IMG/VR virus record: IMGVR_UViG_3300025770_000004
Span: 1-64,000 of that record
Source of the DNA: a virus
Reading direction: 5' to 3' (one strand)
DNA length: 64,000 nucleotides
Shown: piece after piece, positions 1 to 64,000 of the stretch
How the letters are laid out: every line of letters begins with the position of its first letter
Position numbering within the stretch: position 1 is the first letter of the stretch
Notes under the pieces: model-generated
Databases searched by the model: none
Told to the model about the DNA's origin: nothing
What the model saw: only the letters and a program-made list of their open reading frames with translations
Program-made: the position numbers and the translations under genes

Positions 1-2
1 TG

Positions 3-149
3 ACAGAAGATTTCCCTATTAAGTTTGAAAATGGATTAGGTAAATGGGAGATTCATAAAGATGGGAGAACATACGTCCAACCCCCAACAGGAAGACAATT
101 CATAGAGTGTAACATAACAATATCACCTAACGGAAGTCAAAATGATTAA
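3..149 (+). CDS. 3' end of an unknown small protein (partial)
   Basis: An open frame enters from the left edge and ends at TAA 147-149, giving at least 48 residues ending NGSQND. No start is inside the window. Its last bases contain the ATG of a 14-codon frame (142-186) that in turn overlaps the next gene, the same head-to-tail overlap seen through this small-gene region. I recognise no domain. Confidence 0.5.
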   Translation, partial: TEDFPIKFENGLGKWEIHKDGRTYVQPPTGRQFIECNITISPNGSQND

Positions 150-178
150 AGAAGAATTAGAATTAGATGGGAAGGATG

Positions 179-322
179 ATGAATAAAATACTAATATACC
201 TCATCAGACGGAAGTGGAAAACATTGTGGGATAGATGTTCTGATAGTAAAGAGTATGCCATAAGGAGAAAGAAATATGAGGGTATGATATGGGAATTAAA
301 CCAAAACAAAGAAGATGAGTAA
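179..322 (+). CDS. small basic protein, unknown (47 aa)
   Basis: ATG 179 opens a 47-residue frame rich in Lys/Arg/Trp that ends LNQNKEDE. That C-terminus is written by the recurrent junction sequence AAACCAAAACAAAG(AA)GATGAG, which also carries the start of the next gene at 315. The same ending occurs on other small genes here, which supports translation of this one. No family recognised. Confidence 0.5.
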   Translation: MNKILIYLIRRKWKTLWDRCSDSKEYAIRRKKYEGMIWELNQNKEDE

Positions 323-395
323 AAATTTAAAAGAGAAAATTGCTTTTTTTATATTAGGATCTGTAGTGACGTTACTATTAATTTATATTTTGTAA
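315..395 (+). CDS. single-span membrane microprotein (26 aa)
   Basis: ATG 315 lies inside the end of the preceding gene (GATGAGTAA overlap). The 26-residue product has a short basic head (MSKNLKEK) followed by one uninterrupted hydrophobic segment to the C-terminus, so it would be a single-pass membrane peptide. Support comes from its position in the chain of overlapping genes; the short length keeps confidence low. Confidence 0.35.
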   Translation: MSKNLKEKIAFFILGSVVTLLLIYIL

Positions 396-419
396 CACAC
401 GAAACTTAAAACAAAGAAG

Positions 420-605
420 ATGGAGAAGATTTCGTTATTAGAGTTCTATACTAAATATTGTAAAGTAAATGGCAAAGAGCCTACCATAACAGATAAGGAT
501 AAATGGTTGCTTGAAAATTTAGAGAGTGGTAATATACAAAGAGTATGGACTCGTAAATATGGATGGCAATACAAACAATTAAACCAAAACAAAGATGATG
601 AGTAA
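420..605 (+). CDS. small protein, unknown (61 aa)
   Basis: The gene starts after the leader AAAACAAAGAAG and ends QLNQNKDDE, the junction-encoded tail. It is a mixed charged/aromatic 61-residue protein without recognisable motif. It overlaps the next gene by the GATGATGAGTAA junction, which suggests translational coupling. Function unknown. Confidence 0.6.
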   Translation: MEKISLLEFYTKYCKVNGKEPTITDKDKWLLENLESGNIQRVWTRKYGWQYKQLNQNKDDE

Positions 606-948
606 AGAAAGAAACATATCAGAAACACCAGATAGGTGGGTGGTCCTTAAAATACCACAAACAGGTACCGCATCGTTATATAAAATATTTGGTAGCTGGG
701 CTGGTGGATATCTAGATGGAGATAGATGGAAGATGAATAGTGGTATTGTTTCCCTTGAGGAAGACGATGATTATTATTACTTCATTGGATATAGTGGTAG
801 TTGTTACAAATGTCATAAGAAAGGTTATGGTGTAATGACATCATATAGTCAATCTATATTAGATAATCTGATTGATAAAGCTAATGAAAGAGGTGTAAGT
901 ATTAGTGTATTGTTAGATGATGTAAACTTTATGGAACTATTAAACTAA
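598..948 (+). CDS. conserved phage protein, unknown (SGSCYKCHKKGYG motif)
   Basis: A 116-residue protein starting MSKERN; an ATG three bases earlier (595) is also possible, but MSK-type starts after GATG recur at 315 and 8826. The middle carries GSWAGGYLDGD and SGSCYKCHKKGYG, a pattern I associate with a widespread small phage protein of unknown function. The two Cys and one His in SCYKCH could bind metal, although no second pair is obvious. It overlaps the end of the upstream gene. Confidence 0.75.
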   Translation: MSKERNISETPDRWVVLKIPQTGTASLYKIFGSWAGGYLDGDRWKMNSGIVSLEEDDDYYYFIGYSGSCYKCHKKGYGVMTSYSQSILDNLIDKANERGVSISVLLDDVNFMELLN

Positions 949-952
949 AACA

Positions 953-1228
953 ATGATTAATAAAGACGAAAAGATATTACATGAAATGTACAGGCGTAGT
1001 TTTAAGGCTAGTACACCTTCGGGGGATTGGGATGAGATATTATCCAATAGTGTAGTAGGTGAGAATGGAATGAAAACTATTGACTACATGGCTTACGAAT
1101 GTGATGATGATATAATGAAACGAATAGTGGAAGATGTACTAAAAGAAAATAAAGTATTTACAAAGCGAAGAATTCAACAATTTCAAACAGCCTTTTATTT
1201 AGGATGCAGTCCAAAAACCAAAAGTTGA
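953..1228 (+). CDS. conserved hypothetical protein (91 aa)
   Basis: It starts four bases after the preceding stop behind the A-rich leader CTAAAACA. The product is acidic at the N-terminus and basic near the C-terminus, and appears alpha-helical. No motif identifies it. It belongs to the same plus-strand chain of small genes. Confidence 0.6.
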   Translation: MINKDEKILHEMYRRSFKASTPSGDWDEILSNSVVGENGMKTIDYMAYECDDDIMKRIVEDVLKENKVFTKRRIQQFQTAFYLGCSPKTKS

Positions 1229-1234
1229 AAATCA

Positions 1235-1840
1235 GTGTATAAATCTATCTTATTGTGTTTATTCATATTCACACAACAATTTCTTTATTCACAGATTATA
1301 TGGGTTGAGGATTTTACTCCTTACCTTGATGGTACACAAAATGCATTAAAATGGACAACCAGTGCTAATAATTGTGATGCAGATGGACCACCAGGATCTG
1401 TAGCTGGTAATTATTGGGGAACTTTTAATGGTGAGTTTAGGTGTGAAGATATTGAAGGTTTAACTTGTTGTTCGGGAGGTTCGGGAGGACAAGGTGAAGC
1501 CAATAATTTGTGGTTATCAGAAGATATACCAATCAACGGTTACTCTAGTATTTATTTATCCATAACGACTAGGGTAGAAGGTGATGTAGAATGTGCCGCA
1601 TGTGGTGCCGGTGGTGATTACTTAGAAGCTTCATATCAAATAGATGGTGGTGTATGGATTCCTTTTGTAACTATTTGTGGAGCAACTAATGGATTTATTA
1701 GTACTGATTGTATTTATATCGGTATAGGTAATATCTTAAAGATAAGAGTTTTATTAGGTAACCAAGCAAACAACGAAGTTTATTATTTTGATGATGTTAT
1801 AGTTTATACAACACAAAGTAATGTCATTTACCATAATTAA
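1235..1840 (+). CDS. exported Cys/Gly-rich protein with C-terminal YHN
   Basis: A 201-residue protein from a GTG start (VYKSILL). Residues 2-20 form a signal peptide ending FLYSQ, typical of flavobacterial exported proteins. The mature part is rich in Cys, Gly, Trp and Asp (CSGGSGGQG, CAACGAGGDY) and ends YYFDDVIVYTTQ followed by a short tail closing in YHN. The region resembles beta-sandwich domains of Bacteroidota surface proteins; ending in -HN is shared with the exported proteins at 18005 and 18586. Likely exported during infection; substrate and role unknown. No host-type sorting domain is present. Confidence 0.7.
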   Translation: MYKSILLCLFIFTQQFLYSQIIWVEDFTPYLDGTQNALKWTTSANNCDADGPPGSVAGNYWGTFNGEFRCEDIEGLTCCSGGSGGQGEANNLWLSEDIPINGYSSIYLSITTRVEGDVECAACGAGGDYLEASYQIDGGVWIPFVTICGATNGFISTDCIYIGIGNILKIRVLLGNQANNEVYYFDDVIVYTTQSNVIYHN

Positions 1841-1850
1841 GAAAATTAAT

Positions 1851-2180
1851 ATGTACCAAAGTATGAACTATGAAGAGTTCCGGCCGAAGCCAAAGCAACA
1901 ATACCATTTAATACAGACTATACATATATGGATGTTCGATAAAGACTGTACCGGTAAATTTAAAGTAAACCCTATTATTTTTATGGATAAGGTTACCCAT
2001 TTCATAATACACCAAGAGGTTAAAAGAAAGAAGTATATATTCTTCTCAGAAACATTATATGTACCTATGAAGGACCTTATAACATACTCTAGTGATAAAG
2101 CACAAACTATGCTTGAGGACGTTAAGAAGTTTTATAAACCAATCCATCGAGCTAAAGTACTAGCACAAGTATTAAAATAG
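1851..2180 (+). CDS. small phage protein, unknown (109 aa)
   Basis: I choose ATG 1851 (MYQSMNYEEF), which follows the A-rich leader AAGAAAATTAAT and clears the preceding stop; an in-frame ATG at 1821 would overlap the exported gene by 20 bases. The product is basic and aromatic with a helical C-terminus (EDVKKFYKPIHRAK). No recognised family. Confidence 0.6.
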   Translation: MYQSMNYEEFRPKPKQQYHLIQTIHIWMFDKDCTGKFKVNPIIFMDKVTHFIIHQEVKRKKYIFFSETLYVPMKDLITYSSDKAQTMLEDVKKFYKPIHRAKVLAQVLK

Positions 2181-2221
2181 AAAATTATGAGAATAAAATC
2201 AAAAACATCAAATTATTCAAA

Positions 2222-2287
2222 ATGCTAGGAGTAGAACAATTCCGATATCCACAATATAACCGTAAAGAACTAATCAAAGATGAATAA
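2222..2287 (+). CDS. possible 21-residue peptide
   Basis: A short frame MLGVEQFRYPQ... ends in the GATGAATAA overlap with the next start at 2280. It fills an otherwise empty 100-base spacer and keeps the overlap pattern of its neighbours. Evidence is positional only. Confidence 0.25.
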   Translation: MLGVEQFRYPQYNRKELIKDE

Positions 2288-2501
2288 AGAACAAAAACAA
2301 ATTAATTATCTAATATCAACTATTAGAGATAATGAGGTATATGAGGACAAGCCTATTGATGAGTATCTTTCATTCGTATCAGATTTATTATGCCAATTTA
2401 ATATAGATGTTGCTATTAAGGTTATGGAAGGTTTAGAGGAAACTTTTGGGAAAGATGCAATATATCAATCAACTGCAATAAAGGTCAATTATGGATATTA
2501 A
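2280..2501 (+). CDS. small acidic protein, unknown (73 aa)
   Basis: Starts in the overlap CAAAGATGAATAAAG. The product is helical and acidic (DKPIDEYLSFVSDLLCQFNIDVAIKV region) with no recognised motif. It ends 12 bases before the next start, with the junction sequence AAAACAAAACAAAG between them. Confidence 0.6.
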   Translation: MNKEQKQINYLISTIRDNEVYEDKPIDEYLSFVSDLLCQFNIDVAIKVMEGLEETFGKDAIYQSTAIKVNYGY

Positions 2502-2513
2502 AACAAAACAAAG

Positions 2514-2735
2514 ATGAGTATAATTAAATTATTGTGGTGTAAGGTTGTTGGTCATAAAGTGACAGAAACTCACTCAAAGGAATATGATGGTAGTATTGAA
2601 ACTTACAATATCTGTAATAGATGTGGTTGTGAAACTAACCACACAACATTTTATGATTGTACGGATTTTACACCAGATGATTTAATAAATATAAAACTAA
2701 ACCAAAACAAAGATGAAAAGATATCAAGACAGTAA
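2514..2735 (+). CDS. small putative zinc-ribbon protein (73 aa)
   Basis: Starts directly after AAAACAAAACAAAG. The central segment ICNRCGCETNHTTFYDC supplies a CxxC pair plus additional Cys/His in a zinc-knuckle-like arrangement; an HKVTETH segment precedes it. The C-terminus includes LNQNKDE from the junction sequence and overlaps the next gene by 23 bases. Metal binding is inferred, role unknown. Confidence 0.6.
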   Translation: MSIIKLLWCKVVGHKVTETHSKEYDGSIETYNICNRCGCETNHTTFYDCTDFTPDDLINIKLNQNKDEKISRQ

Positions 2736-2928
2736 TTGGATAGTAAAACTATGGAGATTACGACATTACGTATATATTCCATTCAGATTTATTAGTTGGA
2801 AGTTAAGGGATAACGAATTTCACTACAAAGATATGTGGAAAATACTAATAGGTTCAGCACAATGTGATATGAATTGGACATATACAACAGAAGAAGTTAA
2901 AGAATATATTAAAACAAAACAAAGATGA
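2713..2928 (+). CDS. small aromatic basic protein, unknown (71 aa)
   Basis: ATG 2713 lies immediately after CCAAAACAAAG. The product is unusually rich in Trp, Tyr and Arg (WIVKLWRLRHYVYIPFRF), which suggests a membrane-surface or nucleic-acid-binding peptide, though no family is recognised. Its end IKTKQR is encoded by the next AAAACAAAACAAAGATGA junction. Confidence 0.55.
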   Translation: MKRYQDSNWIVKLWRLRHYVYIPFRFISWKLRDNEFHYKDMWKILIGSAQCDMNWTYTTEEVKEYIKTKQR

Positions 2929-3188
2929 AACTAATATTTTGTAAAGAGTGTACCGATGTTGTTAGATTAACAACATCCAATATTAAGTCATGTGACTGTG
3001 GTAAGTCAGAAGGACATTACACAGATGAATTAAACGCTTGGTATAGTGGACCTTGTATTCCATTAGGGTTTGCAAATTCATCATTTAGAACCGCATTAAA
3101 TAATCAACCAGCTTCTATATGGGGTAAGACTTTTGATGCGTTTGTAATTGAAAAAGATTGCCCAACATTTAAACCAAAACAAAAATGA
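2925..3188 (+). CDS. conserved phage zinc-ribbon-like protein (87 aa)
   Basis: The N-terminus has CKECTD and CDCGKSEG, two paired-Cys knuckles typical of a rubredoxin-like zinc ribbon, followed by NAWYSGPCIPLGFANSSF. This arrangement occurs in a widespread family of short phage proteins of unknown function. It starts in the ATGA overlap with the previous gene and ends FKPKQK, the junction-coded tail. Confidence 0.7.
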   Translation: MKLIFCKECTDVVRLTTSNIKSCDCGKSEGHYTDELNAWYSGPCIPLGFANSSFRTALNNQPASIWGKTFDAFVIEKDCPTFKPKQK

Positions 3189-3485
3189 GTTTAGTAAATA
3201 AATGGCAAAATAAACTACAACTAACAGATTGGGAATTTCTAACACAAGAGATAGCATCATATCAAGTTGTATATGATAATGATTGTCCGGATGAAGATAA
3301 GTACTTTGTAGGAATAGATGTCTTAAAAAAAGACAGGAATCATTTATCATGATAGAGAAATTAACGAGAGAGACGTTATACACGAATTACTTCATGTGAA
3401 GTATCCAGATAAAAGTGAGAGTTGGGTTAATGAAATTGAAGAATTAATAACTACTATACAGAATTACCCACGTTTATTTGTATAA
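3185..3485 (+). pseudogene. frameshifted HELLH zincin-like phage protein
   Basis: The first frame (3185-3352) starts MSLVNKWQNKLQLTDWEF and stops soon after a run of seven A residues at 3325-3331. Removing one A joins it to a second frame that reads KTGIIYHDREI, VIHELLHVKYP and SWVNEIEELI and stops at 3485. The joined product of about 100 residues has the HExxH zinc signature (HELLH) and a plausible third ligand Glu in WVNEIEE, as in small zincin-like proteins found in phages. Either the gene is broken by one inserted base, or the run is a sequencing error or slippage site. The joined reading is convincing; activity is not. Confidence 0.65.
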
Positions 3486-3489
3486 TCAA

Positions 3490-4083
3490 TTAAAAAGACC
3501 TAATTGCACGAACTGTGCGTATAGAGTTCTTAGCGAAGTCGTTCATGTAACCATTTGCGAAACGGAAGAGGAACGCATCTATAGTAGTGGTCTCCGTGCT
3601 ACTCCAATAAAGAGCTGTGGATGACAATAATGTAAAAGCGCCTGCACGTAATGCTGCATTGGCGTGGAAACGGTTATGCCATAAAAGACTTAACTCATCA
3701 ATACTTGGTAAATACCAGCCTGCACCTAATCCTGTAACATAAGATTCAGCATCACTTAATGTCATTAATCCAGTATTGTATGCTCCGTCTTCTGTTCTGT
3801 CTGCACCAGTTAAAGTTCCTGTTGCTTGCCAAACGGCTGTACTTTCAGTTTTACTTACTATTAAACCATGTTCTAGACCATCACTACCTTTGTATAAATG
3901 ATAAATGATTCCTCCTCCAAAATCTTCTCCTAAGTAATGTACAAAACCACCACCAATAGAACTAACAGTAGCTCCATTTTTTTCTGATAAAGATTCATCA
4001 TCATAACCAAGATACTTATATCCTGTTGGTGAATCACTTAGTTCATTTATTCCATTGTTCTTAAAGATTATTCCTCTTGCCAT
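3490..4083 (-). CDS. tail adhesin with DUF1566/C-type-lectin-like end (DGR target candidate)
   Basis: A 197-residue protein. The N-terminus (MARGIIFKNNG, PTGYKYLGYDDESLSEKNG) resembles the start of Bacteroidota-phage tail-tip or fibre proteins. The rest matches the DUF1566/Lcl type of C-type lectin fold: WYLPSIDEL, LYWSSTE and a terminal TVRAIRSF. The last 35 codons contain many codons ending in C (TTC, CTC, TAC, AAC, GAC) that are rare in the neighbours, as expected where AAC template codons are diversified by a reverse transcriptase. Likely role: host-receptor recognition. A TTAATATATA element lies just upstream (4106-4118). No reverse transcriptase or template repeat is in the window. Confidence 0.7.
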   Translation of the reverse strand: MARGIIFKNNGINELSDSPTGYKYLGYDDESLSEKNGATVSSIGGGFVHYLGEDFGGGIIYHLYKGSDGLEHGLIVSKTESTAVWQATGTLTGADRTEDGAYNTGLMTLSDAESYVTGLGAGWYLPSIDELSLLWHNRFHANAALRAGAFTLLSSTALYWSSTETTTIDAFLFRFANGYMNDFAKNSIRTVRAIRSF

Positions 4084-4105
4084 ATCGTAGTGTTTTTTTA
4101 TTAAT

Positions 4106-4118
4106 GTATATATTAATT
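4106..4118 (-). promoter_or_regulatory. late-type promoter candidate for the adhesin
   Basis: Minus-strand AATTAATATATAC, about 25 bases upstream of the adhesin start. It matches the TTAATATATA motif found before leader-bearing and virion genes. Confidence 0.35.
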
Positions 4119-4148
4119 TGATTTATTAATATAAATTACGTATCTTTA
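4117..4148 (+). promoter_or_regulatory. promoter of tRNA-Glu
   Basis: TTTG at 4117-4120, a 20-base spacer, then TATCTTTA at 4141-4148. This fits the Bacteroidota housekeeping consensus TTTG/TAnnTTTG and lies 23 bases upstream of tRNA-Glu. The same layout precedes tRNA-Gln. Confidence 0.65.
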
Positions 4149-4170
4149 GGAGATTGTATATTTAATGATT

Positions 4171-4242
4171 GGCCTGTTCGTCTAGGGGTTAGGACACATG
4201 GTTTTCATCCATGAAACAGGGGTTCGATTCCCCTACGGGCTA
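4171..4242 (+). tRNA. tRNA-Glu (anticodon TTC)
   Basis: Cloverleaf visible by eye: acceptor GGCCTGT pairs with ACGGGCT (two G-T wobbles), anticodon stem CATGG/CCATG encloses TTTTCAT giving anticodon TTC, T-arm GGGGTTCGATTCCCC. The discriminator base is A; CCA is not encoded. It reads GAA, a codon heavily used in this AT-rich genome. Confidence 0.93.
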
Positions 4243-4318
4243 CAAAAATCTATGGGTAATTCTGTATATTATGTTATGTACAAGTATGATAACAGACTTA
4301 TAACACAAGAGAAGTTAT

Positions 4319-4819
4319 TTAACTTATTGTAAAGATTAACTTAATAATTTCACCTTTAGCCATAGATAAATGGTCTAATTCCTCTTCCAACTCTTCCTTT
4401 TCTAAGAACTCAGTATCTACTGCACTATCAAAGTATGGCATATCTGAACCAAGCTCAAACATTACTTTATATCCCTCACTATCCATATAGTCTCTTAATC
4501 TTCTAATACTATCACTAACCTCTGTTGGTAATCCTTTATTATCACCTCCAATATAGCTAACTTCGCTTATGATATCAATAATAATAACATCTAAGTCATA
4601 ATCATTAGCGATGGTATCAACTTTGTTGTCTGGATAGATATCATCCCAAGAGAATGATTTAATCACTGTACGCATATCTGATGCCTTTATAAATGAATTA
4701 GTTTTAATACGAGTACTAAACATAGGATCATCATCAATAGATAATAAGATATCATCTATACTATCAAACACATGGTTATCAATACCTTCGAATAATGGAT
4801 AGGATTTTATATGTTTCAT
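4319..4819 (-). CDS. leader-bearing putative internal head protein
   Basis: A 166-residue acidic protein beginning MKHIKSYPLFEG. The leader fits the shared M-K-[HY]-[LI]-K-x-[YF]-x-[LIF]-F-E pattern and offers an LFE cut site for a T4-type prohead protease. After it comes the segment DSIDDILLSIDDD, a version of the DI-L-E/D helix that follows the leader in most relatives. It is last in a four-gene minus-strand operon with ATGA/TAATG overlaps. Packaging in the head is inferred from the leader only. Confidence 0.7.
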   Translation of the reverse strand: MKHIKSYPLFEGIDNHVFDSIDDILLSIDDDPMFSTRIKTNSFIKASDMRTVIKSFSWDDIYPDNKVDTIANDYDLDVIIIDIISEVSYIGGDNKGLPTEVSDSIRRLRDYMDSEGYKVMFELGSDMPYFDSAVDTEFLEKEELEEELDHLSMAKGEIIKLIFTIS

Positions 4820-5382
4820 ATCTTATTACCTTTTACTTTAATAAATACCGATGGTGTATGTGTTGGTTTCCTATAATGTGACATTACATCACCTTTAACA
4901 AAAGCACGTATGCGTTCTGGATCCCAAGCAATAAATGTTCCAGATTGTGTTGAATAATTAACACCGAAATAAACATCGACTTCATACCCCTTTGATTTAA
5001 CATAGTTATGTATTTGTATAACTACATCCTCAACATCACCAATCTCTACGTTTGACCTTGGTCCTCTTAAAGCACCACGCGCCGCTCGCGTATCACCACT
5101 TGTCCAACCATTCTTTATATAGATATTAAATAAAGAAAAATTATCTAATGGGTGTGTGTAATCTTGTGGTGCTGATACTTCTTCATCAGATTCAACATCA
5201 GTGAATTGTTGTGTTTTATAACTAGGTACCGACCAGTTATAGCTGTTCCTGTTGTTTTGAACAGACTTTTGAATTTTATAATCCTTATCATATAAATCAA
5301 GTAGCATATCTTCTACCTCATCTAACATATCTTCTGAATTAGAATTAGATTCAAATAATTTATATGTATTTATATATTTCAT
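4816..5382 (-). CDS. leader-bearing putative internal head protein
   Basis: A 188-residue protein starting MKYINTYKLFES, with LFE at the predicted cleavage point. The helix EVEDMLLDLYDKDYKIQ follows, matching the 'DI-LDL-D-GY' segment of its relatives. The C-terminal half (HNYVKSKGYEVDVYFGV) resembles the end of the 26040 and 52340 products, so these look like divergent copies of one fold. Overlaps the next gene by four bases. Confidence 0.7.
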   Translation of the reverse strand: MKYINTYKLFESNSNSEDMLDEVEDMLLDLYDKDYKIQKSVQNNRNSYNWSVPSYKTQQFTDVESDEEVSAPQDYTHPLDNFSLFNIYIKNGWTSGDTRAARGALRGPRSNVEIGDVEDVVIQIHNYVKSKGYEVDVYFGVNYSTQSGTFIAWDPERIRAFVKGDVMSHYRKPTHTPSVFIKVKGNKI

Positions 5383-5939
5383 AGCTTAAATAATTTATCT
5401 AATAGCTCAAAGGCTTCTTTTAATTTATCATCTGATATGTTATTTAAATTAAATCTATTCTTTTTATATGTGTAATCACTTATCATAGCTTCTTTATCTC
5501 TCTTATTAGCTTCTTCATCAGAAATAAGATTAATATAAATATCAATAATATTTTTATACGCCTTCTCATCCTTTGTGGTTACATGATACCCAGTTGATTC
5601 TCTTATCCTATCTCTTTGATTATCAATGAATTTTAATAACTTATAAACCCTATCTCTATCGATGTTCCATACACCAATTGATATTATCTCTTTATCAGTC
5701 TTAGAGTTAGAGGCATCAAATAGATCACCCTGTATATAATACCCATAAGTCATTGGTCCGCCTCCAAAACCAGAATCCACAACCTCACTTAGATAATCAT
5801 CATAAGTAGTAACCTTATCTCTATTAGGTAATGGATGTATACCATTTTCATCAAAGAACTCTAATAATATATCGTGTATGATATAAAATACTTCGTTTCT
5901 TTCTGAATGACTTTCATTTATATGTCTTAGGTGTTTCAT
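5379..5939 (-). CDS. leader-bearing putative internal head protein
   Basis: A 186-residue protein with the shorter leader MKHLRHINESH (INE in place of LFE). The following segment FYIIHDILLEFFDENGI carries the family helix. A central VWNIDRDRVYKLLKFIDNQ helix is followed by a charged coiled C-terminus. Overlaps both operon neighbours by a few bases, so all four genes should be co-translated. Confidence 0.68.
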   Translation of the reverse strand: MKHLRHINESHSERNEVFYIIHDILLEFFDENGIHPLPNRDKVTTYDDYLSEVVDSGFGGGPMTYGYYIQGDLFDASNSKTDKEIISIGVWNIDRDRVYKLLKFIDNQRDRIRESTGYHVTTKDEKAYKNIIDIYINLISDEEANKRDKEAMISDYTYKKNRFNLNNISDDKLKEAFELLDKLFKL

Positions 5940-6490
5940 TAGTAAAAGATTTTTATATCGATGTTATCACATTTAACATCATTATTGGCAGCATCTCTAA
6001 GTTGGCTCATAACCTTATCATCAGATGGGTTATTCATAATGAATAAATCCCCAACTAGTCCACCATCTTCATCCTCGTATTCTACTTCTAAATCTATCTT
6101 AATATTCAATTCATTCATCTTAGAGTAATCACAAAGCCTTAATAACACATCATTTAATACCTCAAGATCATTTTCACTTATCATATTGACTTTATCAGCA
6201 TCTCTATCTATATTAGCTCTATCTATATTAGCTCTATCTATATTAGATTCTTTATATATGTTAATAGTTATAAACTCATCTTTCTTATTCTTTCTATAAA
6301 TTGGTTTAGATCCCCAATAGAAACGTACATCATCTAGTGTTTGTTTATCATTTTTCTTATTTGATGTGAATTTATACCCAAGAGTTTCTAATTCAAGTAG
6401 AATATCTCTAGTGTCGTTAAGTATATCATCAGATACCTTTAACTTCTTTTTATTAAATGTAAATAATTCATATGTCTTTAAATGTTCCAT
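5939..6490 (-). CDS. leader-bearing putative internal head protein
   Basis: I place the start at ATG 6490 (MEHLKTYELFT), because the alternative ATG at 6496 lies within the TTTTTAATATATATG promoter-like motif and would add two residues before the leader. The family helix is DILNDTRDILLELETLGYKF. A threefold repeat NIDRA/NIDRA/NIDRD occurs near the middle (about residues 107-121), coded by nearly identical 15-base units. First gene of the minus-strand operon. Confidence 0.7.
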   Translation of the reverse strand: MEHLKTYELFTFNKKKLKVSDDILNDTRDILLELETLGYKFTSNKKNDKQTLDDVRFYWGSKPIYRKNKKDEFITINIYKESNIDRANIDRANIDRDADKVNMISENDLEVLNDVLLRLCDYSKMNELNIKIDLEVEYEDEDGGLVGDLFIMNNPSDDKVMSQLRDAANNDVKCDNIDIKIFY

Positions 6491-6494
6491 AATC

Positions 6495-6508
6495 ATATAT
6501 ATTAAAAA
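6495..6508 (-). promoter_or_regulatory. late-type promoter candidate
   Basis: TTTTTAATATATAT on the minus strand ends five bases before ATG 6490, so any transcript would have almost no leader. Same motif as at 29989, 41037, 52302 and 60287. Confidence 0.45.
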
Positions 6509-6522
6509 TAAATATGATTTTC

Positions 6523-6554
6523 CTTGTGTATGTCAAATATTATCCGTATATTGT
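6523..6554 (+). promoter_or_regulatory. promoter of the 6.55-kb RNA candidate
   Basis: CTTG at 6523-6526, 20-base spacer, TATATTGT at 6547-6554. The block GTCAAATATTATCCGTATA recurs at 10465-10483, where CTTG-20-TATATTTA (10456-10487) is again present. No coding frame of note follows on this strand. Confidence 0.5.
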
Positions 6555-6645
6555 AGTATAGGTTGAAAGGTAGATAGACGTATCTAACCACAGCAGAAGC
6601 CATCGGGGGTTAGGCGGAGACCTGCCTTAAACTTTCTTAACATAT
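6555..6645 (+). ncRNA. candidate structured small RNA
   Basis: Non-coding between two minus-strand genes and clearly richer in G+C than its surroundings. Two hairpins can be drawn on the plus strand: GGT-AGATA (6570s) with TATCT-ACC, and TTAGGC-GG with CC-GCC-TAA (about 6611-6631, two single-base bulges). A promoter-like element ends right at its 5' side. I recognise no known RNA class. Confidence 0.35.
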
Positions 6646-6670
6646 ATTAGGTTCTTAATTATATTATCCG

Positions 6671-6712
6671 TATCTTTACATGATGCCTTTTATTTTTATA
6701 TAAAAATAATAC
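6671..6712 (+). promoter_or_regulatory. promoter plus AT palindrome, repeated element
   Basis: TATCTTTA (6671-6678) preceded by ATTATCCG and followed by ACATGATGCCTTT, then a palindrome TTATTTTTATATAAAAATAA. The same arrangement occurs at 10473-10516 with a different palindrome sequence. It would produce a very short transcript running against the 6733 gene. Confidence 0.4.
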
Positions 6713-6732
6713 ACGGAAAAGTAAAGAGATTA

Positions 6733-7203
6733 TTATTTATAAACATCACTAAATTCTACATAATCATATGCGAAATCTTTGGGTTTTATATTTAACTCGA
6801 TTCCTTGGTCATTAATTAAATCGATTATTATTTTAGCATCACGGACGGTCTTTGCTAACATGGCTGTTCTTTCCCTCAGAAATAAATTTAATTTACCATC
6901 ATAAACACCACCAATTATGCGGATAGTTTCATCCCCATCATTACCAGTTATTTTAATCCGGCAAGTGCTGTTAGTTCTTGGAGGAATAATTTCAACATTT
7001 ATATTATCAACAATTATATCCTCATCATTATTTAACATAAAAGACACTAACCCTACTTCTGATGTACCATGTTCAGCGGAATGAGAAGTAAATCTTTGTG
7101 CTAATTTTGTTCTTCCCGCTTCTCTTGATATTTTAGCAGCTGAAAAATAAGTAGATTTATTTAATTCATAAATATGTGATTCAAATGTTTTTAAGTGTTT
7201 CAT
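6733..7203 (-). CDS. leader-bearing putative internal head protein (STYxSAA type)
   Basis: A 156-residue protein starting MKHLKTFESH. After the leader comes LNKSTYFSAAKISREAGRTK, which parallels KTSTYLSAADKLEGLHPTR in the 29401 product; both end in a similar IDLINDQGIELNIK/ISIELGIKMLIK stretch. The two are therefore paralogues. Encoded alone on the minus strand with a TATTAATATATAG element about 35 bases upstream. Confidence 0.68.
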   Translation of the reverse strand: MKHLKTFESHIYELNKSTYFSAAKISREAGRTKLAQRFTSHSAEHGTSEVGLVSFMLNNDEDIIVDNINVEIIPPRTNSTCRIKITGNDGDETIRIIGGVYDGKLNLFLRERTAMLAKTVRDAKIIIDLINDQGIELNIKPKDFAYDYVEFSDVYK

Positions 7204-7269
7204 GTGTTATAGTTTATTTTATATAACTCTATATATTAATATAAAAAATTACAAAATAACGTACAGATA

Positions 7270-7301
7270 TTTGTATATTCACTATATTATATGTATCTTA
7301 G
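7270..7301 (+). promoter_or_regulatory. early promoter before the 7329 gene
   Basis: TTTG 7270-7273, 20-base spacer, TATCTTAG 7294-7301. The spacing is identical to the tRNA and 10610 promoters. Confidence 0.6.
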
Positions 7302-7328
7302 CACATCACAAAATCATAATGAGTAAAA

Positions 7329-7481
7329 ATGGAATTGGAAAAAGCAATTGAGTGGGCCAATTATCAAGGTTCATTATATTTAGTATATTATGTTATAAAA
7401 TGGAATGATGAATATTGTGTTGTCTCACATAATCATATCAAACGACATCCTAATACTAAGTGGGTTTATAAGACACAATAA
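7329..7481 (+). CDS. small protein, unknown (50 aa)
   Basis: ATG 7329 opens a 50-residue frame (MELEKAIEWANYQGS...) rich in Trp and Tyr and ending TKWVYKTQ. It follows a well-formed promoter by about 28 bases and an A-rich leader GAGTAAAA. Composition is protein-like; no family recognised. Confidence 0.5.
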   Translation: MELEKAIEWANYQGSLYLVYYVIKWNDEYCVVSHNHIKRHPNTKWVYKTQ

Positions 7482-7538
7482 AAGAAAATAATAAATATTA
7501 CAGAATTACACACGTATTTTTGTAGTAAAAGAAAAACA

Positions 7539-7832
7539 ATGATGAAATTTAGATTATACATACTACCAATTATTGATAAACTACTCTTGACTCCATTAAA
7601 AGAACTTAACGTAGATTCTCGTTACTTTAACTATAAATCAATAACTAAACATATACACAAGACTATGGCAAAGACAATTACTTATAACCACCCAATCTCA
7701 AGAAAGACAATAACTGATACGGTTATTGCAGAAGACTTACTTTTCTATACTGTAAATCGAAATCACTGGCATAGAGTTGAGCCGCTCCAGGTTCTTAAAA
7801 GTCAAGTGATCTCATCAAATTCAAAAAACTAA
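7539..7832 (+). CDS. small protein, unknown (97 or 55 aa)
   Basis: The frame is open from ATG 7539, but a second in-frame ATG at 7665 is preceded by AAGACT, the same hexamer that precedes the next gene (7837), so a 55-residue product starting MAKTITYNHPISRK may be the main form. A TATTTTTG element (7515-7522) precedes 7539. Both forms end QVISSNSKN. No family recognised. Confidence 0.5.
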   Translation: MMKFRLYILPIIDKLLLTPLKELNVDSRYFNYKSITKHIHKTMAKTITYNHPISRKTITDTVIAEDLLFYTVNRNHWHRVEPLQVLKSQVISSNSKN

Positions 7833-7836
7833 GACT

Positions 7837-8085
7837 ATGGCGGATCGAGCAACATTACTAACAAAAGAACTTTCTTACAACAAATCATCTAACACATTTG
7901 TTGGCGAAGCATCTGAACTAAAGCTTAACCAAGTAAGTCTTATTTCTTACATCATTTACAATCCAACAACTCAAATGAGTCAATACTTCAATTTTGACAA
8001 AACAGATTTGAATAACGATTCAGAAGTCATGGGTTGGAGATACCGATCACATCAAGGCACTAACTTACTAATCATAAACGACTAG
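7837..8085 (+). CDS. small protein, unknown (82 aa)
   Basis: Starts five bases after the previous stop behind AACTAAGACT. The product mixes polar and aromatic residues (SYIIYNPTTQMSQYFNFDKTD) and looks like a compact beta-rich domain. No family recognised. It ends in TAG, one of several TAG stops that argue against stop-codon reassignment. Confidence 0.55.
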   Translation: MADRATLLTKELSYNKSSNTFVGEASELKLNQVSLISYIIYNPTTQMSQYFNFDKTDLNNDSEVMGWRYRSHQGTNLLIIND

Positions 8086-8158
8086 TCATGGCAAACAATA
8101 ATATCCTTATATTTGTAATTAAACCAAAACACAGATGAATAAAATACTTTATATTTAA

Positions 8159-8323
8159 ATGAAATTAATAGAATTAGTAATGAGAGTAGGTGAGATGTGC
8201 CCTGGATGTATATTAGTAATCAGTGATAAGCAATATTACAATGAAGATGGATCATTCACTATCGAGAGAGGTGGTAAGAAACTTATTCTAAAGAAGAACC
8301 TATTTAAACCATATAAATTGTAA
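8159..8323 (+). CDS. small CxxC protein, unknown (54 aa)
   Basis: ATG 8159 opens MKLIELVMRVGEMCPGCILV..., with a single CPGC pair and a basic end KKNLFKPYKL. A TATATTTG box lies about 40 bases upstream. The last 60 bases recur in degraded form at 10196-10255, which shows the gene belongs to a family duplicated in this region. Confidence 0.5.
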   Translation: MKLIELVMRVGEMCPGCILVISDKQYYNEDGSFTIERGGKKLILKKNLFKPYKL

Positions 8324-8428
8324 TGATGAGGAACGTGAAGAGGTAATAACAAACTTTTTTAATTGTGGACCTGCAGCAAGCATTGTTGGTGATAGGTAAG
8401 TGTGAGTTAACTATAAAATATATATTAA

Positions 8429-8617
8429 ATGATAACAGAAAAAGAAGCAGATAATTGGATAACTAAAAATAAGGATAGACACTGGAATGTTCCTAAAATG
8501 ATGGTAGAGTTTGCCAACGATAAAGTAAAAGAGGTTGTAAAGGAAATACACTCTCAGACTAAAGATAAAGACAAGCCTCTTACACCCGAATGGATAGGTT
8601 TTAAGAGTTATCTATAA
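8429..8617 (+). CDS. small protein, unknown (62 aa)
   Basis: The product is highly charged and helical (MITEKEADNWITKNKDRHWN...) with no recognised motif. The 105 bases before it hold no convincing gene. Downstream lies the abnormal tRNA-like locus. Confidence 0.5.
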   Translation: MITEKEADNWITKNKDRHWNVPKMMVEFANDKVKEVVKEIHSQTKDKDKPLTPEWIGFKSYL

Positions 8618-8636
8618 CGGTTTGAATATGAATAGT

Positions 8637-8717
8637 AGCGGTTTGGGTGTGGTGTGGTTCGATTCCACAAAGCTATATGCTAAAGGCACTACGTAGGTTC
8701 GACTCCTACAACCGCTA
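8637..8717 (+). tRNA. tRNA-like locus lacking a D-arm (degenerate or atypical)
   Basis: The ends form a perfect acceptor, AGCGGTT with AACCGCT plus discriminator A, and GTAGG-TTCGACT-CCTAC is a perfect T-arm. Between them TGTGG-TTCGATT-CCACA is a perfect 5-bp/7-nt hairpin. If that is the anticodon arm, the anticodon would be CGA (Ser), but only nine bases are left for the D-arm. The remaining AAGCTATATGCT stretch could be a long variable arm. It may be a decayed tRNA or a fusion of two T-arms. Confidence 0.4.
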
Positions 8718-8825
8718 TTATTTATATTTATTGTTATGTGCTTTTTTAATTGCATCATAACGTAATAGTAGAACACGTTTTAATGTGGTTTAAAATTAGT
8801 TATGAATTAAAACAAAACAAAGATG

Positions 8826-9035
8826 ATGAGTAAAGAAGATAATAACTACATAGTATTTGCGGAAGATTCAACTGCTATGATGCAAGAGGCATTAATACAA
8901 CAGAGCAATCCATTAACAAAGGAACGTGCTATTGAGTTTGCAGAAAGAATTAAAGATAGAGATAATTTATTTTGTGTTACTATTCTGAAAAGAGTTAGTA
9001 AAAAAGAATTAAACAAAAACAAAGAAGATGAATAG
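8826..9035 (+). CDS. small protein, unknown (69 aa)
   Basis: Starts MSKEDNNYIVF after AAAACAAAACAAAGATG; an ATG three bases earlier is possible. Helical, charged, ending KKELNKNKEDE, the junction-coded tail that overlaps the next start. No family recognised. Confidence 0.58.
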   Translation: MSKEDNNYIVFAEDSTAMMQEALIQQSNPLTKERAIEFAERIKDRDNLFCVTILKRVSKKELNKNKEDE

Positions 9036-9219
9036 ATGTCTTATACTGCTATTGGTGTTTCTGTCTTTACAAAGCTATGGACAGATGTACCGATGGCAGA
9101 TGGACGAGGGAGATTTAAAAGTCTTTACCAAAGAACAATTCAAAACCCTAAGTCAATCTGGATTAGTTAATGGTGATATGACTCTGAAAGTACAAAAAAT
9201 GAAAGATGATGAAAGATAA
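9028..9219 (+). CDS. small exported protein (63 aa)
   Basis: Residues 1-19 (MNRCLILLLVFLSLQSYGQ) form a flavobacterial-style signal peptide ending SYGQ. The mature part is about 44 residues, acidic then basic, without motif. It starts inside the preceding gene's end. Likely periplasmic or surface exposed; role unknown. Confidence 0.6.
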   Translation: MNRCLILLLVFLSLQSYGQMYRWQMDEGDLKVFTKEQFKTLSQSGLVNGDMTLKVQKMKDDER

Positions 9220-9225
9220 AATGAT

Positions 9226-9396
9226 ATGAAAGCTATAACTAACATATTAACGGATATTTTTCTTATTATTACTATATTAGTGTGTGGATTACCTACATTA
9301 GTACTAGCAATAGTATTTTATTACCTTATTATTAAGGATATAGATTGGAATAAAGAAATCCAAACACGTCAGGGACGGTGCAATGCAAGATTATAA
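9226..9396 (+). CDS. small two-span membrane protein (56 aa)
   Basis: MKAITNILTDIFLII... contains a long hydrophobic stretch (residues 9-36) broken by a Gly-Leu-Pro turn, followed by an acidic/basic tail. Probably one long or two short membrane segments. It follows the exported gene by six bases, so the two may act together at the envelope. Confidence 0.5.
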   Translation: MKAITNILTDIFLIITILVCGLPTLVLAIVFYYLIIKDIDWNKEIQTRQGRCNARL

Positions 9397-9476
9397 CAAG
9401 GGTAGGATTTGCGAAAATTGTAAATAAAAGCAATACTTTTGGTATTACATCCAATACATCAACTGTTAAAGGAAAT

Positions 9477-9527
9477 GATTATATGGTGCTTATCTAAAAA
9501 ATTGGATATAAAAAACACCATATAATC
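9477..9527 (+). terminator. hairpin, probable terminator
   Basis: A perfect 12-bp inverted repeat, GATTATATGGTG (9477-9488) with CACCATATAATC (9516-9527), encloses an A-rich loop containing a further TATC/GATA pairing. It separates the 9226 gene from the 9576 promoter. Confidence 0.5.
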
Positions 9528-9532
9528 AATAT

Positions 9533-9548
9533 ATTATCCGTATCTTGT
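9533..9548 (+). promoter_or_regulatory. promoter candidate for the 9576 gene
   Basis: ATTATCCGTATCTTGT shares the ATTATCCG-TATCTTT core with the elements at 6663 and 10473. No good TTTG box lies 20 bases upstream. Confidence 0.4.
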
Positions 9549-9575
9549 GATATTGTATAACCCAAAAACAAACAT

Positions 9576-9908
9576 ATGAAAAATATTATATTAACAATTG
9601 TACTGATACTAAGCTTTAATCTAGGCGCACAAGACTCCTACCAACCTTTAATGTTCATCGAACCATTAGAACCCATCGAATTAAATCTAAACACATCATA
9701 TGGATATCCTGAGGAATCTAATATACCAATTGGTGTTGGAATGATGTTAGGTGGTGCTACATTCATTGTTGCTGGATTACTTACACCACCAAGTTATGTA
9801 GGTGGATCAACAACCGAAATGAAACCATTTTTTCAACAAGCAAAGATATGGCCAATTTTAACAGGAGCATTGGTGTTCACAGGTGGAATAGTAATTTCAA
9901 TTAGATAA
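9576..9908 (+). CDS. exported/membrane protein (110 aa)
   Basis: Signal peptide at residues 1-18 ending NLGAQ, a Pro/Glu-rich linker, then two hydrophobic segments (about 50-68 and 92-109) separated by a polar loop. It would sit in the inner membrane with an exported N-terminal domain, or be an outer-membrane-associated small protein. It has its own promoter. Function unknown. Confidence 0.6.
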   Translation: MKNIILTIVLILSFNLGAQDSYQPLMFIEPLEPIELNLNTSYGYPEESNIPIGVGMMLGGATFIVAGLLTPPSYVGGSTTEMKPFFQQAKIWPILTGALVFTGGIVISIR

Positions 9909-9936
9909 TAAAAAAACTTATAAATAATATAGAGAT

Positions 9937-10212
9937 ATGATTAACAGTACTAAAGAATGGGATTTTATGGATAACAAAGAAAAAAAATGTTCTATATGTT
10001 TATCAACATATGAAGGATATGGTAACAATGCAGAACCTCTTAACAAAGGAAGATGCTGTGATGAATGTAATCTTAAAGTAATATTAGCAAGAATTGAATT
10101 ATTAAACCAAAGCGAATGGAAATGTTCTTATGGTAAATCTTGTGAATGTAACAGTGATGTAGAAAAGTCTGAATGTGATTTAGCTTACAAAACAAAGGTG
10201 GTCAGAAGATGA
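9937..10212 (+). CDS. conserved small zinc-ribbon protein
   Basis: Contains KKCSICLSTYEGYGNNAEPLNKGRCCDECN: CxxC at about 17-20 and CCDEC at about 43-47, a four-Cys zinc ribbon common in small phage and bacterial proteins of unknown function. A second in-frame ATG at 9967 (MDNKEK) is a plausible start nearer the domain. The last codons run into a degraded copy of the 3' end of the 8159 gene. Confidence 0.65.
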   Translation: MINSTKEWDFMDNKEKKCSICLSTYEGYGNNAEPLNKGRCCDECNLKVILARIELLNQSEWKCSYGKSCECNSDVEKSECDLAYKTKVVRR

Positions 10213-10249
10213 TATTAAAGAAAAGTTTATTCAAACAATATAAATGGAA

Positions 10250-10384
10250 ATGATGTGTGATTTATGTATAATGTTTATGGGTTGGTTATTGGGTATGTCG
10301 ATATTTATAATATTCGCGAAGCCAATTATAAAAGGATTAGAAAAAATAGTAGGGATTAAACCCTTAGATAAATGGGATAAATGA
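10250..10384 (+). CDS. small membrane protein (44 aa)
   Basis: MMCDLCIMFMGWLLGM... gives one hydrophobic segment (about residues 5-23) and a basic C-terminal helix ending DKWDK. It follows the degraded repeat and overlaps the next short frame by ATGA. Moderate support from the overlap. Confidence 0.4.
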   Translation: MMCDLCIMFMGWLLGMSIFIIFAKPIIKGLEKIVGIKPLDKWDK

Positions 10385-10506
10385 AATTAACATCAGGAGA
10401 ATTCGTATTATATTATCTTAGATACTTAACTAAGTGGAATAAAACAGCTTCATTACTTGTATATGTCAAATATTATCCGTATATTTACATGATGCCTTTA
10501 TTATAA
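10381..10506 (+). CDS. possible 41-residue peptide
   Basis: Begins in an ATGA overlap (MKLTSGEFVLYYLRY). Its last third is coded by the repeated promoter element at 10456-10487, so translation is doubtful. Confidence 0.22.
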   Translation: MKLTSGEFVLYYLRYLTKWNKTASLLVYVKYYPYIYMMPLL

Positions 10507-10516
10507 TATAATAAAA
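10456..10516 (+). promoter_or_regulatory. promoter plus AT palindrome (second copy)
   Basis: CTTG-20-TATATTTA (10456-10487), then ACATGATGCCTTT and the palindrome TTTATTATAATATAATAAA. The upstream half matches 6523-6550 and the downstream half matches 6663-6690, so it combines both elements of the 6.5-kb region. Confidence 0.45.
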
Positions 10517-10537
10517 GTACAGAAAAACACACATATT

Positions 10538-10569
10538 TTTGTTAATTATAATAATTTATTGTATCTTTA
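10538..10569 (+). promoter_or_regulatory. strong promoter of the 10610 gene
   Basis: TTTG 10538-10541, 20-base spacer, TATCTTTA 10562-10569; the clearest example of the class. Transcription would start about 30-35 bases before ATG 10610. Confidence 0.7.
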
Positions 10570-10609
10570 CGAGGATTAAAGAAATATAAACAATTTAAAA
10601 TATAACACA

Positions 10610-10831
10610 ATGGCCTCAAAAACAAAAGCAACCACAATCGGAAATTACATCACTAAAGTAAATAACTACGACATCAGACAAAAAGTGTCTTATAAAAAGG
10701 CTGAAGTAGGCAGAGGGAACAAAGGTAGACAAGTTGGATCTTCTGAGTATGTTGTTTGTCGTGGAAGAAAAGTAATCAAAGCAGGTATTAAAAGTTTAGC
10801 TGAAGCTACGGCTGTGACTAACGCACAATAA
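10610..10831 (+). CDS. small basic protein with own promoter and terminator (73 aa)
   Basis: MASKTKATTIGNYITKV... is Lys/Arg/Ser-rich with a central SYKKAEVGRGNKGRQVGSSEY and an Ala-rich end. It is a complete single-gene unit: best-consensus promoter, A-rich leader AAAATATAACACA, coding region, then a 20-bp terminator stem. That layout suggests strong early expression. It could bind nucleic acid; no family recognised. Confidence 0.7.
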   Translation: MASKTKATTIGNYITKVNNYDIRQKVSYKKAEVGRGNKGRQVGSSEYVVCRGRKVIKAGIKSLAEATAVTNAQ

Positions 10832-10836
10832 TAATT

Positions 10837-10893
10837 AACTTCACTTGGTAGTTTTATTTATAGCAGAAGATATTAAAACTACCAAGTGAAGTT
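10837..10893 (+). terminator. perfect 20-bp terminator stem
   Basis: AACTTCACTTGGTAGTTTTA (10837-10856) is exactly complementary to 10874-10893, with a 17-base loop. It begins six bases after the stop of the 10610 gene. The stem is A/T-flanked and could work on both strands. Confidence 0.75.
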
Positions 10894-10948
10894 TATGTGC
10901 CATAAATTACAGAAAACCACAGAGTGGACTCCAACCTGCTTATATAAT

Positions 10949-11065
10949 TTAGAAATATACAGAAATCCACACGGAATTTTGTATAAGTCCAATATAAATT
11001 AAGTTTAATAAAATACCTCTCAATGAGCTTATACCATTATCCTTAAATATTATTCCTCTTGCCAT
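10949..11065 (-). pseudogene. truncated copy of the adhesin 5' end (38 aa)
   Basis: Starts MARGIIFKDNGIS, nearly identical to the first residues of the 3490-4083 adhesin, then diverges into an unrelated short tail and stops. Similarity continues upstream through the shared promoter region (to about 11130). It is a remnant of a duplication that also placed the promoter before tRNA-Gln. Confidence 0.65.
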
Positions 11066-11098
11066 TTTATATAGTTTTTTTATTAATGTATATATTAA

Positions 11099-11130
11099 CT
11101 TGATATATTAATATAGATTCCGTATCTTTA
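11099..11130 (+). promoter_or_regulatory. promoter of tRNA-Gln
   Basis: CTTG 11099-11102, 20-base spacer, TATCTTTA 11123-11130, 37 bases before the tRNA. It is homologous to 4117-4148. Confidence 0.65.
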
Positions 11131-11167
11131 TGGAATAGAAAGAATAGTAAAAGGGATTATTAAATCC

Positions 11168-11240
11168 TGTCCCATGGTGTAACTGGCAACACGTCTGTTT
11201 TTGGTACAGAAGAGTCTAGGTTCGAGCCCTAGTGGGACAA
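11168..11240 (+). tRNA. tRNA-Gln (anticodon TTG)
   Basis: Acceptor TGTCCCA/TGGGACA, anticodon stem TCTGT/ACAGA around TTTTGGT giving TTG, T-arm CTAGG-TTCGAGC-CCTAG, discriminator A. CCA is not encoded. It reads CAA, the favoured Gln codon in this AT-rich genome. Confidence 0.93.
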
Positions 11241-11279
11241 CAAAACACATAACTTACATCAAAGTAAACCAAATACTAA

Positions 11280-11546
11280 ATGGATACAAAACAAAAATAC
11301 GTAAGACTAAAAGAATATAACCAGATTATAATCTTTCACACATGCACCGAACACTCCACTTTTAGATATCTGAATCCTATATCAGCAGGGTTCTGTTATG
11401 TACATAGTGATAAAGTATCTTGCTTTGGGAAAAGTATCTCACTTAACATAGAAGGAATGGAAGATGATTCATATATAGCTACTAAACAAATATTCGGCTG
11501 GGAAGCCGCAGATAAATTCAACAATCAAAAAAGAGGTACAAAATAA
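11280..11546 (+). CDS. small protein, unknown (88 aa)
   Basis: Follows tRNA-Gln by 40 bases with an A-rich leader (AACCAAATACTAA), so it is probably on the same transcript. It has three Cys and several His/Tyr (HTCTEHSTF, AGFCYVHSDKVSCF) but no clear metal site. No family recognised. Confidence 0.55.
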   Translation: MDTKQKYVRLKEYNQIIIFHTCTEHSTFRYLNPISAGFCYVHSDKVSCFGKSISLNIEGMEDDSYIATKQIFGWEAADKFNNQKRGTK

Positions 11547-11549
11547 TAA

Positions 11550-11984
11550 CTACACTCCTAACGTCTCCAATTTATCCTGCCTATCCAAGATAACAGAAGT
11601 ATAATATATCTCAACCGGTAACTCCATAGTACCCTCCTTCTGTATTTCAATATCAACATCTGAATTTAAACCAAAATATTCATACCACCTCAAATCTAAT
11701 TTGTATTCACCCGTTAAAAAACACTTGGCGTTATATTTGAAACGAGAACCTCCAGGAGGTGCTAGTAAAATATCAGTACTAACAGAATTTGCATAGGACT
11801 TTCTCCGTCTGGTAAACTTACTGTTGGCGTCAAAAGAAATGTTTGACCAAGTAGCCTTTACACTCAGTACATGATTAGAAAATTTTGGCGCCAAGATAGT
11901 AGCCATTCTATTGTAATTACTACAAGTAAATTCAACACTTATAACCTCAGTACGCACTGTTAATTCATTCTTCATATCTTTCAA
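11550..11984 (-). CDS. hypothetical protein (144 aa)
   Basis: Convergent with the preceding gene, with four bases between stops. The product alternates hydrophobic and polar residues through most of its length, which suggests a beta-sandwich, with a basic FTRRRKSYANS loop. Start may be ATG 11984 or 11975 (MKNELTV). The 228 bases upstream (11985-12212) hold no gene I can support; a GTCTG/CAGAC inverted repeat is the only structure seen. Confidence 0.55.
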   Translation of the reverse strand: MKDMKNELTVRTEVISVEFTCSNYNRMATILAPKFSNHVLSVKATWSNISFDANSKFTRRRKSYANSVSTDILLAPPGGSRFKYNAKCFLTGEYKLDLRWYEYFGLNSDVDIEIQKEGTMELPVEIYYTSVILDRQDKLETLGV

Positions 11985-12212
11985 ATTTTATCTCAAAAAA
12001 GTACCCGTCTGTGATCTAATGGGTGTACGGTGTTCAGACGATGGCTGCATATACACGTAAGTACCTAAAAAGGTAAATCAAGAGAGACTGATAGGATCTG
12101 ATAGGATCAACTCAAAATCTTACAGAAATACAACCATTATTCTGTACTAAGTTCACTATGTATCAATTTACTTCAATTTACTTTTCTTAATTGATTCTTT
12201 CTTTTTACTTAA

Positions 12213-12374
12213 CTATTCACCATATATTTTAATTATAGATGTTTTCCTTTTATTAGGTTTGTACCTTATAAATGTTTGTGTCAGGTAATTCGAATTTGTG
12301 CTCTTTATCTGCATTATCGCCAAGTCTTTCTCTTTAGTGCTTACTCCTGGACTTTTAAACTTCATTATATTCAT
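12213..12374 (-). CDS. small paralogous protein 3 of 3 (53 aa, possibly damaged)
   Basis: Ends YKPNKRKTSIIKIYGE, which matches the end of its upstream neighbour (KPNKTIIRMRKILKIYDE). A second frame over 12240-12300 reads KEHKFELPD, like the C-terminus of the 50908 protein, with a 22-base exact match. The N-terminal part may thus be shifted in frame. Confidence 0.35.
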   Translation of the reverse strand: MNIMKFKSPGVSTKEKDLAIMQIKSTNSNYLTQTFIRYKPNKRKTSIIKIYGE

Positions 12375-12400
12375 TTAACTTCTTATCACTTTCTATTCTA

Positions 12401-12523
12401 TCACTCATCATATATCTTTAGAATCTTACGCATTCTTATTATCGTTTTATTAGGTTTATTATCTTTCCAAGGTAATTCATAATCATAAGGATTATTATCA
12501 TTCCAAGTGCTTTGTTTATTCAT
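12401..12523 (-). CDS. small paralogous protein 2 of 3 (40 aa)
   Basis: MNKQSTWNDNNPYDYELPWK..., followed by KPNKTIIRMRK. The PWxxNKxxIRM segment is shared with the 12520 product (SPWSGNKIRMAK). Its start overlaps the stop of that gene by ATGA, so the two are translationally coupled. Confidence 0.45.
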   Translation of the reverse strand: MNKQSTWNDNNPYDYELPWKDNKPNKTIIRMRKILKIYDE

Positions 12524-12687
12524 AAGTTTTCATATGTTGTTAGTAATGTTTTAGGTTCTTTGGTTATTGTTAATTTAAAGATGTTATTAAGTTTAGCCAT
12601 TCTAATCTTATTTCCGCTCCAAGGAGATTTATAATTTAGTCCTGTTACTGTTCTCATAGGGTATAAATGTTTAGCTGTTATTTTCAT
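12520..12687 (-). CDS. small paralogous protein 1 of 3 (55 aa)
   Basis: MKITAKHLYPMRTVTGLNY..., then SPWSGNKIRMAK, basic throughout. First gene of a small minus-strand operon divergent from the 12803 gene; the 115 bases between them hold promoters for both directions. Confidence 0.45.
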   Translation of the reverse strand: MKITAKHLYPMRTVTGLNYKSPWSGNKIRMAKLNNIFKLTITKEPKTLLTTYENL

Positions 12688-12742
12688 ATAATTTATATGT
12701 TGTAAGTTCTTGTAAGTTTGTAAAATTGTTCTTACTTAGAGT

Positions 12743-12773
12743 TGTTTATTGAAAAATAAACACTATATTTGTG
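12743..12773 (+). promoter_or_regulatory. promoter of the 12803 gene
   Basis: GTTG, 19-base spacer, TATATTTG (12766-12773). It lies inside the frame that stays open from TTG 12749, which shows the true start must be downstream, at ATG 12803. Confidence 0.6.
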
Positions 12774-12802
12774 ATATTAAAAATCAATTAATCGTATTAC
12801 AT

Positions 12803-14506
12803 ATGTTAAAATTTTCAAAGAAGTTTCGGGAGTTACTACAAAGGGTATCGTATAATAAGGTATCTAAAAATCTTTTGCTTATAGAAAGGTTATCTGGAGA
12901 ACCTGACCACAGACATCCTGGGCTTGCAGCAGTTGGAATGGCGTTTGATAGTTTTGATTATAACTTTATAAGTATAGGTGATACGAATAGGTTAGTTACT
13001 TTTACTCCATCTGATAAGGTAGAAAAGATACTTAGTGATTTACCTAAGGTATATGGTGTTAGTTCGATTAGGAATTTAACTCATAGTAATTCTAATAATA
13101 CTATTTTCGGTTTAATAGGATATGATAAGAGTGTTAACGATTATTGGTATCCGGAGCCATCGTGTGATTGTATAGATAGTGTTCTTATGGATGGTGGGTT
13201 ATCGTGTGGTTGTGGTATTGGAGATAAGGGTAAAATTATAAATGAGGTTGTAAGTCCTTCTACTGATAAGGTTTATGTTTTATTCAAGTGTTTAGATACT
13301 GGTAGGTTATCGGTAGTAAATAAAAAGGCTATTATTATTTCTGACAATAGTGATGTTATTTTCACGGTGAATAGGAATTCGATAAAGGTGGGTAGGTTAG
13401 TTAGGCTTATACTTACTACGGCGGGTATAAAGTTTATTACTAAGGATATCGAGGACTTTGTAAATTTATATAAGTCTTCATATGATTTTTCTACTAATAA
13501 GGATATACAGTTTAATATAGTTACTGGTGATAAAATTGCTTTTTGGTATAATGGAGATAATTATGTAGGTGGTGGAGGTCAGTTAAGTAATTCTTGTATG
13601 GCTAATAAGCCAAAGGAATTTTTTAACATCTATTCTAAGAACAGTTGTTGTTCGATGGTAATTTTATATAGTGATGATGGAATTTTGAAACAAGGTTCAT
13701 ATGAATCTGATAGAATCAAGGGTAGGGCGTTATTATGGGATGTAAAGTATAATGGGCGTATGGTAAAGTTTTTAGATAGAATCTACTGTAATGTTGATAG
13801 TGATATAGAGTTATTCAAGACTTATGCTAAGAATAAGGGTTGGTATCGTAAGGTAGAGCAAACGATGTATCCAGAGGCTTGTGTTACTTTAGATGGAAAT
13901 GAGATTGATGATAGGTTTGAGGTTGAATTAGACACGGTTGATATGGATTACTTTCCTTATATGGATACGATGTGTTTTTGTATAAATGAGGATGGTTGTT
14001 TAATTATTACGAATGATAAAGAGTTGGGTCATACAAGGGAGTTTAGGTGTACGAATGGTACATACTTAAAGATAAGGGATAATAGGGAAGTTGGATATGG
14101 TGGGATTGATGCGGATTTTTTATATCCGGAGTATAATGAAGACTTCGACCCTGATCCGGAGTATAATGAAGACTTCGACCCTGATGAAGTTGAGGATGAA
14201 GTTGAGATGCCAATAGATCAGATGGATGAAGGTGAGTGTGTTGAGCAATCAATCGGACGTATAAGAAGGGAAAGTAATGTATCAGAGGTTCAGTCTATCC
14301 TTCATATCGATAGGTTAACGGCAGGGGACTTGGATAGGGTTCGTGAACTTATAATAGAGTCTAGTAGAGTACCAAGGAGATACTTTGATAATATACCTCG
14401 TGAGGTTGATCCTACACCGCCGCCTTCTGAGCCGGTTTTTAATTTAGATGATGATCAATCAGATGTTAACTTTGGATATGGTGATGGAGATGATCTTCCT
14501 TTTTAG
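12803..14506 (+). CDS. large conserved phage protein, unknown (567 aa)
   Basis: ATG 12803 (MLKFSKKFRELLQ) is preferred because the promoter overlaps the upstream part of the open frame. Signature segments are KVGRLVRLIL, ITKDIEDFVNLYKSSYD, IAFWYNGDNY, GQLSNSCMANK and a GWY near residue 350, which together match a conserved large phage protein of unknown function. The C-terminal 150 residues are acidic and contain an exact 30-base tandem repeat coding for EYNEDFDPDP twice (about 14147-14206). Codon choice is more G-rich than in neighbouring genes. Placement next to its own promoter suggests early expression. Confidence 0.75.
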   Translation: MLKFSKKFRELLQRVSYNKVSKNLLLIERLSGEPDHRHPGLAAVGMAFDSFDYNFISIGDTNRLVTFTPSDKVEKILSDLPKVYGVSSIRNLTHSNSNNTIFGLIGYDKSVNDYWYPEPSCDCIDSVLMDGGLSCGCGIGDKGKIINEVVSPSTDKVYVLFKCLDTGRLSVVNKKAIIISDNSDVIFTVNRNSIKVGRLVRLILTTAGIKFITKDIEDFVNLYKSSYDFSTNKDIQFNIVTGDKIAFWYNGDNYVGGGGQLSNSCMANKPKEFFNIYSKNSCCSMVILYSDDGILKQGSYESDRIKGRALLWDVKYNGRMVKFLDRIYCNVDSDIELFKTYAKNKGWYRKVEQTMYPEACVTLDGNEIDDRFEVELDTVDMDYFPYMDTMCFCINEDGCLIITNDKELGHTREFRCTNGTYLKIRDNREVGYGGIDADFLYPEYNEDFDPDPEYNEDFDPDEVEDEVEMPIDQMDEGECVEQSIGRIRRESNVSEVQSILHIDRLTAGDLDRVRELIIESSRVPRRYFDNIPREVDPTPPPSEPVFNLDDDQSDVNFGYGDGDDLPF

Positions 14507-14670
14507 GACTGTGGTCGGCATGCGGGTAATCTCAAAAAAAATTTTAAACGTCTTCGACTAAGGTCAAAAAATTTTCTTCGATACTCAGAATAACTTATAA
14601 CAAAGTAGAACTATATAAATATAACTAAAACTAATAATAGAGCTAATCAAAAAGATAATAATAAAATCAA

Positions 14671-15324
14671 ATGAGTAAATTTCATTATAAGGTAGGGTCA
14701 GTAGAAACTAGCACGCCCTGGATAAGGCCTACGTATGATACGTTAAAAACATACTTGATAGATATCCGAGATAATACTGATATCATGGATAAATTTGAGA
14801 TTTATATACATGGTAAGTGTTTATTTGATTGGCATACGTGGGATGTAGATTTGTACTTATACGGACCTTGTAATGATATGTATTCACTAGAACATGATAT
14901 GGATACAATGTATAAAATGGCATTTGATAAGCGTCTTTTATTAGACCTTTCGTTATATGAAAACCATCCAAGAGTACGAGCCTATACTAAACAACAAAAA
15001 GTTGAGTTTACAAGAGATTATGAAATCGGTATGATAAAGCATAATACTAGAGTGAAAAAGGATTTTAGAAATCCAGAAAGGCTGATTGATTGGGAAAATA
15101 AATATACAGAAAAGTTCAAAGCATATCCAGTAGGTCCAACGGCTGAGATGGTCACAGATCATTTGGTAAGACTTTACTACCCTGCAAATACAGTGCCTTA
15201 TCCAAAAAAGATAATAGAACTAGAACATAAACTAATTCAAGGGGCTCCTATCAATGCGAATATATTCATAGATACAGATATTAATTGGTGGTGTGCAAAC
15301 AGAGACAAGATTATAGGTGATTAA
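14671..15324 (+). CDS. hypothetical protein, weak nucleotidyltransferase-like motif (217 aa)
   Basis: A 217-residue protein. The segment YIHGKCLFDWHTWDVDLYLYGP resembles the G-K...D-V-D-L core of the nucleotidyltransferase fold, but the usual GS pair is missing, so the assignment is tentative. The rest is basic and helical. It has its own spacer of 160 bases containing two CTTCGA-adjacent AAAAATTTT runs. Confidence 0.6.
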   Translation: MSKFHYKVGSVETSTPWIRPTYDTLKTYLIDIRDNTDIMDKFEIYIHGKCLFDWHTWDVDLYLYGPCNDMYSLEHDMDTMYKMAFDKRLLLDLSLYENHPRVRAYTKQQKVEFTRDYEIGMIKHNTRVKKDFRNPERLIDWENKYTEKFKAYPVGPTAEMVTDHLVRLYYPANTVPYPKKIIELEHKLIQGAPINANIFIDTDINWWCANRDKIIGD

Positions 15325-15402
15325 ATGAATTGAAACAATTAAGAAACCATAAGTTAAAATAAAGTATAACATATAAATAAAACATATAATACAATAACTA
15401 AG

Positions 15403-15948
15403 ATGAAATCATTAGAATCTAAGCCGATGTTTAATAGAAATGGTAGACATTACCCAACAATTTGGAGGAACAATGCAGTAAAGATTGTCGTGGATGATTA
15501 TGCAAAATTTCATAATTTAAAAAACGACTTAAAAGATATTTGTTTAGAAGTTACTGATGATGGTATAAATGCTCATATTTTTCATACGCCACTAATTCCA
15601 GAAGATTCTAAAGCTGAGCGATGGACAGGATCAAGACTTTATATAGAATTTCAATACAAATCGAATATATCTACACAAAGGGTATTTGATAATGATTATA
15701 AATTTATGAATGAGGACTTTTTAGATGAGGTTGTTGAAAGAATAACTTTATTTATGTGTGGTAATGGTTATACCACTAAAGTAATAAAGACTTATGATAA
15801 ATGTAGTTCACATCATAACAATATAAGAAATGTTCGTGAATCCATTTGGTCTAGTAAAAAATGGTTTTTATCCTTGAAAAGGATTATAAATAAACGCAAG
15901 GGTCGTGTATATATTACTCGATTAGAATTTTTTAAAATAATAAACTAG
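15403..15948 (+). CDS. hypothetical protein related to leader family (181 aa)
   Basis: MKSLESKPMFNRNGR... has at most a degenerate leader, but the segment HNLKNDLKDICLEVTDDGI matches the DI-LE-DDG helix that follows the leader in the 25063 and 26040 products. It may be a relative that lacks the cleavable leader. The C-terminus is strongly basic (KKWFLSLKRIINKRKGR). Confidence 0.58.
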   Translation: MKSLESKPMFNRNGRHYPTIWRNNAVKIVVDDYAKFHNLKNDLKDICLEVTDDGINAHIFHTPLIPEDSKAERWTGSRLYIEFQYKSNISTQRVFDNDYKFMNEDFLDEVVERITLFMCGNGYTTKVIKTYDKCSSHHNNIRNVRESIWSSKKWFLSLKRIINKRKGRVYITRLEFFKIIN

Positions 15949-15953
15949 TGAAT

Positions 15954-16397
15954 ATGAATAAAGAGGAAATATTAGATATTTTAGATAAAGAAGGAGATAA
16001 TCTCAAATTTGAATATTTACATATCAAATGTGAGATGATAAGGAATCAGATGAAAAATTGGTGTGGATATATTTTCATACCAAACTGGCATCCACTTTTC
16101 GATAATGATGAAGCAGAGTCTATACCTTGTCATGGTAGTGTTACTTATTGTGAGGTGGTTGATAATGAATTGAAAATAGGATTTGATACTGCTCATTCTA
16201 ATGACTTTTCTCCTTATTATATACTAGATGAATATTTATCCACGCGGTCTCCATTTGAAATGACTGGTACTTATAGAGATAAAGATTATGTTATTAACGA
16301 AATACACACAATGGTGGATTATATATATGATAATTATCCAGAAACAAAGAGATTGATTAGAGAATCAAAATTAAAAGAATTGGGTATAAAGGATTAA
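15954..16397 (+). CDS. conserved phage protein, unknown (HGSVTY/GFDTAHSND motif)
   Basis: I use ATG 15954; a GTG at 15948 overlaps the previous stop. CGYIFIPNWHPLF, HGSVTYCEV and IGFDTAHSNDFSP occur in order, the pattern of a common bacterial/phage family in which the middle motif is usually HGGLTF and the last GFDCAHxxD. Conserved His/Asp suggest an active or metal site, but no activity is known to me. The C-terminal helix VDYIYDNYPETKRL is also conserved. Confidence 0.72.
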   Translation: MNKEEILDILDKEGDNLKFEYLHIKCEMIRNQMKNWCGYIFIPNWHPLFDNDEAESIPCHGSVTYCEVVDNELKIGFDTAHSNDFSPYYILDEYLSTRSPFEMTGTYRDKDYVINEIHTMVDYIYDNYPETKRLIRESKLKELGIKD

Positions 16398-16466
16398 TTT
16401 CATTAAATCACTTTAACATAGTAAAAAGTGTTAAACTAACGAGGCATAAGAATAGTAAATATATAG

Positions 16467-16616
16467 ATGTATAGTATTGAAGATATAAGGGGTTTCAAAT
16501 TATTAATAGAGTATCCAGGTTGTCGTGAAAAGGTTGGTTATTTTGAATCAAATATAAATGGGGATTTTATTAATTACCCAAAGATATGGAGGCCAGTTTT
16601 CACTAGAAGGTATTAA
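16467..16616 (+). CDS. small conserved phage protein (49 aa)
   Basis: MYSIEDIRGFKLLIEYPGCREKVG... with NYPKIWRPVF near the end. The EYPGC...KVG...YPxxW pattern is familiar from short hypothetical phage proteins. It overlaps an alternative upstream extension of the next gene, which I therefore reject. Confidence 0.55.
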   Translation: MYSIEDIRGFKLLIEYPGCREKVGYFESNINGDFINYPKIWRPVFTRRY

Positions 16617-16644
16617 GAGACCAAAAATTAAAAAAGTTGGGAAT

Positions 16645-16908
16645 ATGATAATAGCTAAGTATATTTTTAATAAAGAATGTATTATTCTAGAAAGGGGAGA
16701 TAGTATTAGTATGTTAACTAAATACTATGATATAGTTACTGAACATGATGATGGTGATTATATCATCAGTTTAGATCACAGACCTAATTTATTAGCAGTT
16801 GAATATGCAAATATAAAAGGTGAAAATCCAGGATTTGTATTAGTTTTAAGTGATGTTATCTTAGATGCTATGTATATTAAAAATAATATTAACAAATCTG
16901 ATTATTAA
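16645..16908 (+). CDS. small protein, unknown (87 aa)
   Basis: The frame is open from 16558, but ATG 16645 (MIIAKYIFNKECI) avoids overlapping the conserved 16467 product. Beta-rich, acidic, with no recognised motif. Followed directly by a TTATTAATATATATG element. Confidence 0.5.
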   Translation: MIIAKYIFNKECIILERGDSISMLTKYYDIVTEHDDGDYIISLDHRPNLLAVEYANIKGENPGFVLVLSDVILDAMYIKNNINKSDY

Positions 16909-16916
16909 TATATATG
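16902..16916 (+). promoter_or_regulatory. late-type promoter candidate
   Basis: TTATTAATATATATG overlaps the end of the 16645 gene and ends two bases before GTG 16919. Confidence 0.45.
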
Positions 16917-16918
16917 TA

Positions 16919-17404
16919 GTGGATTATTTAAAATCATATAAATTATATAAAGTACAAGAAAGTTTAATAGAAGATATTTCAGATAGGTTTCTTGATTTAG
17001 AAGATGATGGTTATCATGTAGATATTAATAATGTTACTGATATACCAATATCATTCAAAGGTAAGAAAATGATACACTCTGATGATATTCAGGAATACTT
17101 TATTAGTGAACATGCTGTTAATTTGATACAAATAGTAATCGAAATTAAGCCCGGAAGTCCAAGACATGAACCGTTTGACCTTAGAAGAAGTGAGAGGGGA
17201 TTTAATTTATCAGATATAAAAGAAACAATAATAACATCAATAGATATGGTATCTGATACTCATAGATTGGATTGCTATTTCATAACAACACCCGCTTTGA
17301 ATAATACAGATAGATTTGGTAATAATTGTTATTTCGAAAACTTTGATGATTTACCAGATAGAGTAAAAAAATTATACATCTATTTTATTCCCTTGGATAT
17401 CTGA
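16919..17404 (+). CDS. leader-bearing putative internal head protein (GTG start)
   Basis: The leader decides the start: GTG 16919 gives (V/M)DYLKSYKLYKVQES, while the upstream frame only adds hydrophobic residues coded by the promoter motif. The family helix is LIEDISDRFLDLEDDGYHVD. Product of 161 residues. Convergent with the exported-protein operon, seven bases between stops. Confidence 0.65.
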   Translation: MDYLKSYKLYKVQESLIEDISDRFLDLEDDGYHVDINNVTDIPISFKGKKMIHSDDIQEYFISEHAVNLIQIVIEIKPGSPRHEPFDLRRSERGFNLSDIKETIITSIDMVSDTHRLDCYFITTPALNNTDRFGNNCYFENFDDLPDRVKKLYIYFIPLDI

Positions 17405-17411
17405 TGTTGAA

Positions 17412-18005
17412 TTACTTTAATAGCGTGACGTGTCCGTGAGTTTGTAATTGATAACTATTAAGTGGTTTGTAGTACATCTTCCAAACATAAACTCCGTTTT
17501 GACATAACTTATTTTGATAATACCCATTCCAAGTTTCTAGTGGATTATGTGATTCCCATATCATTTCACCCCATCGATTAAAAATGTACATAATATATTG
17601 TGAATCATCCCACTCACCATTAAATACTGGTCCCCATGTATCATTCATACCATCACCATTAATAGTAAAGCAATTAGGTACGTAAACACCATCAAAAGAA
17701 CATTCATCAATATCTACTAATAAATATGAAGTATCACCAATACACATGTTACTAATAACCGAAACTGATATTTGGTATATATCATAAGGTATATTTAACC
17801 AATTTACTGTAATAAAATCAGTACCTTGCCCATTAACAATAGATCCACCCTCCACAACCCACTCATATACACTACTTGTCGTGGGGTTATCCACCCAATA
17901 ATCTTGTATATATGACTGGTCTTCGGTACACACTTTAATTGTCTGCACATTTTGCGCAGACAACCAAAGAGGTATTAAAAGTAATATGGATAGTAAATAT
18001 TTCAT
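17412..18005 (-). CDS. exported protein with T9SS type B sorting domain (CHU_C type)
   Basis: Residues 1-18 are a signal peptide ending LWLSAQ. Next is an Ig/PKD-like domain (SVYEWVVEGGS, GQGTDFITVNW). The last 85 residues have the signature of the gliding-motility/T9SS type B C-terminal domain: VPNCFTINGDGMNDTW, MYIFNRWGEMIWES, WNGYYQNK, NGVYVWKMYY and GHVTLLK. In flavobacteria this domain directs export through the type IX machinery and surface attachment. Third gene of a three-gene operon, start overlapping the previous stop (TTAATG). Expected on the infected cell's surface; a virion role is an alternative. Confidence 0.85.
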   Translation of the reverse strand: MKYLLSILLLIPLWLSAQNVQTIKVCTEDQSYIQDYWVDNPTTSSVYEWVVEGGSIVNGQGTDFITVNWLNIPYDIYQISVSVISNMCIGDTSYLLVDIDECSFDGVYVPNCFTINGDGMNDTWGPVFNGEWDDSQYIMYIFNRWGEMIWESHNPLETWNGYYQNKLCQNGVYVWKMYYKPLNSYQLQTHGHVTLLK

Positions 18006-18562
18006 TAATTATGTATAATTGGTCCCAATACGGGTGCAGCATTTACAGTTACGACCATCACGATTGAACACCCACCAACTGTGTAAGTTAAGTTAAATAC
18101 ACCATTACCTGACGTTACAGGACAAAATTCGTAAACACCTGCCGTTAATGTAACACCTGTTCCACTCCAAGCACCTCCAGCTGGAGTTCCTGTCAATGTT
18201 ACACAAGGGTCACCCTCACAGAAAGGTCCTATTTGTATAAATGCTGGTAGTAAAATAAAGATATCCAAATCAACCGTATCAGTACATCCTGCAGCGTTTG
18301 TTTCTACCACAGTTACCGCTGTTGGGTATAACCCTGGAACATTACCCCAATCAACTGTGATTGCGTCAGTTCCTTGTCCAGATGTAATTGAACCACCCCC
18401 ACCATTCAATGTCCAATCATAGGTTGATCCTGGTGTATTGGTCACCCAATAGTTTTCACCAACTGCACCAACACATACAGTGTCAGGGTTGGTTGTTATT
18501 TGCGAATAAGAATTACTCACAAATAGTGCTATAATTCCTAAAATTAATAATAGTTTTTTCAT
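18005..18562 (-). CDS. exported PKD-like repeat protein ending IHN
   Basis: Signal peptide (MKKLLLILGIIALFVSNSYSQ). The first domain (STYDWTLNGGGGS, GQGTDAITVDWGNVPG) is homologous to the Ig/PKD-like domain of the downstream T9SS protein. The second half (EGDPCVTLTGTPAGGAWSG, GNGVFNLTYTVGGC) resembles Bacteroidota surface-protein repeats. It lacks a classical sorting domain and ends PVLGPIIHN. It could be an adhesin subunit held by its neighbours. Confidence 0.75.
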   Translation of the reverse strand: MKKLLLILGIIALFVSNSYSQITTNPDTVCVGAVGENYWVTNTPGSTYDWTLNGGGGSITSGQGTDAITVDWGNVPGLYPTAVTVVETNAAGCTDTVDLDIFILLPAFIQIGPFCEGDPCVTLTGTPAGGAWSGTGVTLTAGVYEFCPVTSGNGVFNLTYTVGGCSIVMVVTVNAAPVLGPIIHN

Positions 18563-18585
18563 TTTTTCATTGTTTTTTTTTATTT

Positions 18586-19911
18586 TTAATTATGCCATAT
18601 ACCCACTATACTGGCTTGGCCTCCTGCTAATATAGTTATTGTTATTGTTTGTACACATCCATCATTATCTGTGACGGTGATAGTATATATATCTGGTGCA
18701 AGATTTAACATATTATCCGAACCATTTATATTATTTGATGTTTGTATTATATTTCCATTAGAGTCTTCCCAAACATAATCGAATGGTGCACTACCTTGTC
18801 CTGTTACTGTTATTGTTCCATCATTTTCACCTAAACATATTTCATCTGTGTGTATTTCAGTTGGTATCGGACAGCACGTAAGACTACCACTGAATGCAAA
18901 TATAGGATCATTTTGACAAGCTATATTCGTCCAGCTACCAGTTTCACCATCAGCGTAAGTTTCTATAAAAACACTTAGGTTATCTCCATCTTGACCAGGT
19001 GGACAACTAGTTGTTGTTGCTTCCCAACAAAATTCCCAATTGACATTACCATTACAATTATCTCCGAAATTGTTTGTAGGATTTCCATTTGGATTGTTAA
19101 ACAAATCACCATCAAAGAAAAACCCATTTGAATTTCCGTTTGGTGTGTTGATACCATTAAACCAAGTCCAAACCCCTGGACCAGTGTCACAAGTATTTGC
19201 TCCACTTATTGGTGTGATAGGACCCCAACCAGATGCCATTATAGGAACAACACCATGAAACCAATTTTGATTTTCTTGTGACCATTCTGTTACTGTAAAA
19301 CAAAATGTTACAGTAGTTCCTGGTTGATAGGTTCCATTTATTGGTAATGGAGTGACGGTCATATTAGATGATAATAAACAATCATCACAACTATTATTAT
19401 TTTGTAGTGTTAAATCGAATGTTCCTTGATCTGCAGGGTTTCCTCCACTGATTTGAATGTAATATGTTTGTCCGGGTGTTAATTGAGATGTAGTATTTAA
19501 GTTTCCTCCTCCACCAATATCACAACCGACCCCTATTAATGCTCCACAATTTCCTGTCCATATACCTACATTCGGTTGGTTTATATTTCCATTAATTGTA
19601 ACATCTAATGAATTTCCTGTTGCAACGAATGAATACCAAACATCGGTAGCTGGAGAAGACATATTATTTCCTGGAGTTCCTTGGCAATTTATTAGTGTAG
19701 TATATGGAGCCTCTGTTAATGAGTTTACATTTGTAAGATTATTAAATGTGATTGGAGAACCTTGTCCATTATTCATAGGTCCTGGACCACAATTAGATGG
19801 GTTTGGTAGATTACCTAATGGTATTGCGTTAAGACAATCATCATTAGCTACTTGTGAATTGACATTTGTTAATGAAAATAATAATATTACCAATGTTAAA
19901 AAATATCTCAT
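18586..19911 (-). CDS. large exported multidomain protein ending WHN
   Basis: A 441-residue protein. The signal peptide ends TNVNSQ. Residues about 20-170 (NDDCLNAIPLG, TDVWYSFVATGN, GQTYYIQISGG) match a domain common in flavobacterial secreted proteins and also present in the 30035 product. A Trp/Asn/Gly-rich middle follows, then a SprB-like repeat near the C-terminus (GENDGTITVTGQGSAPFDYVW, LAPDIYTITVTDNDGC). It ends SIVGIWHN. First gene of the operon, downstream of an AT-rich promoter region shared with 21386. Confidence 0.78.
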   Translation of the reverse strand: MRYFLTLVILLFSLTNVNSQVANDDCLNAIPLGNLPNPSNCGPGPMNNGQGSPITFNNLTNVNSLTEAPYTTLINCQGTPGNNMSSPATDVWYSFVATGNSLDVTINGNINQPNVGIWTGNCGALIGVGCDIGGGGNLNTTSQLTPGQTYYIQISGGNPADQGTFDLTLQNNNSCDDCLLSSNMTVTPLPINGTYQPGTTVTFCFTVTEWSQENQNWFHGVVPIMASGWGPITPISGANTCDTGPGVWTWFNGINTPNGNSNGFFFDGDLFNNPNGNPTNNFGDNCNGNVNWEFCWEATTTSCPPGQDGDNLSVFIETYADGETGSWTNIACQNDPIFAFSGSLTCCPIPTEIHTDEICLGENDGTITVTGQGSAPFDYVWEDSNGNIIQTSNNINGSDNMLNLAPDIYTITVTDNDGCVQTITITILAGGQASIVGIWHN

Positions 19912-19944
19912 AATAAACCACCTTCTTCCTTTTTACTCATCTTT

Positions 19945-19985
19945 ATATTTTAATTATATATTTAATAATTATTACCTCTTTTATA
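19945..19985 (-). repeat. repeated upstream region, copy 1
   Basis: TTTATATTTTAATTATATAT and the adjoining TTAATAATTATTACCTCTTT recur with few changes at 21397-21436. Both copies lie directly upstream of minus-strand operon starts, so they are probably promoters. Confidence 0.5.
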
Positions 19986-20012
19986 AAATTTTCCGTGGTT
20001 TTGCACACAAAC

Positions 20013-20612
20013 CTACATATCTTCTGGTCTAAATTTCTCTAATCTTCTTTTTACTCTCTTAATTCTATACTCTAAAGTGCTATATATTATACCCATTTCT
20101 TTAGCTACTTCTGATTTTGTTCTACCTTTTAGAAATATTTCGTTAAATATTCGTGTATCATCACTACCTAAAGACTCTACCATCATTTTAATTAATTTTC
20201 GATAGGTTTTAATCTCTATATTTTTATATGTCTCATTAATTGAAGGTTCTGTTATGATTTCGTCAAAAGAAATCTTTTTATTACTTGGTATTCTTTTTTG
20301 TCGAGTTCTTTTCCGGTGACACTCTATCATAAAATTCTTCATCGAATTGGTAATCCAAGTACCAAAAATACTTTTTTCTGGATCATATAAATGTAATTTT
20401 GATGATATCCTACCTAAGAATTCCATAGCCATATCCTCAATCTCTTCGTTATTGTAGTTGTTGTTACCGTACCATTTTATCGCGTTAGTGAAGAAAATAG
20501 GTTTATATGTTTTGAACAATGTTGTAAAAGCTCTTGTGTCTCCATTTAAATATTTTTTAACCAACTCTTTTTCATCACTATTATTTTGTTTAGAATCTAT
20601 ATTATTTTTCAT
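20013..20612 (-). CDS. RNA polymerase sigma factor, sigma-70/ECF-like
   Basis: A 199-residue protein with two-domain sigma layout. Region 2 spans about residues 17-95 (KYLNGDTRAFTTLFKTYKP, DPEKSIFGTWITNSMKNF), and region 4 about 135-195 has a helix-turn-helix (GRTKSEVAKEMGIIYSTLEY, IKRVKRRLEKF). It would redirect host RNA polymerase. The TTTTTAATATATA motif found before virion genes is the natural candidate target. It lies between the exported operon and a 20-aa tail fragment, whose stop is one base from its ATG. Confidence 0.85.
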   Translation of the reverse strand: MKNNIDSKQNNSDEKELVKKYLNGDTRAFTTLFKTYKPIFFTNAIKWYGNNNYNNEEIEDMAMEFLGRISSKLHLYDPEKSIFGTWITNSMKNFMIECHRKRTRQKRIPSNKKISFDEIITEPSINETYKNIEIKTYRKLIKMMVESLGSDDTRIFNEIFLKGRTKSEVAKEMGIIYSTLEYRIKRVKRRLEKFRPEDM

Positions 20613-20613
20613 C

Positions 20614-20748
20614 TTAAAATGGTAATTTTTCTTCTGGTAAGTTAAATATTTTGCGTATCTTTTTCTTTCTATCCATTGCAGTAAATTTTGGGAATATATT
20701 TTTGAAGATGTGACAAGTGGAAAGTACTTCTATGGCGTTACCCAGCCC
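20614..20748 (-). pseudogene. out-of-frame C-terminal extension of the 20730 gene
   Basis: A second frame reads GLGNAIEVLSTCHIFKN, then FPKFTAMDRKKKIRK and NLPEEKLPF, then TAA. Adding one base in the GGGCTGGG stretch near 20745 joins it to the 20730-21386 frame, replacing that frame's short end GWVTP. The segment has protein-like composition and no good start except an internal ATG at 20676, so it is best explained as a frame-shifted 3' end. Confidence 0.5.
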
Positions 20749-21386
20749 TTCTTCCCATAAATTTCATCGGTTTCTTTAATTCGAGCCTTCATTTCTTCAA
20801 AAGTAAGTCCCTCAGTTTGTTTTTCTGGTATTAATAATTCTACTTCTAAATCAAGGTTATGATATATCCCATTACCTATCTCACGTTTGTTTGCAACAAC
20901 ACAGTCAACATCATACTCATATAATAAAGTTAATACATTTTTGAAATCACATTCATATACTGGTTTACCATCAAGTGATGAATATCCTTTGAACGCAAAC
21001 TTCTTATGAAATATTAACTTATCAGTTTTGTATAAGCTTTTATATTTCTTAGAAGCTTCGTATCTTTCAAGTATTTCCTTTGTTTCAGTCTTAACATAGT
21101 CTTCTTGTTCAAATTCCTCAGTACATCTTTCTTCATTAATCTCATTAATAAGAACTTTAGTTACCCAATCACCAATGTTTAAGTCCATTGAATTACAATA
21201 CTTTTTTATAGATGAGTGTGTTTGGGCACTTATGGTTATAGTCTTAGGTTTATTCTTTTCCTTCAACTTTCTATCCATCTCTTTCATCTTTTCCTTCATC
21301 TCAAGGATTTCTTCTTCTGTTATATCATAATTATCTAGGTTATTTAATAACCCATCCATTTCATATCCTAATTTATTCTTAATCAT
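20730..21386 (-). CDS. hypothetical protein with ribbon-helix-helix-like segment (218 aa, probably frameshifted end)
   Basis: An acidic coiled N-terminus (residues 20-45) is followed by KPKTITISAQTHSSIKKYCNSMDLNIGDWV, which has the beta-strand/two-helix spacing of ribbon-helix-helix DNA-binding proteins. The C-terminal half is a compact mixed domain. The true C-terminus is probably the out-of-frame segment to 20614. Upstream region copies that of the 18586 operon (repeat at 21397). Could be a transcriptional regulator; uncertain. Confidence 0.6.
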   Translation of the reverse strand: MIKNKLGYEMDGLLNNLDNYDITEEEILEMKEKMKEMDRKLKEKNKPKTITISAQTHSSIKKYCNSMDLNIGDWVTKVLINEINEERCTEEFEQEDYVKTETKEILERYEASKKYKSLYKTDKLIFHKKFAFKGYSSLDGKPVYECDFKNVLTLLYEYDVDCVVANKREIGNGIYHNLDLEVELLIPEKQTEGLTFEEMKARIKETDEIYGKKGWVTP

Positions 21387-21396
21387 AATAATTATT

Positions 21397-21436
21397 TATA
21401 TTTTAATTATATATCTAATAATTATTTTCCTCTTTA
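21397..21436 (-). repeat. repeated upstream region, copy 2
   Basis: Partner of 19945-19985; same TATATTTTAATTATATAT core followed by TAATAATTATTTTCCTC. It lies between the 21386 start and the stop of the NADAR gene. Confidence 0.5.
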
Positions 21437-21440
21437 CTTG

Positions 21441-22193
21441 TCATTTTTCTTTAAAGTGTTTCATCCCATGTTCATCTATGTGAGAAACTTCAAACTTACC
21501 ATCCTGATAATCTTTTAACATCTTTGGTTGGTAATCTTCTAATAGCTTACCTCTTGTAACTTCCCATCCATTTGATGGTAGTGTATCTTCTTCAAAATAA
21601 GTATACCTAATCATCCCGACAGCATTAGGGCCCAAGTCCTTAAAAGAACCGTCTTCCATTTCAGCAACGAACTTACCATCGCCTGTATGTCTGTATATTA
21701 AATTTAAAGTCTTTACATTTTCAGTTAATAATTCATCTCTAACTCGCATTATTGCTTCTCCAAGCCAGTTTGTTCCCCTCCACTTGGTCTTGTCAAGGAT
21801 ATCAGGGTCAGTCTCATGCATTCCAATCCCCCAAATAGAGTCTTCTGGTGATGCTTCTACAATTTCTCTATCACCATAAGTTTTTAACTCTTCAAGCATG
21901 AATGAGTTTTGTGTGAACTTAGCATAGTTAGCTTCATAAACATATTCTTTACAAACTTCTTCCCACTTATCTTTGTCAAAACCTCTAACTTTTCTTCCTA
22001 AAGCTTTTTGCTCTCTGGGGTTATTGGTTCTCATTATAGCATTTTCTACATCTTCATCTTCAAATAAAGAAGCTTTCTTATACATCATATACTGTTCTGC
22101 ACAAGTATATTTTTGTCCATCAATTTCAAATTCAGATGCGGCCCATTGGCTGCAGATTCCACCCCAAAAAAATACGTATTTATCTGTTATCAT
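21441..22193 (-). CDS. NADAR-domain protein (YbiA-like N-glycosidase family)
   Basis: Residues 1-150 carry the NADAR signature: VFFWGGICSQWAAS, YTCAEQYMMYKKA, GRKVRGFDKDKW, then DSIWGIGM and WRGTNWLGEAIMRVRDEL near the end of the domain. Family members cleave N-glycosidic bonds in riboflavin intermediates or ADP-ribosylated bases. About 95 extra C-terminal residues are not part of the family core. In a phage it may remove ADP-ribose from DNA or affect NAD-linked defence; that is inference. Encoded with the M3 peptidase on the minus strand. Confidence 0.82.
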   Translation of the reverse strand: MITDKYVFFWGGICSQWAASEFEIDGQKYTCAEQYMMYKKASLFEDEDVENAIMRTNNPREQKALGRKVRGFDKDKWEEVCKEYVYEANYAKFTQNSFMLEELKTYGDREIVEASPEDSIWGIGMHETDPDILDKTKWRGTNWLGEAIMRVRDELLTENVKTLNLIYRHTGDGKFVAEMEDGSFKDLGPNAVGMIRYTYFEEDTLPSNGWEVTRGKLLEDYQPKMLKDYQDGKFEVSHIDEHGMKHFKEK

Positions 22194-22235
22194 ATCTATT
22201 ATTTATTTATTTTTTACAAAACGCTTAAAAGATTA

Positions 22236-24266
22236 TTACCCCAACCCTCTAAGTTCATTATTAATTCTTTTTGAATCAAACTTCGCTTGAAGGGATTCAA
22301 ACTCTCGACCTGACGAAACAGGTTGTAATCCGATTAGGTAGTTTACTAATGATTCTTCACTAGGCTTTCTACCCATATAATTAACAAACATATCCATACT
22401 TGGCAGAGATGAGCCCTTACTCAAAAATTCTTCATAATACTTATCACTATCATCATTTTCTCTAAATTTTAAGAAAGTATCAACTGAAAGAACTTCTGAC
22501 CATTTATAAGAGTAATACCCTGCTGAGTATCCACCAGCAAAAATATGACTAAACCCACATTGCCATTTATTACCATCAAAAGATTCCAATCCAAAATCTT
22601 CTATTATCTTATCAAGTGTTGATTGTACATATTCCTTTGACGTATCATCTGATTGGAAAATTGTCATATCGAATTTACCATTCTTCACTTGTCCTATGAT
22701 TCCATTAGCTGCTCTGTATGTTCTTAAATCGTTAATCTTTTTAATGAACTCATCCGGTATTATTTCACCAGTTTCATGGTGTTTACCAAATTTCCTTAAT
22801 ACATCTCCTTCATAAACAAATAGTTCTAAAAATTGAGAACTCCACTCAACAGCATCCCACTCGATACCACCTATACCAGCGTATGTGAAATCTTCCACTT
22901 CTGAACAGACGTGTTGTAATACATGTCCCATCTCATGAAATAGTGTTTCTACTTCATAGTGTGAAAGTAATGATGGTAACTTATCAGTTGATGGTGTGAA
23001 ATTGCAAGTTATATAAGCAATTGGTAAAACCTTTTCACCATTTTCCTTTACATAACCAACTTCTGAATTATTCATCCAAGCACCGGATCTTTTATCATCT
23101 CTAGATTCTAGATCGATATAAACTCTTGAATGTTCTTCACCATTACGTGTTATATCATACACAGTAACCTTTTCATCCCAAACATAAGTATCTACTTTAG
23201 TAAATTTAAGCTTGAATTTTTCATACAGAAAGTCAAATAAACCATTTAACACCATTGATTGTTCAAAATATGGTTTCAAATCTTCTGACTTAAAATCATA
23301 AACACTTTCCTTATATTTATTTGTGTAATAACCTTTATCCCAAGAGTTTAAATGTGTTACGCCATACTTTCTTTCAGTGAATGATAATAATTCATCATCT
23401 TCTTTTGACTTAATAGGTAAGGCGATTGTTGCTAACCTATCCAAAAACCCAACTATTTCATTTGGACTATCAGCCATTTTTGTTAATATCGATATCTCAG
23501 CGTAATTTTTATATCCTAATATTTTAGCCTTTTCGTTTTTAAGAGTTAATATTTTTTCAATAAGTTCTTCATTTTCAGTAGCTCTTGTTGATAATGCTTT
23601 GGATAATTTCTCTCTTATATCTGTGTTAGATCCATACTTTAAGTAAGCTGAGTATGATGGTGCTTGTAAGGTAAATTCCCAATGATCAGTATCCTCTTTT
23701 ACATGTCTTTGTAATTCATCATCAGGGAACTCACTAACATCTTCTGGATTTTTTACTTCTAGTTTGAAATCCTTTGTAGCTTTTAGTAGGTTTGTAGAAA
23801 ATGAATCAGATAACTCAGATAACTCTTTGCTAATTTCACCAAGCCTTTTCTTAATTGAATCTTCTTGACCAATACCCTTTAGTTTGTTACTAAGCAATGA
23901 TTGTTCGATTACTATGCGCTGACTTGGGTTAAGATTTGTTTTCGAAACCTCCAATAATGCTTGATGAATGTCATCTCGTTGACCTATCTTTGTGTACCAA
24001 TCACTCATAATTGGTAAGCTCTCAGTTTCAACACGTTGTGTATCATCAGTATTCTTAACTGAATTTATGTGTGATAGATAAAAGTAATGATTGTTTATAT
24101 CTTCATAAGCCATGAAATATGGCTTTAGGAAAGTATCATATGTTTTATTATCAATTTTTAACAATTCATTTATTACTAATTCTGACTTATTTAATATACT
24201 CTCAAGTTCTGATATATATGTTTCTAAGTTTGGGTATTTAAATTCTGGGTATTTATACATTTTCAT
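22236..24266 (-). CDS. prlC: M3-family zinc oligopeptidase
   Basis: A 676-residue protein with the usual length and layout of oligopeptidase A/Dcp. The zinc site HEMGH is at about residues 444-448 in YEVETLFHEMGHVLQH, the third ligand Glu lies in EWDAVEWSSQFLE about 25 residues on, and the substrate loop GGYSAGYYSYKWSEV follows near 595. It lacks a signal peptide, so it acts in the cytoplasm on short peptides. Start ATG 24266 or 24260 (MYKYPEF). Rare in phages; may degrade signal peptides or cleaved leaders, or a host defence peptide. Gene symbol reflects family only. Confidence 0.88.
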   Translation of the reverse strand: MKMYKYPEFKYPNLETYISELESILNKSELVINELLKIDNKTYDTFLKPYFMAYEDINNHYFYLSHINSVKNTDDTQRVETESLPIMSDWYTKIGQRDDIHQALLEVSKTNLNPSQRIVIEQSLLSNKLKGIGQEDSIKKRLGEISKELSELSDSFSTNLLKATKDFKLEVKNPEDVSEFPDDELQRHVKEDTDHWEFTLQAPSYSAYLKYGSNTDIREKLSKALSTRATENEELIEKILTLKNEKAKILGYKNYAEISILTKMADSPNEIVGFLDRLATIALPIKSKEDDELLSFTERKYGVTHLNSWDKGYYTNKYKESVYDFKSEDLKPYFEQSMVLNGLFDFLYEKFKLKFTKVDTYVWDEKVTVYDITRNGEEHSRVYIDLESRDDKRSGAWMNNSEVGYVKENGEKVLPIAYITCNFTPSTDKLPSLLSHYEVETLFHEMGHVLQHVCSEVEDFTYAGIGGIEWDAVEWSSQFLELFVYEGDVLRKFGKHHETGEIIPDEFIKKINDLRTYRAANGIIGQVKNGKFDMTIFQSDDTSKEYVQSTLDKIIEDFGLESFDGNKWQCGFSHIFAGGYSAGYYSYKWSEVLSVDTFLKFRENDDSDKYYEEFLSKGSSLPSMDMFVNYMGRKPSEESLVNYLIGLQPVSSGREFESLQAKFDSKRINNELRGLG

Positions 24267-24380
24267 TTGAATATTTTTTTAATTTTCTAACTCTTCTATC
24301 TCTATGTTCGGGTCTGTCTAGAACCTCTGGTATATCCTATGATTTTCGTCTTCCTTTCTCTCTTCTTTTTCCCCACCACA
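24267..24380 (-). other. spacer with an amber-interrupted short frame
   Basis: ATG 24374 opens MWWGKRREKGRRKS, stops at TAG, and the same frame continues IPEVLDRPEHRDRR and VRKLKKYSNENV to a TAA that overlaps the M3 peptidase start. Read through, it would be a basic 42-residue protein; as written, it is broken. Confidence 0.3.
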
Positions 24381-25025
24381 TTATAACCCAATACTTATAA
24401 GTTTATCTTCTCTTATATGTGTTCTCATCATAGATTCTAGTTTTTCAAAACGGTTTAATTCCTTTTTAAGTAATCCTTTTATTTTAATATTATGATTCTC
24501 ATCTGTATAAGCGTAACGCTTTTTAGCAATTAAATAAAAATAATCTACATCAACAATTTTATATGGTAGTTCTAACTCATCTATTAGTTTTTTAACATCT
24601 TGGCTTAACCCATTTAAAATAATACTATCAGTGTCTATATAAATAATTTCATTATTATTTTTGTATAAAAGTTCTTTGTAAAAATGGTGTAAGTAATCAC
24701 ACACAATATTAGCACCATTTTGATTTCTTCGAAAAACCCTACTCCATATCGAGTTGAAAACGTATCTCCAATTAGACATATCAGATTCTTCTACATCTTC
24801 CTTAATACTTAATAAATATTTTATTGATTCTATATTTACCTTCTCATCAGGTATAAGTCCTTCATCATCCATCTGTATCAAAACACGATTATATAAGTGT
24901 GTGAAGTCTATACGGACTACATCACTATGTATCTTTAATAGGTTGTATCTGGGGTTATTAACATAACAAGTTATGTGGCCTTGTGTTTTATTTAGATTAA
25001 TTTCATCAAGATATCTTTTTACCAT
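24381..25025 (-). CDS. mini family-B DNA polymerase palm protein (214 aa)
   Basis: All three polymerase motifs occur in order in a protein one quarter of normal length: motif A VRIDFTHLYN (Asp 40), a motif B relative RYVFNSIWS (87-95, for KxxxNSxYG), motif C IIYIDTDSI (131-134), then AKKRYAY (167-173) and IKGLLKK as in the KKRY/KG region. There is no room for the exonuclease, fingers are minimal and the thumb is almost absent. It starts at ATG 25025, divergent from the 25063 gene, so it is not just the tail of a split polymerase. Could be a specialised small polymerase or a captured palm with another role. Confidence 0.75.
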   Translation of the reverse strand: MVKRYLDEINLNKTQGHITCYVNNPRYNLLKIHSDVVRIDFTHLYNRVLIQMDDEGLIPDEKVNIESIKYLLSIKEDVEESDMSNWRYVFNSIWSRVFRRNQNGANIVCDYLHHFYKELLYKNNNEIIYIDTDSIILNGLSQDVKKLIDELELPYKIVDVDYFYLIAKKRYAYTDENHNIKIKGLLKKELNRFEKLESMMRTHIREDKLISIGL

Positions 25026-25040
25026 TGTAATGGGTTTACC

Positions 25041-25054
25041 ATATTAATATATAG
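25041..25054 (+). promoter_or_regulatory. late-type promoter candidate between divergent genes
   Basis: ATATTAATATATAG is nearly palindromic and lies between the mini-polymerase (minus) and 25063 (plus) starts, so it could serve both. Confidence 0.4.
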
Positions 25055-25062
25055 ATTTATAT

Positions 25063-26043
25063 ATGAAATACTTAAAAAGTTTTAATGAAAGTGTTGGGAT
25101 AAGTGCAGATGAAATGGATAATATCAATGATATCTGTTTGGATCTTATTGATTTAGGGCTACAATATCGTATAATATCATCAACAATGGATGGTGAATCT
25201 TTAACAGGTCATTTGTTTGTTGATTACAATCAACAAACTTCAATGCATTCTAAATCAGGTATTTATAATGATATGATGATTGAGATATATGATAAGTATG
25301 ATATTTCTTCTGGTGCTGGGAGTGACTCTGGTGATATAAAAATAACAGAAGAATTGATAGATATTATTATGAGACTTGATGAATATTTAGATAGTGATTT
25401 AAGGTTTGGAGCATTTTATCAAAACTCCGCTTTTAACGTTGATTATACAGAAATGGGTGTGTGTGATTTAGATATAAATCTAGAAAAACTAGAGAATATT
25501 TCTGAATTCGATAGTGGTTATTTTAAGATATCACAAATAGATATAAAAACAAAAAAAACAAGGCCTCCGATTAGAATTTCATCGGGATATTACACAGAGA
25601 GTAAAGTAGAATCACCTCAGTTTGGTCTGGTAAGATTTACCGAACGGAAGCAACATTTGTTTTCGGACACCCACTTAAATCAAAACTTCCGGAACACCGA
25701 GAAATCTGAGTTAAGAAGAGATCTTGATGATATTTGTATTGAGTTTATTGATAATGATGTTGATTATGAGATTAAAGAGGGTTATTTCATACCATTCTAT
25801 ATTAATATAGATACAATTAATATGAGGGATGAGGTTGATAGAAGTGGATCACTTGATTTACCAGAATGGTTCGGTGAAGTAGTTAGAAGACTAGATGCTT
25901 ATATGACAACTCTTGGTTATGAGTTATTCATCTCGGTCGCAACGGCATCCTTTCAAAATAAATGGGCAGATATGAAATCAATAGATGAGTTAATGAATTG
26001 CCATTATCACAGCTTCAATATTAGATTAAGATTTAAGATATGA
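25063..26043 (+). CDS. leader-bearing protein with two copies of the family domain (326 aa)
   Basis: Leader MKYLKSFNES (FNE cut site). Domain copy 1 begins MDNINDICLDLIDLGLQYRI; copy 2, after a charged linker at about 195-220, begins RRDLDDICIEFIDNDVDYEI. Both continue to a helix like RLDEYLDSD/RLDAYMTTLGYELF. It is thus an internal duplication of the domain found in single copy in 52340 and 56914. Overlaps the next gene by ATGA. Confidence 0.72.
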   Translation: MKYLKSFNESVGISADEMDNINDICLDLIDLGLQYRIISSTMDGESLTGHLFVDYNQQTSMHSKSGIYNDMMIEIYDKYDISSGAGSDSGDIKITEELIDIIMRLDEYLDSDLRFGAFYQNSAFNVDYTEMGVCDLDINLEKLENISEFDSGYFKISQIDIKTKKTRPPIRISSGYYTESKVESPQFGLVRFTERKQHLFSDTHLNQNFRNTEKSELRRDLDDICIEFIDNDVDYEIKEGYFIPFYINIDTINMRDEVDRSGSLDLPEWFGEVVRRLDAYMTTLGYELFISVATASFQNKWADMKSIDELMNCHYHSFNIRLRFKI

Positions 26044-27122
26044 AATATTTAGAAACATATAAATTATTTGAGAAATCAAAATATCCTCAATTTCCTCAAG
26101 CAATCCTCTTGGATTTATTTGATGATATCAAAGATATTTTATTAGAAGTGGAGGATTTAGGTCTTTTCATAAATAAGAAAATTACACGATCGAATCGTGG
26201 GGTTGATAGAATATTTTTTCAGATAACACCAACCAAGGATGGTAGTATGTCTGGGAAATTTGAAATAACAAAAGAACTATCTGATTCTTTATATAGAGTT
26301 TCACAATATGTTAAGTCAAAGGGTTGTAATTTTTGCACATATGAGATACATCTAAGTGGTAATGAATGGTACCAATTAAGTAGTTCAGATATTTTGGATT
26401 ATATTGGGACAGAAGTTTGGTATATTGATATAAACGTAACTGATTGTAGTCTAAATGAGTCTATTACAAATATAGATAATAATGATGTCGGTGGTGATGT
26501 TGAGAGTATGTTGTATGATATGGAAGATTTGGGATATGGTTATATGGTCACCCCAAGTAGGGAAAGAAGTATGCCATCCAATGGATTTACAAAATATGGT
26601 ATAGGTGTACTTCTTTATAAAAGAGGACAAAATACTATTCTATTAGATGATGTCGATTATAGAATCAACCAAATAAAGGATATAATTAAATATGATGTTG
26701 AAAACATTACAATTAGGTTTAGCCAACATAACAAAAGAGGGACATTTAGTTACCCACCTCATCCAGAGAAATTAAAAAGCTTAGATGATTTCAATATAAA
26801 GGGTTTATTAGATTTTTTAGATAAACATTTTCCTAACGGAATAAACAATAACACTTCACACAAATCGAGAGAAGAAGCAAGAAACCCATCTTTTGATCCA
26901 AATGGATCAATCCCAATAGAATTTCAAGTACTTGATAATGGTATGAATGAGTGGAAAGAAGAATTTTCATATGTTGGTAAGAAAGATGGTGAATATAAAT
27001 TTAAATCTGAAATGCAGTTTGATGATTTTGAAATATCTATATCGGAATCAGATTTAGAGACTGATGTTAGACCAGTCGTAAAAGAAATAAGTATGAAATT
27101 TATAAATGAAGTACCTGATTAA
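26040..27122 (+). CDS. leader-bearing protein with two copies of the family domain (360 aa)
   Basis: Leader MKYLETYKLFEK (LFE). Copy 1: DDIKDILLEVEDLGLFI; copy 2: GGDVESMLYDMEDLGYGYMV. SLYRVSQYVKSKGCNF corresponds to the RL-YL-S-GY helix of relatives. A C-terminal segment of about 90 residues (SREEARNPSFDPNG, SYVGKKDGEYKFKSE) is unique to this member. Probably delivered with the preceding and following gene products. Confidence 0.72.
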   Translation: MKYLETYKLFEKSKYPQFPQAILLDLFDDIKDILLEVEDLGLFINKKITRSNRGVDRIFFQITPTKDGSMSGKFEITKELSDSLYRVSQYVKSKGCNFCTYEIHLSGNEWYQLSSSDILDYIGTEVWYIDINVTDCSLNESITNIDNNDVGGDVESMLYDMEDLGYGYMVTPSRERSMPSNGFTKYGIGVLLYKRGQNTILLDDVDYRINQIKDIIKYDVENITIRFSQHNKRGTFSYPPHPEKLKSLDDFNIKGLLDFLDKHFPNGINNNTSHKSREEARNPSFDPNGSIPIEFQVLDNGMNEWKEEFSYVGKKDGEYKFKSEMQFDDFEISISESDLETDVRPVVKEISMKFINEVPD

Positions 27123-27588
27123 ATATAAAATATTTGAGGATATAACCAAAGAGGAAGAGTCAATTATAATTGATGACCTTAATGATATATTATGCGATGC
27201 TCGTGATCAAAATCTAGAGGCTACTGTAACTTCTGAAAGAAGGGGTGAAGTTATTGGTGATAGCTTAAGAGTTGAAATACACGGTATTTTTAATGAGGAT
27301 CACGTACAAGATTTTTCCGTACCAACATTTAGATTTGGTGATGTTTTCGATGTTATATACAGATCAAATGAATTCTTAAAGACATATTCATATATAATAC
27401 AACCAATATTTGCTATTAAAGTTCATGTGGGTGGTGGTAAACGTAAAGATGATGATAGTCAATTCATAAAAATAGATGATTTAGAAAGGTACTCAAATAA
27501 AGAATGTTCTCATGTATCACTTTATTGGAGAATACCAATCTCTTATGAGGAAATGACTAAGCGTTTAAGAGGAAACTCGGATGATTAA
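27106..27588 (+). CDS. leader-bearing putative internal head protein (160 aa)
   Basis: Starts MKYLIKYKIFED (IFE), overlapping the end of the preceding gene by 17 bases. The family helix is IIDDLNDILCDARDQNLEAT. The C-terminus (CSHVSLYWRIPIS) is beta-rich. It runs into the convergent minus-strand gene at 27565, sharing 24 bases. Confidence 0.7.
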   Translation: MKYLIKYKIFEDITKEEESIIIDDLNDILCDARDQNLEATVTSERRGEVIGDSLRVEIHGIFNEDHVQDFSVPTFRFGDVFDVIYRSNEFLKTYSYIIQPIFAIKVHVGGGKRKDDDSQFIKIDDLERYSNKECSHVSLYWRIPISYEEMTKRLRGNSDD

Positions 27589-27783
27589 TTCATCATCATC
27601 AGGTGGTAACTCTATCACAGAATAAACTATTATTTTGCCCCTCTCTTTAATGAATTTAAGATCTCCAAAATAACCAGCATCTTCTGCTTTTTGTTTATAA
27701 TGGTCATAAACTTCATCAAAGTTAACCTCAAATACTCTAGTCTTCTCGGCTCCTATTTTGTGTAATCTAATACCATCACTCAT
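27565..27783 (-). CDS. small protein, unknown (72 aa)
   Basis: Last of a minus-strand series of small overlapping genes (28585 to 27565). Contains YDHYKQKAEDAGYFGDLKF and an acidic C-terminus. Overlaps the upstream gene by eight bases. No family recognised. Confidence 0.55.
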   Translation of the reverse strand: MSDGIRLHKIGAEKTRVFEVNFDEVYDHYKQKAEDAGYFGDLKFIKERGKIIVYSVIELPPDDDELIIRVSS

Positions 27784-28054
27784 ACACTTTAATAATATTA
27801 TCTATAACATCGCCCCTTTTATCACGGATTATTTTATTAAGTTTATTTATTAAAATCTTGTTTGTTTTATACATAATTTTTATATTATGTGTTTCCCCAT
27901 CAAAGTTATCGAGTATAATCATTTCCATTTTTGTGAAAAATTCATTATTCCTATAACTTGGTGAGTGTGAGTGTAAGAATGTGGTCGAAATAAAAGTAAA
28001 TCTATTATCGAAATGTTCTTCTACATATTTAATTATTCCTTTATATCCTGACAT
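27776..28054 (-). CDS. small protein, unknown (92 aa)
   Basis: MSGYKGIIKYVEEHFDNRFTF..., with several His/Phe and a basic C-terminal half (KIMYKTNKILINKLNKIIRDKRG). Overlaps both neighbours, as expected of a co-translated operon. No motif recognised. Confidence 0.55.
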   Translation of the reverse strand: MSGYKGIIKYVEEHFDNRFTFISTTFLHSHSPSYRNNEFFTKMEMIILDNFDGETHNIKIMYKTNKILINKLNKIIRDKRGDVIDNIIKVYE

Positions 28055-28377
28055 TCACATTCCTTTATTTTGTCTGTTACGTATTCTGTATATTGTACTG
28101 TCTTATCAAGTTCTTCAACCAGCGCATCCATATTTTTTATAATATCCGAACTAACAAAATCTAAATCATTAATCTTATTTTTTATTGATTTGTAATGTTC
28201 CGCCACGTTCTCACTAACTATGAGTAAGTCTTCGTTTAATAATAAGGTTAGCTTTTTATCTCTGCTTTCATAGGTTGATTTCCAAATTGATTCATTTTTA
28301 TCAACCTCTTTGATTAAGTATGAGATATAAATACCTTCTTTTGACGATAAGAAATCGTACATTTTAATTTTCTTCAT
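28033..28377 (-). CDS. helical small protein, unknown (114 aa)
   Basis: MKKIKMYDFLSSKEGIYI... is strongly helical with heptad-like spacing (ESIWKSTYESRDKKLTLLLNE; INDLDFVSSDIIKN), so a coiled coil is likely. Two Cys close the protein (KIKECECQD). Overlaps the downstream gene by 22 bases. Confidence 0.55.
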   Translation of the reverse strand: MKKIKMYDFLSSKEGIYISYLIKEVDKNESIWKSTYESRDKKLTLLLNEDLLIVSENVAEHYKSIKNKINDLDFVSSDIIKNMDALVEELDKTVQYTEYVTDKIKECECQDIKE

Positions 28378-28585
28378 CTAATATTTGATTTAGTTTTTTA
28401 TCTCTAACCACTGGTAAAGATTGTTTGTATAAATTTTCTACCATTTCAACTGGGTCGAATCCGGTTTGAAATTGATAGTCTGTTATATTTTCTCTTGTTA
28501 TTCCTAAATTAATACCTTTATAAATTACTTGGTGTTGTTCGTTATAAGTTATATTATCATGCATATCTTTTAGTTTAATTCTCAT
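28364..28585 (-). CDS. small protein, unknown (73 aa)
   Basis: MRIKLKDMHDNITYNEQ..., with GFDPVEMVENLYKQSLP and an acidic end LDEEN. Overlaps the downstream gene by 14 bases. A second reading frame just upstream encodes QSEQELLLRESKLEG and ends at the same ATGAGAATTAA junction, so the start region may be more complex. Confidence 0.52.
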   Translation of the reverse strand: MRIKLKDMHDNITYNEQHQVIYKGINLGITRENITDYQFQTGFDPVEMVENLYKQSLPVVRDKKLNQILDEEN

Positions 28586-28602
28586 CTAAAACACCTTCTA
28601 AT

Positions 28603-28758
28603 TTAGATTCTCTTAACAGGAGTTCCTGTTCGGATTGCAATTAATAATTTATAAAGTTTGTTTATTTCCTTTCGTGAAAATTCATCTGACCAATTATCAT
28701 AAGCAACAATATTTGCTACTAAGTTTGATAACATTTTTTTATAATTCCTCATTACCAT
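28603..28758 (-). CDS. small protein, unknown (51 aa)
   Basis: MVMRNYKKMLSNLVANIVAY... followed by WSDEFSRKEINKLYKLLIAIRTG; helical with good protein-like composition. Start at 28758 or 28752. It occupies what would otherwise be a 200-base gap between 28585 and 28782. Confidence 0.45.
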   Translation of the reverse strand: MVMRNYKKMLSNLVANIVAYDNWSDEFSRKEINKLYKLLIAIRTGTPVKRI

Positions 28759-28781
28759 AAATTAAATTTCTTTGTCTTTGT

Positions 28782-29060
28782 TCATTCTAATATTTCTTTT
28801 ATTTTACCATCTCTTATATCAGATTTTGATATAAGTATTCGATTAAAGTGTAGAGTTTCTATAACCTCATCTACTTTCTTCCCATCACTACTTCTGCTAT
28901 ACCTACCTTGGTATATTTCCATATATTCTTTGATAAGTTTTCTAGTAGTTGTGTGGATGTACATCGCACCAAACCCTCCCTGATTTGATGATGGGTTGTC
29001 ATTTTCATGTGAAGTTAATTCATTAAGTCTTTTAAAATCTATTATATAATCCGATTCCAT
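28782..29060 (-). CDS. small protein, unknown (92 aa)
   Basis: MESDYIIDFKRLNELTSH... with a Gly-rich stretch (NQGGFGAMYIH) and a basic loop (GRYSRSSDGKK). First gene of the minus-strand series. Directly upstream is a tandem array of the octamer TATTTGTA. Confidence 0.55.
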   Translation of the reverse strand: MESDYIIDFKRLNELTSHENDNPSSNQGGFGAMYIHTTTRKLIKEYMEIYQGRYSRSSDGKKVDEVIETLHFNRILISKSDIRDGKIKEILE

Positions 29061-29092
29061 TATTTGTATATTTGTATATTTGTATATTTATA
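29061..29092 (+). repeat. TATTTGTA octamer array with promoter potential
   Basis: Three exact and one altered copy of TATTTGTA. In register the array reads TATATTTG repeatedly on the plus strand, the consensus -7 box of Bacteroidota promoters, upstream of the 29169 gene. Confidence 0.5.
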
Positions 29093-29168
29093 CTTATATT
29101 TGTATAATTGTTTTGAATTTTGATAAACATACTTAAAACCTTAGATTAAAATATTATATATACTCAAT

Positions 29169-29393
29169 ATGAAAAATGAGATTGTAAAAGCATACAAGAT
29201 ATGTCTTCTAACAAAGAAGATTAATAAGATTAGAAAAAGTATTCCTGAATATCATTTTGCTTTGTATGATCGTAATAGAGATTATCACAAAGGTAAACTT
29301 GACACCGATTCATTAATGGTGGATTTCAAAAAAGAAAAATATTCTGAAATTTTTTCTATTAAAAGAGAAATTGTTAAATTGAAGAATCAATAA
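29169..29393 (+). CDS. small basic helical protein (74 aa)
   Basis: MKNEIVKAYKICLLTKKINKIRK... is almost entirely helical and Lys-rich with a C-terminal EIFSIKREIVKLKNQ. No family recognised. It ends eight bases before the convergent 29401 gene. Confidence 0.55.
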   Translation: MKNEIVKAYKICLLTKKINKIRKSIPEYHFALYDRNRDYHKGKLDTDSLMVDFKKEKYSEIFSIKREIVKLKNQ

Positions 29394-29400
29394 CGTAAAC

Positions 29401-29952
29401 TTAGTTAGTTTTATATATTTGATTTATTTTAATAAGCATTTTAATACCCAATTCACTTTCTATAATAGAAAGAAAGGCTCTTGCTTCTTTTCTAGTTTCA
29501 AAAAAGAATCTTCTGGATAATGTTCTTTCTTGTTCTTGTTCATGTTCAGTACCTATTAGTCTTTTAAATTTAAGGTTTACCCTATTGATTGGTGATCCAT
29601 CTAATTCTATATCATCCTTGATAAATTTCTCATTGTTAAATATAATCATCTCAATTCTTTCGTCACTTGTGGTTGATGATTTAAACTCAACATCGATTCT
29701 AAATACTAACTCACCTTCTGGTAATGATCCAACCCCATATTCATCTTTGGTAATACCGGTGATATAATAGATATCATTATTTATATGAAATGGTCTTGGG
29801 TCAAGATAATCAACATCAACTCTTTGTTGATCATCTACATATTTCCTAATATTCTTAGCTCTTGTTGGATGTAATCCTTCTAGCTTATCAGCAGCTGATA
29901 AATATGTACTTGTTTTTAATTCAAAAAATTTATATTTTTTTAAAAATTTCAT
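29401..29952 (-). CDS. leader-bearing putative internal head protein (STYxSAA type, 183 aa)
   Basis: Leader MKFLKKYKFFEL (FFE). KTSTYLSAADKLEGLHPTR parallels the 6733 product. A beta-rich middle (VFRIDVEFKSST) is followed by EQEQERTLSRRFFFETRKEARAFL, similar in position to KTVRDAKIIIDLI of 6733. A TTTTAATATATAAG element ends only three bases before the ATG. Confidence 0.7.
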   Translation of the reverse strand: MKFLKKYKFFELKTSTYLSAADKLEGLHPTRAKNIRKYVDDQQRVDVDYLDPRPFHINNDIYYITGITKDEYGVGSLPEGELVFRIDVEFKSSTTSDERIEMIIFNNEKFIKDDIELDGSPINRVNLKFKRLIGTEHEQEQERTLSRRFFFETRKEARAFLSIIESELGIKMLIKINQIYKTN

Positions 29953-29954
29953 AA

Positions 29955-29968
29955 CTTATATATTAAAA
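29955..29968 (-). promoter_or_regulatory. late-type promoter candidate, almost leaderless
   Basis: TTTTAATATATAAG on the minus strand, three bases before ATG 29952. Confidence 0.45.
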
Positions 29969-29988
29969 CCTCATATAACAATTGTATA

Positions 29989-30002
29989 TTTTTAATATAT
30001 AA
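29989..30002 (+). promoter_or_regulatory. late-type promoter candidate
   Basis: TTTTTAATATATAA, 32 bases before ATG 30035. It pairs with the minus-strand copy at 29955 in the divergent spacer. Confidence 0.5.
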
Positions 30003-30034
30003 GGTACATAACTACAAATTAAACATAATAAAAA

Positions 30035-31498
30035 ATGAATAAAATAGTATTAGTACTAATACTGTTGATATCAACAATTGGATATTCTCAATATGATTCA
30101 ACAGAATGGTTTATGCCTGATAAAAAAGTTGTTAATATACAACTTAAAGCTGCTCCTATGAATGATGATTGTTCATCAGCATCAATACTAGTTATTGATG
30201 CTGGTTTAAATTGTACAGGAACAACATTTGACGCAACTTTACAAGTTGGTGAATGTTATACTAATTATGGTGGAGGATCAACTGAACATTCTGTTTGGTA
30301 TAGTTTCACAGCAAATAACGATTCTCTAGTATTCGCTTTTAATAAGATTAATTACACTAATTGTGTTAGTCCACATATTAGAATATATGATGCTAACTTA
30401 GGGTGTTTACCTGTGTGTGGTACTGAAATTTATAATTATTTACATAACGGGGATCCCGGACAAAACACGATGCTCACCAGTCTTACTATCGGAGCAACAT
30501 ACTTAGTACAAGTCGTTGATTTGTATTGTGGAGGACCAAATGATAGACACACAGAATTTTGTATTGGTGTTTTTAGTCCCTTGGTTAATAATATTTCTAG
30601 TGGATCAGCTGGTATAGATTCTTGTGGCCAAACATACAACGGTACTAATACCGGATACACACCAGAAGATTTAATATCAGGTGGTGAAAATTTAGATGGT
30701 AATATTGGAACAACTTGTCCAACATGCACACCGGGAGATGATGTTCCTTATGTGGTTAACAATAGTTCTTGGTTTAGTTTCTGCACAACATTGGCAGGGG
30801 TTTATAACATAGACTTTAGTGGAATAACAAACTGTGTTAACCCGTCTCCTAACTATGGATTACAGATGACAATATTTAGCGGAACTGCAAATAATCTAAC
30901 ATTTATTGAATCTGCTCCGAGTCCATCAAATCCAGGATCTAGTTGGTCCTCTAGCAATTTCAATGTAGCAGCTGGTGAATGTATCTTCTTAGTTGTTGAT
31001 GGATTTGCTGGAGACCAGTGTGATTATCAATACATACTTAATAATATATCAGGTGGTTGTAACTTAGCCCCATTACCAATTGACTTAGTTTTTTTTAATG
31101 GTGAATTGATAATCGGTACTAGCGGCCGACAGGGGTTATTAAAATGGGTAACTGCCACAGAAATAAATAATGATTATTATAATATAGAAAGATCAATTGA
31201 TGGATATAACTGGGAAACTATACACACTCTTAGTGGTGCTGGTAATTCAATAATGACGAAAAGTTATAAATATATTGATGTGAGTATAAAGAGAGGAGTT
31301 AATTATTATAAATTAACACAGTTTGATTTTAATGGTTTATCAAAAACATTTGATATAATAACAATAAATAATGAAATTAAAGAAAGGAAATTGATTAAAG
31401 TATTAAATTTTATGGGACAAGAAGTTAATGAATATTCTGAGGGATTATTACTTTATCATTATTCAAATGGAGAAGTGATAAAGATGGTAAGTCAATAA
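30035..31498 (+). CDS. exported surface protein with T9SS-type C-terminal domain (487 aa)
   Basis: Signal peptide (MNKIVLVLILLISTIGYSQ). Two copies of a secreted Bacteroidota domain follow: NDDCSSASILV...HSVWYSFTANND (about 45-185) and CGQTYNGTNTGYTPED...NSSWFSFCTTLAG (about 190-340). The last 140 residues have the LP-I-L-F ... LKWVTATEINNDYYNIERS, GAGNS, NYYKLTQFDFNG, KVLNFMGQEVN layout of C-terminal domains of flavobacterial type IX-secreted proteins. Preceded by a late-type promoter, so it could be displayed late on the cell or carried on the virion. Confidence 0.82.
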   Translation: MNKIVLVLILLISTIGYSQYDSTEWFMPDKKVVNIQLKAAPMNDDCSSASILVIDAGLNCTGTTFDATLQVGECYTNYGGGSTEHSVWYSFTANNDSLVFAFNKINYTNCVSPHIRIYDANLGCLPVCGTEIYNYLHNGDPGQNTMLTSLTIGATYLVQVVDLYCGGPNDRHTEFCIGVFSPLVNNISSGSAGIDSCGQTYNGTNTGYTPEDLISGGENLDGNIGTTCPTCTPGDDVPYVVNNSSWFSFCTTLAGVYNIDFSGITNCVNPSPNYGLQMTIFSGTANNLTFIESAPSPSNPGSSWSSSNFNVAAGECIFLVVDGFAGDQCDYQYILNNISGGCNLAPLPIDLVFFNGELIIGTSGRQGLLKWVTATEINNDYYNIERSIDGYNWETIHTLSGAGNSIMTKSYKYIDVSIKRGVNYYKLTQFDFNGLSKTFDIITINNEIKERKLIKVLNFMGQEVNEYSEGLLLYHYSNGEVIKMVSQ

Positions 31499-31506
31499 CC
31501 ACAATT

Positions 31507-31707
31507 TTATTCTTCATTCTTGTGTTTCATACCAAAATAAGTACCAATTATACCAATAAGTCCTGTTATTGTTACTTGTAATAAATTAATTACAGAATCA
31601 TCAACCGGTCTATTTTCGTTTAATGCAACAAAAAAATCACCTACTACGATGAATCCCAATAGAACTAATATTCCTAGAACTAATGTATAAACTATCTTAT
31701 TTTTCAT
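31507..31707 (-). CDS. holin-like two-span membrane protein (66 aa)
   Basis: Two hydrophobic segments (about residues 6-28 and 40-59) separated by the polar NENRPVDDSV loop, then a short charged tail KHKNEE. Length, topology and the GLIGIIGTYFGMKH end fit small class II holins. It is 9.7 kb from the transglycosylase gene, so pairing with it is inferred. Confidence 0.55.
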   Translation of the reverse strand: MKNKIVYTLVLGILVLLGFIVVGDFFVALNENRPVDDSVINLLQVTITGLIGIIGTYFGMKHKNEE

Positions 31708-31716
31708 AATATTATT

Positions 31717-32685
31717 TTACCAACCTACTAATTCATTGATTGCTTCTTGTATAGCCTCGTGAAAAGCCATATCGTGGTCACTATCACCTTCATCATAACC
31801 AGTATCAGCCGCAGATGAATCTACTTCGTTAGTAAACTCATGAATAGATTTTCTAAAATCTTCTTTTAACTTACCATAAGCTGGTAGTTGTTTTAGTTTA
31901 TTCAAAACCTCTAAGTCAGTAGATGACTCATTAAATGATTTTATTTTAGATTCTCTGATACCCAATTTACTTTTAAATTTAGAATATGGGTGAGAACTAT
32001 CAATATTCATTTTTTGAGTCGATAATAATTCATTTTTGGATTTCATTAATTCATTCCATATTTTTTCAATATTTGAACTACTTATTTCAACATCCAATCT
32101 TTCCCCTTCGCTAATTATCTCAATCACAAAACCATCATTACCATCATCCATAGAAACCAAATTCTTAACTACCAATTGAATAAAGTTTTTAAGTTTATAT
32201 TCTGGACTATTTTCAATTCCTGTGTGTGGGTGTGAGGTTTTGTCAGTATTTAATTCAACAGATAATATACCCTCTGGGTTTTCTTGTGTTGCTTTTTGAT
32301 ACTTTATAGAATCCAAATCGTTTCGGCGTATGAATTTTTCGGTGTTGGATTTTATCATATCAATCAAAGATTTTGTTATTTTATATTCATCAGTATCTCT
32401 GCCCATTAATTTATTCCAAGCACTTTTAATACCTAAATTAAATTCCTCGTTTGTTTCCTCTTCCATCGATTTTAATGTATCATCAATGATGTCTGGTGTC
32501 AAATCATCCATCTTTCTAGTGATGTTGTTGAATTTTAATTTAGAGTTCTTAGGATACTTCTGTGTATCTGGTGTATTAGGTTTAATAGACCTTCTAACTT
32601 TCTTCAACTCTTCTTTTTCTTTTTCAAAGTTATTACAGTAGTCACCAAAATTAGCTACTTTTGTGTTTGTGTTGTATCTTTCCAT
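31717..32685 (-). CDS. hypothetical virion-associated protein (322 aa)
   Basis: Acidic, charged and largely helical (MERYNTNTKVANFGDY...). A second leader-like segment, ESKIKSFNESS, lies at about residues 245-255, with an FNE cut site. It is in an operon with the leader-bearing 32690 and 34354 genes, so it may be assembled into the head and cleaved internally. No family recognised. Confidence 0.6.
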   Translation of the reverse strand: MERYNTNTKVANFGDYCNNFEKEKEELKKVRRSIKPNTPDTQKYPKNSKLKFNNITRKMDDLTPDIIDDTLKSMEEETNEEFNLGIKSAWNKLMGRDTDEYKITKSLIDMIKSNTEKFIRRNDLDSIKYQKATQENPEGILSVELNTDKTSHPHTGIENSPEYKLKNFIQLVVKNLVSMDDGNDGFVIEIISEGERLDVEISSSNIEKIWNELMKSKNELLSTQKMNIDSSHPYSKFKSKLGIRESKIKSFNESSTDLEVLNKLKQLPAYGKLKEDFRKSIHEFTNEVDSSAADTGYDEGDSDHDMAFHEAIQEAINELVGW

Positions 32686-32689
32686 AATT

Positions 32690-34357
32690 TTACATTTTTT
32701 TAATTATTCGCATTGCTGTTTTTATATCTTCTATTAAGTTAGGCATCTTCGAAGGTTCTATATAATATCTATCAGTTAAGTATCTATATGAATAATCAGA
32801 ACTACGTCTGAATGAGTAATCCATATGATATGATAATTTAGATAGTGAATATCTATCAGATCTAACAATATTCTTCATACTCATTATCTTTTGATATAAA
32901 ATTTCTAAATCTTCAATTGTTTCAAGCTCAAAACTATTTATTTTATCATAAATGACTAAACTTAATTCACTTAAAAGATCTAATACTTCAATATATTCTT
33001 CCTTATCCTCTCTTTTTAACCTATCCTTAACCTCTTTTAGAATGTTAGTTAAATCCTTATTATTATCGACGCTTTGCTTAAAAGAATATTTAATATTATC
33101 ATTCAATTCTTTCAAATATCTTTCTTTACGATCATCAGGACTCTTTAATAAAAGTATATAACCTTTTAGAATTGTAGATATATAACGATCTGTATGTCCT
33201 TGTCTTAAAAAATATACTAAATTTCTATATCCTAATAATCTTTTTATAACCTTTGGTAGGTTAGTTACATCTTTACCATCAACTTCTAATCTAGAAGCTA
33301 ATTTTTTAATATATCTTTCTATATTTTCTTTTTTAATTTCATCATCACTCATAAAAGATAAAGCTCCAACTTTATTATCCTCTCTTCCATGTTTGGTGTG
33401 TGTTCTAGTTTGAAATTCAGACTTTTTCAATTTCCCAAAATCCATAACAATAGCAAAGTGAGAATCTTTAATAAAACGCTCAATATTCCTACCATTCGAA
33501 TTTATACCCCTATAATTAAAAGTGAGTCCTGTGTTCCAAGTATATGGATCAGCTTCTGGTTCTGCATCATCATTATCCATATTATTAAGACTAACTGGTA
33601 TTAACCATTCAAAATCACCATCACCAATATCCCAAGAATAACTTGATATTTTTTTCCATACCCTAGAACTTGTATTATTAGGAATACCACCATTCATCTT
33701 TGGTTGTATAGCATATACATCTCTTCTTTCTGAAAGAATATAAGCATACATCTCTTCACCATTTATCTTTATATGTATATATTGTCCGGTTTGTAAAGTT
33801 CGGGCTCCTCCTGATCGATAAATTTTTTCACCAGATACCGTATATGAAGATGATGTTTGTGGTAATGGAATATCAGACCCCGAAGAACTACCACCATAAT
33901 TTCTAATGATACCATCCACACAAGTAGTTTCTATATATTTACCATCTTTATTAAACCAAAATTTAACTAACTTAGGCTCGCCTCGTTTAGGCTTAACACC
34001 AGTACCATTACACACAGGACAAGAGACAGCTCTAATTCGACTACCCCATCTTCTTCTAATTTTACCTTCCTTACAAACTTCTCCAGCAATAGCATATTCT
34101 GGGAACTCTTCAGAACTTGTAGCTACACAAGGTTCATCTTTTATCGTATCAGCCTTTTTGAGCGCTGAGTTGAATGGTAAATATTCAAAATACTCATCTG
34201 ATAATTCAGAATAAGGGAAATCAATTATATTACATATTCTTTTTATTTTATCTAAAAAGACATCTTTGTCTCTTTTCGAATCGATATATCCAAGTGTTTT
34301 AGATAACTTATCAGATTTAAAAGCTTCAAATATTTTTATGTGTTTTAAATATCTCAT
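32690..34357 (-). CDS. large leader-bearing protein with CxxC motifs (555 aa)
   Basis: Leader MRYLKHIKIFEA (IFE). Between about residues 110 and 125 is SCPVCNGTGVKPKRG, one zinc-binding CxxCxGxG unit like those of DnaJ, but unpaired. A beta-rich domain follows (QTGQYIHIKINGEEMYAYILSERRDVYAI), then a long helical C-terminal half. Overlaps the 34354 gene by ATGA. Possibly packaged in the head; function unknown. Confidence 0.65.
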   Translation of the reverse strand: MRYLKHIKIFEAFKSDKLSKTLGYIDSKRDKDVFLDKIKRICNIIDFPYSELSDEYFEYLPFNSALKKADTIKDEPCVATSSEEFPEYAIAGEVCKEGKIRRRWGSRIRAVSCPVCNGTGVKPKRGEPKLVKFWFNKDGKYIETTCVDGIIRNYGGSSSGSDIPLPQTSSSYTVSGEKIYRSGGARTLQTGQYIHIKINGEEMYAYILSERRDVYAIQPKMNGGIPNNTSSRVWKKISSYSWDIGDGDFEWLIPVSLNNMDNDDAEPEADPYTWNTGLTFNYRGINSNGRNIERFIKDSHFAIVMDFGKLKKSEFQTRTHTKHGREDNKVGALSFMSDDEIKKENIERYIKKLASRLEVDGKDVTNLPKVIKRLLGYRNLVYFLRQGHTDRYISTILKGYILLLKSPDDRKERYLKELNDNIKYSFKQSVDNNKDLTNILKEVKDRLKREDKEEYIEVLDLLSELSLVIYDKINSFELETIEDLEILYQKIMSMKNIVRSDRYSLSKLSYHMDYSFRRSSDYSYRYLTDRYYIEPSKMPNLIEDIKTAMRIIKKM

Positions 34358-36033
34358 ATTACTGGTCCTACTATTTCAACTCTCATTCTAGATTTCAATG
34401 AATTAACAAATGCTTTAGATTCTTTATCACTTAATAAATCACCTGATATAACAAGTTTTTTAATGTTTTTTAAATTTGATAATGTTGATTTTAATTCTTC
34501 TAATGAGTCTAATGTATAAATCATATGTAACTCTTCGAGATTTTCGAAAACAGAAATATTCAAATTATTAGCATCACAACTAACAATTTGTAATTTATCT
34601 ATATTTTTGTTTATCTTACTTATATCTTCTAATACCTTGTTATCAAATTTACATTTATCAAAGGCAATAGCATTTGTTTTAATATGTGAGAAATTTTTCA
34701 ATGTATTAATTTTCAAATATTTGAACTTTACCCACTCCAATTTAATATCAATATCTAACATATTTTCTGGAATATCATCAGTCTCAATTATCAATTCTTT
34801 AATCTTAGCATTTGGAGCTATTTTAACTTTACTCCAATCATAATTTCTGTTTAAGTGAAGTGTTTTGGTGTTAATACCTATATAAGGCCTCTGTTTTAAT
34901 CGAATTCTATCCATATAAGGTTCTTTTATATCTTTATCAGTCTCGATATCAATATCTGGTGTATAGTAATAGTCCCTAGGATTATTCTCACTTTTTTTAT
35001 TCTCACTATATTTTGTTATAATTTCATCAAAGATATCTTTCATCCTATCTGGATAAGCTCTATCAAAATATATTTGAGGCTCTTTACCATCACTCTCATC
35101 ATAAGTTTCGATATTTCTAATTATCATTCTTGTCAATGGTAAAAATTCAGATATCTTTTTATCATTCCAAAATAAAGGAGTATCAAATATTAAATAAGCT
35201 GGCATACTATTAGGATCAAATACATTAGCTAATAACTGGCTTCTATATCCACCATTGTATAAATGTTGACAAGATGAATAAAACTTAGATATTGACATAT
35301 TTAATATGTCTTTTGGGTTATGTGATATAGAAAGGTACATATCTCTATTAAATATCTCAAAATCAGCCTGGTAATCATTACAATGATCTGAAGCATAACT
35401 TTTCAAATTTTGAATATCATTTTGATTAAATGTATCTGTTTGTACTTCATCACTTCTAAAACATCTATTATAATCAGATATAAATGAATTAATATTAACT
35501 AAGTTAGTTGAGAATATAGGAGATCCCGGTTCTTTCTGTATTTTAATCATATTACCACTATCATCTCTCATTGGTCTACCATTCTCATCCTTCTGAATCA
35601 TCTCAGAAGAGTTTGTTTCATTTACAGAAAGTTTTCTGAAAACATTGTCAAATAGTAAAACAATTTGGTCTATCGTAGGCTTTTTAATATCAAATTCCTT
35701 AAATATAACACTATACTTTTCTTTATCTCGATTATTGATTAAATCAAAATCAATTGATTGTGAAATAATCTCATTAAATTTATCTGGTAAATTTTCAAAT
35801 AACTCAAATATATTACTCATATTACAATCGAAGAACTCTCCAAGTACTTTTAACTTATCTTCTTCTTCTAATTTCCACTTACCTTGTTTTATTTTATCAG
35901 TTGCAGCTACTTCTTCATAATCAAGATATCTCTCACTCCAAGAACTAGCGACTTCCTTTGATTGACTAGGGTACAAAACGTCTCGAAGTTTAGCTTCTTT
36001 TAAGAATTTATTTCGGTCCTTTATCCACTTCAT
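34354..36033 (-). CDS. large leader-bearing protein with LRR-like C-terminus (559 aa)
   Basis: The N-terminus MKWIKDRNKFLKEAK is a longer leader variant (FLKE). The middle has LSISHNPKDILNMSISKFYSSCQHLYNGGY and MPAYLIFD, a segment type (N-MS----SC-------- AYLI) I associate with conserved large phage proteins, as in 12803. From about residue 385 the sequence becomes a series of short leucine-rich units (IKELIIETDDI, LKINTLKNF, LEELHMIYTL, IKKLVISGDL). A binding surface is likely; partner unknown. Confidence 0.65.
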   Translation of the reverse strand: MKWIKDRNKFLKEAKLRDVLYPSQSKEVASSWSERYLDYEEVAATDKIKQGKWKLEEEDKLKVLGEFFDCNMSNIFELFENLPDKFNEIISQSIDFDLINNRDKEKYSVIFKEFDIKKPTIDQIVLLFDNVFRKLSVNETNSSEMIQKDENGRPMRDDSGNMIKIQKEPGSPIFSTNLVNINSFISDYNRCFRSDEVQTDTFNQNDIQNLKSYASDHCNDYQADFEIFNRDMYLSISHNPKDILNMSISKFYSSCQHLYNGGYRSQLLANVFDPNSMPAYLIFDTPLFWNDKKISEFLPLTRMIIRNIETYDESDGKEPQIYFDRAYPDRMKDIFDEIITKYSENKKSENNPRDYYYTPDIDIETDKDIKEPYMDRIRLKQRPYIGINTKTLHLNRNYDWSKVKIAPNAKIKELIIETDDIPENMLDIDIKLEWVKFKYLKINTLKNFSHIKTNAIAFDKCKFDNKVLEDISKINKNIDKLQIVSCDANNLNISVFENLEELHMIYTLDSLEELKSTLSNLKNIKKLVISGDLLSDKESKAFVNSLKSRMRVEIVGPVI

Positions 36034-36055
36034 AATTTTATTATTTATTTGATAT

Positions 36056-36070
36056 CTTTATATATTAAAA
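36056..36070 (-). promoter_or_regulatory. late-type promoter candidate for the 36033-31717 operon
   Basis: TTTTAATATATAAAG, 22 bases before ATG 36033 on the minus strand. Confidence 0.5.
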
Positions 36071-36109
36071 TGATTTTATCAAAATCTTTTATCATTCGAT
36101 TTTTTTCAC

Positions 36110-36117
36110 TATATTTG
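36110..36117 (+). promoter_or_regulatory. TATATTTG box before the 36123 gene
   Basis: An exact TAnnTTTG box five bases before ATG 36123, with TTTT at the -33 distance. If used, the transcript would be almost leaderless. Confidence 0.4.
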
Positions 36118-36122
36118 TTTAA

Positions 36123-36392
36123 ATGAATATATTCACAAAGACAAGGATAAAGGAGATTCTAAATAGGAAAAAAGGATCGAAGGAAATCATTGGTTATAAT
36201 CTAACTGATAAGGATTTACTTATATCTATTTTAACCAAACGGAAAAAGAGAACTATAAAGTATAAAGTGAATAGAAGTCTTGTATCAGATGAAGAATTAT
36301 TAAAAATTCTTTATCGAAAAATACCTGGAAATATAGAATATCACTTTAAATTAGAAATTAGAAATGCCGAAATTAGAAGACTTATCGATTAA
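36123..36392 (+). CDS. small basic protein, unknown (89 aa)
   Basis: MNIFTKTRIKEILNRKKGS... is strongly basic in the first two thirds. It overlaps the nucleotidyltransferase start by 29 bases and shares its promoter. It might assist RNA binding of that enzyme; no family recognised. Confidence 0.55.
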   Translation: MNIFTKTRIKEILNRKKGSKEIIGYNLTDKDLLISILTKRKKRTIKYKVNRSLVSDEELLKILYRKIPGNIEYHFKLEIRNAEIRRLID

Positions 36393-37497
36393 CGATAGTG
36401 CCATAAAAAGAATAGTACACAGACACATCGAGTCTGAAATTGCTCCAACATTTAATAGACAAAGTAGATCTATTAAGTTAATACCATTTAATATCAATAT
36501 TGTTAAATATAGAGATAGTACATCGATTGGTGCTGATGGAGTTGATAATAGACTTGCTAGTGCTAATTTCAAGAGCATACTCAATCCAAGTATTTGGATA
36601 GGATATACTATGAAGATTAAATCATCTTCTTTCCCAGATAAATTTGAAGAAATAGTTAAGTCAGTAAAAATATCATACAATGATTATATAACTGAGAATA
36701 GAAATCAAAAGATTAAGTCTCTTGGTGTGACACTTGGTGATAAGGTTAGAAAGAATATAAATGAATATATTGGATTTGATTCAGATGAATTATTCCCAAT
36801 AAATTCATTAGTCAGAATATTTGGAGGATCTGTTAGGGATAGTATTTCTGATAGAGAGATACACGATGTTGATATAATATTAGGATCAGGTTCACTAGAT
36901 TATGTAGAGAATATACTAACACAAAATGGGTATAAATATATGGAATCTTTAACACCAAAGGATTTATCATCCATATATACAGATATAAAAATTATAAACG
37001 AACCACATAGTTGGGTTAAAGAAGATAAAATAATACAATTGATAAGACCAGCGGGCGGTCTTCTGAAGACGCGAGAAACCACACCTGGGTGCGAGCAAAA
37101 GAGACGGGTAATTGGCTTGGCCAATATTTTGATACATGCTAGTGATGCTCTTAAAGAGATACAAAAACCAGAGATTAGAGAAAGTATTTACAAAAAATCA
37201 TTCATTGATTTGATACGAAATGTTGATATAAGTTGTTGTGGTGTTTCTTATGATGGAGAAAAGGTATATGAGAACTACGAGAGTGCTGTATCACATTGTA
37301 AAAATGGAATATTCATTATTAACAAAGAGGCTAAGATGTATTCTAATAAAAGGATAATACATAGAACAACTAAGCTAATAGGTAGAGGCTGGGAAGAAGT
37401 AAACCCAGGTGTTGCTACTAATCGTGATTTGAAAATAGACAAAATATTAGATGAAGATATATTAGATTATATACCAGAATATAAAGATAATATATAA
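36364..37497 (+). CDS. CCA-adding/poly(A) polymerase-type nucleotidyltransferase
   Basis: A 377-residue protein. The catalytic head signature is at about 152-172: RIFGGSVRDSIS then HDVDIILG, i.e. GGxxRD followed by DxD, as in class II CCA-adding enzymes and bacterial poly(A) polymerases. The C-terminal part lacks a recognisable neck/body order and carries paired Cys in RNVDISCCGVSYDGEKVYEN. The region 37051-37110 is locally GC-rich. Both tRNAs here lack encoded CCA, so CCA addition or repair fits; the C-terminal divergence leaves other NMP transfers open. Confidence 0.72.
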   Translation: MPKLEDLSINDSAIKRIVHRHIESEIAPTFNRQSRSIKLIPFNINIVKYRDSTSIGADGVDNRLASANFKSILNPSIWIGYTMKIKSSSFPDKFEEIVKSVKISYNDYITENRNQKIKSLGVTLGDKVRKNINEYIGFDSDELFPINSLVRIFGGSVRDSISDREIHDVDIILGSGSLDYVENILTQNGYKYMESLTPKDLSSIYTDIKIINEPHSWVKEDKIIQLIRPAGGLLKTRETTPGCEQKRRVIGLANILIHASDALKEIQKPEIRESIYKKSFIDLIRNVDISCCGVSYDGEKVYENYESAVSHCKNGIFIINKEAKMYSNKRIIHRTTKLIGRGWEEVNPGVATNRDLKIDKILDEDILDYIPEYKDNI

Positions 37498-37500
37498 ACT

Positions 37501-37686
37501 ATGTGTGATACTAAAAGATTTAGAATTGATGAATTAATAGAAGGTGTTGACTTCAATTGGAAGGAAGTTGATGGACTTAGAATAAGAGTTTTCACAAAAG
37601 AATATTTATTGATGGTGAGACCATCATGTTGCAAATCTGGTTGTATAAACTGTCCTTGGGACTATACAAAAAAACCCCTGGAATAA
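37501..37686 (+). CDS. small Cys-rich protein (DUF5522-like)
   Basis: MCDTKRFRIDELIEG..., then VFTKEYLLMVRPSCCKSGCINCPW. The end matches the short DUF5522 type (TxxYLxxRxxCCxxxCxxCPY), presumably metal-binding. It follows the nucleotidyltransferase by three bases, so it may act with it. Terminator overlaps its last codons. Confidence 0.7.
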   Translation: MCDTKRFRIDELIEGVDFNWKEVDGLRIRVFTKEYLLMVRPSCCKSGCINCPWDYTKKPLE

Positions 37687-37699
37687 TCCAAGGGTTTTT
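37670..37699 (+). terminator. bidirectional intrinsic terminator
   Basis: AAAAACCCcTGG / CCAaGGGTTTTT with a six-base loop and one mismatch, between the convergent 37501 and HU genes. Confidence 0.75.
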
Positions 37700-37721
37700 A
37701 ATTTTGATTCTGAGTAGTTAA

Positions 37722-37994
37722 TTAATTAACACTTTTCGATAAATCTGATCCTGCTTTGAAACGTGCCACCGTTTTAGCCGGAATGTCAATAGATTCACCA
37801 GTCTTTGGATTTCTTCCTTTACGAGCATCTCTATTAGATGTTGTAAAAGTACCAAACCCAACTAAAGTAACTTTCTCACCTTCACTAAGAGACTCTGTTA
37901 TTGATGATAAAAAAGCATCAATAAATTCGTTTGACTTTGTTTTTGTGAGGCCTGTCTTCCCAGAAATTGAATTTACTAAATCTGCTTTATTCAT
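37722..37994 (-). CDS. hup: HU-family DNA-bending protein (90 aa)
   Basis: Full-length HU: MNKADLVNSISGKTGLTKT, then VTLVGFGTFTTSNRDARKGRNPKTG and the C-terminal IPAKTVARFKAGSDLSKSV. All core features, including the beta-arm RNPKTG and the GFGTF turn, are intact. It compacts or bends DNA; in phages it can help DNA packaging or transcription. Very close to host Bacteroidota HU proteins, consistent with acquisition from the host. Confidence 0.95.
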   Translation of the reverse strand: MNKADLVNSISGKTGLTKTKSNEFIDAFLSSITESLSEGEKVTLVGFGTFTTSNRDARKGRNPKTGESIDIPAKTVARFKAGSDLSKSVN

Positions 37995-38131
37995 TGCCGT
38001 TTTTGTTTTTTTGTTAACGATTAATTTCGTATAATTCTTATATCACCGATGTGGCTTATGTTTTAAAAAGTTTAATCTTTTTTTACTTTTTTTATCAAAT
38101 ATTTATCCTTACCTTTATAAAAAATATACAA

Positions 38132-38347
38132 ATGAGTTGTAGAAAGCCTTGTAAACAGTGCCCTTGGACGAATAGTAACCCACATAGCAAAAAATTCCCA
38201 AGTTATGTTAAATCCATTGAAAATATTGGTAAAATACAAGACAAAAAACACGGTTGTCACATGATAACAAAGGACATATGGGGATATGAATCAAAAATTA
38301 ATAATAAAAATATTTGTGTAGGAGCTAAACTTAGTTTCAAAAATTAA
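38132..38347 (+). CDS. small Cys-rich protein (DUF6283-like)
   Basis: I start at ATG 38132 (MSCRKPCKQCPWTN), since the upstream open frame encodes only an implausible hydrophobic stretch. PCKQCPW, then KKHGCHM and NICVGAKLS, fits the short CxxCPW...GC family (DUF6283-like), probably metal-binding. Role unknown. Confidence 0.68.
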   Translation: MSCRKPCKQCPWTNSNPHSKKFPSYVKSIENIGKIQDKKHGCHMITKDIWGYESKINNKNICVGAKLSFKN

Positions 38348-38357
38348 TAAATATAAT

Positions 38358-38624
38358 ATGAAAGAAAATAGAATTTTACTAACAGAAATAACATTTACAA
38401 ATCTTTGTAAATCAGGATTTATCACACAAAAGAGTCCAATGTATGGATCTATTGATGTACATATCACTAAAATTGATATGGAAGTTTTAACAAAAGGAGA
38501 AATACTAACAAAAGATGTTGGTGGTGAATTGTTCAAAATATTATTACAAAATATTGATATCGAACTAATAAAAGAAATTATAAAAAGATCTCCAATATTT
38601 TCAGAAATGTATTATACTATATAA
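38358..38624 (+). CDS. small protein, unknown (88 aa)
   Basis: MKENRILLTEITFTNLCKSG... has a mixed alpha/beta pattern. First of three adjoining genes with no or one-base spacing (38358, 38625, 38918), so probably one translated unit. No family recognised. Confidence 0.58.
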   Translation: MKENRILLTEITFTNLCKSGFITQKSPMYGSIDVHITKIDMEVLTKGEILTKDVGGELFKILLQNIDIELIKEIIKRSPIFSEMYYTI

Positions 38625-38918
38625 ATGAAAAATGGTAAATTTTTTGGTAGATTAATCGTTAGGATTATCGAGAAATTTGGTATCAATGTATTTGATAATC
38701 GATTTAGACCAAAAATAACCAACCCATCTTGTAAATTAATTAACCCATTTACTCTGATGATAAATTTTACTTTAGATAATACAGATAAATATCAATTGGT
38801 ATTACAAGGAGATTATAAAGAATATTATAAAGAAGCCAAACATAAGCCAAACATTCCAGAAAATGAATTATTCATATTAATTAACCAATCACAAGACAAG
38901 TGGTATAAAAAATACTAA
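38625..38918 (+). CDS. small protein, unknown (97 aa)
   Basis: MKNGKFFGRLIVRIIEKFG... has a basic helical N-terminus and a beta-rich middle. Starts immediately after the previous stop and shares one base with the next start (TAATG). No motif recognised. Confidence 0.58.
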   Translation: MKNGKFFGRLIVRIIEKFGINVFDNRFRPKITNPSCKLINPFTLMINFTLDNTDKYQLVLQGDYKEYYKEAKHKPNIPENELFILINQSQDKWYKKY

Positions 38919-39835
38919 TGAAATTAACTTATAATTTAATTGACAAAAATTTAAAAATTTATAATGAAGCTAGGGAAAAGTTCCCAATTATACTTGATTA
39001 TGAAAATAAAACTATCAGTAGAGCAACAATGACGAAAGTTGGGTTAATAAACTTTGCGGATTTTCATGATTTTAAAATGAGATTAATTGATAAAGGATTT
39101 GAACCAATTATTAAAATAACTTATCGTAAGTTAAAACCACTTATAATAGAAAATACAATAACTGAAAGATTCAAAACTTATATAAAAAATCGACCACAAA
39201 AACAATTTATCGGAATTTTTAATAATTATAAAAAGTTTAACAGACTTTTGGAAGGTAGAATTATATCAAGAAATAGAAGAGGTGATAATAGATCACATGA
39301 AAGAATAGAAGGTTTAACCTACTCAATAATACCCATATTAAATTATTTAATATCAAATGATATTGAAGTATCATCTTCAATATTTACTAACACTTCACAT
39401 CTCATAAATAATGACATTAGATGGTATATAAAAACAGAGTTGGAATATGATAATATTAAGATAAAGGAAATAGAATTGACAAAGGACTTAATAAATAATT
39501 TTATTGATATTATAGAAGTTTCAAAAATAGATTTCAGAAAATTAAATATTGATTATATAACAGATACATTAGTTACGAGATTTAAAAATCTTATGAAGAT
39601 AAAAGTGGGCACTAATATAAAGTGTCAATCCATAAAAAACTACACTGGTTTCCATAAGCTTTCGAGTTTAACAGAGGGTAAATTTTATACTGTTGAAAAT
39701 TCATATATTCAACAAGGACACTTAACAGTTATGATTCGTAATGATGTTGATAGATTAGAGTGGTATGACTATATTTTGTTTGAAGATATGGCCATAAAGA
39801 GAGAACAATTACTAGAACAATTACTATCAAAATGA
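38918..39835 (+). CDS. hypothetical protein (305 aa)
   Basis: A Lys/Ile/Asn-rich protein with an N-terminal helical part, a basic stretch (RIISRNRRGDNRSHERIEG, about 108-126) and a C-terminal beta domain (FHKLSSLTEGKFYTVEN, GHLTVMIRND) resembling small OB/SH3-like folds. Nucleic-acid binding is possible. No family recognised. Confidence 0.6.
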   Translation: MKLTYNLIDKNLKIYNEAREKFPIILDYENKTISRATMTKVGLINFADFHDFKMRLIDKGFEPIIKITYRKLKPLIIENTITERFKTYIKNRPQKQFIGIFNNYKKFNRLLEGRIISRNRRGDNRSHERIEGLTYSIIPILNYLISNDIEVSSSIFTNTSHLINNDIRWYIKTELEYDNIKIKEIELTKDLINNFIDIIEVSKIDFRKLNIDYITDTLVTRFKNLMKIKVGTNIKCQSIKNYTGFHKLSSLTEGKFYTVENSYIQQGHLTVMIRNDVDRLEWYDYILFEDMAIKREQLLEQLLSK

Positions 39836-39955
39836 GCAAGTTAATTGAAGTAAATACAAAGTAGATTAGTTGATACTGGATTGATCAGAATTATTTAGTT
39901 AGAATAGATGAATTGAATAAATTAGAGACAGTACGAAACTTCATATGCTATATTC
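39832..39955 (+). pseudogene. remnant of a small gene
   Basis: MSKLIEVNTK stops early, but the same frame resumes after two stops with YWIDQNYLVRIDELNKLE and runs to a stop inside the next gene. Composition is protein-like, so this is probably a decayed gene. Confidence 0.3.
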
Positions 39956-40450
39956 TCATATTAAAACTAACACACTAATCGGGTCTTTATCAAAATAATA
40001 TTCAAAAGTTTCTTTATTCATAAAACATCGTGTGCTTCTGTCACCAAGAATACATTTATTTTCCAGTCTAGAATCGATTATTAAATTACCACAGAATCTA
40101 TTTGGTGATATTTCTAATATTTTCCTAACATCAGGACCCATTATTACCCAATCATCTTCTGATAAACCATATAATATCTCAGTAATAGGCTTATTATTAT
40201 ATTTTCTGAATAGTCTAAGAATTCCTTTTTGGTGAAAGTGAATATCTTTTTCATCACCATTTTCTAATAATTCTGACAATAAATCATTTTTAGTTAAATC
40301 AAATATTTCTTCTTTTTTAATTCTTTTGATTTCACCACCTTCTTTGAAGACCGATTCTGTTTTGAGTATTAGTGGATTTTCGGTTGTGTATGTGATATTA
40401 TTGAATATATCCTCAACACAAACACTTTCCCAATTTAGTTCTGTAATCAT
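39956..40450 (-). CDS. hypothetical protein (164 aa)
   Basis: MITELNWESVCVEDIFNNI... contains KKEEIFDLTKNDLLSELLE and a GLSEDDWVIMGPDVRKIL segment, with several Cys. It forms a two-gene minus-strand unit with 40458. A structural role is likely from position only. Confidence 0.6.
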   Translation of the reverse strand: MITELNWESVCVEDIFNNITYTTENPLILKTESVFKEGGEIKRIKKEEIFDLTKNDLLSELLENGDEKDIHFHQKGILRLFRKYNNKPITEILYGLSEDDWVIMGPDVRKILEISPNRFCGNLIIDSRLENKCILGDRSTRCFMNKETFEYYFDKDPISVLVLI

Positions 40451-40457
40451 AAGAGTT

Positions 40458-41015
40458 TTACTCCACAGAATCTATTTGTTTAATTCTTTCGGAATATATT
40501 CCCACTAATTTAGATTTAGTTTCATCACTCAGGGTTTTGTTTTCCGATATTAATAGATTATAATCTAGTAATGTATTTGTATTTGTTATTTTCAATGATT
40601 TAGCCTCAACTAAAGTTACCAACATATCCTCATCATCACCATACATTTCTAATAACTTATACATTTTACTTTTATTATTAAGTGATGCTCTTTCTTTAGT
40701 TAAAGATCTGATCTTATCATCAATAAATTCCCAGTCTCTAATTTCTGATTTAAGTGATTCTAATAATATAGTTTTATCACTCACTGAAACATCAGCTAAC
40801 ATATCAGCAATTGCTTCAGCTAACATTTCTTTACCAGAAATTTTAATTGTTCCAGCTAGATCATAGTTAATAACTGGACCATAAGTAGTAACAGATAGTA
40901 ATCTATCCATCAAATCTATCATTTTATATTTAATAGAAGTTGATTCATCTACACCAACCTCTACTTTTGGTTCTTCACCAACTTTCTGATTTGTTATCTT
41001 GCTAAACTTTTTCAT
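40458..41015 (-). CDS. hypothetical virion-associated protein (185 aa)
   Basis: Helical acidic protein starting MKKFSKITNQKVGEEPK; the N-terminus is a weak leader relative without a clear [LIF]xE site. A Leu-rich helical body includes KMIDLMDRLLSVTTYG and EMLAEAIADMLADV. Preceded by a good late-type promoter. Confidence 0.6.
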   Translation of the reverse strand: MKKFSKITNQKVGEEPKVEVGVDESTSIKYKMIDLMDRLLSVTTYGPVINYDLAGTIKISGKEMLAEAIADMLADVSVSDKTILLESLKSEIRDWEFIDDKIRSLTKERASLNNKSKMYKLLEMYGDDEDMLVTLVEAKSLKITNTNTLLDYNLLISENKTLSDETKSKLVGIYSERIKQIDSVE

Positions 41016-41036
41016 TATAATCTACTACAATTTAAC

Positions 41037-41050
41037 ATATATATTAAAAA
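41037..41050 (-). promoter_or_regulatory. late-type promoter candidate
   Basis: TTTTTAATATATAT on the minus strand, 21 bases before ATG 41015, in the spacer that is divergent with the lysis pair. Confidence 0.5.
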
Positions 41051-41064
41051 CATAATATCTAAAC

Positions 41065-41391
41065 ATGAATAAAGAAAAATTAAATAATTTGAGTAAAAAA
41101 GTTAAACCCTTTATCGTATATGTTGCTAGAATGGTTATAGTAGGACTTGTTGCATTCGCTTCATTCTACCAAGGTAAATTCACAGAAAGACACAAGAATG
41201 ACGATGTGATAATTATAGAATCAAATGTCACTAAAGTAAATAAGGATGAAGTTAACATAGCTATTGATGAAAGTAATAACCTTATCATAATTGATAATGA
41301 GAGTGGTAAATACACAATCTATCAGGATTCAATTGGTCAAACTATATTCAAGTTATATGCCAAGAATATTTGGAGACCGGAGACAAAATAA
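41065..41391 (+). CDS. single-span membrane protein, lysis-associated (108 aa)
   Basis: A basic N-terminus, one membrane segment (about residues 18-37, FIVYVARMVIVGLVAFASFY) and a polar C-terminal domain of about 70 residues with an outward orientation expected. Its stop overlaps the transglycosylase start (TAATG). It may be an anchor, antiholin or inner spanin-like partner of the lytic enzyme. Confidence 0.65.
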   Translation: MNKEKLNNLSKKVKPFIVYVARMVIVGLVAFASFYQGKFTERHKNDDVIIIESNVTKVNKDEVNIAIDESNNLIIIDNESGKYTIYQDSIGQTIFKLYAKNIWRPETK

Positions 41392-41945
41392 TGAATTTTT
41401 TAATAAAGTATTCATTATTCTTACTATCATTAATATTCTTATTCTCATATAATACAAAGGAGAGTGTTGTAATAGTGGAGAAATTAAATCTAGAACCTTC
41501 AAGAGGCGAAGTTAATATCCCAAAATCAATTATTATGTATGAGATGATTGAGAAGTATTCCGACATATATGAAATACCAAAGTATATAGCTTATAACGTA
41601 GCTTATCGAGAGACTCGATATAAAGGACCTTTCCACTGGAACTATGTTCCTGAGCAAGGTTCTTATGCTGGTGCATTAGGACCTATGCAAATAATGCCAG
41701 CGACCGGTAGAGCTATCTATAAGATAATGGGATTCGAGGATCAAATAACCAATGAAGATTTAAGAAATAATATCGAACTTAATGTTATGTTGAGTATGAA
41801 GATATTAAGAAGAGCTTATGATAAACATGGGAATTGGGCTATTGTTTGCGGTAAATATAATACTGGTAAAGTAATGATTAATGAATATGCTCGTTACTGC
41901 GCAAGTCATAATAACTATAAAGATAAGTGGGTTTATTACGAATAA
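41391..41945 (+). CDS. lytic transglycosylase (SLT/lysozyme-like endolysin) with membrane anchor
   Basis: I choose ATG 41391 (MNFLIKYSLFLLSL), coupled to the previous stop, rather than 41370 in the upstream frame. Residues 1-19 are a signal or anchor segment. The catalytic domain has the SLT order: IAYNVAYRETRYKGPF (catalytic Glu), GALGPMQIMPATGRAI, then NIELNVMLSMKIL and YNTG. It cuts the glycan strands of peptidoglycan in the periplasm. An exported, anchored endolysin implies release by a pinholin-type or Sec-dependent mechanism. Confidence 0.85.
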   Translation: MNFLIKYSLFLLSLIFLFSYNTKESVVIVEKLNLEPSRGEVNIPKSIIMYEMIEKYSDIYEIPKYIAYNVAYRETRYKGPFHWNYVPEQGSYAGALGPMQIMPATGRAIYKIMGFEDQITNEDLRNNIELNVMLSMKILRRAYDKHGNWAIVCGKYNTGKVMINEYARYCASHNNYKDKWVYYE

Positions 41946-41976
41946 AAAAACCGAATCAAATTATGATTCGGTTTTT
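41946..41976 (+). terminator. bidirectional intrinsic terminator
   Basis: AAAAACCGAATCA / TGATTCGGTTTTT with a five-base loop, perfectly paired, directly after the transglycosylase stop and before the convergent Hc1-like gene. Confidence 0.85.
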
Positions 41977-41994
41977 GTATAAATTTAATAGTGA

Positions 41995-42210
41995 TTAAAT
42001 TTTACTTTTATAGTCTTGAACATCTGTTCTAACTTCCTGTGACATTTTCTTAACTTCCTGCATCATTTTACGAATACGCGTGCCGGCTGTCTTATTCCCG
42101 CGTACGAAGAACTTATCAAAGTCATCTTTTAGATTGTATTTCTTACCATCAATCTCAACTTCTTCTGTTAATAACTTAACCAAAGAGTCATATTTGTCTT
42201 GATATTCCAT
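41995..42210 (-). CDS. Hc1-like (histone H1-type) DNA-binding protein (71 aa)
   Basis: MEYQDKYDSLVKLLTEE..., then FDKFFVRGNKTAGTRIRKMMQEVKKMSQEVRTDVQDYKSK. The GNK-AGTRIRK-MQE-K---QE-R-DVQ pattern is that of the small histone H1-like proteins of Bacteroidota. It would bind DNA non-specifically. Together with HU it gives this phage two host-type chromatin proteins. Preceded by TTTTTTTAATATATAC, so probably expressed late. Confidence 0.82.
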   Translation of the reverse strand: MEYQDKYDSLVKLLTEEVEIDGKKYNLKDDFDKFFVRGNKTAGTRIRKMMQEVKKMSQEVRTDVQDYKSKI

Positions 42211-42230
42211 AATTTTTTCTTTATTTTTTT

Positions 42231-42246
42231 GTATATATTAAAAAAA
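42231..42246 (-). promoter_or_regulatory. late-type promoter candidate for the Hc1-like gene
   Basis: TTTTTTTAATATATAC on the minus strand, 20 bases before ATG 42210. Confidence 0.5.
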
Positions 42247-42265
42247 TGTGGTTTCTTAGTCGTTT

Positions 42266-43108
42266 TTAGTAGTTTTTGATGATAATCTCTGTTGTTTCCT
42301 TATTACCTTTTCGAGAGACTTTATTATAATCAAACGATAGGACTTTATAATTATATCCATCAGATATTAATTTATCTAACATCCAACAAGTCTTATTATC
42401 ATGGTTTAGAACACCAGATACCATAAACGAAGATCCAGACTCATCTATTAACTTTAAGTAATCATAAAGTCTTAAATCATCATCTTTCTTCCAAAAAGCA
42501 TTGTATCCAGCTTCGGATATCTGCTTTTTACCCATTGTTCCATCAACATTCTTTATACGTCCGTATGGTGGGTCACAATAAAACATAATCTTATCTGATG
42601 ATACTTTTATATCATCGAATGTCTTTGATGAGAACTTTATATTTTCTTTATATTTTCTGATGTGTTCGGTGAACGCCTCCACTTTTTTATCGGTGTTTGG
42701 ATTCCATCCTCTATTACCATAACTTTGGTTATATTTGAATTTTTGATTAAACCTCATCATATTATTAGTTGATGATAACATCAAAGCCCATAGTTTATCA
42801 GGAGTTGGATTCTCGTTATAATCACTCCTAAGAGCTCCAAACCCCTCTGGGTTGGATTTACCTGGGCAAAGTGATTTAGTCGATGAAATGATGTCATTGG
42901 ACTGTAATAGAGAGTCGTGTACCCCTATAAGGTCACCAATTATATCATTTGCTATTATTTTTTCATATTTATCTAATACATTAGTATAAACTGACCCGCC
43001 ACCTGCAAAGACATCAACAAAATAAGGTTTTGTATAATCAAACTCAGGTAGTATTTGTTCTAATAATTTAAATTTAGATCCGGTGTAATTGAATGGTGTT
43101 TGTATCAT
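42266..43108 (-). CDS. Dam-type DNA adenine-N6 methyltransferase
   Basis: A 280-residue enzyme with the D12-class order: TPFNYTGSKFKLLEQIL (SAM-binding FxGxK type), YFVDVFAGGGSVYTN at about 28-42, and the catalytic DPPYGRI at about 179. Length matches the family. It modifies adenine in phage DNA, protecting it or altering regulation. Recognition sequence cannot be read from the motifs. Confidence 0.9.
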   Translation of the reverse strand: MIQTPFNYTGSKFKLLEQILPEFDYTKPYFVDVFAGGGSVYTNVLDKYEKIIANDIIGDLIGVHDSLLQSNDIISSTKSLCPGKSNPEGFGALRSDYNENPTPDKLWALMLSSTNNMMRFNQKFKYNQSYGNRGWNPNTDKKVEAFTEHIRKYKENIKFSSKTFDDIKVSSDKIMFYCDPPYGRIKNVDGTMGKKQISEAGYNAFWKKDDDLRLYDYLKLIDESGSSFMVSGVLNHDNKTCWMLDKLISDGYNYKVLSFDYNKVSRKGNKETTEIIIKNY

Positions 43109-43141
43109 ATAAATTCTCTTGATGGTTCTCTCAAAAACAAA

Positions 43142-44284
43142 TTAATCTATATTAAAGTGAGATTTCAACACATCAAACGATAAATCTCTTGTCTTATTAA
43201 TATATCTTGATGACCCACTTGTTTTTATTATATCTAAACTGTTTATAATCTTTAAGAAGTTAATCATATCTCTAGGTAAAACAATCATACCATTAACTTT
43301 ACACATCTCAATCATTGCTTTATTGGATGGTAACTTCTGACTATTAAGAGCACTTTCAGGATAAACGACTTTAAGTATTTCTTCGTACAACATCCACTTT
43401 TGGTAATTAGGATCTTTATCGATTCTATCTCTAAACTCTCTATATGATCTAAATTTATAATACTCATTAAAGAATACACCACCAAGTATTACAAACTCAA
43501 TAATTGTCGATATAATAATGAATATAAATGAATTTTTACTATTATCTTCTTTCTTTGAATCTGTTTCATTAGTTAAATCTTTTTCATACTCAGATATATC
43601 AATATCTCTTTCTTCTTTCAATCCATCGATTTTAATTTCAGACTCATCTACTTTTTCATCTAAGTATTTTTTTTCTTCTGTTAGTTGTTTATTTCTACTT
43701 TTCTGAGAATTATATAAATAACCTCTATCCTGTAAGTCTTTGTTGATTAATGCTTGCTCAACATCCTTCTCATCTATTTTAATCTTATATGCTTTTATCT
43801 CATCTTCTATCAAAACTATCTTAGTTTCATAAATATTCGAAATACTATCACTATAAACTTGGACTATATTATCTTTACTCTCATCCATCTGAGCAGACTT
43901 TGATGAAAATTCTTTAGCACCATTAAGTGATGAGTAAAATGAGGCAGATATTAATAACATACTGAATATCAAAAGTGGTAGAACACCCCTTGCTATACTT
44001 CCTTCCTTCAAAAAGGAAATAGAAAATTTATCAAATATATCTCTCTTTAATAATTCTATACCTGCTAATATAACAACAGATGATATAAATACTGCAACTG
44101 GGTTATCTGTCATAGCAGAACCTATTACCTTTGACATAAAGAAATATGCCAAAAATATAGAACCTAGGTTACCAAGATAACTCAATATCGTCATCATGAC
44201 ATTTATTCCCTTATAGCTTTCACCAAAGTTCTGTCCTGTTATTTTCTTTTCTAATTTTTTAAATTCACTTATTTTCATCTTCAC
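43142..44284 (-). CDS. four-span membrane protein with cytoplasmic coiled coil (380 aa)
   Basis: Hydrophobic segments at about residues 30-50, 62-80, 98-116 and 256-276; between the third and fourth a charged coiled coil of about 130 residues (EIKAYKIKIDEKDVEQ, EKKYLDEKVDESEIK). A soluble C-terminal domain follows (KWMLYEEILKVVYP). It resembles membrane scaffold proteins rather than holins. Its start overlaps the 44265 gene, and the AAA+ ATPase follows upstream, suggesting a membrane-ATPase complex. Confidence 0.68.
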   Translation of the reverse strand: MKMKISEFKKLEKKITGQNFGESYKGINVMMTILSYLGNLGSIFLAYFFMSKVIGSAMTDNPVAVFISSVVILAGIELLKRDIFDKFSISFLKEGSIARGVLPLLIFSMLLISASFYSSLNGAKEFSSKSAQMDESKDNIVQVYSDSISNIYETKIVLIEDEIKAYKIKIDEKDVEQALINKDLQDRGYLYNSQKSRNKQLTEEKKYLDEKVDESEIKIDGLKEERDIDISEYEKDLTNETDSKKEDNSKNSFIFIIISTIIEFVILGGVFFNEYYKFRSYREFRDRIDKDPNYQKWMLYEEILKVVYPESALNSQKLPSNKAMIEMCKVNGMIVLPRDMINFLKIINSLDIIKTSGSSRYINKTRDLSFDVLKSHFNID

Positions 44285-44600
44285 CCATAATAATTTTTCC
44301 AGAAAATCTTTCTTTGAAAGTTAGTTTTCTGTTTTTCAAACTATCTATGATATTTTGTTTATTAGCCACATCGATTAATGATCTTTGGTATTTACTTTCA
44401 TTAGAAGATGATTCCTCTTTTAATTTTTTAATTACAAACTCACTATCATCTCTTAATCTATCATTCTTACCATCCAAAAGCCTATAAAAATATCTCCATT
44501 TATATAGAAGGTACTTGAATTCCTCTGGTTTGTAATCGTTTTCAAATTCGGATGTCATAAGAAAATCCATTATTTCATCATCTTTAAGTTCTGATATCAT
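44265..44600 (-). CDS. hypothetical protein linked to the membrane/ATPase group (111 aa)
   Basis: A charged helical protein (MISELKDDEIMDFLM..., EESSSNESKYQRSLIDVANK). Overlaps the membrane protein gene by 20 bases and lies 15 bases after the ATPase gene. A CTAAAATATATATAG element is four bases upstream of its ATG. Probably an adaptor; no family recognised. Confidence 0.58.
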   Translation of the reverse strand: MISELKDDEIMDFLMTSEFENDYKPEEFKYLLYKWRYFYRLLDGKNDRLRDDSEFVIKKLKEESSSNESKYQRSLIDVANKQNIIDSLKNRKLTFKERFSGKIIMGEDENK

Positions 44601-44614
44601 AGTCTATATATATT

Positions 44615-45685
44615 TTAGAAGCCAACCTTTTTATTTCCAATACAACCTTTCTTCTTTATTATATCAATAAGTCTTGCTTTGTTTTTATATTTTTTTCTAC
44701 TACCGAGATGTTTAGCTAACTCATTTGACTCCTCTATGTCTAAAAGGTCAAATTTAATAACATCTAGTAGATTATTACAATCTAACAAAGACTTGTCGAT
44801 TTCTTCAACATTATCTGTGTTAAATATAGATATAACATTTAATTCAATACTATCAGATAAAAACCCATCTATAATTTGTAATAAATTATTAACAACTATA
44901 TTTGATTTATGATAAAAATCACTGAACATAATCTCACAATCATCCAATATGATTATCGGCTTGGGGTGATTTAATAAAAATCTTTTGAATTCTGGGTTAT
45001 TTATTGTGTTTTCTATTAAATTATTTGGTATAAATATAACAACTCTATCAAGTTTAGAAGAAAGATGATTTATTATACTCGTCTTACCTGATCCTCTTGG
45101 TCCATAAAATATACTTAAACCCTTTTCTGATTTCTTAATAGTTTTTATTAGTTTGTTAACCTTTTTTAGTGATAATGAGTTATAATACATATCTAACTCT
45201 GAATCCATTTCTTTCAATTCCAATGACTCCATTTCTAATCCTGATTGACCAACAAAAAGAGTATTTAATTTTGTATCTTTAATTTCTTCTTTAAAATCTA
45301 TTATACAGGAGTTTAACTTTTCTAATATCACATTGATAGTTTCTAACTCTTTCTCATAATCTCTAAAGAAGAAAGTTATTTCATGTATAACTGAATTTTC
45401 ATTATTACTATCAAGTAATAAGTATGATACGTATAAGTCCTCACTAACCATAGCTAATACCTTATCATTTATTATACTTGATTCTTCCGTGGGTATTATT
45501 TCAGTGAAAACGTTTTTCTCTTTTGAGAATTCGCTTAATACTTCAATAAACTCATCTTTGGAATATGAATTATAAATGATTATTTTATTTGGTCTTGTAC
45601 CAAATTGACCCCAGCAATGCAAAAAGTCATTTAACTCGGAATCATCTTTATTTATATTTATGTTAATTTTCGGATTTTTACCCAC
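44615..45685 (-). CDS. AAA+ ATPase (356 aa)
   Basis: Walker A at about 193-201 (FYGPRGSGKTSI), Walker B KPIIILDDCEI about 50 residues later, and a sensor-1-like VISIFNTDN. The C-terminal lid helix region is short (NELAKHLGSRKKYKNKARL). The first 190 residues are a separate N-terminal domain without motif. ATP-driven remodelling of a partner, likely the co-encoded membrane protein, is inferred. Confidence 0.8.
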   Translation of the reverse strand: MGKNPKINININKDDSELNDFLHCWGQFGTRPNKIIIYNSYSKDEFIEVLSEFSKEKNVFTEIIPTEESSIINDKVLAMVSEDLYVSYLLLDSNNENSVIHEITFFFRDYEKELETINVILEKLNSCIIDFKEEIKDTKLNTLFVGQSGLEMESLELKEMDSELDMYYNSLSLKKVNKLIKTIKKSEKGLSIFYGPRGSGKTSIINHLSSKLDRVVIFIPNNLIENTINNPEFKRFLLNHPKPIIILDDCEIMFSDFYHKSNIVVNNLLQIIDGFLSDSIELNVISIFNTDNVEEIDKSLLDCNNLLDVIKFDLLDIEESNELAKHLGSRKKYKNKARLIDIIKKKGCIGNKKVGF

Positions 45686-45743
45686 GATAAAAAATTATAT
45701 TTTATATTTTATATATAATGACATATAAAAATGTTTGTTATGT

Positions 45744-45926
45744 ATGAATTCAGATATTGATTCAATTTTATTAGCTAATTGGTACATCGTCAATTGTGTA
45801 AAAAACAATGGAGTAGGGTGTCCAAAAACTAATGCTGCTAGAAAATACCTGACAATGAAAATAAATGAAGTTTTGGTTGGTCGTACTAAAACTCAACCAA
45901 AGAAAACTTCACCATTACCATTTTAA
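45744..45926 (+). CDS. small protein, unknown (60 aa)
   Basis: I choose ATG 45744 (MNSDIDSILLANWYIV) over the upstream TTG. Helical N-terminal half, then a basic Thr/Pro tail (GRTKTQPKKTSPLPF). Lone plus-strand gene between minus-strand operons, with a TATATATAATG element upstream. No family recognised. Confidence 0.5.
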   Translation: MNSDIDSILLANWYIVNCVKNNGVGCPKTNAARKYLTMKINEVLVGRTKTQPKKTSPLPF

Positions 45927-45932
45927 ACTATC

Positions 45933-46154
45933 TTATATCGAAGGTCCATCAATACTTGGTCCATCAATACTTGGCCCATCAACAATAGATATATCTGGTG
46001 TATTCTCAAAAGCACCATTTTCTTGTTCCTTCTTAATTAAATCCATTATGAATTCTCTTTGAGCTTTTTCAGCACGTCTCTTATCATTCTTTATTTTAAG
46101 ATTACGAGCTGCTAATTTTTTCTTGTGGTCTTTTCTATTTCTTGACTTTGGCAT
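45933..46154 (-). CDS. small basic protein with GPSID repeats (73 aa)
   Basis: N-terminal 35 residues are very basic (MPKSRNRKDHKKKLAARN), then a helix REFIMDLIKKEQENG, then a C-terminal tail DISIVDGPSIDGPSIDGPSI made of a five-residue repeat coded by near-identical 15-base units (45941-45985). DNA or RNA binding is likely. It precedes the 1558-residue structural gene on the other side. Confidence 0.55.
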   Translation of the reverse strand: MPKSRNRKDHKKKLAARNLKIKNDKRRAEKAQREFIMDLIKKEQENGAFENTPDISIVDGPSIDGPSIDGPSI

Positions 46155-46202
46155 AATTAAATTGTTTAATTTTTATTTTATACACACTAACTTTGAATAA
46201 GT

Positions 46203-49200
46203 TTAAAAAGTGAAGTCGTAATTCAAGTCTTTATTCTCCGATATGAAAGAATCCAACTCTACTCTATCTAAGAATTGTTTCTTCTCGCCATTAGGTAATT
46301 CAATTTCGTAATAGAAATTAGAAATTGCGTTGGCAGCATTATTTTCATCTTCACTTAATACCCCATCACCATCAAGATCAGCCTTGTCATCCGTGACCAC
46401 ACCTTGTCCATTTAATATCGCTGATATCTCTTCTGGGCTCATATTATCTGAATTAGAACATAGTTTTATATGTGGTGGTGGTATAATAGCCTCGATACCC
46501 AATGATGACCAAATAAGATCTATTATACCATTTATCATCTTCTCTATAAAACAAAACAATCCTTTCATTAAATTTAATGGTAAATCTGGTTTGATAGCTG
46601 AGAATTGTTCTGTGGTTAAAGTTGGTAACTTAACAAAAAAATCAATATCTAAAAATTCAGTCAAATCTGCAAAAGGTTCCTCTAGTGCTGCTGCCTTTTT
46701 AGAAGCTTCCGCCGCTTCCTCTTCTGATGGATCTACCGATGGATCTACCGATGGATCTACCGATCCTTCTGCCGATTGTTTTTTTGACTTAATTGAAGAG
46801 GCCCACTCTGCTACTTTAGCAGGGTTTATTGTTATACCAATCATATCTAATAGACCGACTGGTGTGAAGAAATCCATTATCCAAGAGAATGATAAAAATT
46901 CAGCAATTAGTGTTGGTAAATTAAGAGGATTACTCAGTTTCTTAAAGAATTCCATTATCCATTCTATTATTCCACCTATTATTTTAATTGGTAATGTTAC
47001 TAACCCTAATATAAATTTCAATAAAGGTTGTTCACCACCATCTATCTTATCCAGTTTATCCTTTATTGATTTCTTTTTTAAATCAACTTCTTTATCATTT
47101 CCAGGTATTTCATCGATATCATCTAAAATACTAAGAGCCTTCTTTAAGTTTTCTGGTGTACCAGTTTCTACCAAAGCGTCAACTTCATCAAATTGTTTTT
47201 TTGCATTCTCAGAAATATAAACAAAATTATATTTACTACTGTTATCTATAACATAATCATTAACTGATCCATCATCGATAAATATTGTTGATCCATCAGC
47301 AAATTCTATTTTTGTTTTGTTATCGTTTTTACCATCAGTTTTATCTCCACTTGTATTTAGATTTAAATCATCAATTTTATCAGGCGGTTTATTAGCTTCT
47401 TTTATTTGACTAGCTAAATTAGAAGCATTCGTATCATCAAATTTTTGTGGACTAACAAATGATTGTAAGTTTTTAACTTTATCAAAATTAATCTTTGATG
47501 GGTAAATTAAGTTTATTGGTGAACCAGGTATCTTACTAAGATCCATTTCTAATCCAAAAGGTAATGAAGTACCGAATATACCAAAGGGGATACCAGCTAT
47601 ACCATCTATTACACTACCAAACTCACCATCCTCTCTAACAAATACATAATTTGATAGAGATGAATTCTTAAATAGGTCTGTTAATTCTTGAACTTTTCTT
47701 TTCTTTTCTTTTTCATCTACGTTTGGTGCATCTGGAGTGTTTTGTGCATCCGGAGCGTTTGGTGCATCCGGTACGCTTACATCTCCACTTGGTATACTTT
47801 TTTTAAAATTTTGACCTTTTATAAAAGCTTTTATAGAATCCTCAGATACAAAAATAAACGCATCTTTCATTTTATCCGATATTATACTAGTCACAAATCC
47901 AGGTGGATCTGTAAATAAAGCAATAACTTTTGTAATGAGGGGTATTAACTTACCAAAAATATCAGCTAATATGCTTATAAAAACCTTTATTGCTCCAATA
48001 GCATCAGGTAATTTATAAGTTCCACCACCGTCTTCAGCACCAGAACCAGCAGCAGATCCATCAGAACCAGCAGTTGCATCACCTCCAAAAATACCATTGT
48101 CATCAACCAGATCCGCTAATACACCCTCGATGATATAATATGATTCGGTGTCTAACTCAGTTAACATAAACCTTTTGATAAAATCAATATTTTGTGGTGT
48201 GCCTCCATCTGCGGCCGGTGAACCATGTCCATATTTACCTAAAGAAAATGGATCGGCTATTGTTAATTGTGAATTAAGAACTTTGGATGGATCAATTATA
48301 CGACCATCCGAATCCTCATCAATAACTCTTATTTGGAATTCGTCTAAAGTAACATTGCTATCCGAACTAGTTGGAACTGATGTACCATTACCTACCGTGC
48401 TAATATCAACGGATATTGTTTTTTTAATTCCATTATTTGGAAGATCGGTATTGGATATATCACCATTACCATAATCCGAAGGATCCATATAATACCATTT
48501 TATAATGGTATTATTTTCAATTTCAACTAGTGAATTATCTACATTAGGTAGTAATCTTATTTTTCCATCTTCTGTTACATCATCTGGATAATCAAAAATG
48601 TCACGTCCATAAATGTTTATGTATATATCGGAATCACTATCACTCGGTTTAGAAATGAATGCAGTGTTATTGGATTTATAATCACTATAAAATTCAGTGA
48701 GTTCGGTCTCGGTTAATTGAGATAAATCATAATCCACAGAAGTGATAATAGTATCAAACCTTAATACCTGTGATTTCCAGTCTCCTCCAATTTTCTGGAC
48801 TTCATAAATAAATAAATCATCTCCAATAATTTCACCATACATATAGTAGTCTTGACCATCACTATAATAAGGTGGTGGTGTGTCACCCCACATCGTCACC
48901 TCGAATCGAGCATTTGGAACATTTGTTGGTGCCAAATTAAGAGTACCAAAACTACTTAATAGTTCATCATTGTCTGTATAATTCCAGTTTTCTAACTCAT
49001 AACTTGTTACGTTTTCTACATTATCATACTCAACAAACGGTGCTTGATCAGTGGTTGACGTTCCTACAAACCCAGGAGACCTAGTAATCTCAATATTAAA
49101 TTCTCTATTATCTGATACTTGAAAGGTAGTAACATTCTTAACAAATGATTTTATCACAGTTTCTATTTCTGGTTCACCCTCAGCATATTTATATGTTATC

Positions 49201-50879
49201 TTAGTTGTTGGATCGATTCTTATTATCTTAGTAACATAATCCGATTCTGGATCAATCCATACCCAAGCAGCATCACTCTCAGGTTTACCTTTAGATTTAG
49301 CATAAGCTTTTAATTTTTCATCATTCTTTGCACTCTCAGAATATATCTTGTATGGTTTGAATGATTTCTTCATCGCACTTGGATAAGGATCATCTATCCC
49401 AGCTGATAAACCATCTAAACTACCAGTAGATAAGAAAGCTTCTGATGGTATGGGTATTTTATTATAAACAGATGATTTTGCCTGACCCCAAAGGAAAACA
49501 TTTTCTAAGTGTGCTGGTATATTCAATTTACTTGCTACCTCAAGCCCAATATTATTTCTTTCCGCTTGTGTTAAATCCTCATTATCCAAAAGTTTTATAC
49601 CTATTAGGTCATTGAAAAAATCACTATACTCAGAGACTTCATTTGCCTGAAACCCCTTTATTTTTGGTGTACCAGGTATCGCTTTTTCACCATTCAATAT
49701 GTTTATATTACCATTATTATAATACTTAACTGCTCCCTGACTACCATCTAGGTTATTGGGATATCTCACATAAATAGGATCACCAAATCCTGGCCAATTA
49801 AAAAGTCCTTCACCAAATGCCCACTTAGGTGAATTAAGTAACCAACTAGCTATTTGAAAACCTGAGTCTGATTCGTTTCCGGCATTATCAATACCCTTTA
49901 ACGGACTTGCTGGGTTGATTGGTATTCCTTTGGAATTAAATATTCCAAATATTATCGACTCGGGTTTATGTTTGTGATAAGGATCTTTTTCATCTAAATC
50001 TAAATCAGATACATCCGTACCTAGACCAGGATCCTTAGGTAAATAAACATATTCATATTTATAATCAACTTTTGGATCAAATTGACCAGTTGAATAAACA
50101 GTTGATATTATTTCCCAATTTGCATCACCCCCATTATTACCATCATCCCCATTATTACCATCATCCCCAGCACCACTAGCACTAGCACCACTAGCACCAG
50201 CATCTCCTCCAGTTGTATCATCTAGTTTACTAACCGTACCATCATTACCAACTTTAATACTACCTCCTTTTTTTTGTATAGCTTTCATTTTGGCTAATTC
50301 TTCCTTTACTGCAGCACCGCTTTTATATCCAATAGCATTTGGATTACCCTTTGGTTTCTTAGAAGTTGCAACTAAAGGAATACCAAGTAGTGGCATAATC
50401 CTTGCTGTTATATCTTCTAACTTAGCTAGAGTACCAATAACCATCTCAGCTATTTCTAAATAAGGTTTCTGTGTTTCAAATATTGATTTTAATACAGTTA
50501 CTTCTAATCCTTTAATACCGACTAAATCATTCTCAGTACTAAGTTTTATTTCACTCTCAGGGAAAGTTAATTTACCATTTGGTTTTTTATATAAATTTAT
50601 ATCTTCGCTAATGTCAATTTTGTTGGTTTTAGCAAAACTTCGAAAGACCATTTCATCTGATGATGCTATTGGTGAGTTTAAATTCTTAAACATAGTAGCT
50701 TTCTGCATACTATCGGATATACCAATATTACCACCAATAAACTCAGCAATATAATCTGAATTGGGTATCAACAAAAGTGTGTCTTCACCTTCAGATATTA
50801 TACTAGGTAGCCCAGGTAGTGAGAATTCAATTTCATAATAAGTTCCGGGTATGGTTCCGGATCCGAAGGGTAAAGGCAT
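46203..50879 (-). CDS. giant modular structural protein (1558 aa)
   Basis: Largest gene in the window. The N-terminus (MPLPFGSGTIPGTYYEIEFS) begins a region of about 230 residues, followed by low-complexity linkers (GASGASASGAGDDGNNGDDG; later SAAGSGAEDGGG, APDAPNVDEK, DPSVDPSVDPSEEE). Between them are beta-rich domains, two amphipathic helix bundles (AIKVFISILADIFGKLIPLI; LGLVTLPIKIIGGIIEWIM) and, near residue 1510, an EF-hand-like loop DLDGDGVLSEDE. The N-terminal strand EIEFSLP and C-terminal YEIELPNGEKKQF look related. Tail or baseplate hub/whisker component is likely; the exact counterpart is not recognised. Confidence 0.65.
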   Translation of the reverse strand: MPLPFGSGTIPGTYYEIEFSLPGLPSIISEGEDTLLLIPNSDYIAEFIGGNIGISDSMQKATMFKNLNSPIASSDEMVFRSFAKTNKIDISEDINLYKKPNGKLTFPESEIKLSTENDLVGIKGLEVTVLKSIFETQKPYLEIAEMVIGTLAKLEDITARIMPLLGIPLVATSKKPKGNPNAIGYKSGAAVKEELAKMKAIQKKGGSIKVGNDGTVSKLDDTTGGDAGASGASASGAGDDGNNGDDGNNGGDANWEIISTVYSTGQFDPKVDYKYEYVYLPKDPGLGTDVSDLDLDEKDPYHKHKPESIIFGIFNSKGIPINPASPLKGIDNAGNESDSGFQIASWLLNSPKWAFGEGLFNWPGFGDPIYVRYPNNLDGSQGAVKYYNNGNINILNGEKAIPGTPKIKGFQANEVSEYSDFFNDLIGIKLLDNEDLTQAERNNIGLEVASKLNIPAHLENVFLWGQAKSSVYNKIPIPSEAFLSTGSLDGLSAGIDDPYPSAMKKSFKPYKIYSESAKNDEKLKAYAKSKGKPESDAAWVWIDPESDYVTKIIRIDPTTKITYKYAEGEPEIETVIKSFVKNVTTFQVSDNREFNIEITRSPGFVGTSTTDQAPFVEYDNVENVTSYELENWNYTDNDELLSSFGTLNLAPTNVPNARFEVTMWGDTPPPYYSDGQDYYMYGEIIGDDLFIYEVQKIGGDWKSQVLRFDTIITSVDYDLSQLTETELTEFYSDYKSNNTAFISKPSDSDSDIYINIYGRDIFDYPDDVTEDGKIRLLPNVDNSLVEIENNTIIKWYYMDPSDYGNGDISNTDLPNNGIKKTISVDISTVGNGTSVPTSSDSNVTLDEFQIRVIDEDSDGRIIDPSKVLNSQLTIADPFSLGKYGHGSPAADGGTPQNIDFIKRFMLTELDTESYYIIEGVLADLVDDNGIFGGDATAGSDGSAAGSGAEDGGGTYKLPDAIGAIKVFISILADIFGKLIPLITKVIALFTDPPGFVTSIISDKMKDAFIFVSEDSIKAFIKGQNFKKSIPSGDVSVPDAPNAPDAQNTPDAPNVDEKEKKRKVQELTDLFKNSSLSNYVFVREDGEFGSVIDGIAGIPFGIFGTSLPFGLEMDLSKIPGSPINLIYPSKINFDKVKNLQSFVSPQKFDDTNASNLASQIKEANKPPDKIDDLNLNTSGDKTDGKNDNKTKIEFADGSTIFIDDGSVNDYVIDNSSKYNFVYISENAKKQFDEVDALVETGTPENLKKALSILDDIDEIPGNDKEVDLKKKSIKDKLDKIDGGEQPLLKFILGLVTLPIKIIGGIIEWIMEFFKKLSNPLNLPTLIAEFLSFSWIMDFFTPVGLLDMIGITINPAKVAEWASSIKSKKQSAEGSVDPSVDPSVDPSEEEAAEASKKAAALEEPFADLTEFLDIDFFVKLPTLTTEQFSAIKPDLPLNLMKGLFCFIEKMINGIIDLIWSSLGIEAIIPPPHIKLCSNSDNMSPEEISAILNGQGVVTDDKADLDGDGVLSEDENNAANAISNFYYEIELPNGEKKQFLDRVELDSFISENKDLNYDFTF

Positions 50880-50907
50880 AATTTTAGAAATTTTAAGGTA
50901 TATATTT

Positions 50908-52284
50908 CTATTCCTCGTTCTCTCCTAATTGTTTCTTAGAAATTAAATAATTGAAATTTTCAGGTAATTCGAATTTGTGCTTAGCAGATAGCTTACCAGA
51001 CATCTCACCACCAGAGAATTTAACAAGAATAAACATCTCAATTAAAGTGGTATCATCCAATTCTAATTTAATCTTAACATTAAAATCATTATTATCTTCT
51101 TCTTCACTAACTGTGAAGTTAACGTGGTAATCAAATTTTATTTTTAAGTCATCATAATTCTCTCTAAAGAATTCTCTTGATGGTACCATATGAAATACGT
51201 TACCATTATTACCTAAGAAATACAGAGGTCTTTCTAAACATCCTATTTTCTCAACAAGTGTTTTGAATAATTTCATTTTAACTGTACCACTTGCTAACTT
51301 AAACCCATCTTCCATTCTCTCGATGTTCTCAGCGAAGTTTGCTTTCAATGATGTTGTTAATAAATTTTCCAATATCTTAGAGTTAAGAATAACTATCTTA
51401 CTCTCAGTCCATTCTTTATAAACTTTTTCAGGATCAGAAAAACAAATGTCTCTCTTCTTCCAAATCTCAGTCATTAAATCTTGGAACTTTAATATGTTTT
51501 TATCAAAATCTCTTATAAACTCACCTAAGTGCTTGAATCTAACATCACTATGTCTTATATCAAAATACTCAAAGTAACCCATAGAATCAATCCTTTTAGG
51601 GTCTATGAACTTCTCAATGTGTAGCTGTATATTCTTGTTAGCATTTTCATAAATTACTCTTACCCATTCTTGTGTTAACTTATCCCATCTAGGTAAGTAA
51701 TCTGCTTTGAATAATCTATCTAAATCAGATCCAATTAATTCTTCAGCAAATAAGTTAAATGATGATGTCTTACTTGAAGTAAGATTCTTATTTAAGAAAA
51801 ATGAATATTGTCTACCATCTGTTAATTCGATAACAATATCTTCTTGGTAATCACCATCTTTATTAGGACCAACCCAGAATATATTTCTTATTCTATCTGA
51901 TTCTAATTTCTCATCTGGTATTAATTTATCTATGATATTTCTAGCAGCGATTCTAGAATTAACTAGAATTTTCCAATCCTTTTCTATATCAAAAGTAACG
52001 TCACTAAACATACCATTAACCTTTGATATCTCATCATCAACAACACATTTGTTATCAACGAATTTACCAAGCTTTAATCTATTCTTAGCAAGTAAAAGAT
52101 TCTTCAAATCTGTTAAAAATATTTGTGAGTTATCAGAGTATCTAGCTTTTAATCCTCTATCTAATATATTATCTAGGAATTCATTGTTTAATAGAACCAT
52201 TGAGATACACATCTCACTTAACAAGTTCTTATTAGAATATGTTTTAGACTCTTTGAATAGTTCGTAATTTCTTAACCACTTCAT
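50908..52284 (-). CDS. leader-bearing putative virion protein (458 aa)
   Basis: Leader MKWLRNYELFKES. The body is mixed alpha/beta with FWVGPNKDGDYQEDIVIEL followed by DGRQYSFFLNKNL, a segment suggestive of a binding or nuclease-like core (conserved Asp/Glu around a strand), and ends HKFELPENFNYLISKKQ. Its last 22-base core recurs exactly at 12281. Divergent from 52340 across a palindromic promoter. Confidence 0.65.
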   Translation of the reverse strand: MKWLRNYELFKESKTYSNKNLLSEMCISMVLLNNEFLDNILDRGLKARYSDNSQIFLTDLKNLLLAKNRLKLGKFVDNKCVVDDEISKVNGMFSDVTFDIEKDWKILVNSRIAARNIIDKLIPDEKLESDRIRNIFWVGPNKDGDYQEDIVIELTDGRQYSFFLNKNLTSSKTSSFNLFAEELIGSDLDRLFKADYLPRWDKLTQEWVRVIYENANKNIQLHIEKFIDPKRIDSMGYFEYFDIRHSDVRFKHLGEFIRDFDKNILKFQDLMTEIWKKRDICFSDPEKVYKEWTESKIVILNSKILENLLTTSLKANFAENIERMEDGFKLASGTVKMKLFKTLVEKIGCLERPLYFLGNNGNVFHMVPSREFFRENYDDLKIKFDYHVNFTVSEEEDNNDFNVKIKLELDDTTLIEMFILVKFSGGEMSGKLSAKHKFELPENFNYLISKKQLGENEE

Positions 52285-52301
52285 ATGATTTCCGTAATGA
52301 A

Positions 52302-52321
52302 TTTTTAATATATATTAAAAA
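52302..52321. promoter_or_regulatory. palindromic late-type promoter for two divergent genes
   Basis: TTTTTAATATATATTAAAAA is a perfect 20-base palindrome. Read either way it gives TTTTTAATATATA, 17-18 bases before the starts of the 52284 (minus) and 52340 (plus) leader genes. Confidence 0.6.
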
Positions 52322-52339
52322 TATAAACCCAAAAGGTTA

Positions 52340-52753
52340 ATGCGTTACATAAAATCATATAAAATATTTGAATCTGAAAAAGTAAATATCATGTTACAAA
52401 CAATAAAGGATATTTTATTACCAATATCGGATATGGGATATAGTCCAAGTGTTAAAGATAATACGGTTGATTGGGAACCTTTTACCAAAGACCCTACTGA
52501 GATAATAATAAGGATTGTTACATATACGGATTATCCATTAGAAATAAAAAATGATGTCATTGATGAGTTTAATAGATTGAATGATTATTTAGAATCATTA
52601 GGATATAATATATATGTTAGGTATGTTAGTGGTGGTGGACAGCAATTGATTTGGAATTCTCAAGTCGGTCAGGATACTTATAATGACTTTATTTCTTCTA
52701 TTAAAGTTGTTAGAAACCTATTGTTCATAGCTAAAAAAGAAAGTGAAGGTTAA
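52340..52753 (+). CDS. leader-bearing putative internal head protein (137 aa)
   Basis: Leader MRYIKSYKIFES (IFE). Family helix MLQTIKDILLPISDMGYSP, then FNRLNDYLESLGYNIYVRY, the second conserved helix/strand. It is the clearest single-domain member. Followed at once by another leader gene. Confidence 0.72.
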   Translation: MRYIKSYKIFESEKVNIMLQTIKDILLPISDMGYSPSVKDNTVDWEPFTKDPTEIIIRIVTYTDYPLEIKNDVIDEFNRLNDYLESLGYNIYVRYVSGGGQQLIWNSQVGQDTYNDFISSIKVVRNLLFIAKKESEG

Positions 52754-52754
52754 T

Positions 52755-53390
52755 ATGAAATACTTAAAGAAATATAAACAACACAAAGAATCGGTAGTTG
52801 TTGATTTAACATTCCAAAATGTAGAAGAACTACTTGAATCTTTAAGTTTATGGCACGATGCTCTACTAAACTCAATATCCGCGGAAGAGGTAGATATCTA
52901 TGACACATTCAAATTGCCTAATGATGATTTCGCTGATAAATTAGATTTAGATACTTTAAGTGATAATGTTGAGTTTATCAATTCATTATCAAGTATAGCT
53001 CTTAAAAAGTCAGAATTAAAGAACTCAGAGGATTTTCAAACATTTTTGAACAAACCATGTAAGTTTATGTTTATTTTTGATATAAATACAAATGAGTTGG
53101 AAAACCCAATCTATTTATTATTTCAAGTTTGGAATGAAACTATAAAGAAATGGGAAGATGTTAAACTTTATAAGATAAATGATGATGTTAAGAAATTTTA
53201 TGACAAACTAACATCAAAGGTTATTGAAATAATCGATGGTGATGAGAACTATATCTATGAAACATCAAATGGTAATGAATGGATATTACAAAATGCTGAT
53301 GCGGAAACTGATGTTTATAAGAAAATATTCAGAAGAGAAGAGTTACAAGATCTATTATCAGATAGAAATGTTAAAGTAAACATACTATGA
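52755..53390 (+). CDS. leader-bearing putative internal head protein (211 aa)
   Basis: Start ATG 52755 follows the previous stop by one base (MKYLKKYKQHKES), preferred over GTG 52743. Acidic helical body with a KWEDVKLYKINDDVKKFYDKL core. The frame stops at 53390, but the next frame continues YESIPSDWPAIEFMKDC and NTLNDKMS to 53475, so the C-terminus may be lost by a one-base change. Confidence 0.66.
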   Translation: MKYLKKYKQHKESVVVDLTFQNVEELLESLSLWHDALLNSISAEEVDIYDTFKLPNDDFADKLDLDTLSDNVEFINSLSSIALKKSELKNSEDFQTFLNKPCKFMFIFDINTNELENPIYLLFQVWNETIKKWEDVKLYKINDDVKKFYDKLTSKVIEIIDGDENYIYETSNGNEWILQNADAETDVYKKIFRREELQDLLSDRNVKVNIL

Positions 53391-53475
53391 GTCTATACCA
53401 AGTGATTGGCCAGCTATTGAATTTATGAAAGATTGTAAAAATTTAATAAACACACTTAATGATAAGATGAGTTAA
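53391..53475 (+). pseudogene. out-of-frame C-terminal continuation of the 52755 gene
   Basis: Reads ESIPSDWPAIEFMKDCKN then LINTLNDKMS and TAA, with no own start before Met in EFM. Protein-like composition suggests a former or misread C-terminus. The remaining 100 bases to 53576 are AT-rich and empty. Confidence 0.3.
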
Positions 53476-53575
53476 TAATTATTGAATTCTTAATTTAAGA
53501 TAATTAATGTTCTTCTTCATTTTTATTTTAAACAAAATCACTTTTTTATATAAAAATAAAAAATAATTTTTAATA

Positions 53576-54226
53576 ATGATTTTATATATCGAAGGTGTTG
53601 TAGGTTGTGGTAAGTCCACTTTGTCTGAAAAAATTGGGGAAGTTTTAAACATACCTATCTTCTATGAATTACATAACCAAACTACAATGAATCTTCTTGA
53701 AGAATTCTATAAAGATAAAAAGAGATGGTCTTTTGCTTTACAAATTCATTTTCTAAATGAAAGATTTAGAATGATTAAAGAAATACACAAAAATGGATCA
53801 GGTATATTAGATCGTTCTATTTTCGGTGATAAGATTTTCGCAGAAATGTTAAATGAAGATGGGTATATGACAGATGATGAATATGATACTTATAAATCAC
53901 TATTGAATAATATGAATCAACATATTAAAGGTCCTGAAGCTTTACTTTATATTGATTGTGATTTAGAAACTGCTATGAAAAGAATACAAATAAGAGGTAG
54001 AGAAATGGAACAATCAGTTGATGAAAATTATTGGAAAAGATTGAATGAAAAATATGTAAAATGGTATTCAGAATATAACTTATCAGATAAACTTTCAATT
54101 GATGCTAACTCATACCACCCAGATAATGATTCTGATATAATTAGAATCACTTCATTGATGAGAAGCAAAGTAACTGATATAACCATTAATATAACTAATA
54201 AAGAAAAGATATCACTGAATTCTTAA
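53576..54226 (+). CDS. deoxynucleoside kinase
   Basis: A 216-residue enzyme of the dNK family: P-loop IEGVVGCGKSTLSEKI at residues 5-20, the acceptor/ERS-type motif GILDRSIFGDKIFAEML, and the LID KRIQIRGREMEQ. It phosphorylates deoxynucleosides to dNMPs and feeds phage dNTP pools with the guanylate-kinase-like enzyme at 58171. Its end overlaps the convergent J-domain gene by 15 bases. Confidence 0.88.
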   Translation: MILYIEGVVGCGKSTLSEKIGEVLNIPIFYELHNQTTMNLLEEFYKDKKRWSFALQIHFLNERFRMIKEIHKNGSGILDRSIFGDKIFAEMLNEDGYMTDDEYDTYKSLLNNMNQHIKGPEALLYIDCDLETAMKRIQIRGREMEQSVDENYWKRLNEKYVKWYSEYNLSDKLSIDANSYHPDNDSDIIRITSLMRSKVTDITINITNKEKISLNS

Positions 54227-54871
54227 TTTAATATAATTAATCAATATTTGATTTCTTTCTTCTTCATTTTCTGTTCTTGTCCATTTCCAAGTAAATGTGG
54301 TCTCTAAAAAAACAATTCTTTTTTTAAGTGAAGATATTTTCATTGATATGAATAATTCATCATCCTCTTCTATATCATAATTAATACTTAATTCATTACA
54401 TATTTTATAGATACCAATCTTATCATTTAGGTTATAAAAATCAGTTGCCTTTATATAAATATCATTTAGTTTTTTCTTTTTTACTTTATCTGGGTGTGTT
54501 ATCTTAACTATTTCTCTATAAAGTTTTTTTATTTTAGGTGAAATAACTCCTCTATCTTCCTCAACCTCCTCAACCTCTTGTCTTTCATCTTCATCAACAA
54601 GGTCTGAAACATCTTCTCCGTCTTCCTCGATGTTATCTTCAGTTTCTTCAGTTTCTTCAGTGGATTTTTTAATAGATTCATTAATTTTATCTGTTATTTT
54701 TTGATCATATATTTCTTTCAATTCTGGGTGTAATGATAAAAAGTTATTAACTGAATTAATGAATTCAGAATCAGCGTCACTTATTACTTCTGATCTATAC
54801 TCAAAGTCAGACTCTATATAATCCAACTCTTTTAATAACTTTTTAATTTCAAGTATTTTTAATTTATCCAT
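54212..54871 (-). CDS. J-domain (DnaJ-like) protein
   Basis: The J-domain lies between about residues 108 and 165: SPKIKKLYREIVKITHPDKV, with the essential HPD at 126-128, then LNDIYIKATDFYNLNDKIG. The N-terminal region is a helical segment followed by a very acidic linker (EDNIEEDGEDVSDLVDEDER). There is no zinc or substrate domain as in DnaJ. It should recruit host DnaK to a phage substrate, perhaps capsid or tail assembly. Confidence 0.82.
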   Translation of the reverse strand: MDKLKILEIKKLLKELDYIESDFEYRSEVISDADSEFINSVNNFLSLHPELKEIYDQKITDKINESIKKSTEETEETEDNIEEDGEDVSDLVDEDERQEVEEVEEDRGVISPKIKKLYREIVKITHPDKVKKKKLNDIYIKATDFYNLNDKIGIYKICNELSINYDIEEDDELFISMKISSLKKRIVFLETTFTWKWTRTENEEERNQILINYIKLRIQ

Positions 54872-54906
54872 AACTTTTTATTATATTAATTTATATATAA
54901 TATTAT

Positions 54907-55218
54907 ATGAGTCACGACAAGTCCTATAATAAAATTTGTAGAATTTGTGGTAAAAAAAGAAAATGGAAAATGTTAAACAAGTTGTTCGTAAGTGGAACAA
55001 TTAATCGTGGCTTTTTTAGAAAATCTAAAGATTTTGAATTGGTTATATATTTTAGTGGATTAAAGAAATTGATATTTGAAGTATATTCAGATGATATAAA
55101 TCTAAAAGATCCAAAATTGGGGATAGATTTTGGTGTTGGTGATAATTTAGATAAATCTAAGGAATGGATTAAAAAGAATGGATATGTGATTGGTGAAATT
55201 GACAGATTTAATTATTAA
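54907..55218 (+). CDS. small protein, unknown (103 aa)
   Basis: CRICGKKRKW near the N-terminus is one CxxC knuckle, followed by a beta-rich domain (FELVIYFSGLKKLIFEVY) and GYVIGEIDRFNY. Lies between divergent AT-rich promoter elements. No family recognised. Confidence 0.55.
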   Translation: MSHDKSYNKICRICGKKRKWKMLNKLFVSGTINRGFFRKSKDFELVIYFSGLKKLIFEVYSDDINLKDPKLGIDFGVGDNLDKSKEWIKKNGYVIGEIDRFNY

Positions 55219-55225
55219 TATATAA
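55212..55225 (+). promoter_or_regulatory. late-type promoter candidate
   Basis: TTATTAATATATAA overlaps the 54907 stop and ends four bases before ATG 55230. Confidence 0.45.
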
Positions 55226-55229
55226 TCTT

Positions 55230-55748
55230 ATGAAAGAATTAAATATCATAGAACTTTATAACATCAAAAGGAGAATTATTAAAGAAGGTATGTCTGGTGA
55301 CATTCTGATGGATGAGATATTAGAAGCAATCGAGTATAGAGAACAATTAATACTAGAAACTTCTGCTACTGGTGGCCCTGCTGTTGGTGGTGGTTCTGGA
55401 GCAGTTGTTTCATCACAACCCTCTGGATTAGCTGGTTCTACAATAGGACCAAATTGGTCAAACAACGGAGGAACTACTGGGTCAGGAGATGTTTCAGTAC
55501 CTTACAATAGTGGATCAGCTAAGAATAATATGGATCAGAAAATAAAAATAGATTCCATGGGTAAAAACCACGGAGCTAGAACAGGAAAGAAAAGTAGAAA
55601 GAAGAGATTGGATATGAAAACTCTAAAGAATATTTTTGCTAATCGTCCTGACTTTTCAAAAGATGGTGAAAAGAAGAAACCAGGCGAAAAGAAAGTTATG
55701 GACTTCAATGACTTCGCTAAGAGTGATGTAAATACAATAAAGAAATAA
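55230..55748 (+). CDS. Gly/Ser-rich putative virion protein (172 aa)
   Basis: An N-terminal helix (NIIELYNIKRRIIKEG, EILEAIEYREQLIL), then a Gly/Ser/Pro-rich low-complexity middle (GGPAVGGGSGAVVSS) and a strongly basic C-terminal half (GARTGKKSRKKRLDMK, EKKKPGEKK). This resembles scaffolding-like or DNA-binding head proteins. Its stop overlaps the next leader gene (TAATG). Confidence 0.6.
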   Translation: MKELNIIELYNIKRRIIKEGMSGDILMDEILEAIEYREQLILETSATGGPAVGGGSGAVVSSQPSGLAGSTIGPNWSNNGGTTGSGDVSVPYNSGSAKNNMDQKIKIDSMGKNHGARTGKKSRKKRLDMKTLKNIFANRPDFSKDGEKKKPGEKKVMDFNDFAKSDVNTIKK

Positions 55749-56302
55749 TGAAACATTTAAAAAAATTCAACGAAACAATAGATTATAGTGGTGTTGTTCC
55801 ACATAGTGAATATGATAAAGAAAACTATCTTGATTATACTGAAGGTACTGTTGGTGAGGTCGAAAGAGCCACTGGTAAAAAGGTAACTGAAATAAGTGGT
55901 GTGTCGGGTGAGACCGAGATGGATTATGAAATAGAGTTGGATGATGGTAGTTCTATTAGAACTGATTATACCTTCCACCCACATAATGATAAACTAGTTA
56001 TTACTTATGACTTACCAAACGGTGAATCATATTCTAAAAGTTCAAGAGATAGTGATTTCGAATATGTAGATGCTGGTGATGATGTTTATCAATTATTGAT
56101 GGCTATAATTAAAGAAATTGAACCAGAAGTTAGTGAACCAACACACTACATATCTTTACCAAAAGAATCCTTTGGAACAGAAGGATATCATTATGAATTT
56201 CAAAACCATCCAGTAGATGGTGGTGAGATATATTTTGATTCAGAAGAAGATGCTAAACAATGGTTAGATTCATTAAAAATAAAGGTTTTAGATAATGGAT
56301 AA
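55748..56302 (+). CDS. leader-bearing putative internal head protein (184 aa)
   Basis: Leader MKHLKKFNET (FNE). Mature part is acidic and beta-rich (SGETEMDYEIELDDGSSIRTD) with a C-terminal SEEDAKQWLDSLKI. It overlaps the next gene by eight bases and is part of a run of five short plus-strand genes ending at 57297. Confidence 0.7.
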   Translation: MKHLKKFNETIDYSGVVPHSEYDKENYLDYTEGTVGEVERATGKKVTEISGVSGETEMDYEIELDDGSSIRTDYTFHPHNDKLVITYDLPNGESYSKSSRDSDFEYVDAGDDVYQLLMAIIKEIEPEVSEPTHYISLPKESFGTEGYHYEFQNHPVDGGEIYFDSEEDAKQWLDSLKIKVLDNG

Positions 56303-56654
56303 ACTAACTGATTGGGAAAGAGAATATATATTTACCCATTTACAAGAAAGGGGTGATGATTATTACTATGATAATCCAAGTGCTGCTATAGAAGATGTAG
56401 ATTTTCTCTTAAAGGTTGTTAAAAAATTAACAGTCAGTGATGATGTGAATGAAATTAAAAAATTTAAAAGATTCAATGAATCAAATGAATCAGATTTATT
56501 ATCAAGTGATATAAGTAAATCAATCAATCAAATTGATGATAGTATGTCATATAAAGATTTCGCAGATGCTGTTGCAACAGTACTTAAAGATGATTATGGT
56601 AAACATAATTTTCAACCATTCATAGAAGAATTAAAAACTAAATTAGGTGAATGA
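56295..56654 (+). CDS. protein with an internal leader-like segment (119 aa)
   Basis: Residues 1-50 form a helical acidic domain (MDKLTDWEREYIFTHLQ). At about 53-65 the sequence reads NEIKKFKRFNESNES, which matches the leader (IKKF-RFNE) but in the middle of the protein. Cutting after FNE would give two similar-sized pieces. The second half (SYKDFADAVATVLKDDYG) is also helical. Overlaps both neighbours. Confidence 0.62.
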   Translation: MDKLTDWEREYIFTHLQERGDDYYYDNPSAAIEDVDFLLKVVKKLTVSDDVNEIKKFKRFNESNESDLLSSDISKSINQIDDSMSYKDFADAVATVLKDDYGKHNFQPFIEELKTKLGE

Positions 56655-56914
56655 AAAACTTAAAAACATTTGAAGATTATTCAGCACGACATGGTTCCTT
56701 CGACATGAGAAGAGATAATTGTGATAGATGTGGTGAATCAACTAATAATATGACCACAATGAGTATGTTCAATGAAGATATAATCTGTATGGATTGTAAA
56801 GATAAAGAAAAGAAAGATCCAGAATATGGAGCTGCATCTGAAGCAGAAAGAGAACAACTAAAGAGTGGTAATAAGAATTACAAAGGAGCTATCCCAAATT
56901 ATAAACCATTATAA
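56651..56914 (+). CDS. leader-bearing zinc-ribbon phage protein (87 aa)
   Basis: Leader MKNLKTFEDY. Then DNCDRCGESTNNMTTMSMFNE and ICMDCKDKEKKDPEYG, a four-Cys zinc ribbon of the short phage type in which MSMFN and IC-DC-DKE are conserved, with a GNKNYKGAI tail. It shows that the leader can be attached to an otherwise common phage protein. Overlaps both neighbours. Confidence 0.75.
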   Translation: MKNLKTFEDYSARHGSFDMRRDNCDRCGESTNNMTTMSMFNEDIICMDCKDKEKKDPEYGAASEAEREQLKSGNKNYKGAIPNYKPL

Positions 56915-57297
56915 TGAATTATCTAAAGATGTTTGAGTCATTTAATGACGAAGATTCTCTGATGAATAATATAAGAGATGTATTACTTGAATTAGATGAT
57001 ATAAATTTCAAAACTAGTGTTACAAAGAGATCCGATTCATTAGAAAGAATAACAATAGATATTGATAAATCAACCAACCAAATAGGAGTTTATCCAGATA
57101 AGTATTTATTTAGTTTGAATGATGTCAATGAATATCTTAAACGAATTAACGATATTATAATATCAGAGGATTGTAAGATTAAAAATATACACATTGTATT
57201 ATCTAATGGCAGTGCTAGATTTATAAATATCAAGAGGATTGAAGAATTCCCAGAATGGATCCTACAATCAATAAGCCTTCAATTCATACCAAATTAA
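56914..57297 (+). CDS. leader-bearing putative internal head protein (127 aa)
   Basis: MNYLKMFESFNDE contains leader features twice over (MFE, FNDE). The family helix is LMNNIRDVLLELDDINFKTS, followed by VNEYLKRINDIIISEDCKI. A single-domain member close to 52340. Ends the plus-strand run. Confidence 0.72.
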   Translation: MNYLKMFESFNDEDSLMNNIRDVLLELDDINFKTSVTKRSDSLERITIDIDKSTNQIGVYPDKYLFSLNDVNEYLKRINDIIISEDCKIKNIHIVLSNGSARFINIKRIEEFPEWILQSISLQFIPN

Positions 57298-57333
57298 AAA
57301 TGTTATAATTTTAGGTAAAAGAGGTACTGGGTG

Positions 57334-57347
57334 TTTTTATATATAAG
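57334..57347 (+). promoter_or_regulatory. late-type promoter candidate
   Basis: TTTTTATATATAAG, two bases before ATG 57350 of the homing endonuclease. Confidence 0.4.
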
Positions 57348-57349
57348 AA

Positions 57350-58159
57350 ATGAAAAATGTTTTTATATATGCTCTATCTGATCCCAGAAATAACCAAATT
57401 AGGTATATTGGGAAAGCCAACAATCCGAAAGATAGATACACAAATCACTTTAATTCTGCTAGGGATAAGAATACACATAAAAGAAATTGGATTAACAACG
57501 TTAGAAAGGATGGATTTAGACCTGAGTTAATTATTATAGATGAGGTTCCGGTATCTGAATGGCAATATTGGGAAATGTTCTATATATCATTATTCAAAAC
57601 ATGGGGATTTTCATTAGTTAATTATACATCAGGTGGTGATGGATCTACCTTTGGTAATAAAGGATCCTTTAAGAAAGGAAATACACCACATAACAAAGGA
57701 GTTCCTTGTAGTGAAGAAACCAAGCAGAAAATTAAAAATAAATTAATTGGGATTCCTAATATCAATAGTTATAAATCAATAATACAATATGATATAAACT
57801 ATAACATAATAAAGAAGTATAAGTGTATTAAAGACGCTGTTGTTGAAAGTGATGGTTTTTTTAGCACAGGTAAAATATCAGCTTGTTTAACCGGTATAAG
57901 AAAGCACCACAGAAAGTTCATTTGGAAATATGATGACGGTAGTGAATTGGTGAAAGTGGATATGACTAGGAAAGAAAAAATAGGTAAGAAAGTATATCAA
58001 TATGATAATGATAATCAACTAGTTGGGGAATTTAAATCTATCAAAGAAGCTGCAAATCATGTAGGTAGTAACTCTTCTAATATTTCATTTTGTTGTAAGA
58101 ATATTAATAGGAAATCTCGTGGATTCTATTGGAGATATGAACAAATTGATAAAAGATAA
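57350..58159 (+). CDS. GIY-YIG homing endonuclease with two NUMOD1-like repeats
   Basis: Residues 1-90 are the GIY-YIG nuclease: NVFIYALSD, IRYIGKANNPKDRY and the metal-binding Glu in EWQYWEMFYI. A middle basic linker (NKGVPCSEETKQKIKNK) resembles NUMOD3. Two NUMOD1-like DNA-binding repeats follow: IIQYDINYNIIKKYKCIKDA and VYQYDNDNQLVGEFKSIKEA, each ending in a KFIWKY/GFYWRY strand. A free-standing selfish endonuclease inserted between the leader run and the kinase gene. Confidence 0.88.
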   Translation: MKNVFIYALSDPRNNQIRYIGKANNPKDRYTNHFNSARDKNTHKRNWINNVRKDGFRPELIIIDEVPVSEWQYWEMFYISLFKTWGFSLVNYTSGGDGSTFGNKGSFKKGNTPHNKGVPCSEETKQKIKNKLIGIPNINSYKSIIQYDINYNIIKKYKCIKDAVVESDGFFSTGKISACLTGIRKHHRKFIWKYDDGSELVKVDMTRKEKIGKKVYQYDNDNQLVGEFKSIKEAANHVGSNSSNISFCCKNINRKSRGFYWRYEQIDKR

Positions 58160-58170
58160 TATAATTAGAA

Positions 58171-58710
58171 ATGAAAAATGAAAAATGTATAATAATGGGA
58201 CCTAGTGGATCGGGGAAAGACTTTCTATTAAGAAAATTATCTGATAAAGGTCTAAAACCCTGTCTAAAGTGGACAACAAGACCAAAAAGAAAATTTGAAG
58301 AACAAGGTTCTACTTATAACTTCGTAGATGATTCTGAATTTTTACAATCAATCAATGAAAATAAATTCCTAACACACCAAGAATTTGAGGTTACACCAGA
58401 AGATTCTGATAAAGAAAAGTGGTATTATGGATTAACTAAAGATGAGTTTAACTCATCACAAGTTATGATAATGACTCCTGGTGAATTCAAAGACATCACA
58501 GAAGAACAAAGAAAGTGTTGTTTTGTTGTTTATTTAGATATTGATAGAAATATAAGAGAATCTAGATTACATACAAGAGAAGATAAGAATGATTCTATCA
58601 AACGTAGATTAGATTCGGATGAAATAGATTTTAACAATTTCATCGATTGTGATTTGAAAATAACCGACCCAGAGTTTAATGCTGATGATGTTTATGGTTT
58701 AATGGATTGA
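58171..58710 (+). CDS. guanylate-kinase-like NMP kinase
   Basis: P-loop at residues 7-16 (IIMGPSGSGKDF), the substrate-binding KWTTRPKRKFEEQG corresponding to STRxxRxGE of guanylate kinases, and a LID-like ESRLHTREDKND. At 179 residues it is near family length. Probably converts (d)GMP or another dNMP to the diphosphate, complementing the deoxynucleoside kinase. P-loop has Asp rather than Ser/Thr after Lys, as in a few NMP kinases. Confidence 0.75.
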   Translation: MKNEKCIIMGPSGSGKDFLLRKLSDKGLKPCLKWTTRPKRKFEEQGSTYNFVDDSEFLQSINENKFLTHQEFEVTPEDSDKEKWYYGLTKDEFNSSQVMIMTPGEFKDITEEQRKCCFVVYLDIDRNIRESRLHTREDKNDSIKRRLDSDEIDFNNFIDCDLKITDPEFNADDVYGLMD

Positions 58711-59060
58711 TTCTCCAACGTAACAACTAACTTAATTATACCAGGTAAATCGGATACTTTATGAGTAATATTATATTTATCACTCAATCTATTAATTGCT
58801 ATTTTAATATCTTCCCATAAAAAAGAAATTGTTTCTAAATCTGTTGGCTTTTTAAACTTTAAGAAAATAAAATCATCTTGATAATCAAAAGAGTATTTAC
58901 CATAATCACTTAATAATAAATCATCATCCATTATTTCCATAAAAACGTCTTGAGAATCTTGTATAAATTCCCAAAAGACCTCCCAAGGTATTTCATCCGA
59001 ATTTATGTTATCAGATTCAAACAATATAAATGATTTTATGTATTTATTCGTGTTTGGCAT
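58692..59060 (-). CDS. leader-bearing putative internal head protein (122 aa)
   Basis: The leader decides the start: MPNTNKYIKSFILFES from ATG 59060 has the KYIKSF-LFE core with a five-residue extension, while the longer frame to 59126 overlaps the next gene. Acidic aromatic body (DYGKYSFDYQDDFIFLKF). Converges with the kinase gene, 19 bases shared. Confidence 0.62.
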   Translation of the reverse strand: MPNTNKYIKSFILFESDNINSDEIPWEVFWEFIQDSQDVFMEIMDDDLLLSDYGKYSFDYQDDFIFLKFKKPTDLETISFLWEDIKIAINRLSDKYNITHKVSDLPGIIKLVVTLENQSIKP

Positions 59061-59472
59061 TTTGTAATCTATTAATAATTTTGTCGATGTCCTCATTCCA
59101 ACCATCAGGTAACATACTTTTTCCAAACTTATTTAGACTACCAAGAGAATCTCTTAAATTTTCAACATCATTTTTGATATCATCTAACTCTTCATAAGCC
59201 ATAGTATCTTTGATATCTTCTCTTTCGTGGTTATAGAAAAATTCTGGATAGTTATCAACAAAATCAGCACCGGCTTGTTCTTCTTGACCAACTGGTGTCT
59301 TCACTAAATAACCATCATCTCTAACCTCACCAACTACTTCATAACCAAGCTTCTTAGCAAATACTTGAACATTTCTATAATCTAAATCCTTAGCATAAAC
59401 AATAACCTCCCCCTTATTATGAGTGGGAAATCTTGGTACTAATTCTTCATTAAACTTTTTAATGTGTTTCAT
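59044..59472 (-). CDS. leader-bearing putative internal head protein (142 aa)
   Basis: Leader MKHIKKFNEE (FNE). VQVFAKKLGYEVVGEVRDDGYLVKTP forms a compact alpha/beta unit, then an acidic helical C-terminus with YEELDDIKNDVENLRDSLG. In the same minus-strand unit as 59475. Confidence 0.68.
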   Translation of the reverse strand: MKHIKKFNEELVPRFPTHNKGEVIVYAKDLDYRNVQVFAKKLGYEVVGEVRDDGYLVKTPVGQEEQAGADFVDNYPEFFYNHEREDIKDTMAYEELDDIKNDVENLRDSLGSLNKFGKSMLPDGWNEDIDKIINRLQNAKHE

Positions 59473-59474
59473 AA

Positions 59475-60191
59475 TTAAGGCTCTTTTTTACCACCAAATT
59501 CTAGTCCTTTTAATTGGCCATTTATACTATTACAAATATTTTCGGAATTACTTATTGTGTTTTCTAACACAGATAGTAATATATTTACCACCGAATAAAC
59601 TTTCAAATAATTCTTATCAGATGAATAAAATTGTGAATTACAAACACCTTGTATTAAATCAATTGTTAATGTTATAGTATCATTATTTCTAGCTTTCATC
59701 TTTTCTATAACAACCTTAGGTATACCTGCTTCTACCATTTCTCTTTCATAATCATAAACAATTGTGTTTATTAAATCTAATAAAGCTTTCCAAACCTTTG
59801 GATCATCCATATCTTGATAATCTTTATTGGTAACAAATTTTGATATATTTGATTTATAACTTTTAAGATATAGTGTTAAATATTTTCTAAATACTATTGT
59901 TCTATACTCAGTAGAGAATTGAAATGTTGGTATCTTTGAATACATCCAGAAATCAATGTAGTTAAATATATCATGATTTGATATATCTGAAACATTTATA
60001 TTTCTAACTTTATCTAAATCCTTTGTTTTATTTTTCATAAACCTTTCTATGAACTTATCTGATAGCTTAGATAATGCCATACTAAACCATTTACTTTTAA
60101 AAATCGCAATAAGTAAAAATAGGAATATCACAAAAATTGCTCCTTTAATACCATACTTGTCTATTAATGATGTTATATCGTTTATTCCCAT
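59475..60191 (-). CDS. N-terminally anchored membrane protein (238 aa)
   Basis: One membrane segment at about residues 17-34 (AIFVIFLFLLIAIFKS) and a large soluble helical domain. T4 holin has a similar layout (one N-terminal span, large second domain), but no sequence motif supports that role. It lies beside a leader gene and the baseplate block, so a virion or assembly-site role is equally possible. Confidence 0.6.
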   Translation of the reverse strand: MGINDITSLIDKYGIKGAIFVIFLFLLIAIFKSKWFSMALSKLSDKFIERFMKNKTKDLDKVRNINVSDISNHDIFNYIDFWMYSKIPTFQFSTEYRTIVFRKYLTLYLKSYKSNISKFVTNKDYQDMDDPKVWKALLDLINTIVYDYEREMVEAGIPKVVIEKMKARNNDTITLTIDLIQGVCNSQFYSSDKNYLKVYSVVNILLSVLENTISNSENICNSINGQLKGLEFGGKKEP

Positions 60192-60286
60192 ATATTTGTA
60201 TTTTCTTGTTATATATATATTTAATATGGTTTTTCAAAAATTTTTGAAATGTACTCATAATTCAAAAAACACATTAAGAGTAAGAA

Positions 60287-60301
60287 TTTTTTAATATATA
60301 A
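60287..60301 (+). promoter_or_regulatory. late-type promoter candidate of the baseplate block
   Basis: TTTTTTAATATATAA, 15 bases before ATG 60317. Confidence 0.5.
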
Positions 60302-60316
60302 AAGAAAAAGTTTCAC

Positions 60317-61057
60317 ATGAACCTTAAACAAAATATAAACAGGATACACATTGAGTTATCGAATAACTTCGATGAAGTTATTATATTCGAGAAAAGTGAC
60401 ATAAAACTAGGAAACTATATTGAATTGTCTATTTTAGAAGGTGATAAGAATCTAAAATTAATTGTTTCTAAAACCGATTTAGAAGGTGATAATTTCAATT
60501 GGAAATATTTTACCAACCCATTGAATGAGAATTCAGATTTAGTGAATAGAAACTCTTCAATTAGTTTATTCATAGAAGATGTTAAAGATATTTTTGAAAA
60601 AAATAGATTTAACTCAGAATATATAAATGAACTATCTATATTCAATAGAACAGGAGAAATGATTGATAAGTCACGAGACTTAGTTAGTAATATGAAGATA
60701 GAAATGGATAAAATTAGTGATGGTCAAATTACTTGGGATATGGCTGATGTATCTATCAATGTTCTTAATCAACTTAACACAGTACTAGATGATATATTAT
60801 CCAATGAAAAACTTATAAAACATTTTAATAAAATTGATAAATTAGATTTAGTTAAAAAAATTAAGTCTAATGTTGGTGTTAATGACTATGGTAGAAACAG
60901 AACTGATGGGTTGTACTTAGGTGATACTCATGGTTTATTCACTAAAAAGGTTGGGGACTGGATAAATGTTAATGATGATGAAGCTAAAACAATTATTGCT
61001 AAACAATTAACTACTTGGTTAAATAGTAATATAGATGATTTATTATCATTACTATAA
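60317..61057 (+). CDS. putative virion/baseplate-associated protein (246 aa)
   Basis: Acidic helical protein starting MNLKQNINRIHIELSNNFD. The central TGEMIDKSRDLVSNMKIEMD and DMADVSINVLNQLNTVLDDIL segments are helical. It is the first gene of the block that contains the baseplate wedge protein, 61 bases upstream. No family recognised. Confidence 0.6.
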   Translation: MNLKQNINRIHIELSNNFDEVIIFEKSDIKLGNYIELSILEGDKNLKLIVSKTDLEGDNFNWKYFTNPLNENSDLVNRNSSISLFIEDVKDIFEKNRFNSEYINELSIFNRTGEMIDKSRDLVSNMKIEMDKISDGQITWDMADVSINVLNQLNTVLDDILSNEKLIKHFNKIDKLDLVKKIKSNVGVNDYGRNRTDGLYLGDTHGLFTKKVGDWINVNDDEAKTIIAKQLTTWLNSNIDDLLSLL

Positions 61058-61118
61058 TAAAATAAATCGAGTGATAAAGGATAACTAAATTACAACTAAA
61101 ATAAATTAATAAATTAAA

Positions 61119-62846
61119 ATGGCTACTAATTTTTCATCAATAACTTTTACCGGTATTAAGGCTGAGATAGAAAGGTATTTAAAAAAAGAACATAACAAAG
61201 CGGGTCTTCTTTTTAGTCCTGCTTCTCCATATGGTCAGATATTATCTGTTATTGAAAATTTACACCAAATGTCAATCTTATATTTGAAGAATTCAATTGA
61301 CCAATTTGATTTAAGTAACCCAAATGCTTTAAATAGGAAAGTTATAAGAAATGCGGCAATTTTTGCTGGACATATCCCGGGTAGATCAATAAGTGCTACT
61401 GGTACTTTGAAGTTTACCTTAAAATCAAATCTTGATGTGGCCGATCAAATACCTGGATCAAGATTGACATTTAATAATAGATTATTGATTAAGAATAAAA
61501 CAAACGCTCTTGATTACTCATTTAGTATTGGAACTGAAAAAGTAACACACAAAATAACTCCTAATTATAAATTCTTCGTACCAATAATACAAGGTAAATG
61601 GATGAGAAAAACTTATACAGGTGATGGAACACAATTACAAACATTATCATTATCAGAAATAAGCCAAAAAGATATCGAGAACTTCAACGTTGAAATATTG
61701 GTTAATGGTGATTTTTGGTCATTAAAAAAGCATATTTATGAAATGTTGCCTGATGAACAAGCTTGTGTTGTTAGAACTGGATTTAACGGTGGTGTAGATA
61801 TTGTTTTTGGTAATGGTGGGTTCGGATTGAAACCACCAATTGGTTCCTCAATAGAGGTAAATTATTTAGTATCTGATGGATCGACTGGTAACATATTTAG
61901 AAGAACAAGAGATGATTGGGAGTTTGTTGGAAATGTATTAGATGGAAATGGTGAAACCATGGATGTCGCTGATGTATTCAACATAGATATTTATACAGAT
62001 ATAAACTTTGGTGCTGATGCTGAAAATCTATTATTTACAAAAAATATATTACCAATATCGAGTAATAACTTTGTTTTAGGATTACCACAACAATATGCGT
62101 ATGAGATTAAGAAGTTAGGAGTTTTCTCACATGTAAATGCTTATGAGAGATTCGGAACAATATTTATTGTCGCTACACCAAATATAAGATTATTTAAGAA
62201 TCGAAATGCTGATTATTTCACAATTGATATAAAAGCTTTTGAGCTTGATAGATATGAGAAATCTAAGATAGATAAATATCTTAGGACAGGAGGACAGTTA
62301 CAATTAACAAGAAAATATAGAGTAGATTCACCAAAAATATCATATTATATAATGAATATATTCGTTATGAATTATTCGGATGCAACTGACGATTCGGTTA
62401 ATGCACAAATATTAGATAAGATATCAGAATACTTTTTAGACTTAAAAAGAATAGATAGAATACCAAAGCTTGATATAATAAGAGAACTATCAACAATAAA
62501 TGATGTACACTCTATTGATCTTCAATTCATGTGTAAAAAGAATGAGGATTACCACAAAGAAAATAAAATAAATGTTGAAAACAAATTATCAAATTTTGAT
62601 TCTAAGATAAATGTTGATATATCAACACCAAAAGCTGATCCAAATTATATTTCAAATAAAGTTATTGGTTTAGATCCGGTTCTTGATGATATAATATTTG
62701 AAGCAGATGAAATACCGGTTATTAGAGGTGGTTGGTATGATAGAAACGGTCTATATTATTCTGATAATATAGATGGTGGTGGTTTAAAATCAGTAAATAT
62801 TATTAAAAAGGGTATTGTTGATTCAAAAAATAGAGCGGGTATATAA
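61119..62846 (+). CDS. baseplate wedge protein (gp6/baseplate J-like, 575 aa)
   Basis: The N-terminus has the gp6/J-like helix LLFSPASPYGQILSVIENLHQ and NPNALNRKVIRNAAIFAGHIPGR. A beta-rich centre includes VNGDFWSLKKHIYEMLPDE and GVDIVFGNGGFGLKPPIGSSI, the segment typical of phage baseplate J/gp6 proteins (FGDG-FG--P--G). The C-terminus has DISEYFLDLKRIDRIPKLDI, again typical. It forms part of the wedge of a contractile-tail baseplate. Clear myovirus-type hallmark. Confidence 0.85.
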   Translation: MATNFSSITFTGIKAEIERYLKKEHNKAGLLFSPASPYGQILSVIENLHQMSILYLKNSIDQFDLSNPNALNRKVIRNAAIFAGHIPGRSISATGTLKFTLKSNLDVADQIPGSRLTFNNRLLIKNKTNALDYSFSIGTEKVTHKITPNYKFFVPIIQGKWMRKTYTGDGTQLQTLSLSEISQKDIENFNVEILVNGDFWSLKKHIYEMLPDEQACVVRTGFNGGVDIVFGNGGFGLKPPIGSSIEVNYLVSDGSTGNIFRRTRDDWEFVGNVLDGNGETMDVADVFNIDIYTDINFGADAENLLFTKNILPISSNNFVLGLPQQYAYEIKKLGVFSHVNAYERFGTIFIVATPNIRLFKNRNADYFTIDIKAFELDRYEKSKIDKYLRTGGQLQLTRKYRVDSPKISYYIMNIFVMNYSDATDDSVNAQILDKISEYFLDLKRIDRIPKLDIIRELSTINDVHSIDLQFMCKKNEDYHKENKINVENKLSNFDSKINVDISTPKADPNYISNKVIGLDPVLDDIIFEADEIPVIRGGWYDRNGLYYSDNIDGGGLKSVNIIKKGIVDSKNRAGI

Positions 62847-63100
62847 TGTTATACGATAGACAACAACTTAGTGAACTTAATTACATGAAACACAGACATG
62901 ATGATGATGATTCAAATTTTGATTATGAAAATAATTTACTTGATAAATCATTATCACCTTATATGTATGAGAATGATGTCATGAATACTTTCCTTAAAAA
63001 ATTACAACCCTTAGTTTCTATAAATTTCGACCATATGAATGTTATGAAGAATTTTAAGAACTACATGGTGGATAAATATTACTATAAACAACAAGGATAA
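62846..63100 (+). CDS. small baseplate-linked protein (84 aa)
   Basis: MLYDRQQLSELNYMKHRHDDDDSN..., with an acidic/His-rich start and helical end. Its ATG overlaps the wedge stop (TAATG), so it is translationally coupled to the wedge protein and is probably a structural partner. No family recognised. Confidence 0.62.
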   Translation: MLYDRQQLSELNYMKHRHDDDDSNFDYENNLLDKSLSPYMYENDVMNTFLKKLQPLVSINFDHMNVMKNFKNYMVDKYYYKQQG

Positions 63101-63114
63101 AAAACCATTTCAAA

Positions 63115-63127
63115 TTTTAATATATAA
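63115..63127 (+). promoter_or_regulatory. late-type promoter candidate
   Basis: TTTTAATATATAA, 22 bases before ATG 63150. Confidence 0.5.
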
Positions 63128-63149
63128 TAAACAAAAGTAATTTAAACGA

Positions 63150-63809
63150 ATGTCAGATAAGTCAAACAATAAGAAAATAGTAGGTTTCAGAAAATTCTCT
63201 GATATTAAAACCGAATCTAAAAAGATTAAGGAAATAGATCCATCATTACCCTTTAATGGATTTAAAGATTCTGATATTCCTATGAATCCAAATTTACCAC
63301 TTGACTCTAAAAAGATTGAGAAACCAGCATCTAGAAAGAATCTGATGCCAGAAGATCAAGATATTAATTTATCTAATGATGATGAAAACGAAGATTTCGG
63401 ATATGAGTTTGAAGAGGAGAATGAAAATAAAGAGGTTGAGACTTTTGGTAAAATTGCTAAATTCCCTAAGAATATTAAAGCTTCTAAAGCTTATAACTTC
63501 CTTGAAAATGTTAAAGTACCTAAGAAATCAATCTGGTATATAATGGTTGAGAAACAAGATAACGAACTTCAAATGGTTAAATATAACTATAAAGAAGGTG
63601 TTGATTTAGGTAAATTTGTAACTGAATTAAAATCTTATTATATTGATAAATATAAAAATGAACCTAAACTTAAAAAATTACTAGAATCTGTTTATGTTGA
63701 TGGTAATGATAAGTATTCAATGGTTAAAAATATACCACTTGTTACAGTTGAAGGTAAAAAGCTTATAACTATAATAACTGAGGATTTAATTAGATTACTT
63801 TCAAAATAA
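63150..63809 (+). CDS. putative virion protein with acidic linker (219 aa)
   Basis: N-terminal basic segment (KKIVGFRKFSDIKTESKK) with a faint leader-like FRKF, then an acidic disordered linker (SNDDENEDFGYEFEEENENKE), then a folded C-terminal domain of about 90 residues starting SIWYIMVEKQDNELQMVKYN. Lies between the baseplate block and another leader gene. No family recognised. Confidence 0.62.
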   Translation: MSDKSNNKKIVGFRKFSDIKTESKKIKEIDPSLPFNGFKDSDIPMNPNLPLDSKKIEKPASRKNLMPEDQDINLSNDDENEDFGYEFEEENENKEVETFGKIAKFPKNIKASKAYNFLENVKVPKKSIWYIMVEKQDNELQMVKYNYKEGVDLGKFVTELKSYYIDKYKNEPKLKKLLESVYVDGNDKYSMVKNIPLVTVEGKKLITIITEDLIRLLSK

Positions 63810-63821
63810 AAATAAAAGATT

Positions 63822-64000
63822 ATGAAACATATAAATAGGTTTAATGAAAATACTAAAGTCAATCGAATTTTAGAGATGCAAGAAGAGGAAGAAGGACCAT
63901 GGAAAACCTTAGATTTTTTCACAGACTTAGATGATTTTCATAAAGAAAATGATGTACACTCATCTTGTCATACAACCTTAGATAATTTTGTCTCATTTCT
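63822..64000 (+). CDS. leader-bearing protein, 5' part (partial)
   Basis: Starts MKHINRFNENT (leader with FNE), 12 bases after the previous stop, and runs open to the window edge (at least 59 residues). Acidic after the leader (EMQEEEEGPWKTLDFFTDLDDFH). Confidence 0.65.
   Translation, partial: MKHINRFNENTKVNRILEMQEEEEGPWKTLDFFTDLDDFHKENDVHSSCHTTLDNFVSF

Follow-up and report, generated by a model that had tools for sequence, protein, structure and literature searches.

How does a phage gene come to end in what looks like the variable region of a DGR when no reverse transcriptase (RT) accompanies it? The question is raised by ORF 3490-4083 (minus strand, 197 aa) in the window, which comprises the first 64,000 bases of a virus record of 312,709 bp. 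The ORF is flanked by tRNA-Glu (4171-4243, plus strand) and by small genes annotated without a function. The first-pass annotation took positions 3490-3620 for the stretch coding the C-terminus of an adhesin with a DGR signature, and this stretch does form the 3′ end of the ORF. The features of the locus are listed below.

3490..4083, minus strand: gene of the 197-aa target-type protein, with an N-terminal anchor and a C-terminal Lcl_C (DUF1566) C-type-lectin-like domain
3931..4083, minus strand: N-terminal anchor module, aa 1-51, with 66.7% identity to the start of a protein of LR745206.1
3499..3849, minus strand: Lcl_C domain PF07603, 35.5 bits, above the curated cut-off
3592..3609, minus strand: constant flank TATTGGAGTAGCACGGAG, codons 159-164; TATTGGAGTAGNACNGAG is common to the variable regions of RT-less phages and the cellular locus L177
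3514..3591, minus strand: core of the variable region (VR), codons 165-190, with NNC/NNT codons at template-AAY positions
3490..3513, minus strand: 3′ constant end GTTCGTGCAATTAGGTCTTTTTAA, similar in the phage locus L029; expected site of a putative IMH (initiation of mutagenic homing)
10985..11130, minus strand: truncated second copy of the leader plus the initial codons of the gene, 102 nt, 87% identity; not part of the VR

The Lcl_C/DUF1566 (PF07603) match covers residues 79-195 of the protein and scores 34.5 bits in one profile search, just below the cut-off of 34.9, and 35.5 bits, above it, in a second. An AlphaFold model built from 21 relatives has a mean pLDDT of 82.8; residues 1-35 are poorly resolved, and the Lcl_C domain exceeds a pLDDT of 90 over most of its length. 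The best solved structural match of the predicted protein is the C-terminal domain of Legionella Lcl, followed by other C-type-lectin-like folds, and the DUF1566/C-type-lectin fold proposed from the sequence is thus corroborated by both the profile match and the predicted structure. The VR is located at the 3′ end of the gene and within this fold, as in a DGR target. The protein of LR745206.1 that shares the anchor, from a huge phage of 634,780 bp, runs on into a different C-terminal domain. Judged by these sequences, the window protein has a common N-terminal anchor with exchangeable binding ends. Probably it serves as a binding protein that is either secreted or anchored to the virion, its binding function and virion location being predicted; 'adhesin' is a putative label drawn from the modelled fold alone.

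Other observations concern the surroundings of the gene. The truncated duplicate at 10985-11130 adjoins tRNA-Gln (11168-11241), as the full gene adjoins tRNA-Glu. A run of unrelated-looking small proteins at 4319-7203 and elsewhere on the minus strand starts like MKHLKTFELFE or MKYINTYKLFE, a type of start also present in LR745206.1 (L022), as a common N-terminal tag. The sequence AATTAAACCAAAACAAAGATGA, likely a common ribosome-binding or leader motif, is repeated around the start codons of many small genes (window positions 294-3196 and 8117-9036). A gene of peptidase family M3 (thimet oligopeptidase-like) is found in this phage record at 22239-24278 of the window.

The NNC codons that had been listed for the variable stretch are present in the sequence. 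They account for 11 of the 26 codons in positions 165-190, compared with 16 of the 158 codons upstream of them (Fisher p=1.7e-4) and with 8.4% of the codons across the 366 ORFs of the record. Only 4 of the 86,252 stretches of 26 codons in the record hold at least 11 NNC codons; the leading one lies in ORF 3490-4083, the only gene among the top stretches listed that attains at least 11 per 26. No other stretch of the 312,709-bp record is as strong an NNC hotspot as codons 165-190. Codon-usage drift alone was set aside as the source of this signal, the hotspot being confined to ORF 3490-4083. Composition alone is nevertheless no proof of a DGR, because the GC content is slightly raised even before the VR, at codons 131-155.

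A comparison by codon position is more telling. The closest full-length relative of the window domain (68% identity) is L029, from a phage contig of 93.7 kb. In the 114 codons upstream of the VR, the two genes differ at 21 first, 18 second and 38 third positions, a third-position excess that reads as the pattern of purifying selection. Within the VR the corresponding numbers are 16, 16 and 6 across 26 codons (Fisher p=5e-4 against upstream). Most independent templates, which are inferred templates and do not include the cognate template repeat (TR) of the window VR, have AAY at 14 VR codons; there the differences number 14, 11 and 1, compared with 2, 5 and 5 at the remaining 12. The window VR had contributed to the pattern by which the templates behind this count were retrieved, and the test was therefore repeated with templates, likewise inferred for the window VR, from RT-linked loci retrieved by protein search; the differences were then 9, 6 and 1 at 9 codons. 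Substitutions between the window VR and L029 hence fall at template-adenine (AAY) positions, with third bases kept.

The same codon-position pattern is displayed by three RT-linked pairs used as positive controls (L072/L083, L067/L069 and L090/L106), and it is absent from three RT-less Lcl_C pairs lacking the NNC signal (L034/L036, L035/L041 and L041/L063). The VR differences between the window and L029 thus appear to be a well-supported footprint of mutagenic retrohoming. Writing by a DGR would explain them simply; selection alone would need to strike exactly the AAY positions. The earlier reading of this stretch as a DGR variable region is accordingly backed by the pattern against L029, by the positive and negative controls and by the class of template, described below, that is found beside RTs.

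The machinery expected of such an element is missing from the record. A search with RVT_1 gave 0 candidates across the whole 312,709 bp, and a profile of 51 DGR RTs, used at maximum sensitivity, returned noise only; the absence of an RT, first remarked for the part in view, therefore holds for the whole record. An Avd-like accessory protein was not found in the record either, and A-tolerant matching for a template repeat over its full length yielded AT-rich noise only. The near-identical repeat beside an RT that the first-pass annotation had proposed to look for was thus sought in the whole record, and neither element was found. As a control of the method, the same template search recovered the TR in 21 of 22 RT-linked Lcl_C loci, nearly always with 0 non-A mismatches. 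The 312,709-bp record has no terminal repeat and is therefore possibly a fragment, so the missing machinery is not final. With no DGR-type RT in a possibly partial record, the gene is not classed as a complete autonomous DGR. A DGR origin can stand despite the missing cassette, because a sister phage judged to be complete has a like VR without an RT.

This sister phage emerged from a comparison of 80 viral loci with related domains, drawn from collections in which very close relatives of the window record may be missing. An RT lies nearby in 21 of the 80 loci, and in L025; for the closest relatives of the window protein, no RT was found on whole contigs of up to 128 kb. In the RT-less loci L029, L037, L039, L041, L042, L045 and L061, NNC makes up 42-67% of the VR codons versus 5-16% elsewhere, and the VRs align codon by codon, with TGG AGT AG. 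AC. GAG, GCG, TTC, GG. and AAG constant. L045 is located in G019, a genome of 61,130 bp with a 240-bp terminal repeat (239/240 identical) and genes for terminase, portal, structural proteins and endolysin, which was judged to be a complete phage genome. No RT and no TR were found in the whole of its 61,130 bp. Four metagenome contigs show the L045 gene with the same surroundings, and its presence in G019 is therefore not the product of a chimera. G019 also codes for GroES-like and GroEL-like proteins (L158 16283-16852 and L156 2621-4237). Another RT-less phage contig with such a VR, G034 (128 kb), has 28 ORFs in common with the window's record.

The phages of L029, L021 and L028 have essentially only the Lcl_C domain in common with the window record. 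L039 and L045 likewise have in common the target domain (90% over 504 nt), two weaker stretches and little else, and this pair was dropped as proof of VR rewriting within a phage. The occurrence of one domain in otherwise unrelated phages indicates that the domain moves, and that VR differences may predate the moves.

From the VRs of the RT-less phages, a template was inferred in which particular codons are always AAY. When its second half was used as a search pattern, 36 viral stretches matched, and a phmmer search with one RT located a DGR-type RT beside 35 of them, which validates the logic of the prediction. A longer and stricter pattern for this VR lineage matched a single genome contig in the collection, CANNJE010000181.1 (L177, 4,466 bp), from the MAG of a lake bacterium of the Chitinophagaceae. 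It contains an Lcl_C target, bAvd, TR and RT, and the cassette is flanked by a Por_Secre_tail protein and by a TetR regulator gene, neighbours that point to a cellular setting. The VR of L177 mismatches its own TR at 20/43 A sites and 0/56 non-A sites. Against this TR, mismatches at A and non-A sites, respectively, amount to 15/43 and 0/56 for the phage VR of L042, 23/43 and 1/56 for L041, 18/43 and 2/56 for L045, 16/43 and 2/56 for L039, and 18/43 and 5/56 for L061. In G034, two short Lcl_C genes lie in tandem (L152 = G034:57001-77000, minus strand, ~6.1-6.9 kb of L152); the VR of the first keeps 51/56 non-A sites of the L177 template, together with the host 3′ end.

The motif TATTGGAGTAGNACNGAG is present in the window gene, in the RT-less phage VRs and in both the VR and the TR of L177, and in 0 of the RT-bearing phage loci fetched. 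The 3′ end in G019, L039, L041 and L042 is GTAAGA versus GTTCGG in the L177 TR, which suggests a separate, unseen template for these four phages. Four patterns revealed no template of this lineage in viral contigs, and the general template pattern, run over 396 genomes of the order, matched only L177 and two low-complexity AAC repeats. A protein search for host targets returned three genomes; in the two new ones, no RT was found within the 3.5 kb fetched.

The window VR itself mismatches the L177 TR at 22/43 A sites and 20/56 non-A sites. This shows no A bias, and the donor of the window VR was therefore a different template. Its cognate TR is not in the record; the exact 3′-end motif and the template patterns were unmatched in viral contigs, and a pattern with up to 3 mismatches was unmatched in 394 Chitinophagaceae genomes. 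A host-side link is suggested by the target in G050 (the MAG of L177), which is 51% identical to the window protein, by the TATTGGAGTAGNACNGAG motif, and by a tree in which the window is joined to L029 (98/84), in the same part of the tree as L177, and stands apart from the main clade of RT-bearing phages. Against this link, only the similarity of the domain and one short constant motif tie the window VR to the L177 lineage, and the L177 cassette comes from a MAG contig of just 4,466 bp.

We favour, with a probability of about 0.72, the reading that the locus carries an orphan DGR variable region of host-side DGR origin that was captured or, less likely, written in trans. Mutagenic retrohoming from a template rich in AAY would once have rewritten the 3′ end of ORF 3490-4083, leaving random residues on the ligand face of the C-type-lectin-like Lcl_C domain. 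This domain behaves as a mobile cartridge among otherwise unrelated phages and the cellular DGR target genes of Bacteroidota. We infer a capture step in which the phage acquired from a host-side DGR target, the presumed donor, a VR that was already diversified, as a snapshot; rewriting of the VR in trans by a host DGR would be the less likely route. Near-identical RT-less phages have identical VRs, and those of near-identical RT-bearing phages mostly differ, although the RT-less pairs are few and very close. Because of this identity, frozen capture appears more likely than ongoing writing in trans, in a weak test on few and close pairs.

That an infected host's DGR still rewrites the phage VR during infection is rather unlikely. 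Such activity is favoured by the agreement of sister phage VRs with the TR of the cellular cassette, which reaches 56/56 non-A sites, and by the host VR 3′ end GTGCGTGCGGTTCGG kept in G034/L061; activity in trans between loci of a single genome is reported (PMC10907252). The identical VRs of near-identical RT-less phages speak against it; the L177 cassette would probably be unable to prime at the GTAAGA end of G019, L039, L041 and L042, and the VR difference between L039 and L045, which have only the target domain in common, may stem from their donors. We are equally hesitant about the wider proposal that Bacteroidota phages keep lectin targets with host-type VRs for a host DGR to diversify in trans during infection, a parasitism of the hypermutation machine, which we hold to be improbable.

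An ordinary phage-encoded DGR, with RT, Avd and TR in a part of the genome missing from the record, is unlikely. DGRs with remote targets are known, the record has no terminal repeat, and the phage with the same N-terminal module reaches 634,780 bp; yet no RT is found in LR745206.1, in G034, in the 93.7-kb contig of L029 or in the complete G019, the TR lies inside the fetched locus in 21/22 RT-linked Lcl_C loci, and the viral collection holds no TR of this lineage by the four patterns. Far less credible still is an origin without any DGR, by ordinary diversifying selection on the receptor-binding loop of a horizontally acquired, GC-richer domain. Receptor-binding loops do diversify without DGRs, the GC rise at codons 131-155 fits an acquired domain, and the third-position rate of the VR (6/26) is not clearly under that upstream (38/114) between the window and L029. 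This account is opposed by the placing of first- and second-base differences on the template-AAY codons (14, 11, 1 of 14 versus 2, 5, 5 of 12 elsewhere in the VR), by RT-less Lcl_C pairs of like divergence, which show the usual third-position changes, and by the agreement of sister phage VRs with a real TR at non-A sites. The preferred reading, an orphan VR of host-side origin, combines a footprint that is real and well-supported with a mechanism of acquisition that is presumed. That the cassette matching the sister phages was found in a lake bacterium suggests that viruses acquire, or borrow, the diversity their hosts generate.

The DGR surveys covered here start from an RT or a nearby repeat pair, and targets on RT-less phages would therefore be missed. 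Here, orphan targets were recognised from the VR alone, and a template predicted from VRs led to a real cellular cassette. Should this hold generally, the diversity made by DGRs would be a common resource moving between viruses and cells, and DGRs would reach further into host recognition by phages than has been estimated. Within a partial literature search, no report was found of phages whose DGR-written targets stand without a DGR, nor of a host DGR that acts on a phage gene.

Bacteroides phages are already known to have DGR targets with Lcl_C-like ends (PMC6199706). The Hankyphage-type DGR of gut Bacteroides phages (PMC6199706; L025 = MT836212.1) resembles the window gene in its C-terminal Lcl_C target, a VR of ~35 codons, an AAY template and the constant WSSTE and K, with 34% identity between the two proteins across the C-terminal 80 aa. 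It unites target, Avd, TR and RT in one cassette, whereas the window record has no RT, Avd or TR, and the domain groups of the two are split in the tree. The fold of the window protein is like that of the Legionella Lcl C-terminal domain (PDB 8q4e, Foldseek E 6.8e-8) and of the B. ovatus fimbrial protein 4eps (Foldseek E 4e-5); these were solved as bacterial surface proteins, whereas the window protein belongs to a phage and has an unrelated N-terminus. The Chitinophagaceae cassette L177 resembles the window gene in its target domain (51% identity at the protein level) and in the TATTGGAGTAGNACNGAG motif, but is a complete cassette in a bacterium, and its TR is not cognate to the window VR. 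The trans-acting DGRs of Thiohalocapsa PB-PSB1 (PMC10907252) include targets that, as here, have no RT or TR of their own and a VR matching a template elsewhere. There, all loci belong to one bacterial genome; here, the target and the candidate machine lie in separate genomes, those of a virus and a host.

Follow-up and report, generated by a model that had tools for sequence, protein, structure and literature searches.

A huge virus record of 312,709 bases (IMGVR_UViG_3300025770_000004), whose bases 1-64000 constitute the window analysed here, carries a cassette of three consecutive minus-strand genes, A, B and C, for predicted exported proteins, the last of which contains a type B sorting domain (CHU_C) of the Bacteroidota type IX system (T9SS), while the other two end in a shared short motif, (P/G/S)-I-x-H-(N/D/F/Y). 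On these sequence features, the chances seem about even that A, B and C make up, as tip, spacer and anchor, a single adhesin or fibre that the phage encodes for display on the Bacteroidota cell it infects. A wider proposal is more tentative and falls short of an even chance: that CTD-less subunits, exported separately, would join a small CTD-bearing carrier through the I-x-H-N peptide and reach the cell surface with it, and that unrelated huge phages would have this kit in common, exchange it and use it to alter the surface of infected Bacteroidota.

The three genes and their products

Transcription runs from 19911 to 17412, the gene order given in the earlier note, so that the CHU_C gene comes last, and the ATG of gene C overlaps the stop codon of gene B. 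Gene A (18586..19911, minus strand) codes for a 441-aa protein with a signal peptide, a variable N-terminal domain, a single SprB-like repeat (about 18757-18858, minus strand; 27.6 bits, just below the cut-off of 28) and the C-terminal motif G-I-W-H-N (18589..18603, minus strand). The 185-aa product of gene B (18005..18562, minus strand) contains a signal peptide and two Ig/PKD-like domains, with PKD_6 above its cut-off, and ends in the tail P-V-L-G-P-I-I-H-N (18008..18034, minus strand); its structure model shows a pair of Ig-like domains and a tail of low confidence that is probably flexible. Gene C (17412..18005, minus strand) encodes a 197-aa protein with a signal peptide, a PKD_6-like domain and the CHU_C domain (17430-17681, minus strand; residues 109-191).

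As had been noted earlier, three consecutive genes have signal-peptide-like starts (MKYLLSILLLIPLWLSAQ, MKKLLLILGIIALFVSNSYSQ and MRYFLTLVILLFSLTNVNSQ); they were found as minus-strand ORFs at the predicted positions and, as scored by hydropathy only, each N-terminus combines a basic residue with a hydrophobic stretch and a cleavage context of the SQ/AQ type. The Sec signal peptide of gene C, predicted from hydropathy and cleavage context, is kept in 15 aligned relatives. The CHU_C-type end ascribed to the last protein was confirmed by two profiles, both above their cut-offs: Pfam PF13585 (52.5 bits against a cut-off of 27, E=5.4e-14) and the type B sorting profile TIGR04131 (43.5 bits against 35). 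Judged by sequence, gene C encodes a genuine type B substrate of the T9SS. No other CHU_C gene occurs in the 312,709-base record, and 14 control genomes gave no match to this domain. When genes A and B were scored for CHU_C, TIGR04131 and TIGR04183, no match was found, so that the proposed export of the whole trio through the T9SS stands for gene C, which is tagged, and not for A and B, which lack a T9SS signal and would halt in the periplasm unless carried by C or by a reader of their C-terminal motif.

SprB-like adhesins are one giant chain with a CTD; here there are three ORFs, each with its own start and signal peptide. A single gene broken by a sequencing error is ruled out by these separate starts and signal peptides, and is also contradicted by the recurrence of the identical three-way split in independent contigs. 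The dN/dS of the cassette against its relatives is 0.08-0.29, indicating that the three ORFs are not due to chance. Fold searches with the models of gene A (mean pLDDT 70) and gene B yielded nothing beyond generic Ig-type matches and gave no hint of function. A further stand-alone B appeared as a structure match in BFVD (A0A6J5NML0), a 185-aa PKD-like protein from an uncultured Caudovirales phage that is 44% identical to B.

The phage and the surroundings of the cassette

The record is a huge virus of a putative Bacteroidota host. It has 414 non-overlapping ORFs, 240 of which find matches, in long collinear blocks, in the 642-kb megaphage LR756502, and it contains a UvsX-like gene and, outside the cassette, a gene for a baseplate wedge protein (phrog_219; 61119..62846, plus strand). 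This synteny and these hallmark genes bear out the phage origin assumed in the earlier note and rule out host contamination or a host chromosomal segment, the alternative it had named. The matches cover mainly the 260-632 kb portion of LR756502, suggesting that the genome is probably incomplete. Three paralogues (window 12749-14506, G000 128363-129709 and G000 181880-183886) all match one LR756502 protein (496224-497447).

The cassette lies in a variable region beside genes for a sigma factor, a NADAR-domain protein and an M3 peptidase. The NADAR gene (window 21441-22193, E=1.7e-49) adjoins that of a full M3-family peptidase (22236-24266). The sigma-70/ECF-like sigma factor (20013..20612, minus strand), which might drive a late or accessory regulon, is encoded directly upstream of gene A; in only one other phage does a relative (68% identical) lie upstream of the cassette, about 3 kb away. 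Its link to the cassette is uncertain, and the case for a conserved partnership is weak, since it adjoins only two cassettes. Gene 0 (1235..1840, plus strand) encodes a predicted exported protein of 201 aa whose tail, NVIYHN, follows the same motif as A and B; a relative lies directly behind gene C in the phage contig IMGVR_3300009103_000001. A search of the phage collection with gene 0 gave no match, and one of IMG/VR only a single further relative.

Recurrence in other phages

IMG/VR was searched with alignment for relatives of gene B and likewise of gene C. Gene C relatives occur at no fewer than 259 IMG/VR places, the best 80 of which were analysed, lineages being defined as clusters at 90% identity of gene C. 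Among these best 80 of 259, 30 lineages have a short C (176-218 aa) and 31 a long C (660-1040 aa), one of the latter being bacterial (L137), which leaves 30 viral ones. The order A>B>C, each gene with a signal-like start, is kept in about 27 IMG/VR lineages (at least 20 other phages), some of them otherwise unrelated, and several cassette-bearing contigs also encode terminase or baseplate genes. In the contig IMGVR_3300009103_000001 the identities to our phage are 81% for A, 78% for B, 50% for C, 79% for gene 0 and 68% for the sigma factor, yet only 29 of the contig's 269 ORFs match our phage at all (mean 42%), and the DnaK-like protein is 62% identical.

Single-gene counterparts are found in megaphages of the same or a related group. 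A 1670-aa protein of LR756502 comprises a signal peptide, an A-type domain (43% identical to gene A), 14 SprB repeats, PKD and CHU_C, and a 732-aa protein of LR745206 comprises SprB, PKD_6 and CHU_C. Both have the domains of the cassette in the same order but form one polypeptide, and no tail motif was present at the joints of the fused proteins examined. Following the Rosetta-stone argument, these one-gene versions suggest that A, B and C probably belong to one structure. Since the trio recurs, with a tail common to A and B, in at least 20 other and often unrelated phages, these viruses probably assemble a structure of several parts on the cells they infect.

The mini-SprB gene of LR756502 is located elsewhere, at a site where our phage has no such gene. 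A tree of gene C, whose few columns limit its resolution, contains a mostly phage clade that mixes split and fused forms and pairs the LR756502 proteins with bacterial ones. The distribution of the cassette and this tree fit a history in which phages acquired it from hosts several times and passed it to one another.

The earlier note called it unusual for a phage to use its host's T9SS to decorate the host surface; T9SS tags on phage proteins have precedents: type A T9SS domains were reported in a cryoconite phage (PMC7468147) and T9SS sorting domains near crAss-like BACON genes (PMC6949934), in addition to the 259 or more IMG/VR places with a gene C relative. These cases resemble the cassette in that phage proteins carry T9SS sorting domains. 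In the Cryophage, however, the domains are of type A and sit on enzymes or on a PA14 protein, and neither the Cryophage proteins nor the crAss-like BACON neighbours were presented as a type B cassette of several subunits bearing a tail motif. A search of the open-access literature found neither the split cassette nor the tail motif, and the tail sequences gave nothing relevant there. The split cassette with its tail therefore counts as a new form of cargo for the type B route of the T9SS rather than as a new secretion system.

Bacterial counterparts and the PorP/SprF shuttle

In bacteria, the domains of the cassette are found in large proteins. A relative of the gene A domain forms the N-terminus of giant adhesins (1275-2716 aa) in Flavobacteriales, and B-like domains lie inside large proteins; no stand-alone B was found among the eight best candidates per genome in 396 sampled Bacteroidota genomes, and no split cluster with a tail in 20 SprF neighbourhoods of three genomes. 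Type B substrates of Flavobacterium johnsoniae (SprB and other CHU_C/TIGR04131 proteins), which use PorP/SprF shuttles, share with the cassette the signal peptide, the Ig/PKD modules, a putative SprB-type module and the CHU_C domain, whereas the cassette consists of three exported proteins with the CTD on one and tails on the others, has no shuttle gene and is phage-borne. The GhpA grappling-hook protein of Aureispira (PDB 9flp), a giant surface protein of the T9SS class, has a C-terminal CHU_C region homologous to gene C (E=1.8e-20), but it is a single chain of 5898 aa from a predatory bacterium.

One bacterial chromosome (G421, locus L236) carries a cluster of split genes coding for an exported protein of 596 aa ending in NIFHN, an exported PKD protein of 392 aa ending in SPIFHN and a PKD and CHU_C protein of 332 aa. 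It differs from the cassette in its larger proteins, in the PorP/SprF gene (identified by Pfam) that follows it and in its chromosomal location. The split design thus looks present but rare in bacteria (one found), where single giant adhesins are the norm, and common in phages.

Type B CTDs depend on shuttles of the PorP/SprF type, which for orphan substrates can be a shared one encoded at a distance (PMC12618676). A neighbouring PorP/SprF gene is common, though not obligatory, for type B substrates; there is none beside gene C, and none was found in 16 phage records, whereas the same search recovered 7, 34 and 15 copies in three Bacteroidota genomes used as a positive control. The lack of a phage shuttle suggests dependence on that of the host.

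The C-terminal tail

Among the best 80 of 259 gene C relatives, the gene preceding C has the ending I-x-H-x, or its variant I-x-K-Q, in 27 of the 30 short-C lineages and the second gene before C also carries the tail in 23 of 30, while an upstream tail occurs in none of the 30 viral lineages with a fused C (27/30 against 0/30, Fisher p=9e-14). Among 2106 distinct ORFs of at least 100 aa, the ending I-x-H-(N/D/F/Y) occurs in 63; all that were inspected proved to be A, B or gene 0. In each of 23 pairs of A and B from the same genome, the two final residues belonged to one class (HN/HN, HD/HD, HF/HF, HY/HY, HY/HF and H/KQ), an agreement whose permutation p of 5e-5 is overstated because the tree shows the D, F/Y and KQ cases to be about three lineages.

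The HN of the tail is encoded by alternating CAT/CAC and AAT/AAC codons, followed by different stops and by varying spacing to the next gene. The synonymous variation indicates that selection acts on the protein and, together with the variation of stops and spacing, rules out a DNA-level feature (stop codon, ribosome binding or overlap). An intein-like ending was rejected as well: inteins end in HN, but no HINT domain is present and HF, HY and HD variants exist. Nor is the tail strictly phage-specific, as the bacterial G421 cluster shows.

Rather than docking to another subunit, the tail could be a new minimal signal for export or anchoring, read by a protein of the host envelope, a reading that we consider rather unlikely. 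Its presence on proteins of different fold, including gene 0, is consistent with such a signal, and so is the lineage-wise co-variation of the last residue, which would be expected of tails that all meet a single receptor. However, in 25 Flavobacteria-class chromosomes the motif is not enriched over the reversed control (12 against 14), and its absence whenever the parts are fused to CHU_C fits a link between subunits.

Proposed assembly and its alternatives

In the adhesin or fibre model, A, B and C would each be exported to the periplasm by Sec, as their signal peptides suggest, and C would cross the outer membrane by the host T9SS owing to its type B domain, presumably with a host PorP/SprF shuttle. 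The flexible P-I-x-H-N-type tails of A and B would most likely dock onto the next subunit or a common partner and so replace the covalent links of the fused one-gene versions, as motif conservation, gene order and the fusions suggest. Gene A varies between phages, as would be expected of a binding tip, and the assembled proteins would be displayed at the surface. Their likely use would be to change binding by, or to, the infected cell, with the masking of phage receptors or sticking to neighbouring cells as candidate benefits. Two benefits, receptor masking or the exclusion of other phages on the one hand and cell-to-cell adhesion on the other, appear about level, and both are placed ahead of competition for the T9SS. 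If the model is correct, many large Bacteroidota phages would use the host's adhesin-export machine to place multi-part structures on infected cells, a layer of the phage-host relationship hardly examined so far. The cassette would also provide a small, testable three-protein model for the assembly of T9SS type B cargo, in which it can be asked whether proteins without a secretion domain ride along, and the tail motif offers a means to recognise further members.

A role in virion assembly or release, with the proteins placed on or with the virion or preventing its sticking to debris of the lysed host, is unlikely. In several phages the fused CHU_C gene sits between the tail tube and baseplate hub genes, which suggests late expression there, and phage virions often carry such Ig folds. 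However, virion proteins of tailed phages normally have no signal peptide and are assembled in the cytoplasm, and the present cassette is not adjacent to structural genes. One such fused gene (L207 3919-6378) encodes a predicted exported CHU_C protein of 819 aa between the tail tube and the baseplate hub, and the same arrangement is seen in several related contigs.

It is quite improbable that gene C is a decoy, an abundant small type B protein that would occupy the host T9SS and SprF-like shuttles and block gliding adhesins and other surface proteins from display while A and B act in the periplasm. Some small phage proteins barely exceed a signal peptide and CHU_C and might be decoy substrates of this kind, namely a 116-aa protein of LR756502 (597508-597858), a 127-aa open frame of LR745206 (498975-499202) and a 139-aa relative in IMGVR_3300009103_000001 (L100 13838-14257), and the phage brings no shuttle. 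Yet a decoy leaves unexplained the conserved A and B, their tails and the fused SprB-like versions with 14 repeats.

That the cassette was copied from a host cluster of surface-protein genes and persists as an unneeded remnant or passenger, with no role in infection, is very improbable: the giant adhesins of hosts share its domains and one bacterial split cluster exists, but purifying selection, the recurrence in many unrelated phages, the conserved tail motif and the lack of a stand-alone B among the eight best candidates per genome in the 396 sampled Bacteroidota genomes argue against it.

The phage encodes a second T9SS-tagged protein, outside the window (G000 89851-90822, corresponding to L003 5851-6822), whose sorting domain is of type A (TIGR04183, 25.0 bits against a cut-off of 23). 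Its paralogues, at 30035-31498 of the window and at G000 114900-115925, match the same LR756502 protein.

Follow-up and report, generated by a model that had tools for sequence, protein, structure and literature searches.

Family B DNA polymerases (PolB), such as Deep Vent/Pyrococcus PolB and the T4 gp43 group, contain a palm in which motifs A, B, C and KKRY follow one another in this order, and in the characterised enzymes the motif A Asp binds the catalytic metals. The phage protein considered here has the same motifs in the same order, but it differs from this group in being a palm without exonuclease and thumb, with short fingers, a variable motif A acid and a C-terminal tail. As a short peptide common to many otherwise unrelated phage proteins, this tail resembles the capsid-targeting sequence of T4, which, however, is N-terminal and cleaved, whereas the palm tail is C-terminal. 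PolB modules that became inactivated are also on record, namely the C-terminal half of Pol epsilon and archaeal PolB2, the latter long considered inactivated (PMC7544198). With them the palm would share the derivation from PolB, the eroded catalytic residues and a role other than the original one, but these modules keep far more of the polymerase architecture, and PolB2 erodes motif C and the Exo motifs, whereas the phage palm erodes motif A (PMC7544198). Jumbo phages of group 2.2 encode a split minimal PolIII alpha (PMC7824862), which is similar in being a reduced polymerase core beside the T4-type PolB of related phages, but belongs to a different polymerase family and consists of two proteins, the palm being one (PMC7824862). 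In the open literature, no account of a palm-only PolB family was found. The 2020 PolB survey excluded fragments of less than 200 residues (PMC7544198), and with this cut, along with the lack of a Pfam name from annotation pipelines, palm-only proteins could easily have escaped notice.

The DNA analysed (the window) is the whole stretch of 64,000 nucleotides corresponding to positions 1 to 64,000 of record IMGVR_UViG_3300025770_000004. The palm gene, its motifs and related features are listed in table 1. By taking into account the evidence presented below, we tentatively regard its product, with slightly less than even confidence, as a PolB-derived palm repurposed as a separate, tail-recruited accessory protein of mahaphage-type huge phages. 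A PolB palm that has lost exonuclease and thumb, and persists as a family whose motif A varies, would represent a rare reuse of the replicative polymerase core.

Table 1. Positions of the palm gene and its motifs, of other tailed proteins of the window and of the split replicative PolB genes of two related phages.
Feature	Record	Position	Strand	Basis or remark
Stand-alone PolB palm gene (P0001), 214 aa, ATG start	window	24381..25025	-	ORF and homology
Motif A VRIDFTHLYN, residues 37-46, Asp40 (D/E/S in other family members)	window	24888..24917	-	alignments
Motif B RYVFNSIWS, residues 87-95, KxxxNSxYG relative	window	24741..24767	-	NS invariant in five close members
Motif C YIDTDS, residues 129-134	window	24624..24641	-	both Asp invariant in five close members
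KKRY motif, residues 168-171	window	24513..24524	-	KR invariant in five close members
C-terminal tail IREDKLISIGL, also on many unrelated phage proteins	window	24384..24416	-	
Tailed protein (LDRQDKLETLGV)	window	11550..11984	-	
Tailed protein (IRESKLKELGIKD)	window	15948..16397	+	
Tailed protein (VRDKKLNQILDEEN)	window	28364..28585	-	
Tailed protein (IRDGKIKEILE)	window	28782..29060	-	
Split replicative PolB genes	LR745206.1	233.3-234.3 kb; 130.6-131.95 kb	+; -	
Split replicative PolB genes	LR756502.1	254.3-255.3 kb; 120.5-121.9 kb	+; -	

The plus strand across the palm gene is closed by many stops. Upstream of the ATG the frame of the gene is open for just 6 codons and the nearest gene on that side begins, divergently, at 25063, 37 bases away, so that the palm gene has its own start. 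When compared alone, the window protein found phrog_1907 (DNA polymerase) in PHROG with a weak E of 1.6e-4, no match in Pfam, PF00136 included, and an insignificant best E of 0.31 (Pol alpha) in the PDB. A profile built from four family members gave Deep Vent Pol as the best match among solved structures (E 5.1e-5), and its remaining top matches were also PolB (archaeal PolBs, Pol alpha), the alignments keeping motifs A, B and C in register. Motifs A and B are separated by approximately 40 residues and KKRY is followed by 43-44 residues; thus, the protein lacks exonuclease, thumb and most of the fingers. The preliminary description is borne out: the protein is a reduced PolB palm that keeps motifs A, B, C and KKRY in this order, has lost those domains and is made from a start of its own.

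Structure models of the palm were obtained from a single sequence (pLDDT 37, too low for use) and from three sequences (mean pLDDT 49, which is poor). The best VIA alignment of the latter placed model residues 81-186 on the palm region of the PolB 4flv (Z 3.6, 104 residues aligned, unrelated rows scoring equally), and other PolBs recurred among the weak matches, which lends the palm fold no more than supportive evidence. Foldseek with the palm model returned nothing at E<=0.001, and six of its eight top viral rows, none of them significant, were named DNA polymerase. As to a descent of the palm from the phages' own PolB, profile comparison yielded only local matches of motifs A and C, at low probability. 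A lead offered by the 349-aa 'DNA polymerase' of Fpv1 was dropped by considering that the enzyme of FpV4, which we take to be a congener of Fpv1, has 703 aa.

Five close members of the family, of 208-225 aa and one per lineage, were identified by adding to the window protein those of four further huge-phage lineages: LR745206 (216 aa, 47.7% identity to the window protein; genome of 634,780 bases), LR756502 (210 aa, about 25% identity; genome of 642,428 bases), IMGVR_UViG_3300042691_036629 (208 aa, with an identical copy in 3300032050_000080) and IMGVR_UViG_3300032236_001530 (225 aa). The profile described above was built from all of these but the last. The conservation of a full-length ORF of this size in four further lineages shows that the palm ORF is not due to chance. 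Proteins of LR756504 (291 aa, E 2.9e-6), of Chryseobacterium phage MA9V-1 (287 aa, 'hypothetical protein' WIC41461.1, E 2.1e-5) and of the 735-kb phage LR756501 (456 aa, reached through the LR756504 member at E 5e-3) are likely, but not securely, distant relatives of the palm. No palm was found in viral_contigs when P0001, A1 and the two LR relatives served as queries; the two IMG/VR relatives retrieved only their own contigs and one identical copy, and genome_contigs gave none. Al-Shayeb et al. (2020, PMC7162821) reported complete, circularized genomes of 634, 636, 642 and 735 kb that belong to the Mahaphage clade and for which Bacteroidetes are the predicted hosts.

The catalytic Asp residues had initially been described as intact, and a translesion-, primer- or end-adding enzyme had been suggested. 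The former statement holds for the window protein, in which D40, D131, D133, NS and KKRY are all present, but not across the family. From the alignments, the motif A position is also D in LR745206 and 3300032236_001530, but it is E in 3300042691_036629, LR756504 and MA9V-1, and S in LR756502 and LR756501. The D-x-D of motif C is present in every family member (YIDAD in LR745206) except the MA9V-1 relative, which reads STDD, and the N of motif B is kept family-wide. The loss of the motif A Asp in part of the family indicates that polymerization is probably not the conserved function. As judged from these residues, templated polymerization is unlikely as a function common to the family, as is catalysis of any kind as the conserved one; catalysis is nevertheless possible in the lineages with the motif A Asp, and the window member itself, with its motif A, B and C residues intact, may be an active enzyme. 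An active minimal polymerase, i.e. a two-metal nucleotidyl transferase acting in translesion synthesis, priming or end addition with partner proteins in place of fingers and thumb, is rather unlikely: the joint presence of the motif A Asp and of DxD in three lineages would be consistent with it, but the S or E found elsewhere, the absence of a thumb to grip the primer-template and the failure to find a partner gene argue against it, so that a conserved polymerase activity of the type first suggested is not favoured.

The window palm has in its surroundings genes for an M3 peptidase, a NADAR protein and an ECF-type sigma factor, in agreement with the earlier remark that its neighbours are unrelated to replication, and its relatives lie near D12 and C5 DNA methyltransferases in LR745206 and near UvdE and NADAR in LR756502. 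These surroundings look like accessory or host-interaction regions rather than replication regions. The presence of NADAR, DNA methyltransferases and UvdE at the family loci, along with the lack of conserved catalysis, would also fit an antagonist, namely a decoy palm delivered by its tail to disturb a host polymerase or replisome, or that of a competing phage. Such a decoy is an unlikely explanation, and it would not need the Asp residues of motif C, which are retained.

The shared tail is a more unusual feature than the palm itself. The C-terminal ends of the five close palms are HIREDKLISIGL, HIREDKLIELGI, HIRNRKLDDILC, NIRERKLKELGL and EIRRRKLDNLGI, with the pattern R[DE]xKLxxLGI; I204, R205, K208 and L209 are invariant in all five, and the linker that precedes the tail is variable. 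Tails were counted by applying a fixed expression to the last 16 residues of each ORF, with the expectation obtained by shuffling those residues. The tail was found on 15 of 195 ORFs of the window's genome (124 kb; 0.42 after shuffling), 22 of 146 ORFs of LR745206 (85 kb; 0.36) and 39 of 161 ORFs of LR756502 (103 kb; 0.47), for a total of 76/502 versus about 1.3 expected. It is also found on 35 of 72 ORFs of 3300042691_036629, a fraction that is biased by the choice of stretches holding the motif. When 158 sampled tailed proteins were compared by BLAST without their last 18 residues, they fell into 142 groups, that of the palm being among the two largest. The consensus, at the extreme C-terminus, is Kx[EQ][ILV]-R-[DEN]-x-K-[LI]-x-x-[LI]-[GL]-I, and 108 of the 158 have the R at exactly 9 residues from their end. 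The search expression required the R, K/R and L/I, and neither the D, G, final I and upstream K nor the register. The tail codons are broadly those of the gene bodies, with common synonymous codons, and TAA, TGA and TAG are all used as stops. Codon use, the three stop codons and the fixed register indicate selection on the peptide rather than on a DNA or RNA signal, and the first two led us to reject a DNA-level signal. Pfam and PHROG give no match for the majority of the tailed proteins; isolated ones look like MazG, acyl carrier protein, BtpA and tautomerase. At 16616-16648 (+) of the window, RDQKLKKLGI and a stop are encoded with an in-frame stop 13 codons upstream, which is probably a frameshifted 3' gene end or an assembly error.

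The DNA pattern of the tail matches many other IMG/VR contigs, several of them of 280-476 kb, and whole-record counts found it in 9 of 15 records, with none for the reversed control pattern. The tail was absent from three isolated Bacteroidota phages, as sampled in 50-kb stretches, and its exact form from the whole of LR756504, LR756501, LR756500, MA9V-1, PTm1 and MaF61. The palm relatives of LR756504 and MA9V-1 have no tail, which is therefore dispensable for some palms. A convergent C-terminal helix cap, with no common partner, could be envisaged by considering that the tail is short and amphipathic in appearance, and that looser variants exist, such as LRKETIEELL in LR756504. However, the fixed register with respect to the C-terminus, the strong preferences for R, K and L/I and the restriction of the tail to certain phages make this explanation quite unlikely.

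In LR745206 and LR756502, both complete at about 640 kb, the replicative PolB is separate from the palm and is itself divided between two genes that lie about 100-130 kb from each other, with the palm gene far from both. The first replicative half (512-513 aa) contains the exonuclease and motif A (DFASLYP) and the second (474 aa) motif B (LNGSYG), motif C (YGDTDS or YADTDS), KKKY and the rest of the C-terminal part, including the thumb; thus, the break falls in the fingers, between motifs A and B. Since the two halves already hold motif A and motifs B and C with the thumb, respectively, the palm duplicates, rather than completes, the replicative PolB. Searches for a split-gene partner with PF00136, PF00476, PF07733, PF03104 and both replicative halves turned up no PolB piece close to the palm. 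The replicative halves were also not found in the window's 312,709-base record, which is approximately half the size of the relatives' genomes and where these searches had no positive control; the PF03104 matches in it were rejected as PolB pieces, as they look like DnaQ-type exonucleases. At 146.7-148.1 kb of this record, and in an LR745206 counterpart (stretch positions 758-2074), a protein combines a MLKKYKEFIKES peptide at its N-terminus with a 2H-phosphoesterase-like part and a DnaQ-like exonuclease, as judged by eye and from a PF03104 match. In LR756502, near 523.5 kb (stretch positions 1486-1635), a 49-aa ORF has motif A as its only PolB motif (KMDYTSLYSNIILSHNIMP; PF00136 at E 2.9e-4).

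The palm as one piece of a split polymerase, with the other domains encoded elsewhere, might be suggested by the splitting of the relatives' replicative PolB into two distant genes, but the duplication just described and the DnaQ-type appearance of the PF03104 matches largely refute this proposal, which is very improbable. A decaying remnant of a duplicated polymerase, despite the low similarity among members, the eroding motif A and the motif-A-only ORF of LR756502, is hardly tenable and is refuted by the conservation in five lineages, down to 25% identity, of an intact ORF of similar size with motif C and tail, as anticipated by the preliminary description in arguing against simple decay.

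Other shared peptides occur in these phages. In LR756501, DPYGEExW[DE] ends seven genes just upstream of the palm relative; its DNA pattern occurs 68 times in this genome and not at all in eight other genomes or in reversed form. In the sampled LR756501 stretches it is mostly C-terminal on unrelated proteins (stretch 491881-504555, reverse complement, 1104-4914), and the palm relative holds a single DPYGEExW, which lies between its motifs A and B. Around the palm relative of LR756504, many small proteins end in a looser tail, [IL]RxxKIxxLL (stretch positions 2636-16770), that the palm relative itself does not have. In the majority of lineages, though not in every one, the palm is thus among the tagged proteins of its phage. 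No paper on the tail sequences or on a shared C-terminal motif of huge phages was found in the open literature, and DPYGEE was met there only in an unrelated yeast peptide paper; the tail, which looks like a common address label, thus seems to be undescribed.

In the repurposed-palm scheme that we tentatively prefer, the palm with its short fingers and the common C-terminal tail of its phages would make up one accessory protein. The tail would dock the palm on a hub common to many other tailed accessory proteins, where the palm may bind nucleotides or a DNA end through the DxD of motif C, the NS of motif B and KKR, such binding taking the place of processive DNA copying. More generally, and with confidence again just short of even, huge mahaphage-type phages may run a protein-addressing system, in which each genome would encode dozens of small, unrelated proteins bearing a single C-terminal address (R[DE]xKLxxLGI or, in the 735-kb phage, DPYGEExW), the PolB palm having been recruited as a non-replicative component. 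If the tail is an address, it would define a class of function-unknown proteins in the largest phages and provide a handle on their common partner, as well as a way to sort function-unknown genes.

A second class of proteins in these phages is characterized by the N-terminal sequences MKYLKxFNE or MKYLxxYKxFE. The palm protein begins with MVKRYLDE, its shared peptide being at the C-terminus, and has no N-terminal targeting peptide of the T4 capsid-targeting type. The N-terminal class and the C-terminal tail occur together in 1 of 502 ORFs, with a poor tail match, versus about 4 expected, which is only suggestive of mutual avoidance. In the window, at 25063-27588, 29401-29952 and other positions, proteins start with MKYLKSFNES, MKYLETYKLFE or MKFLKKYKFFE, similar to the targeting peptide of the T4 internal proteins.
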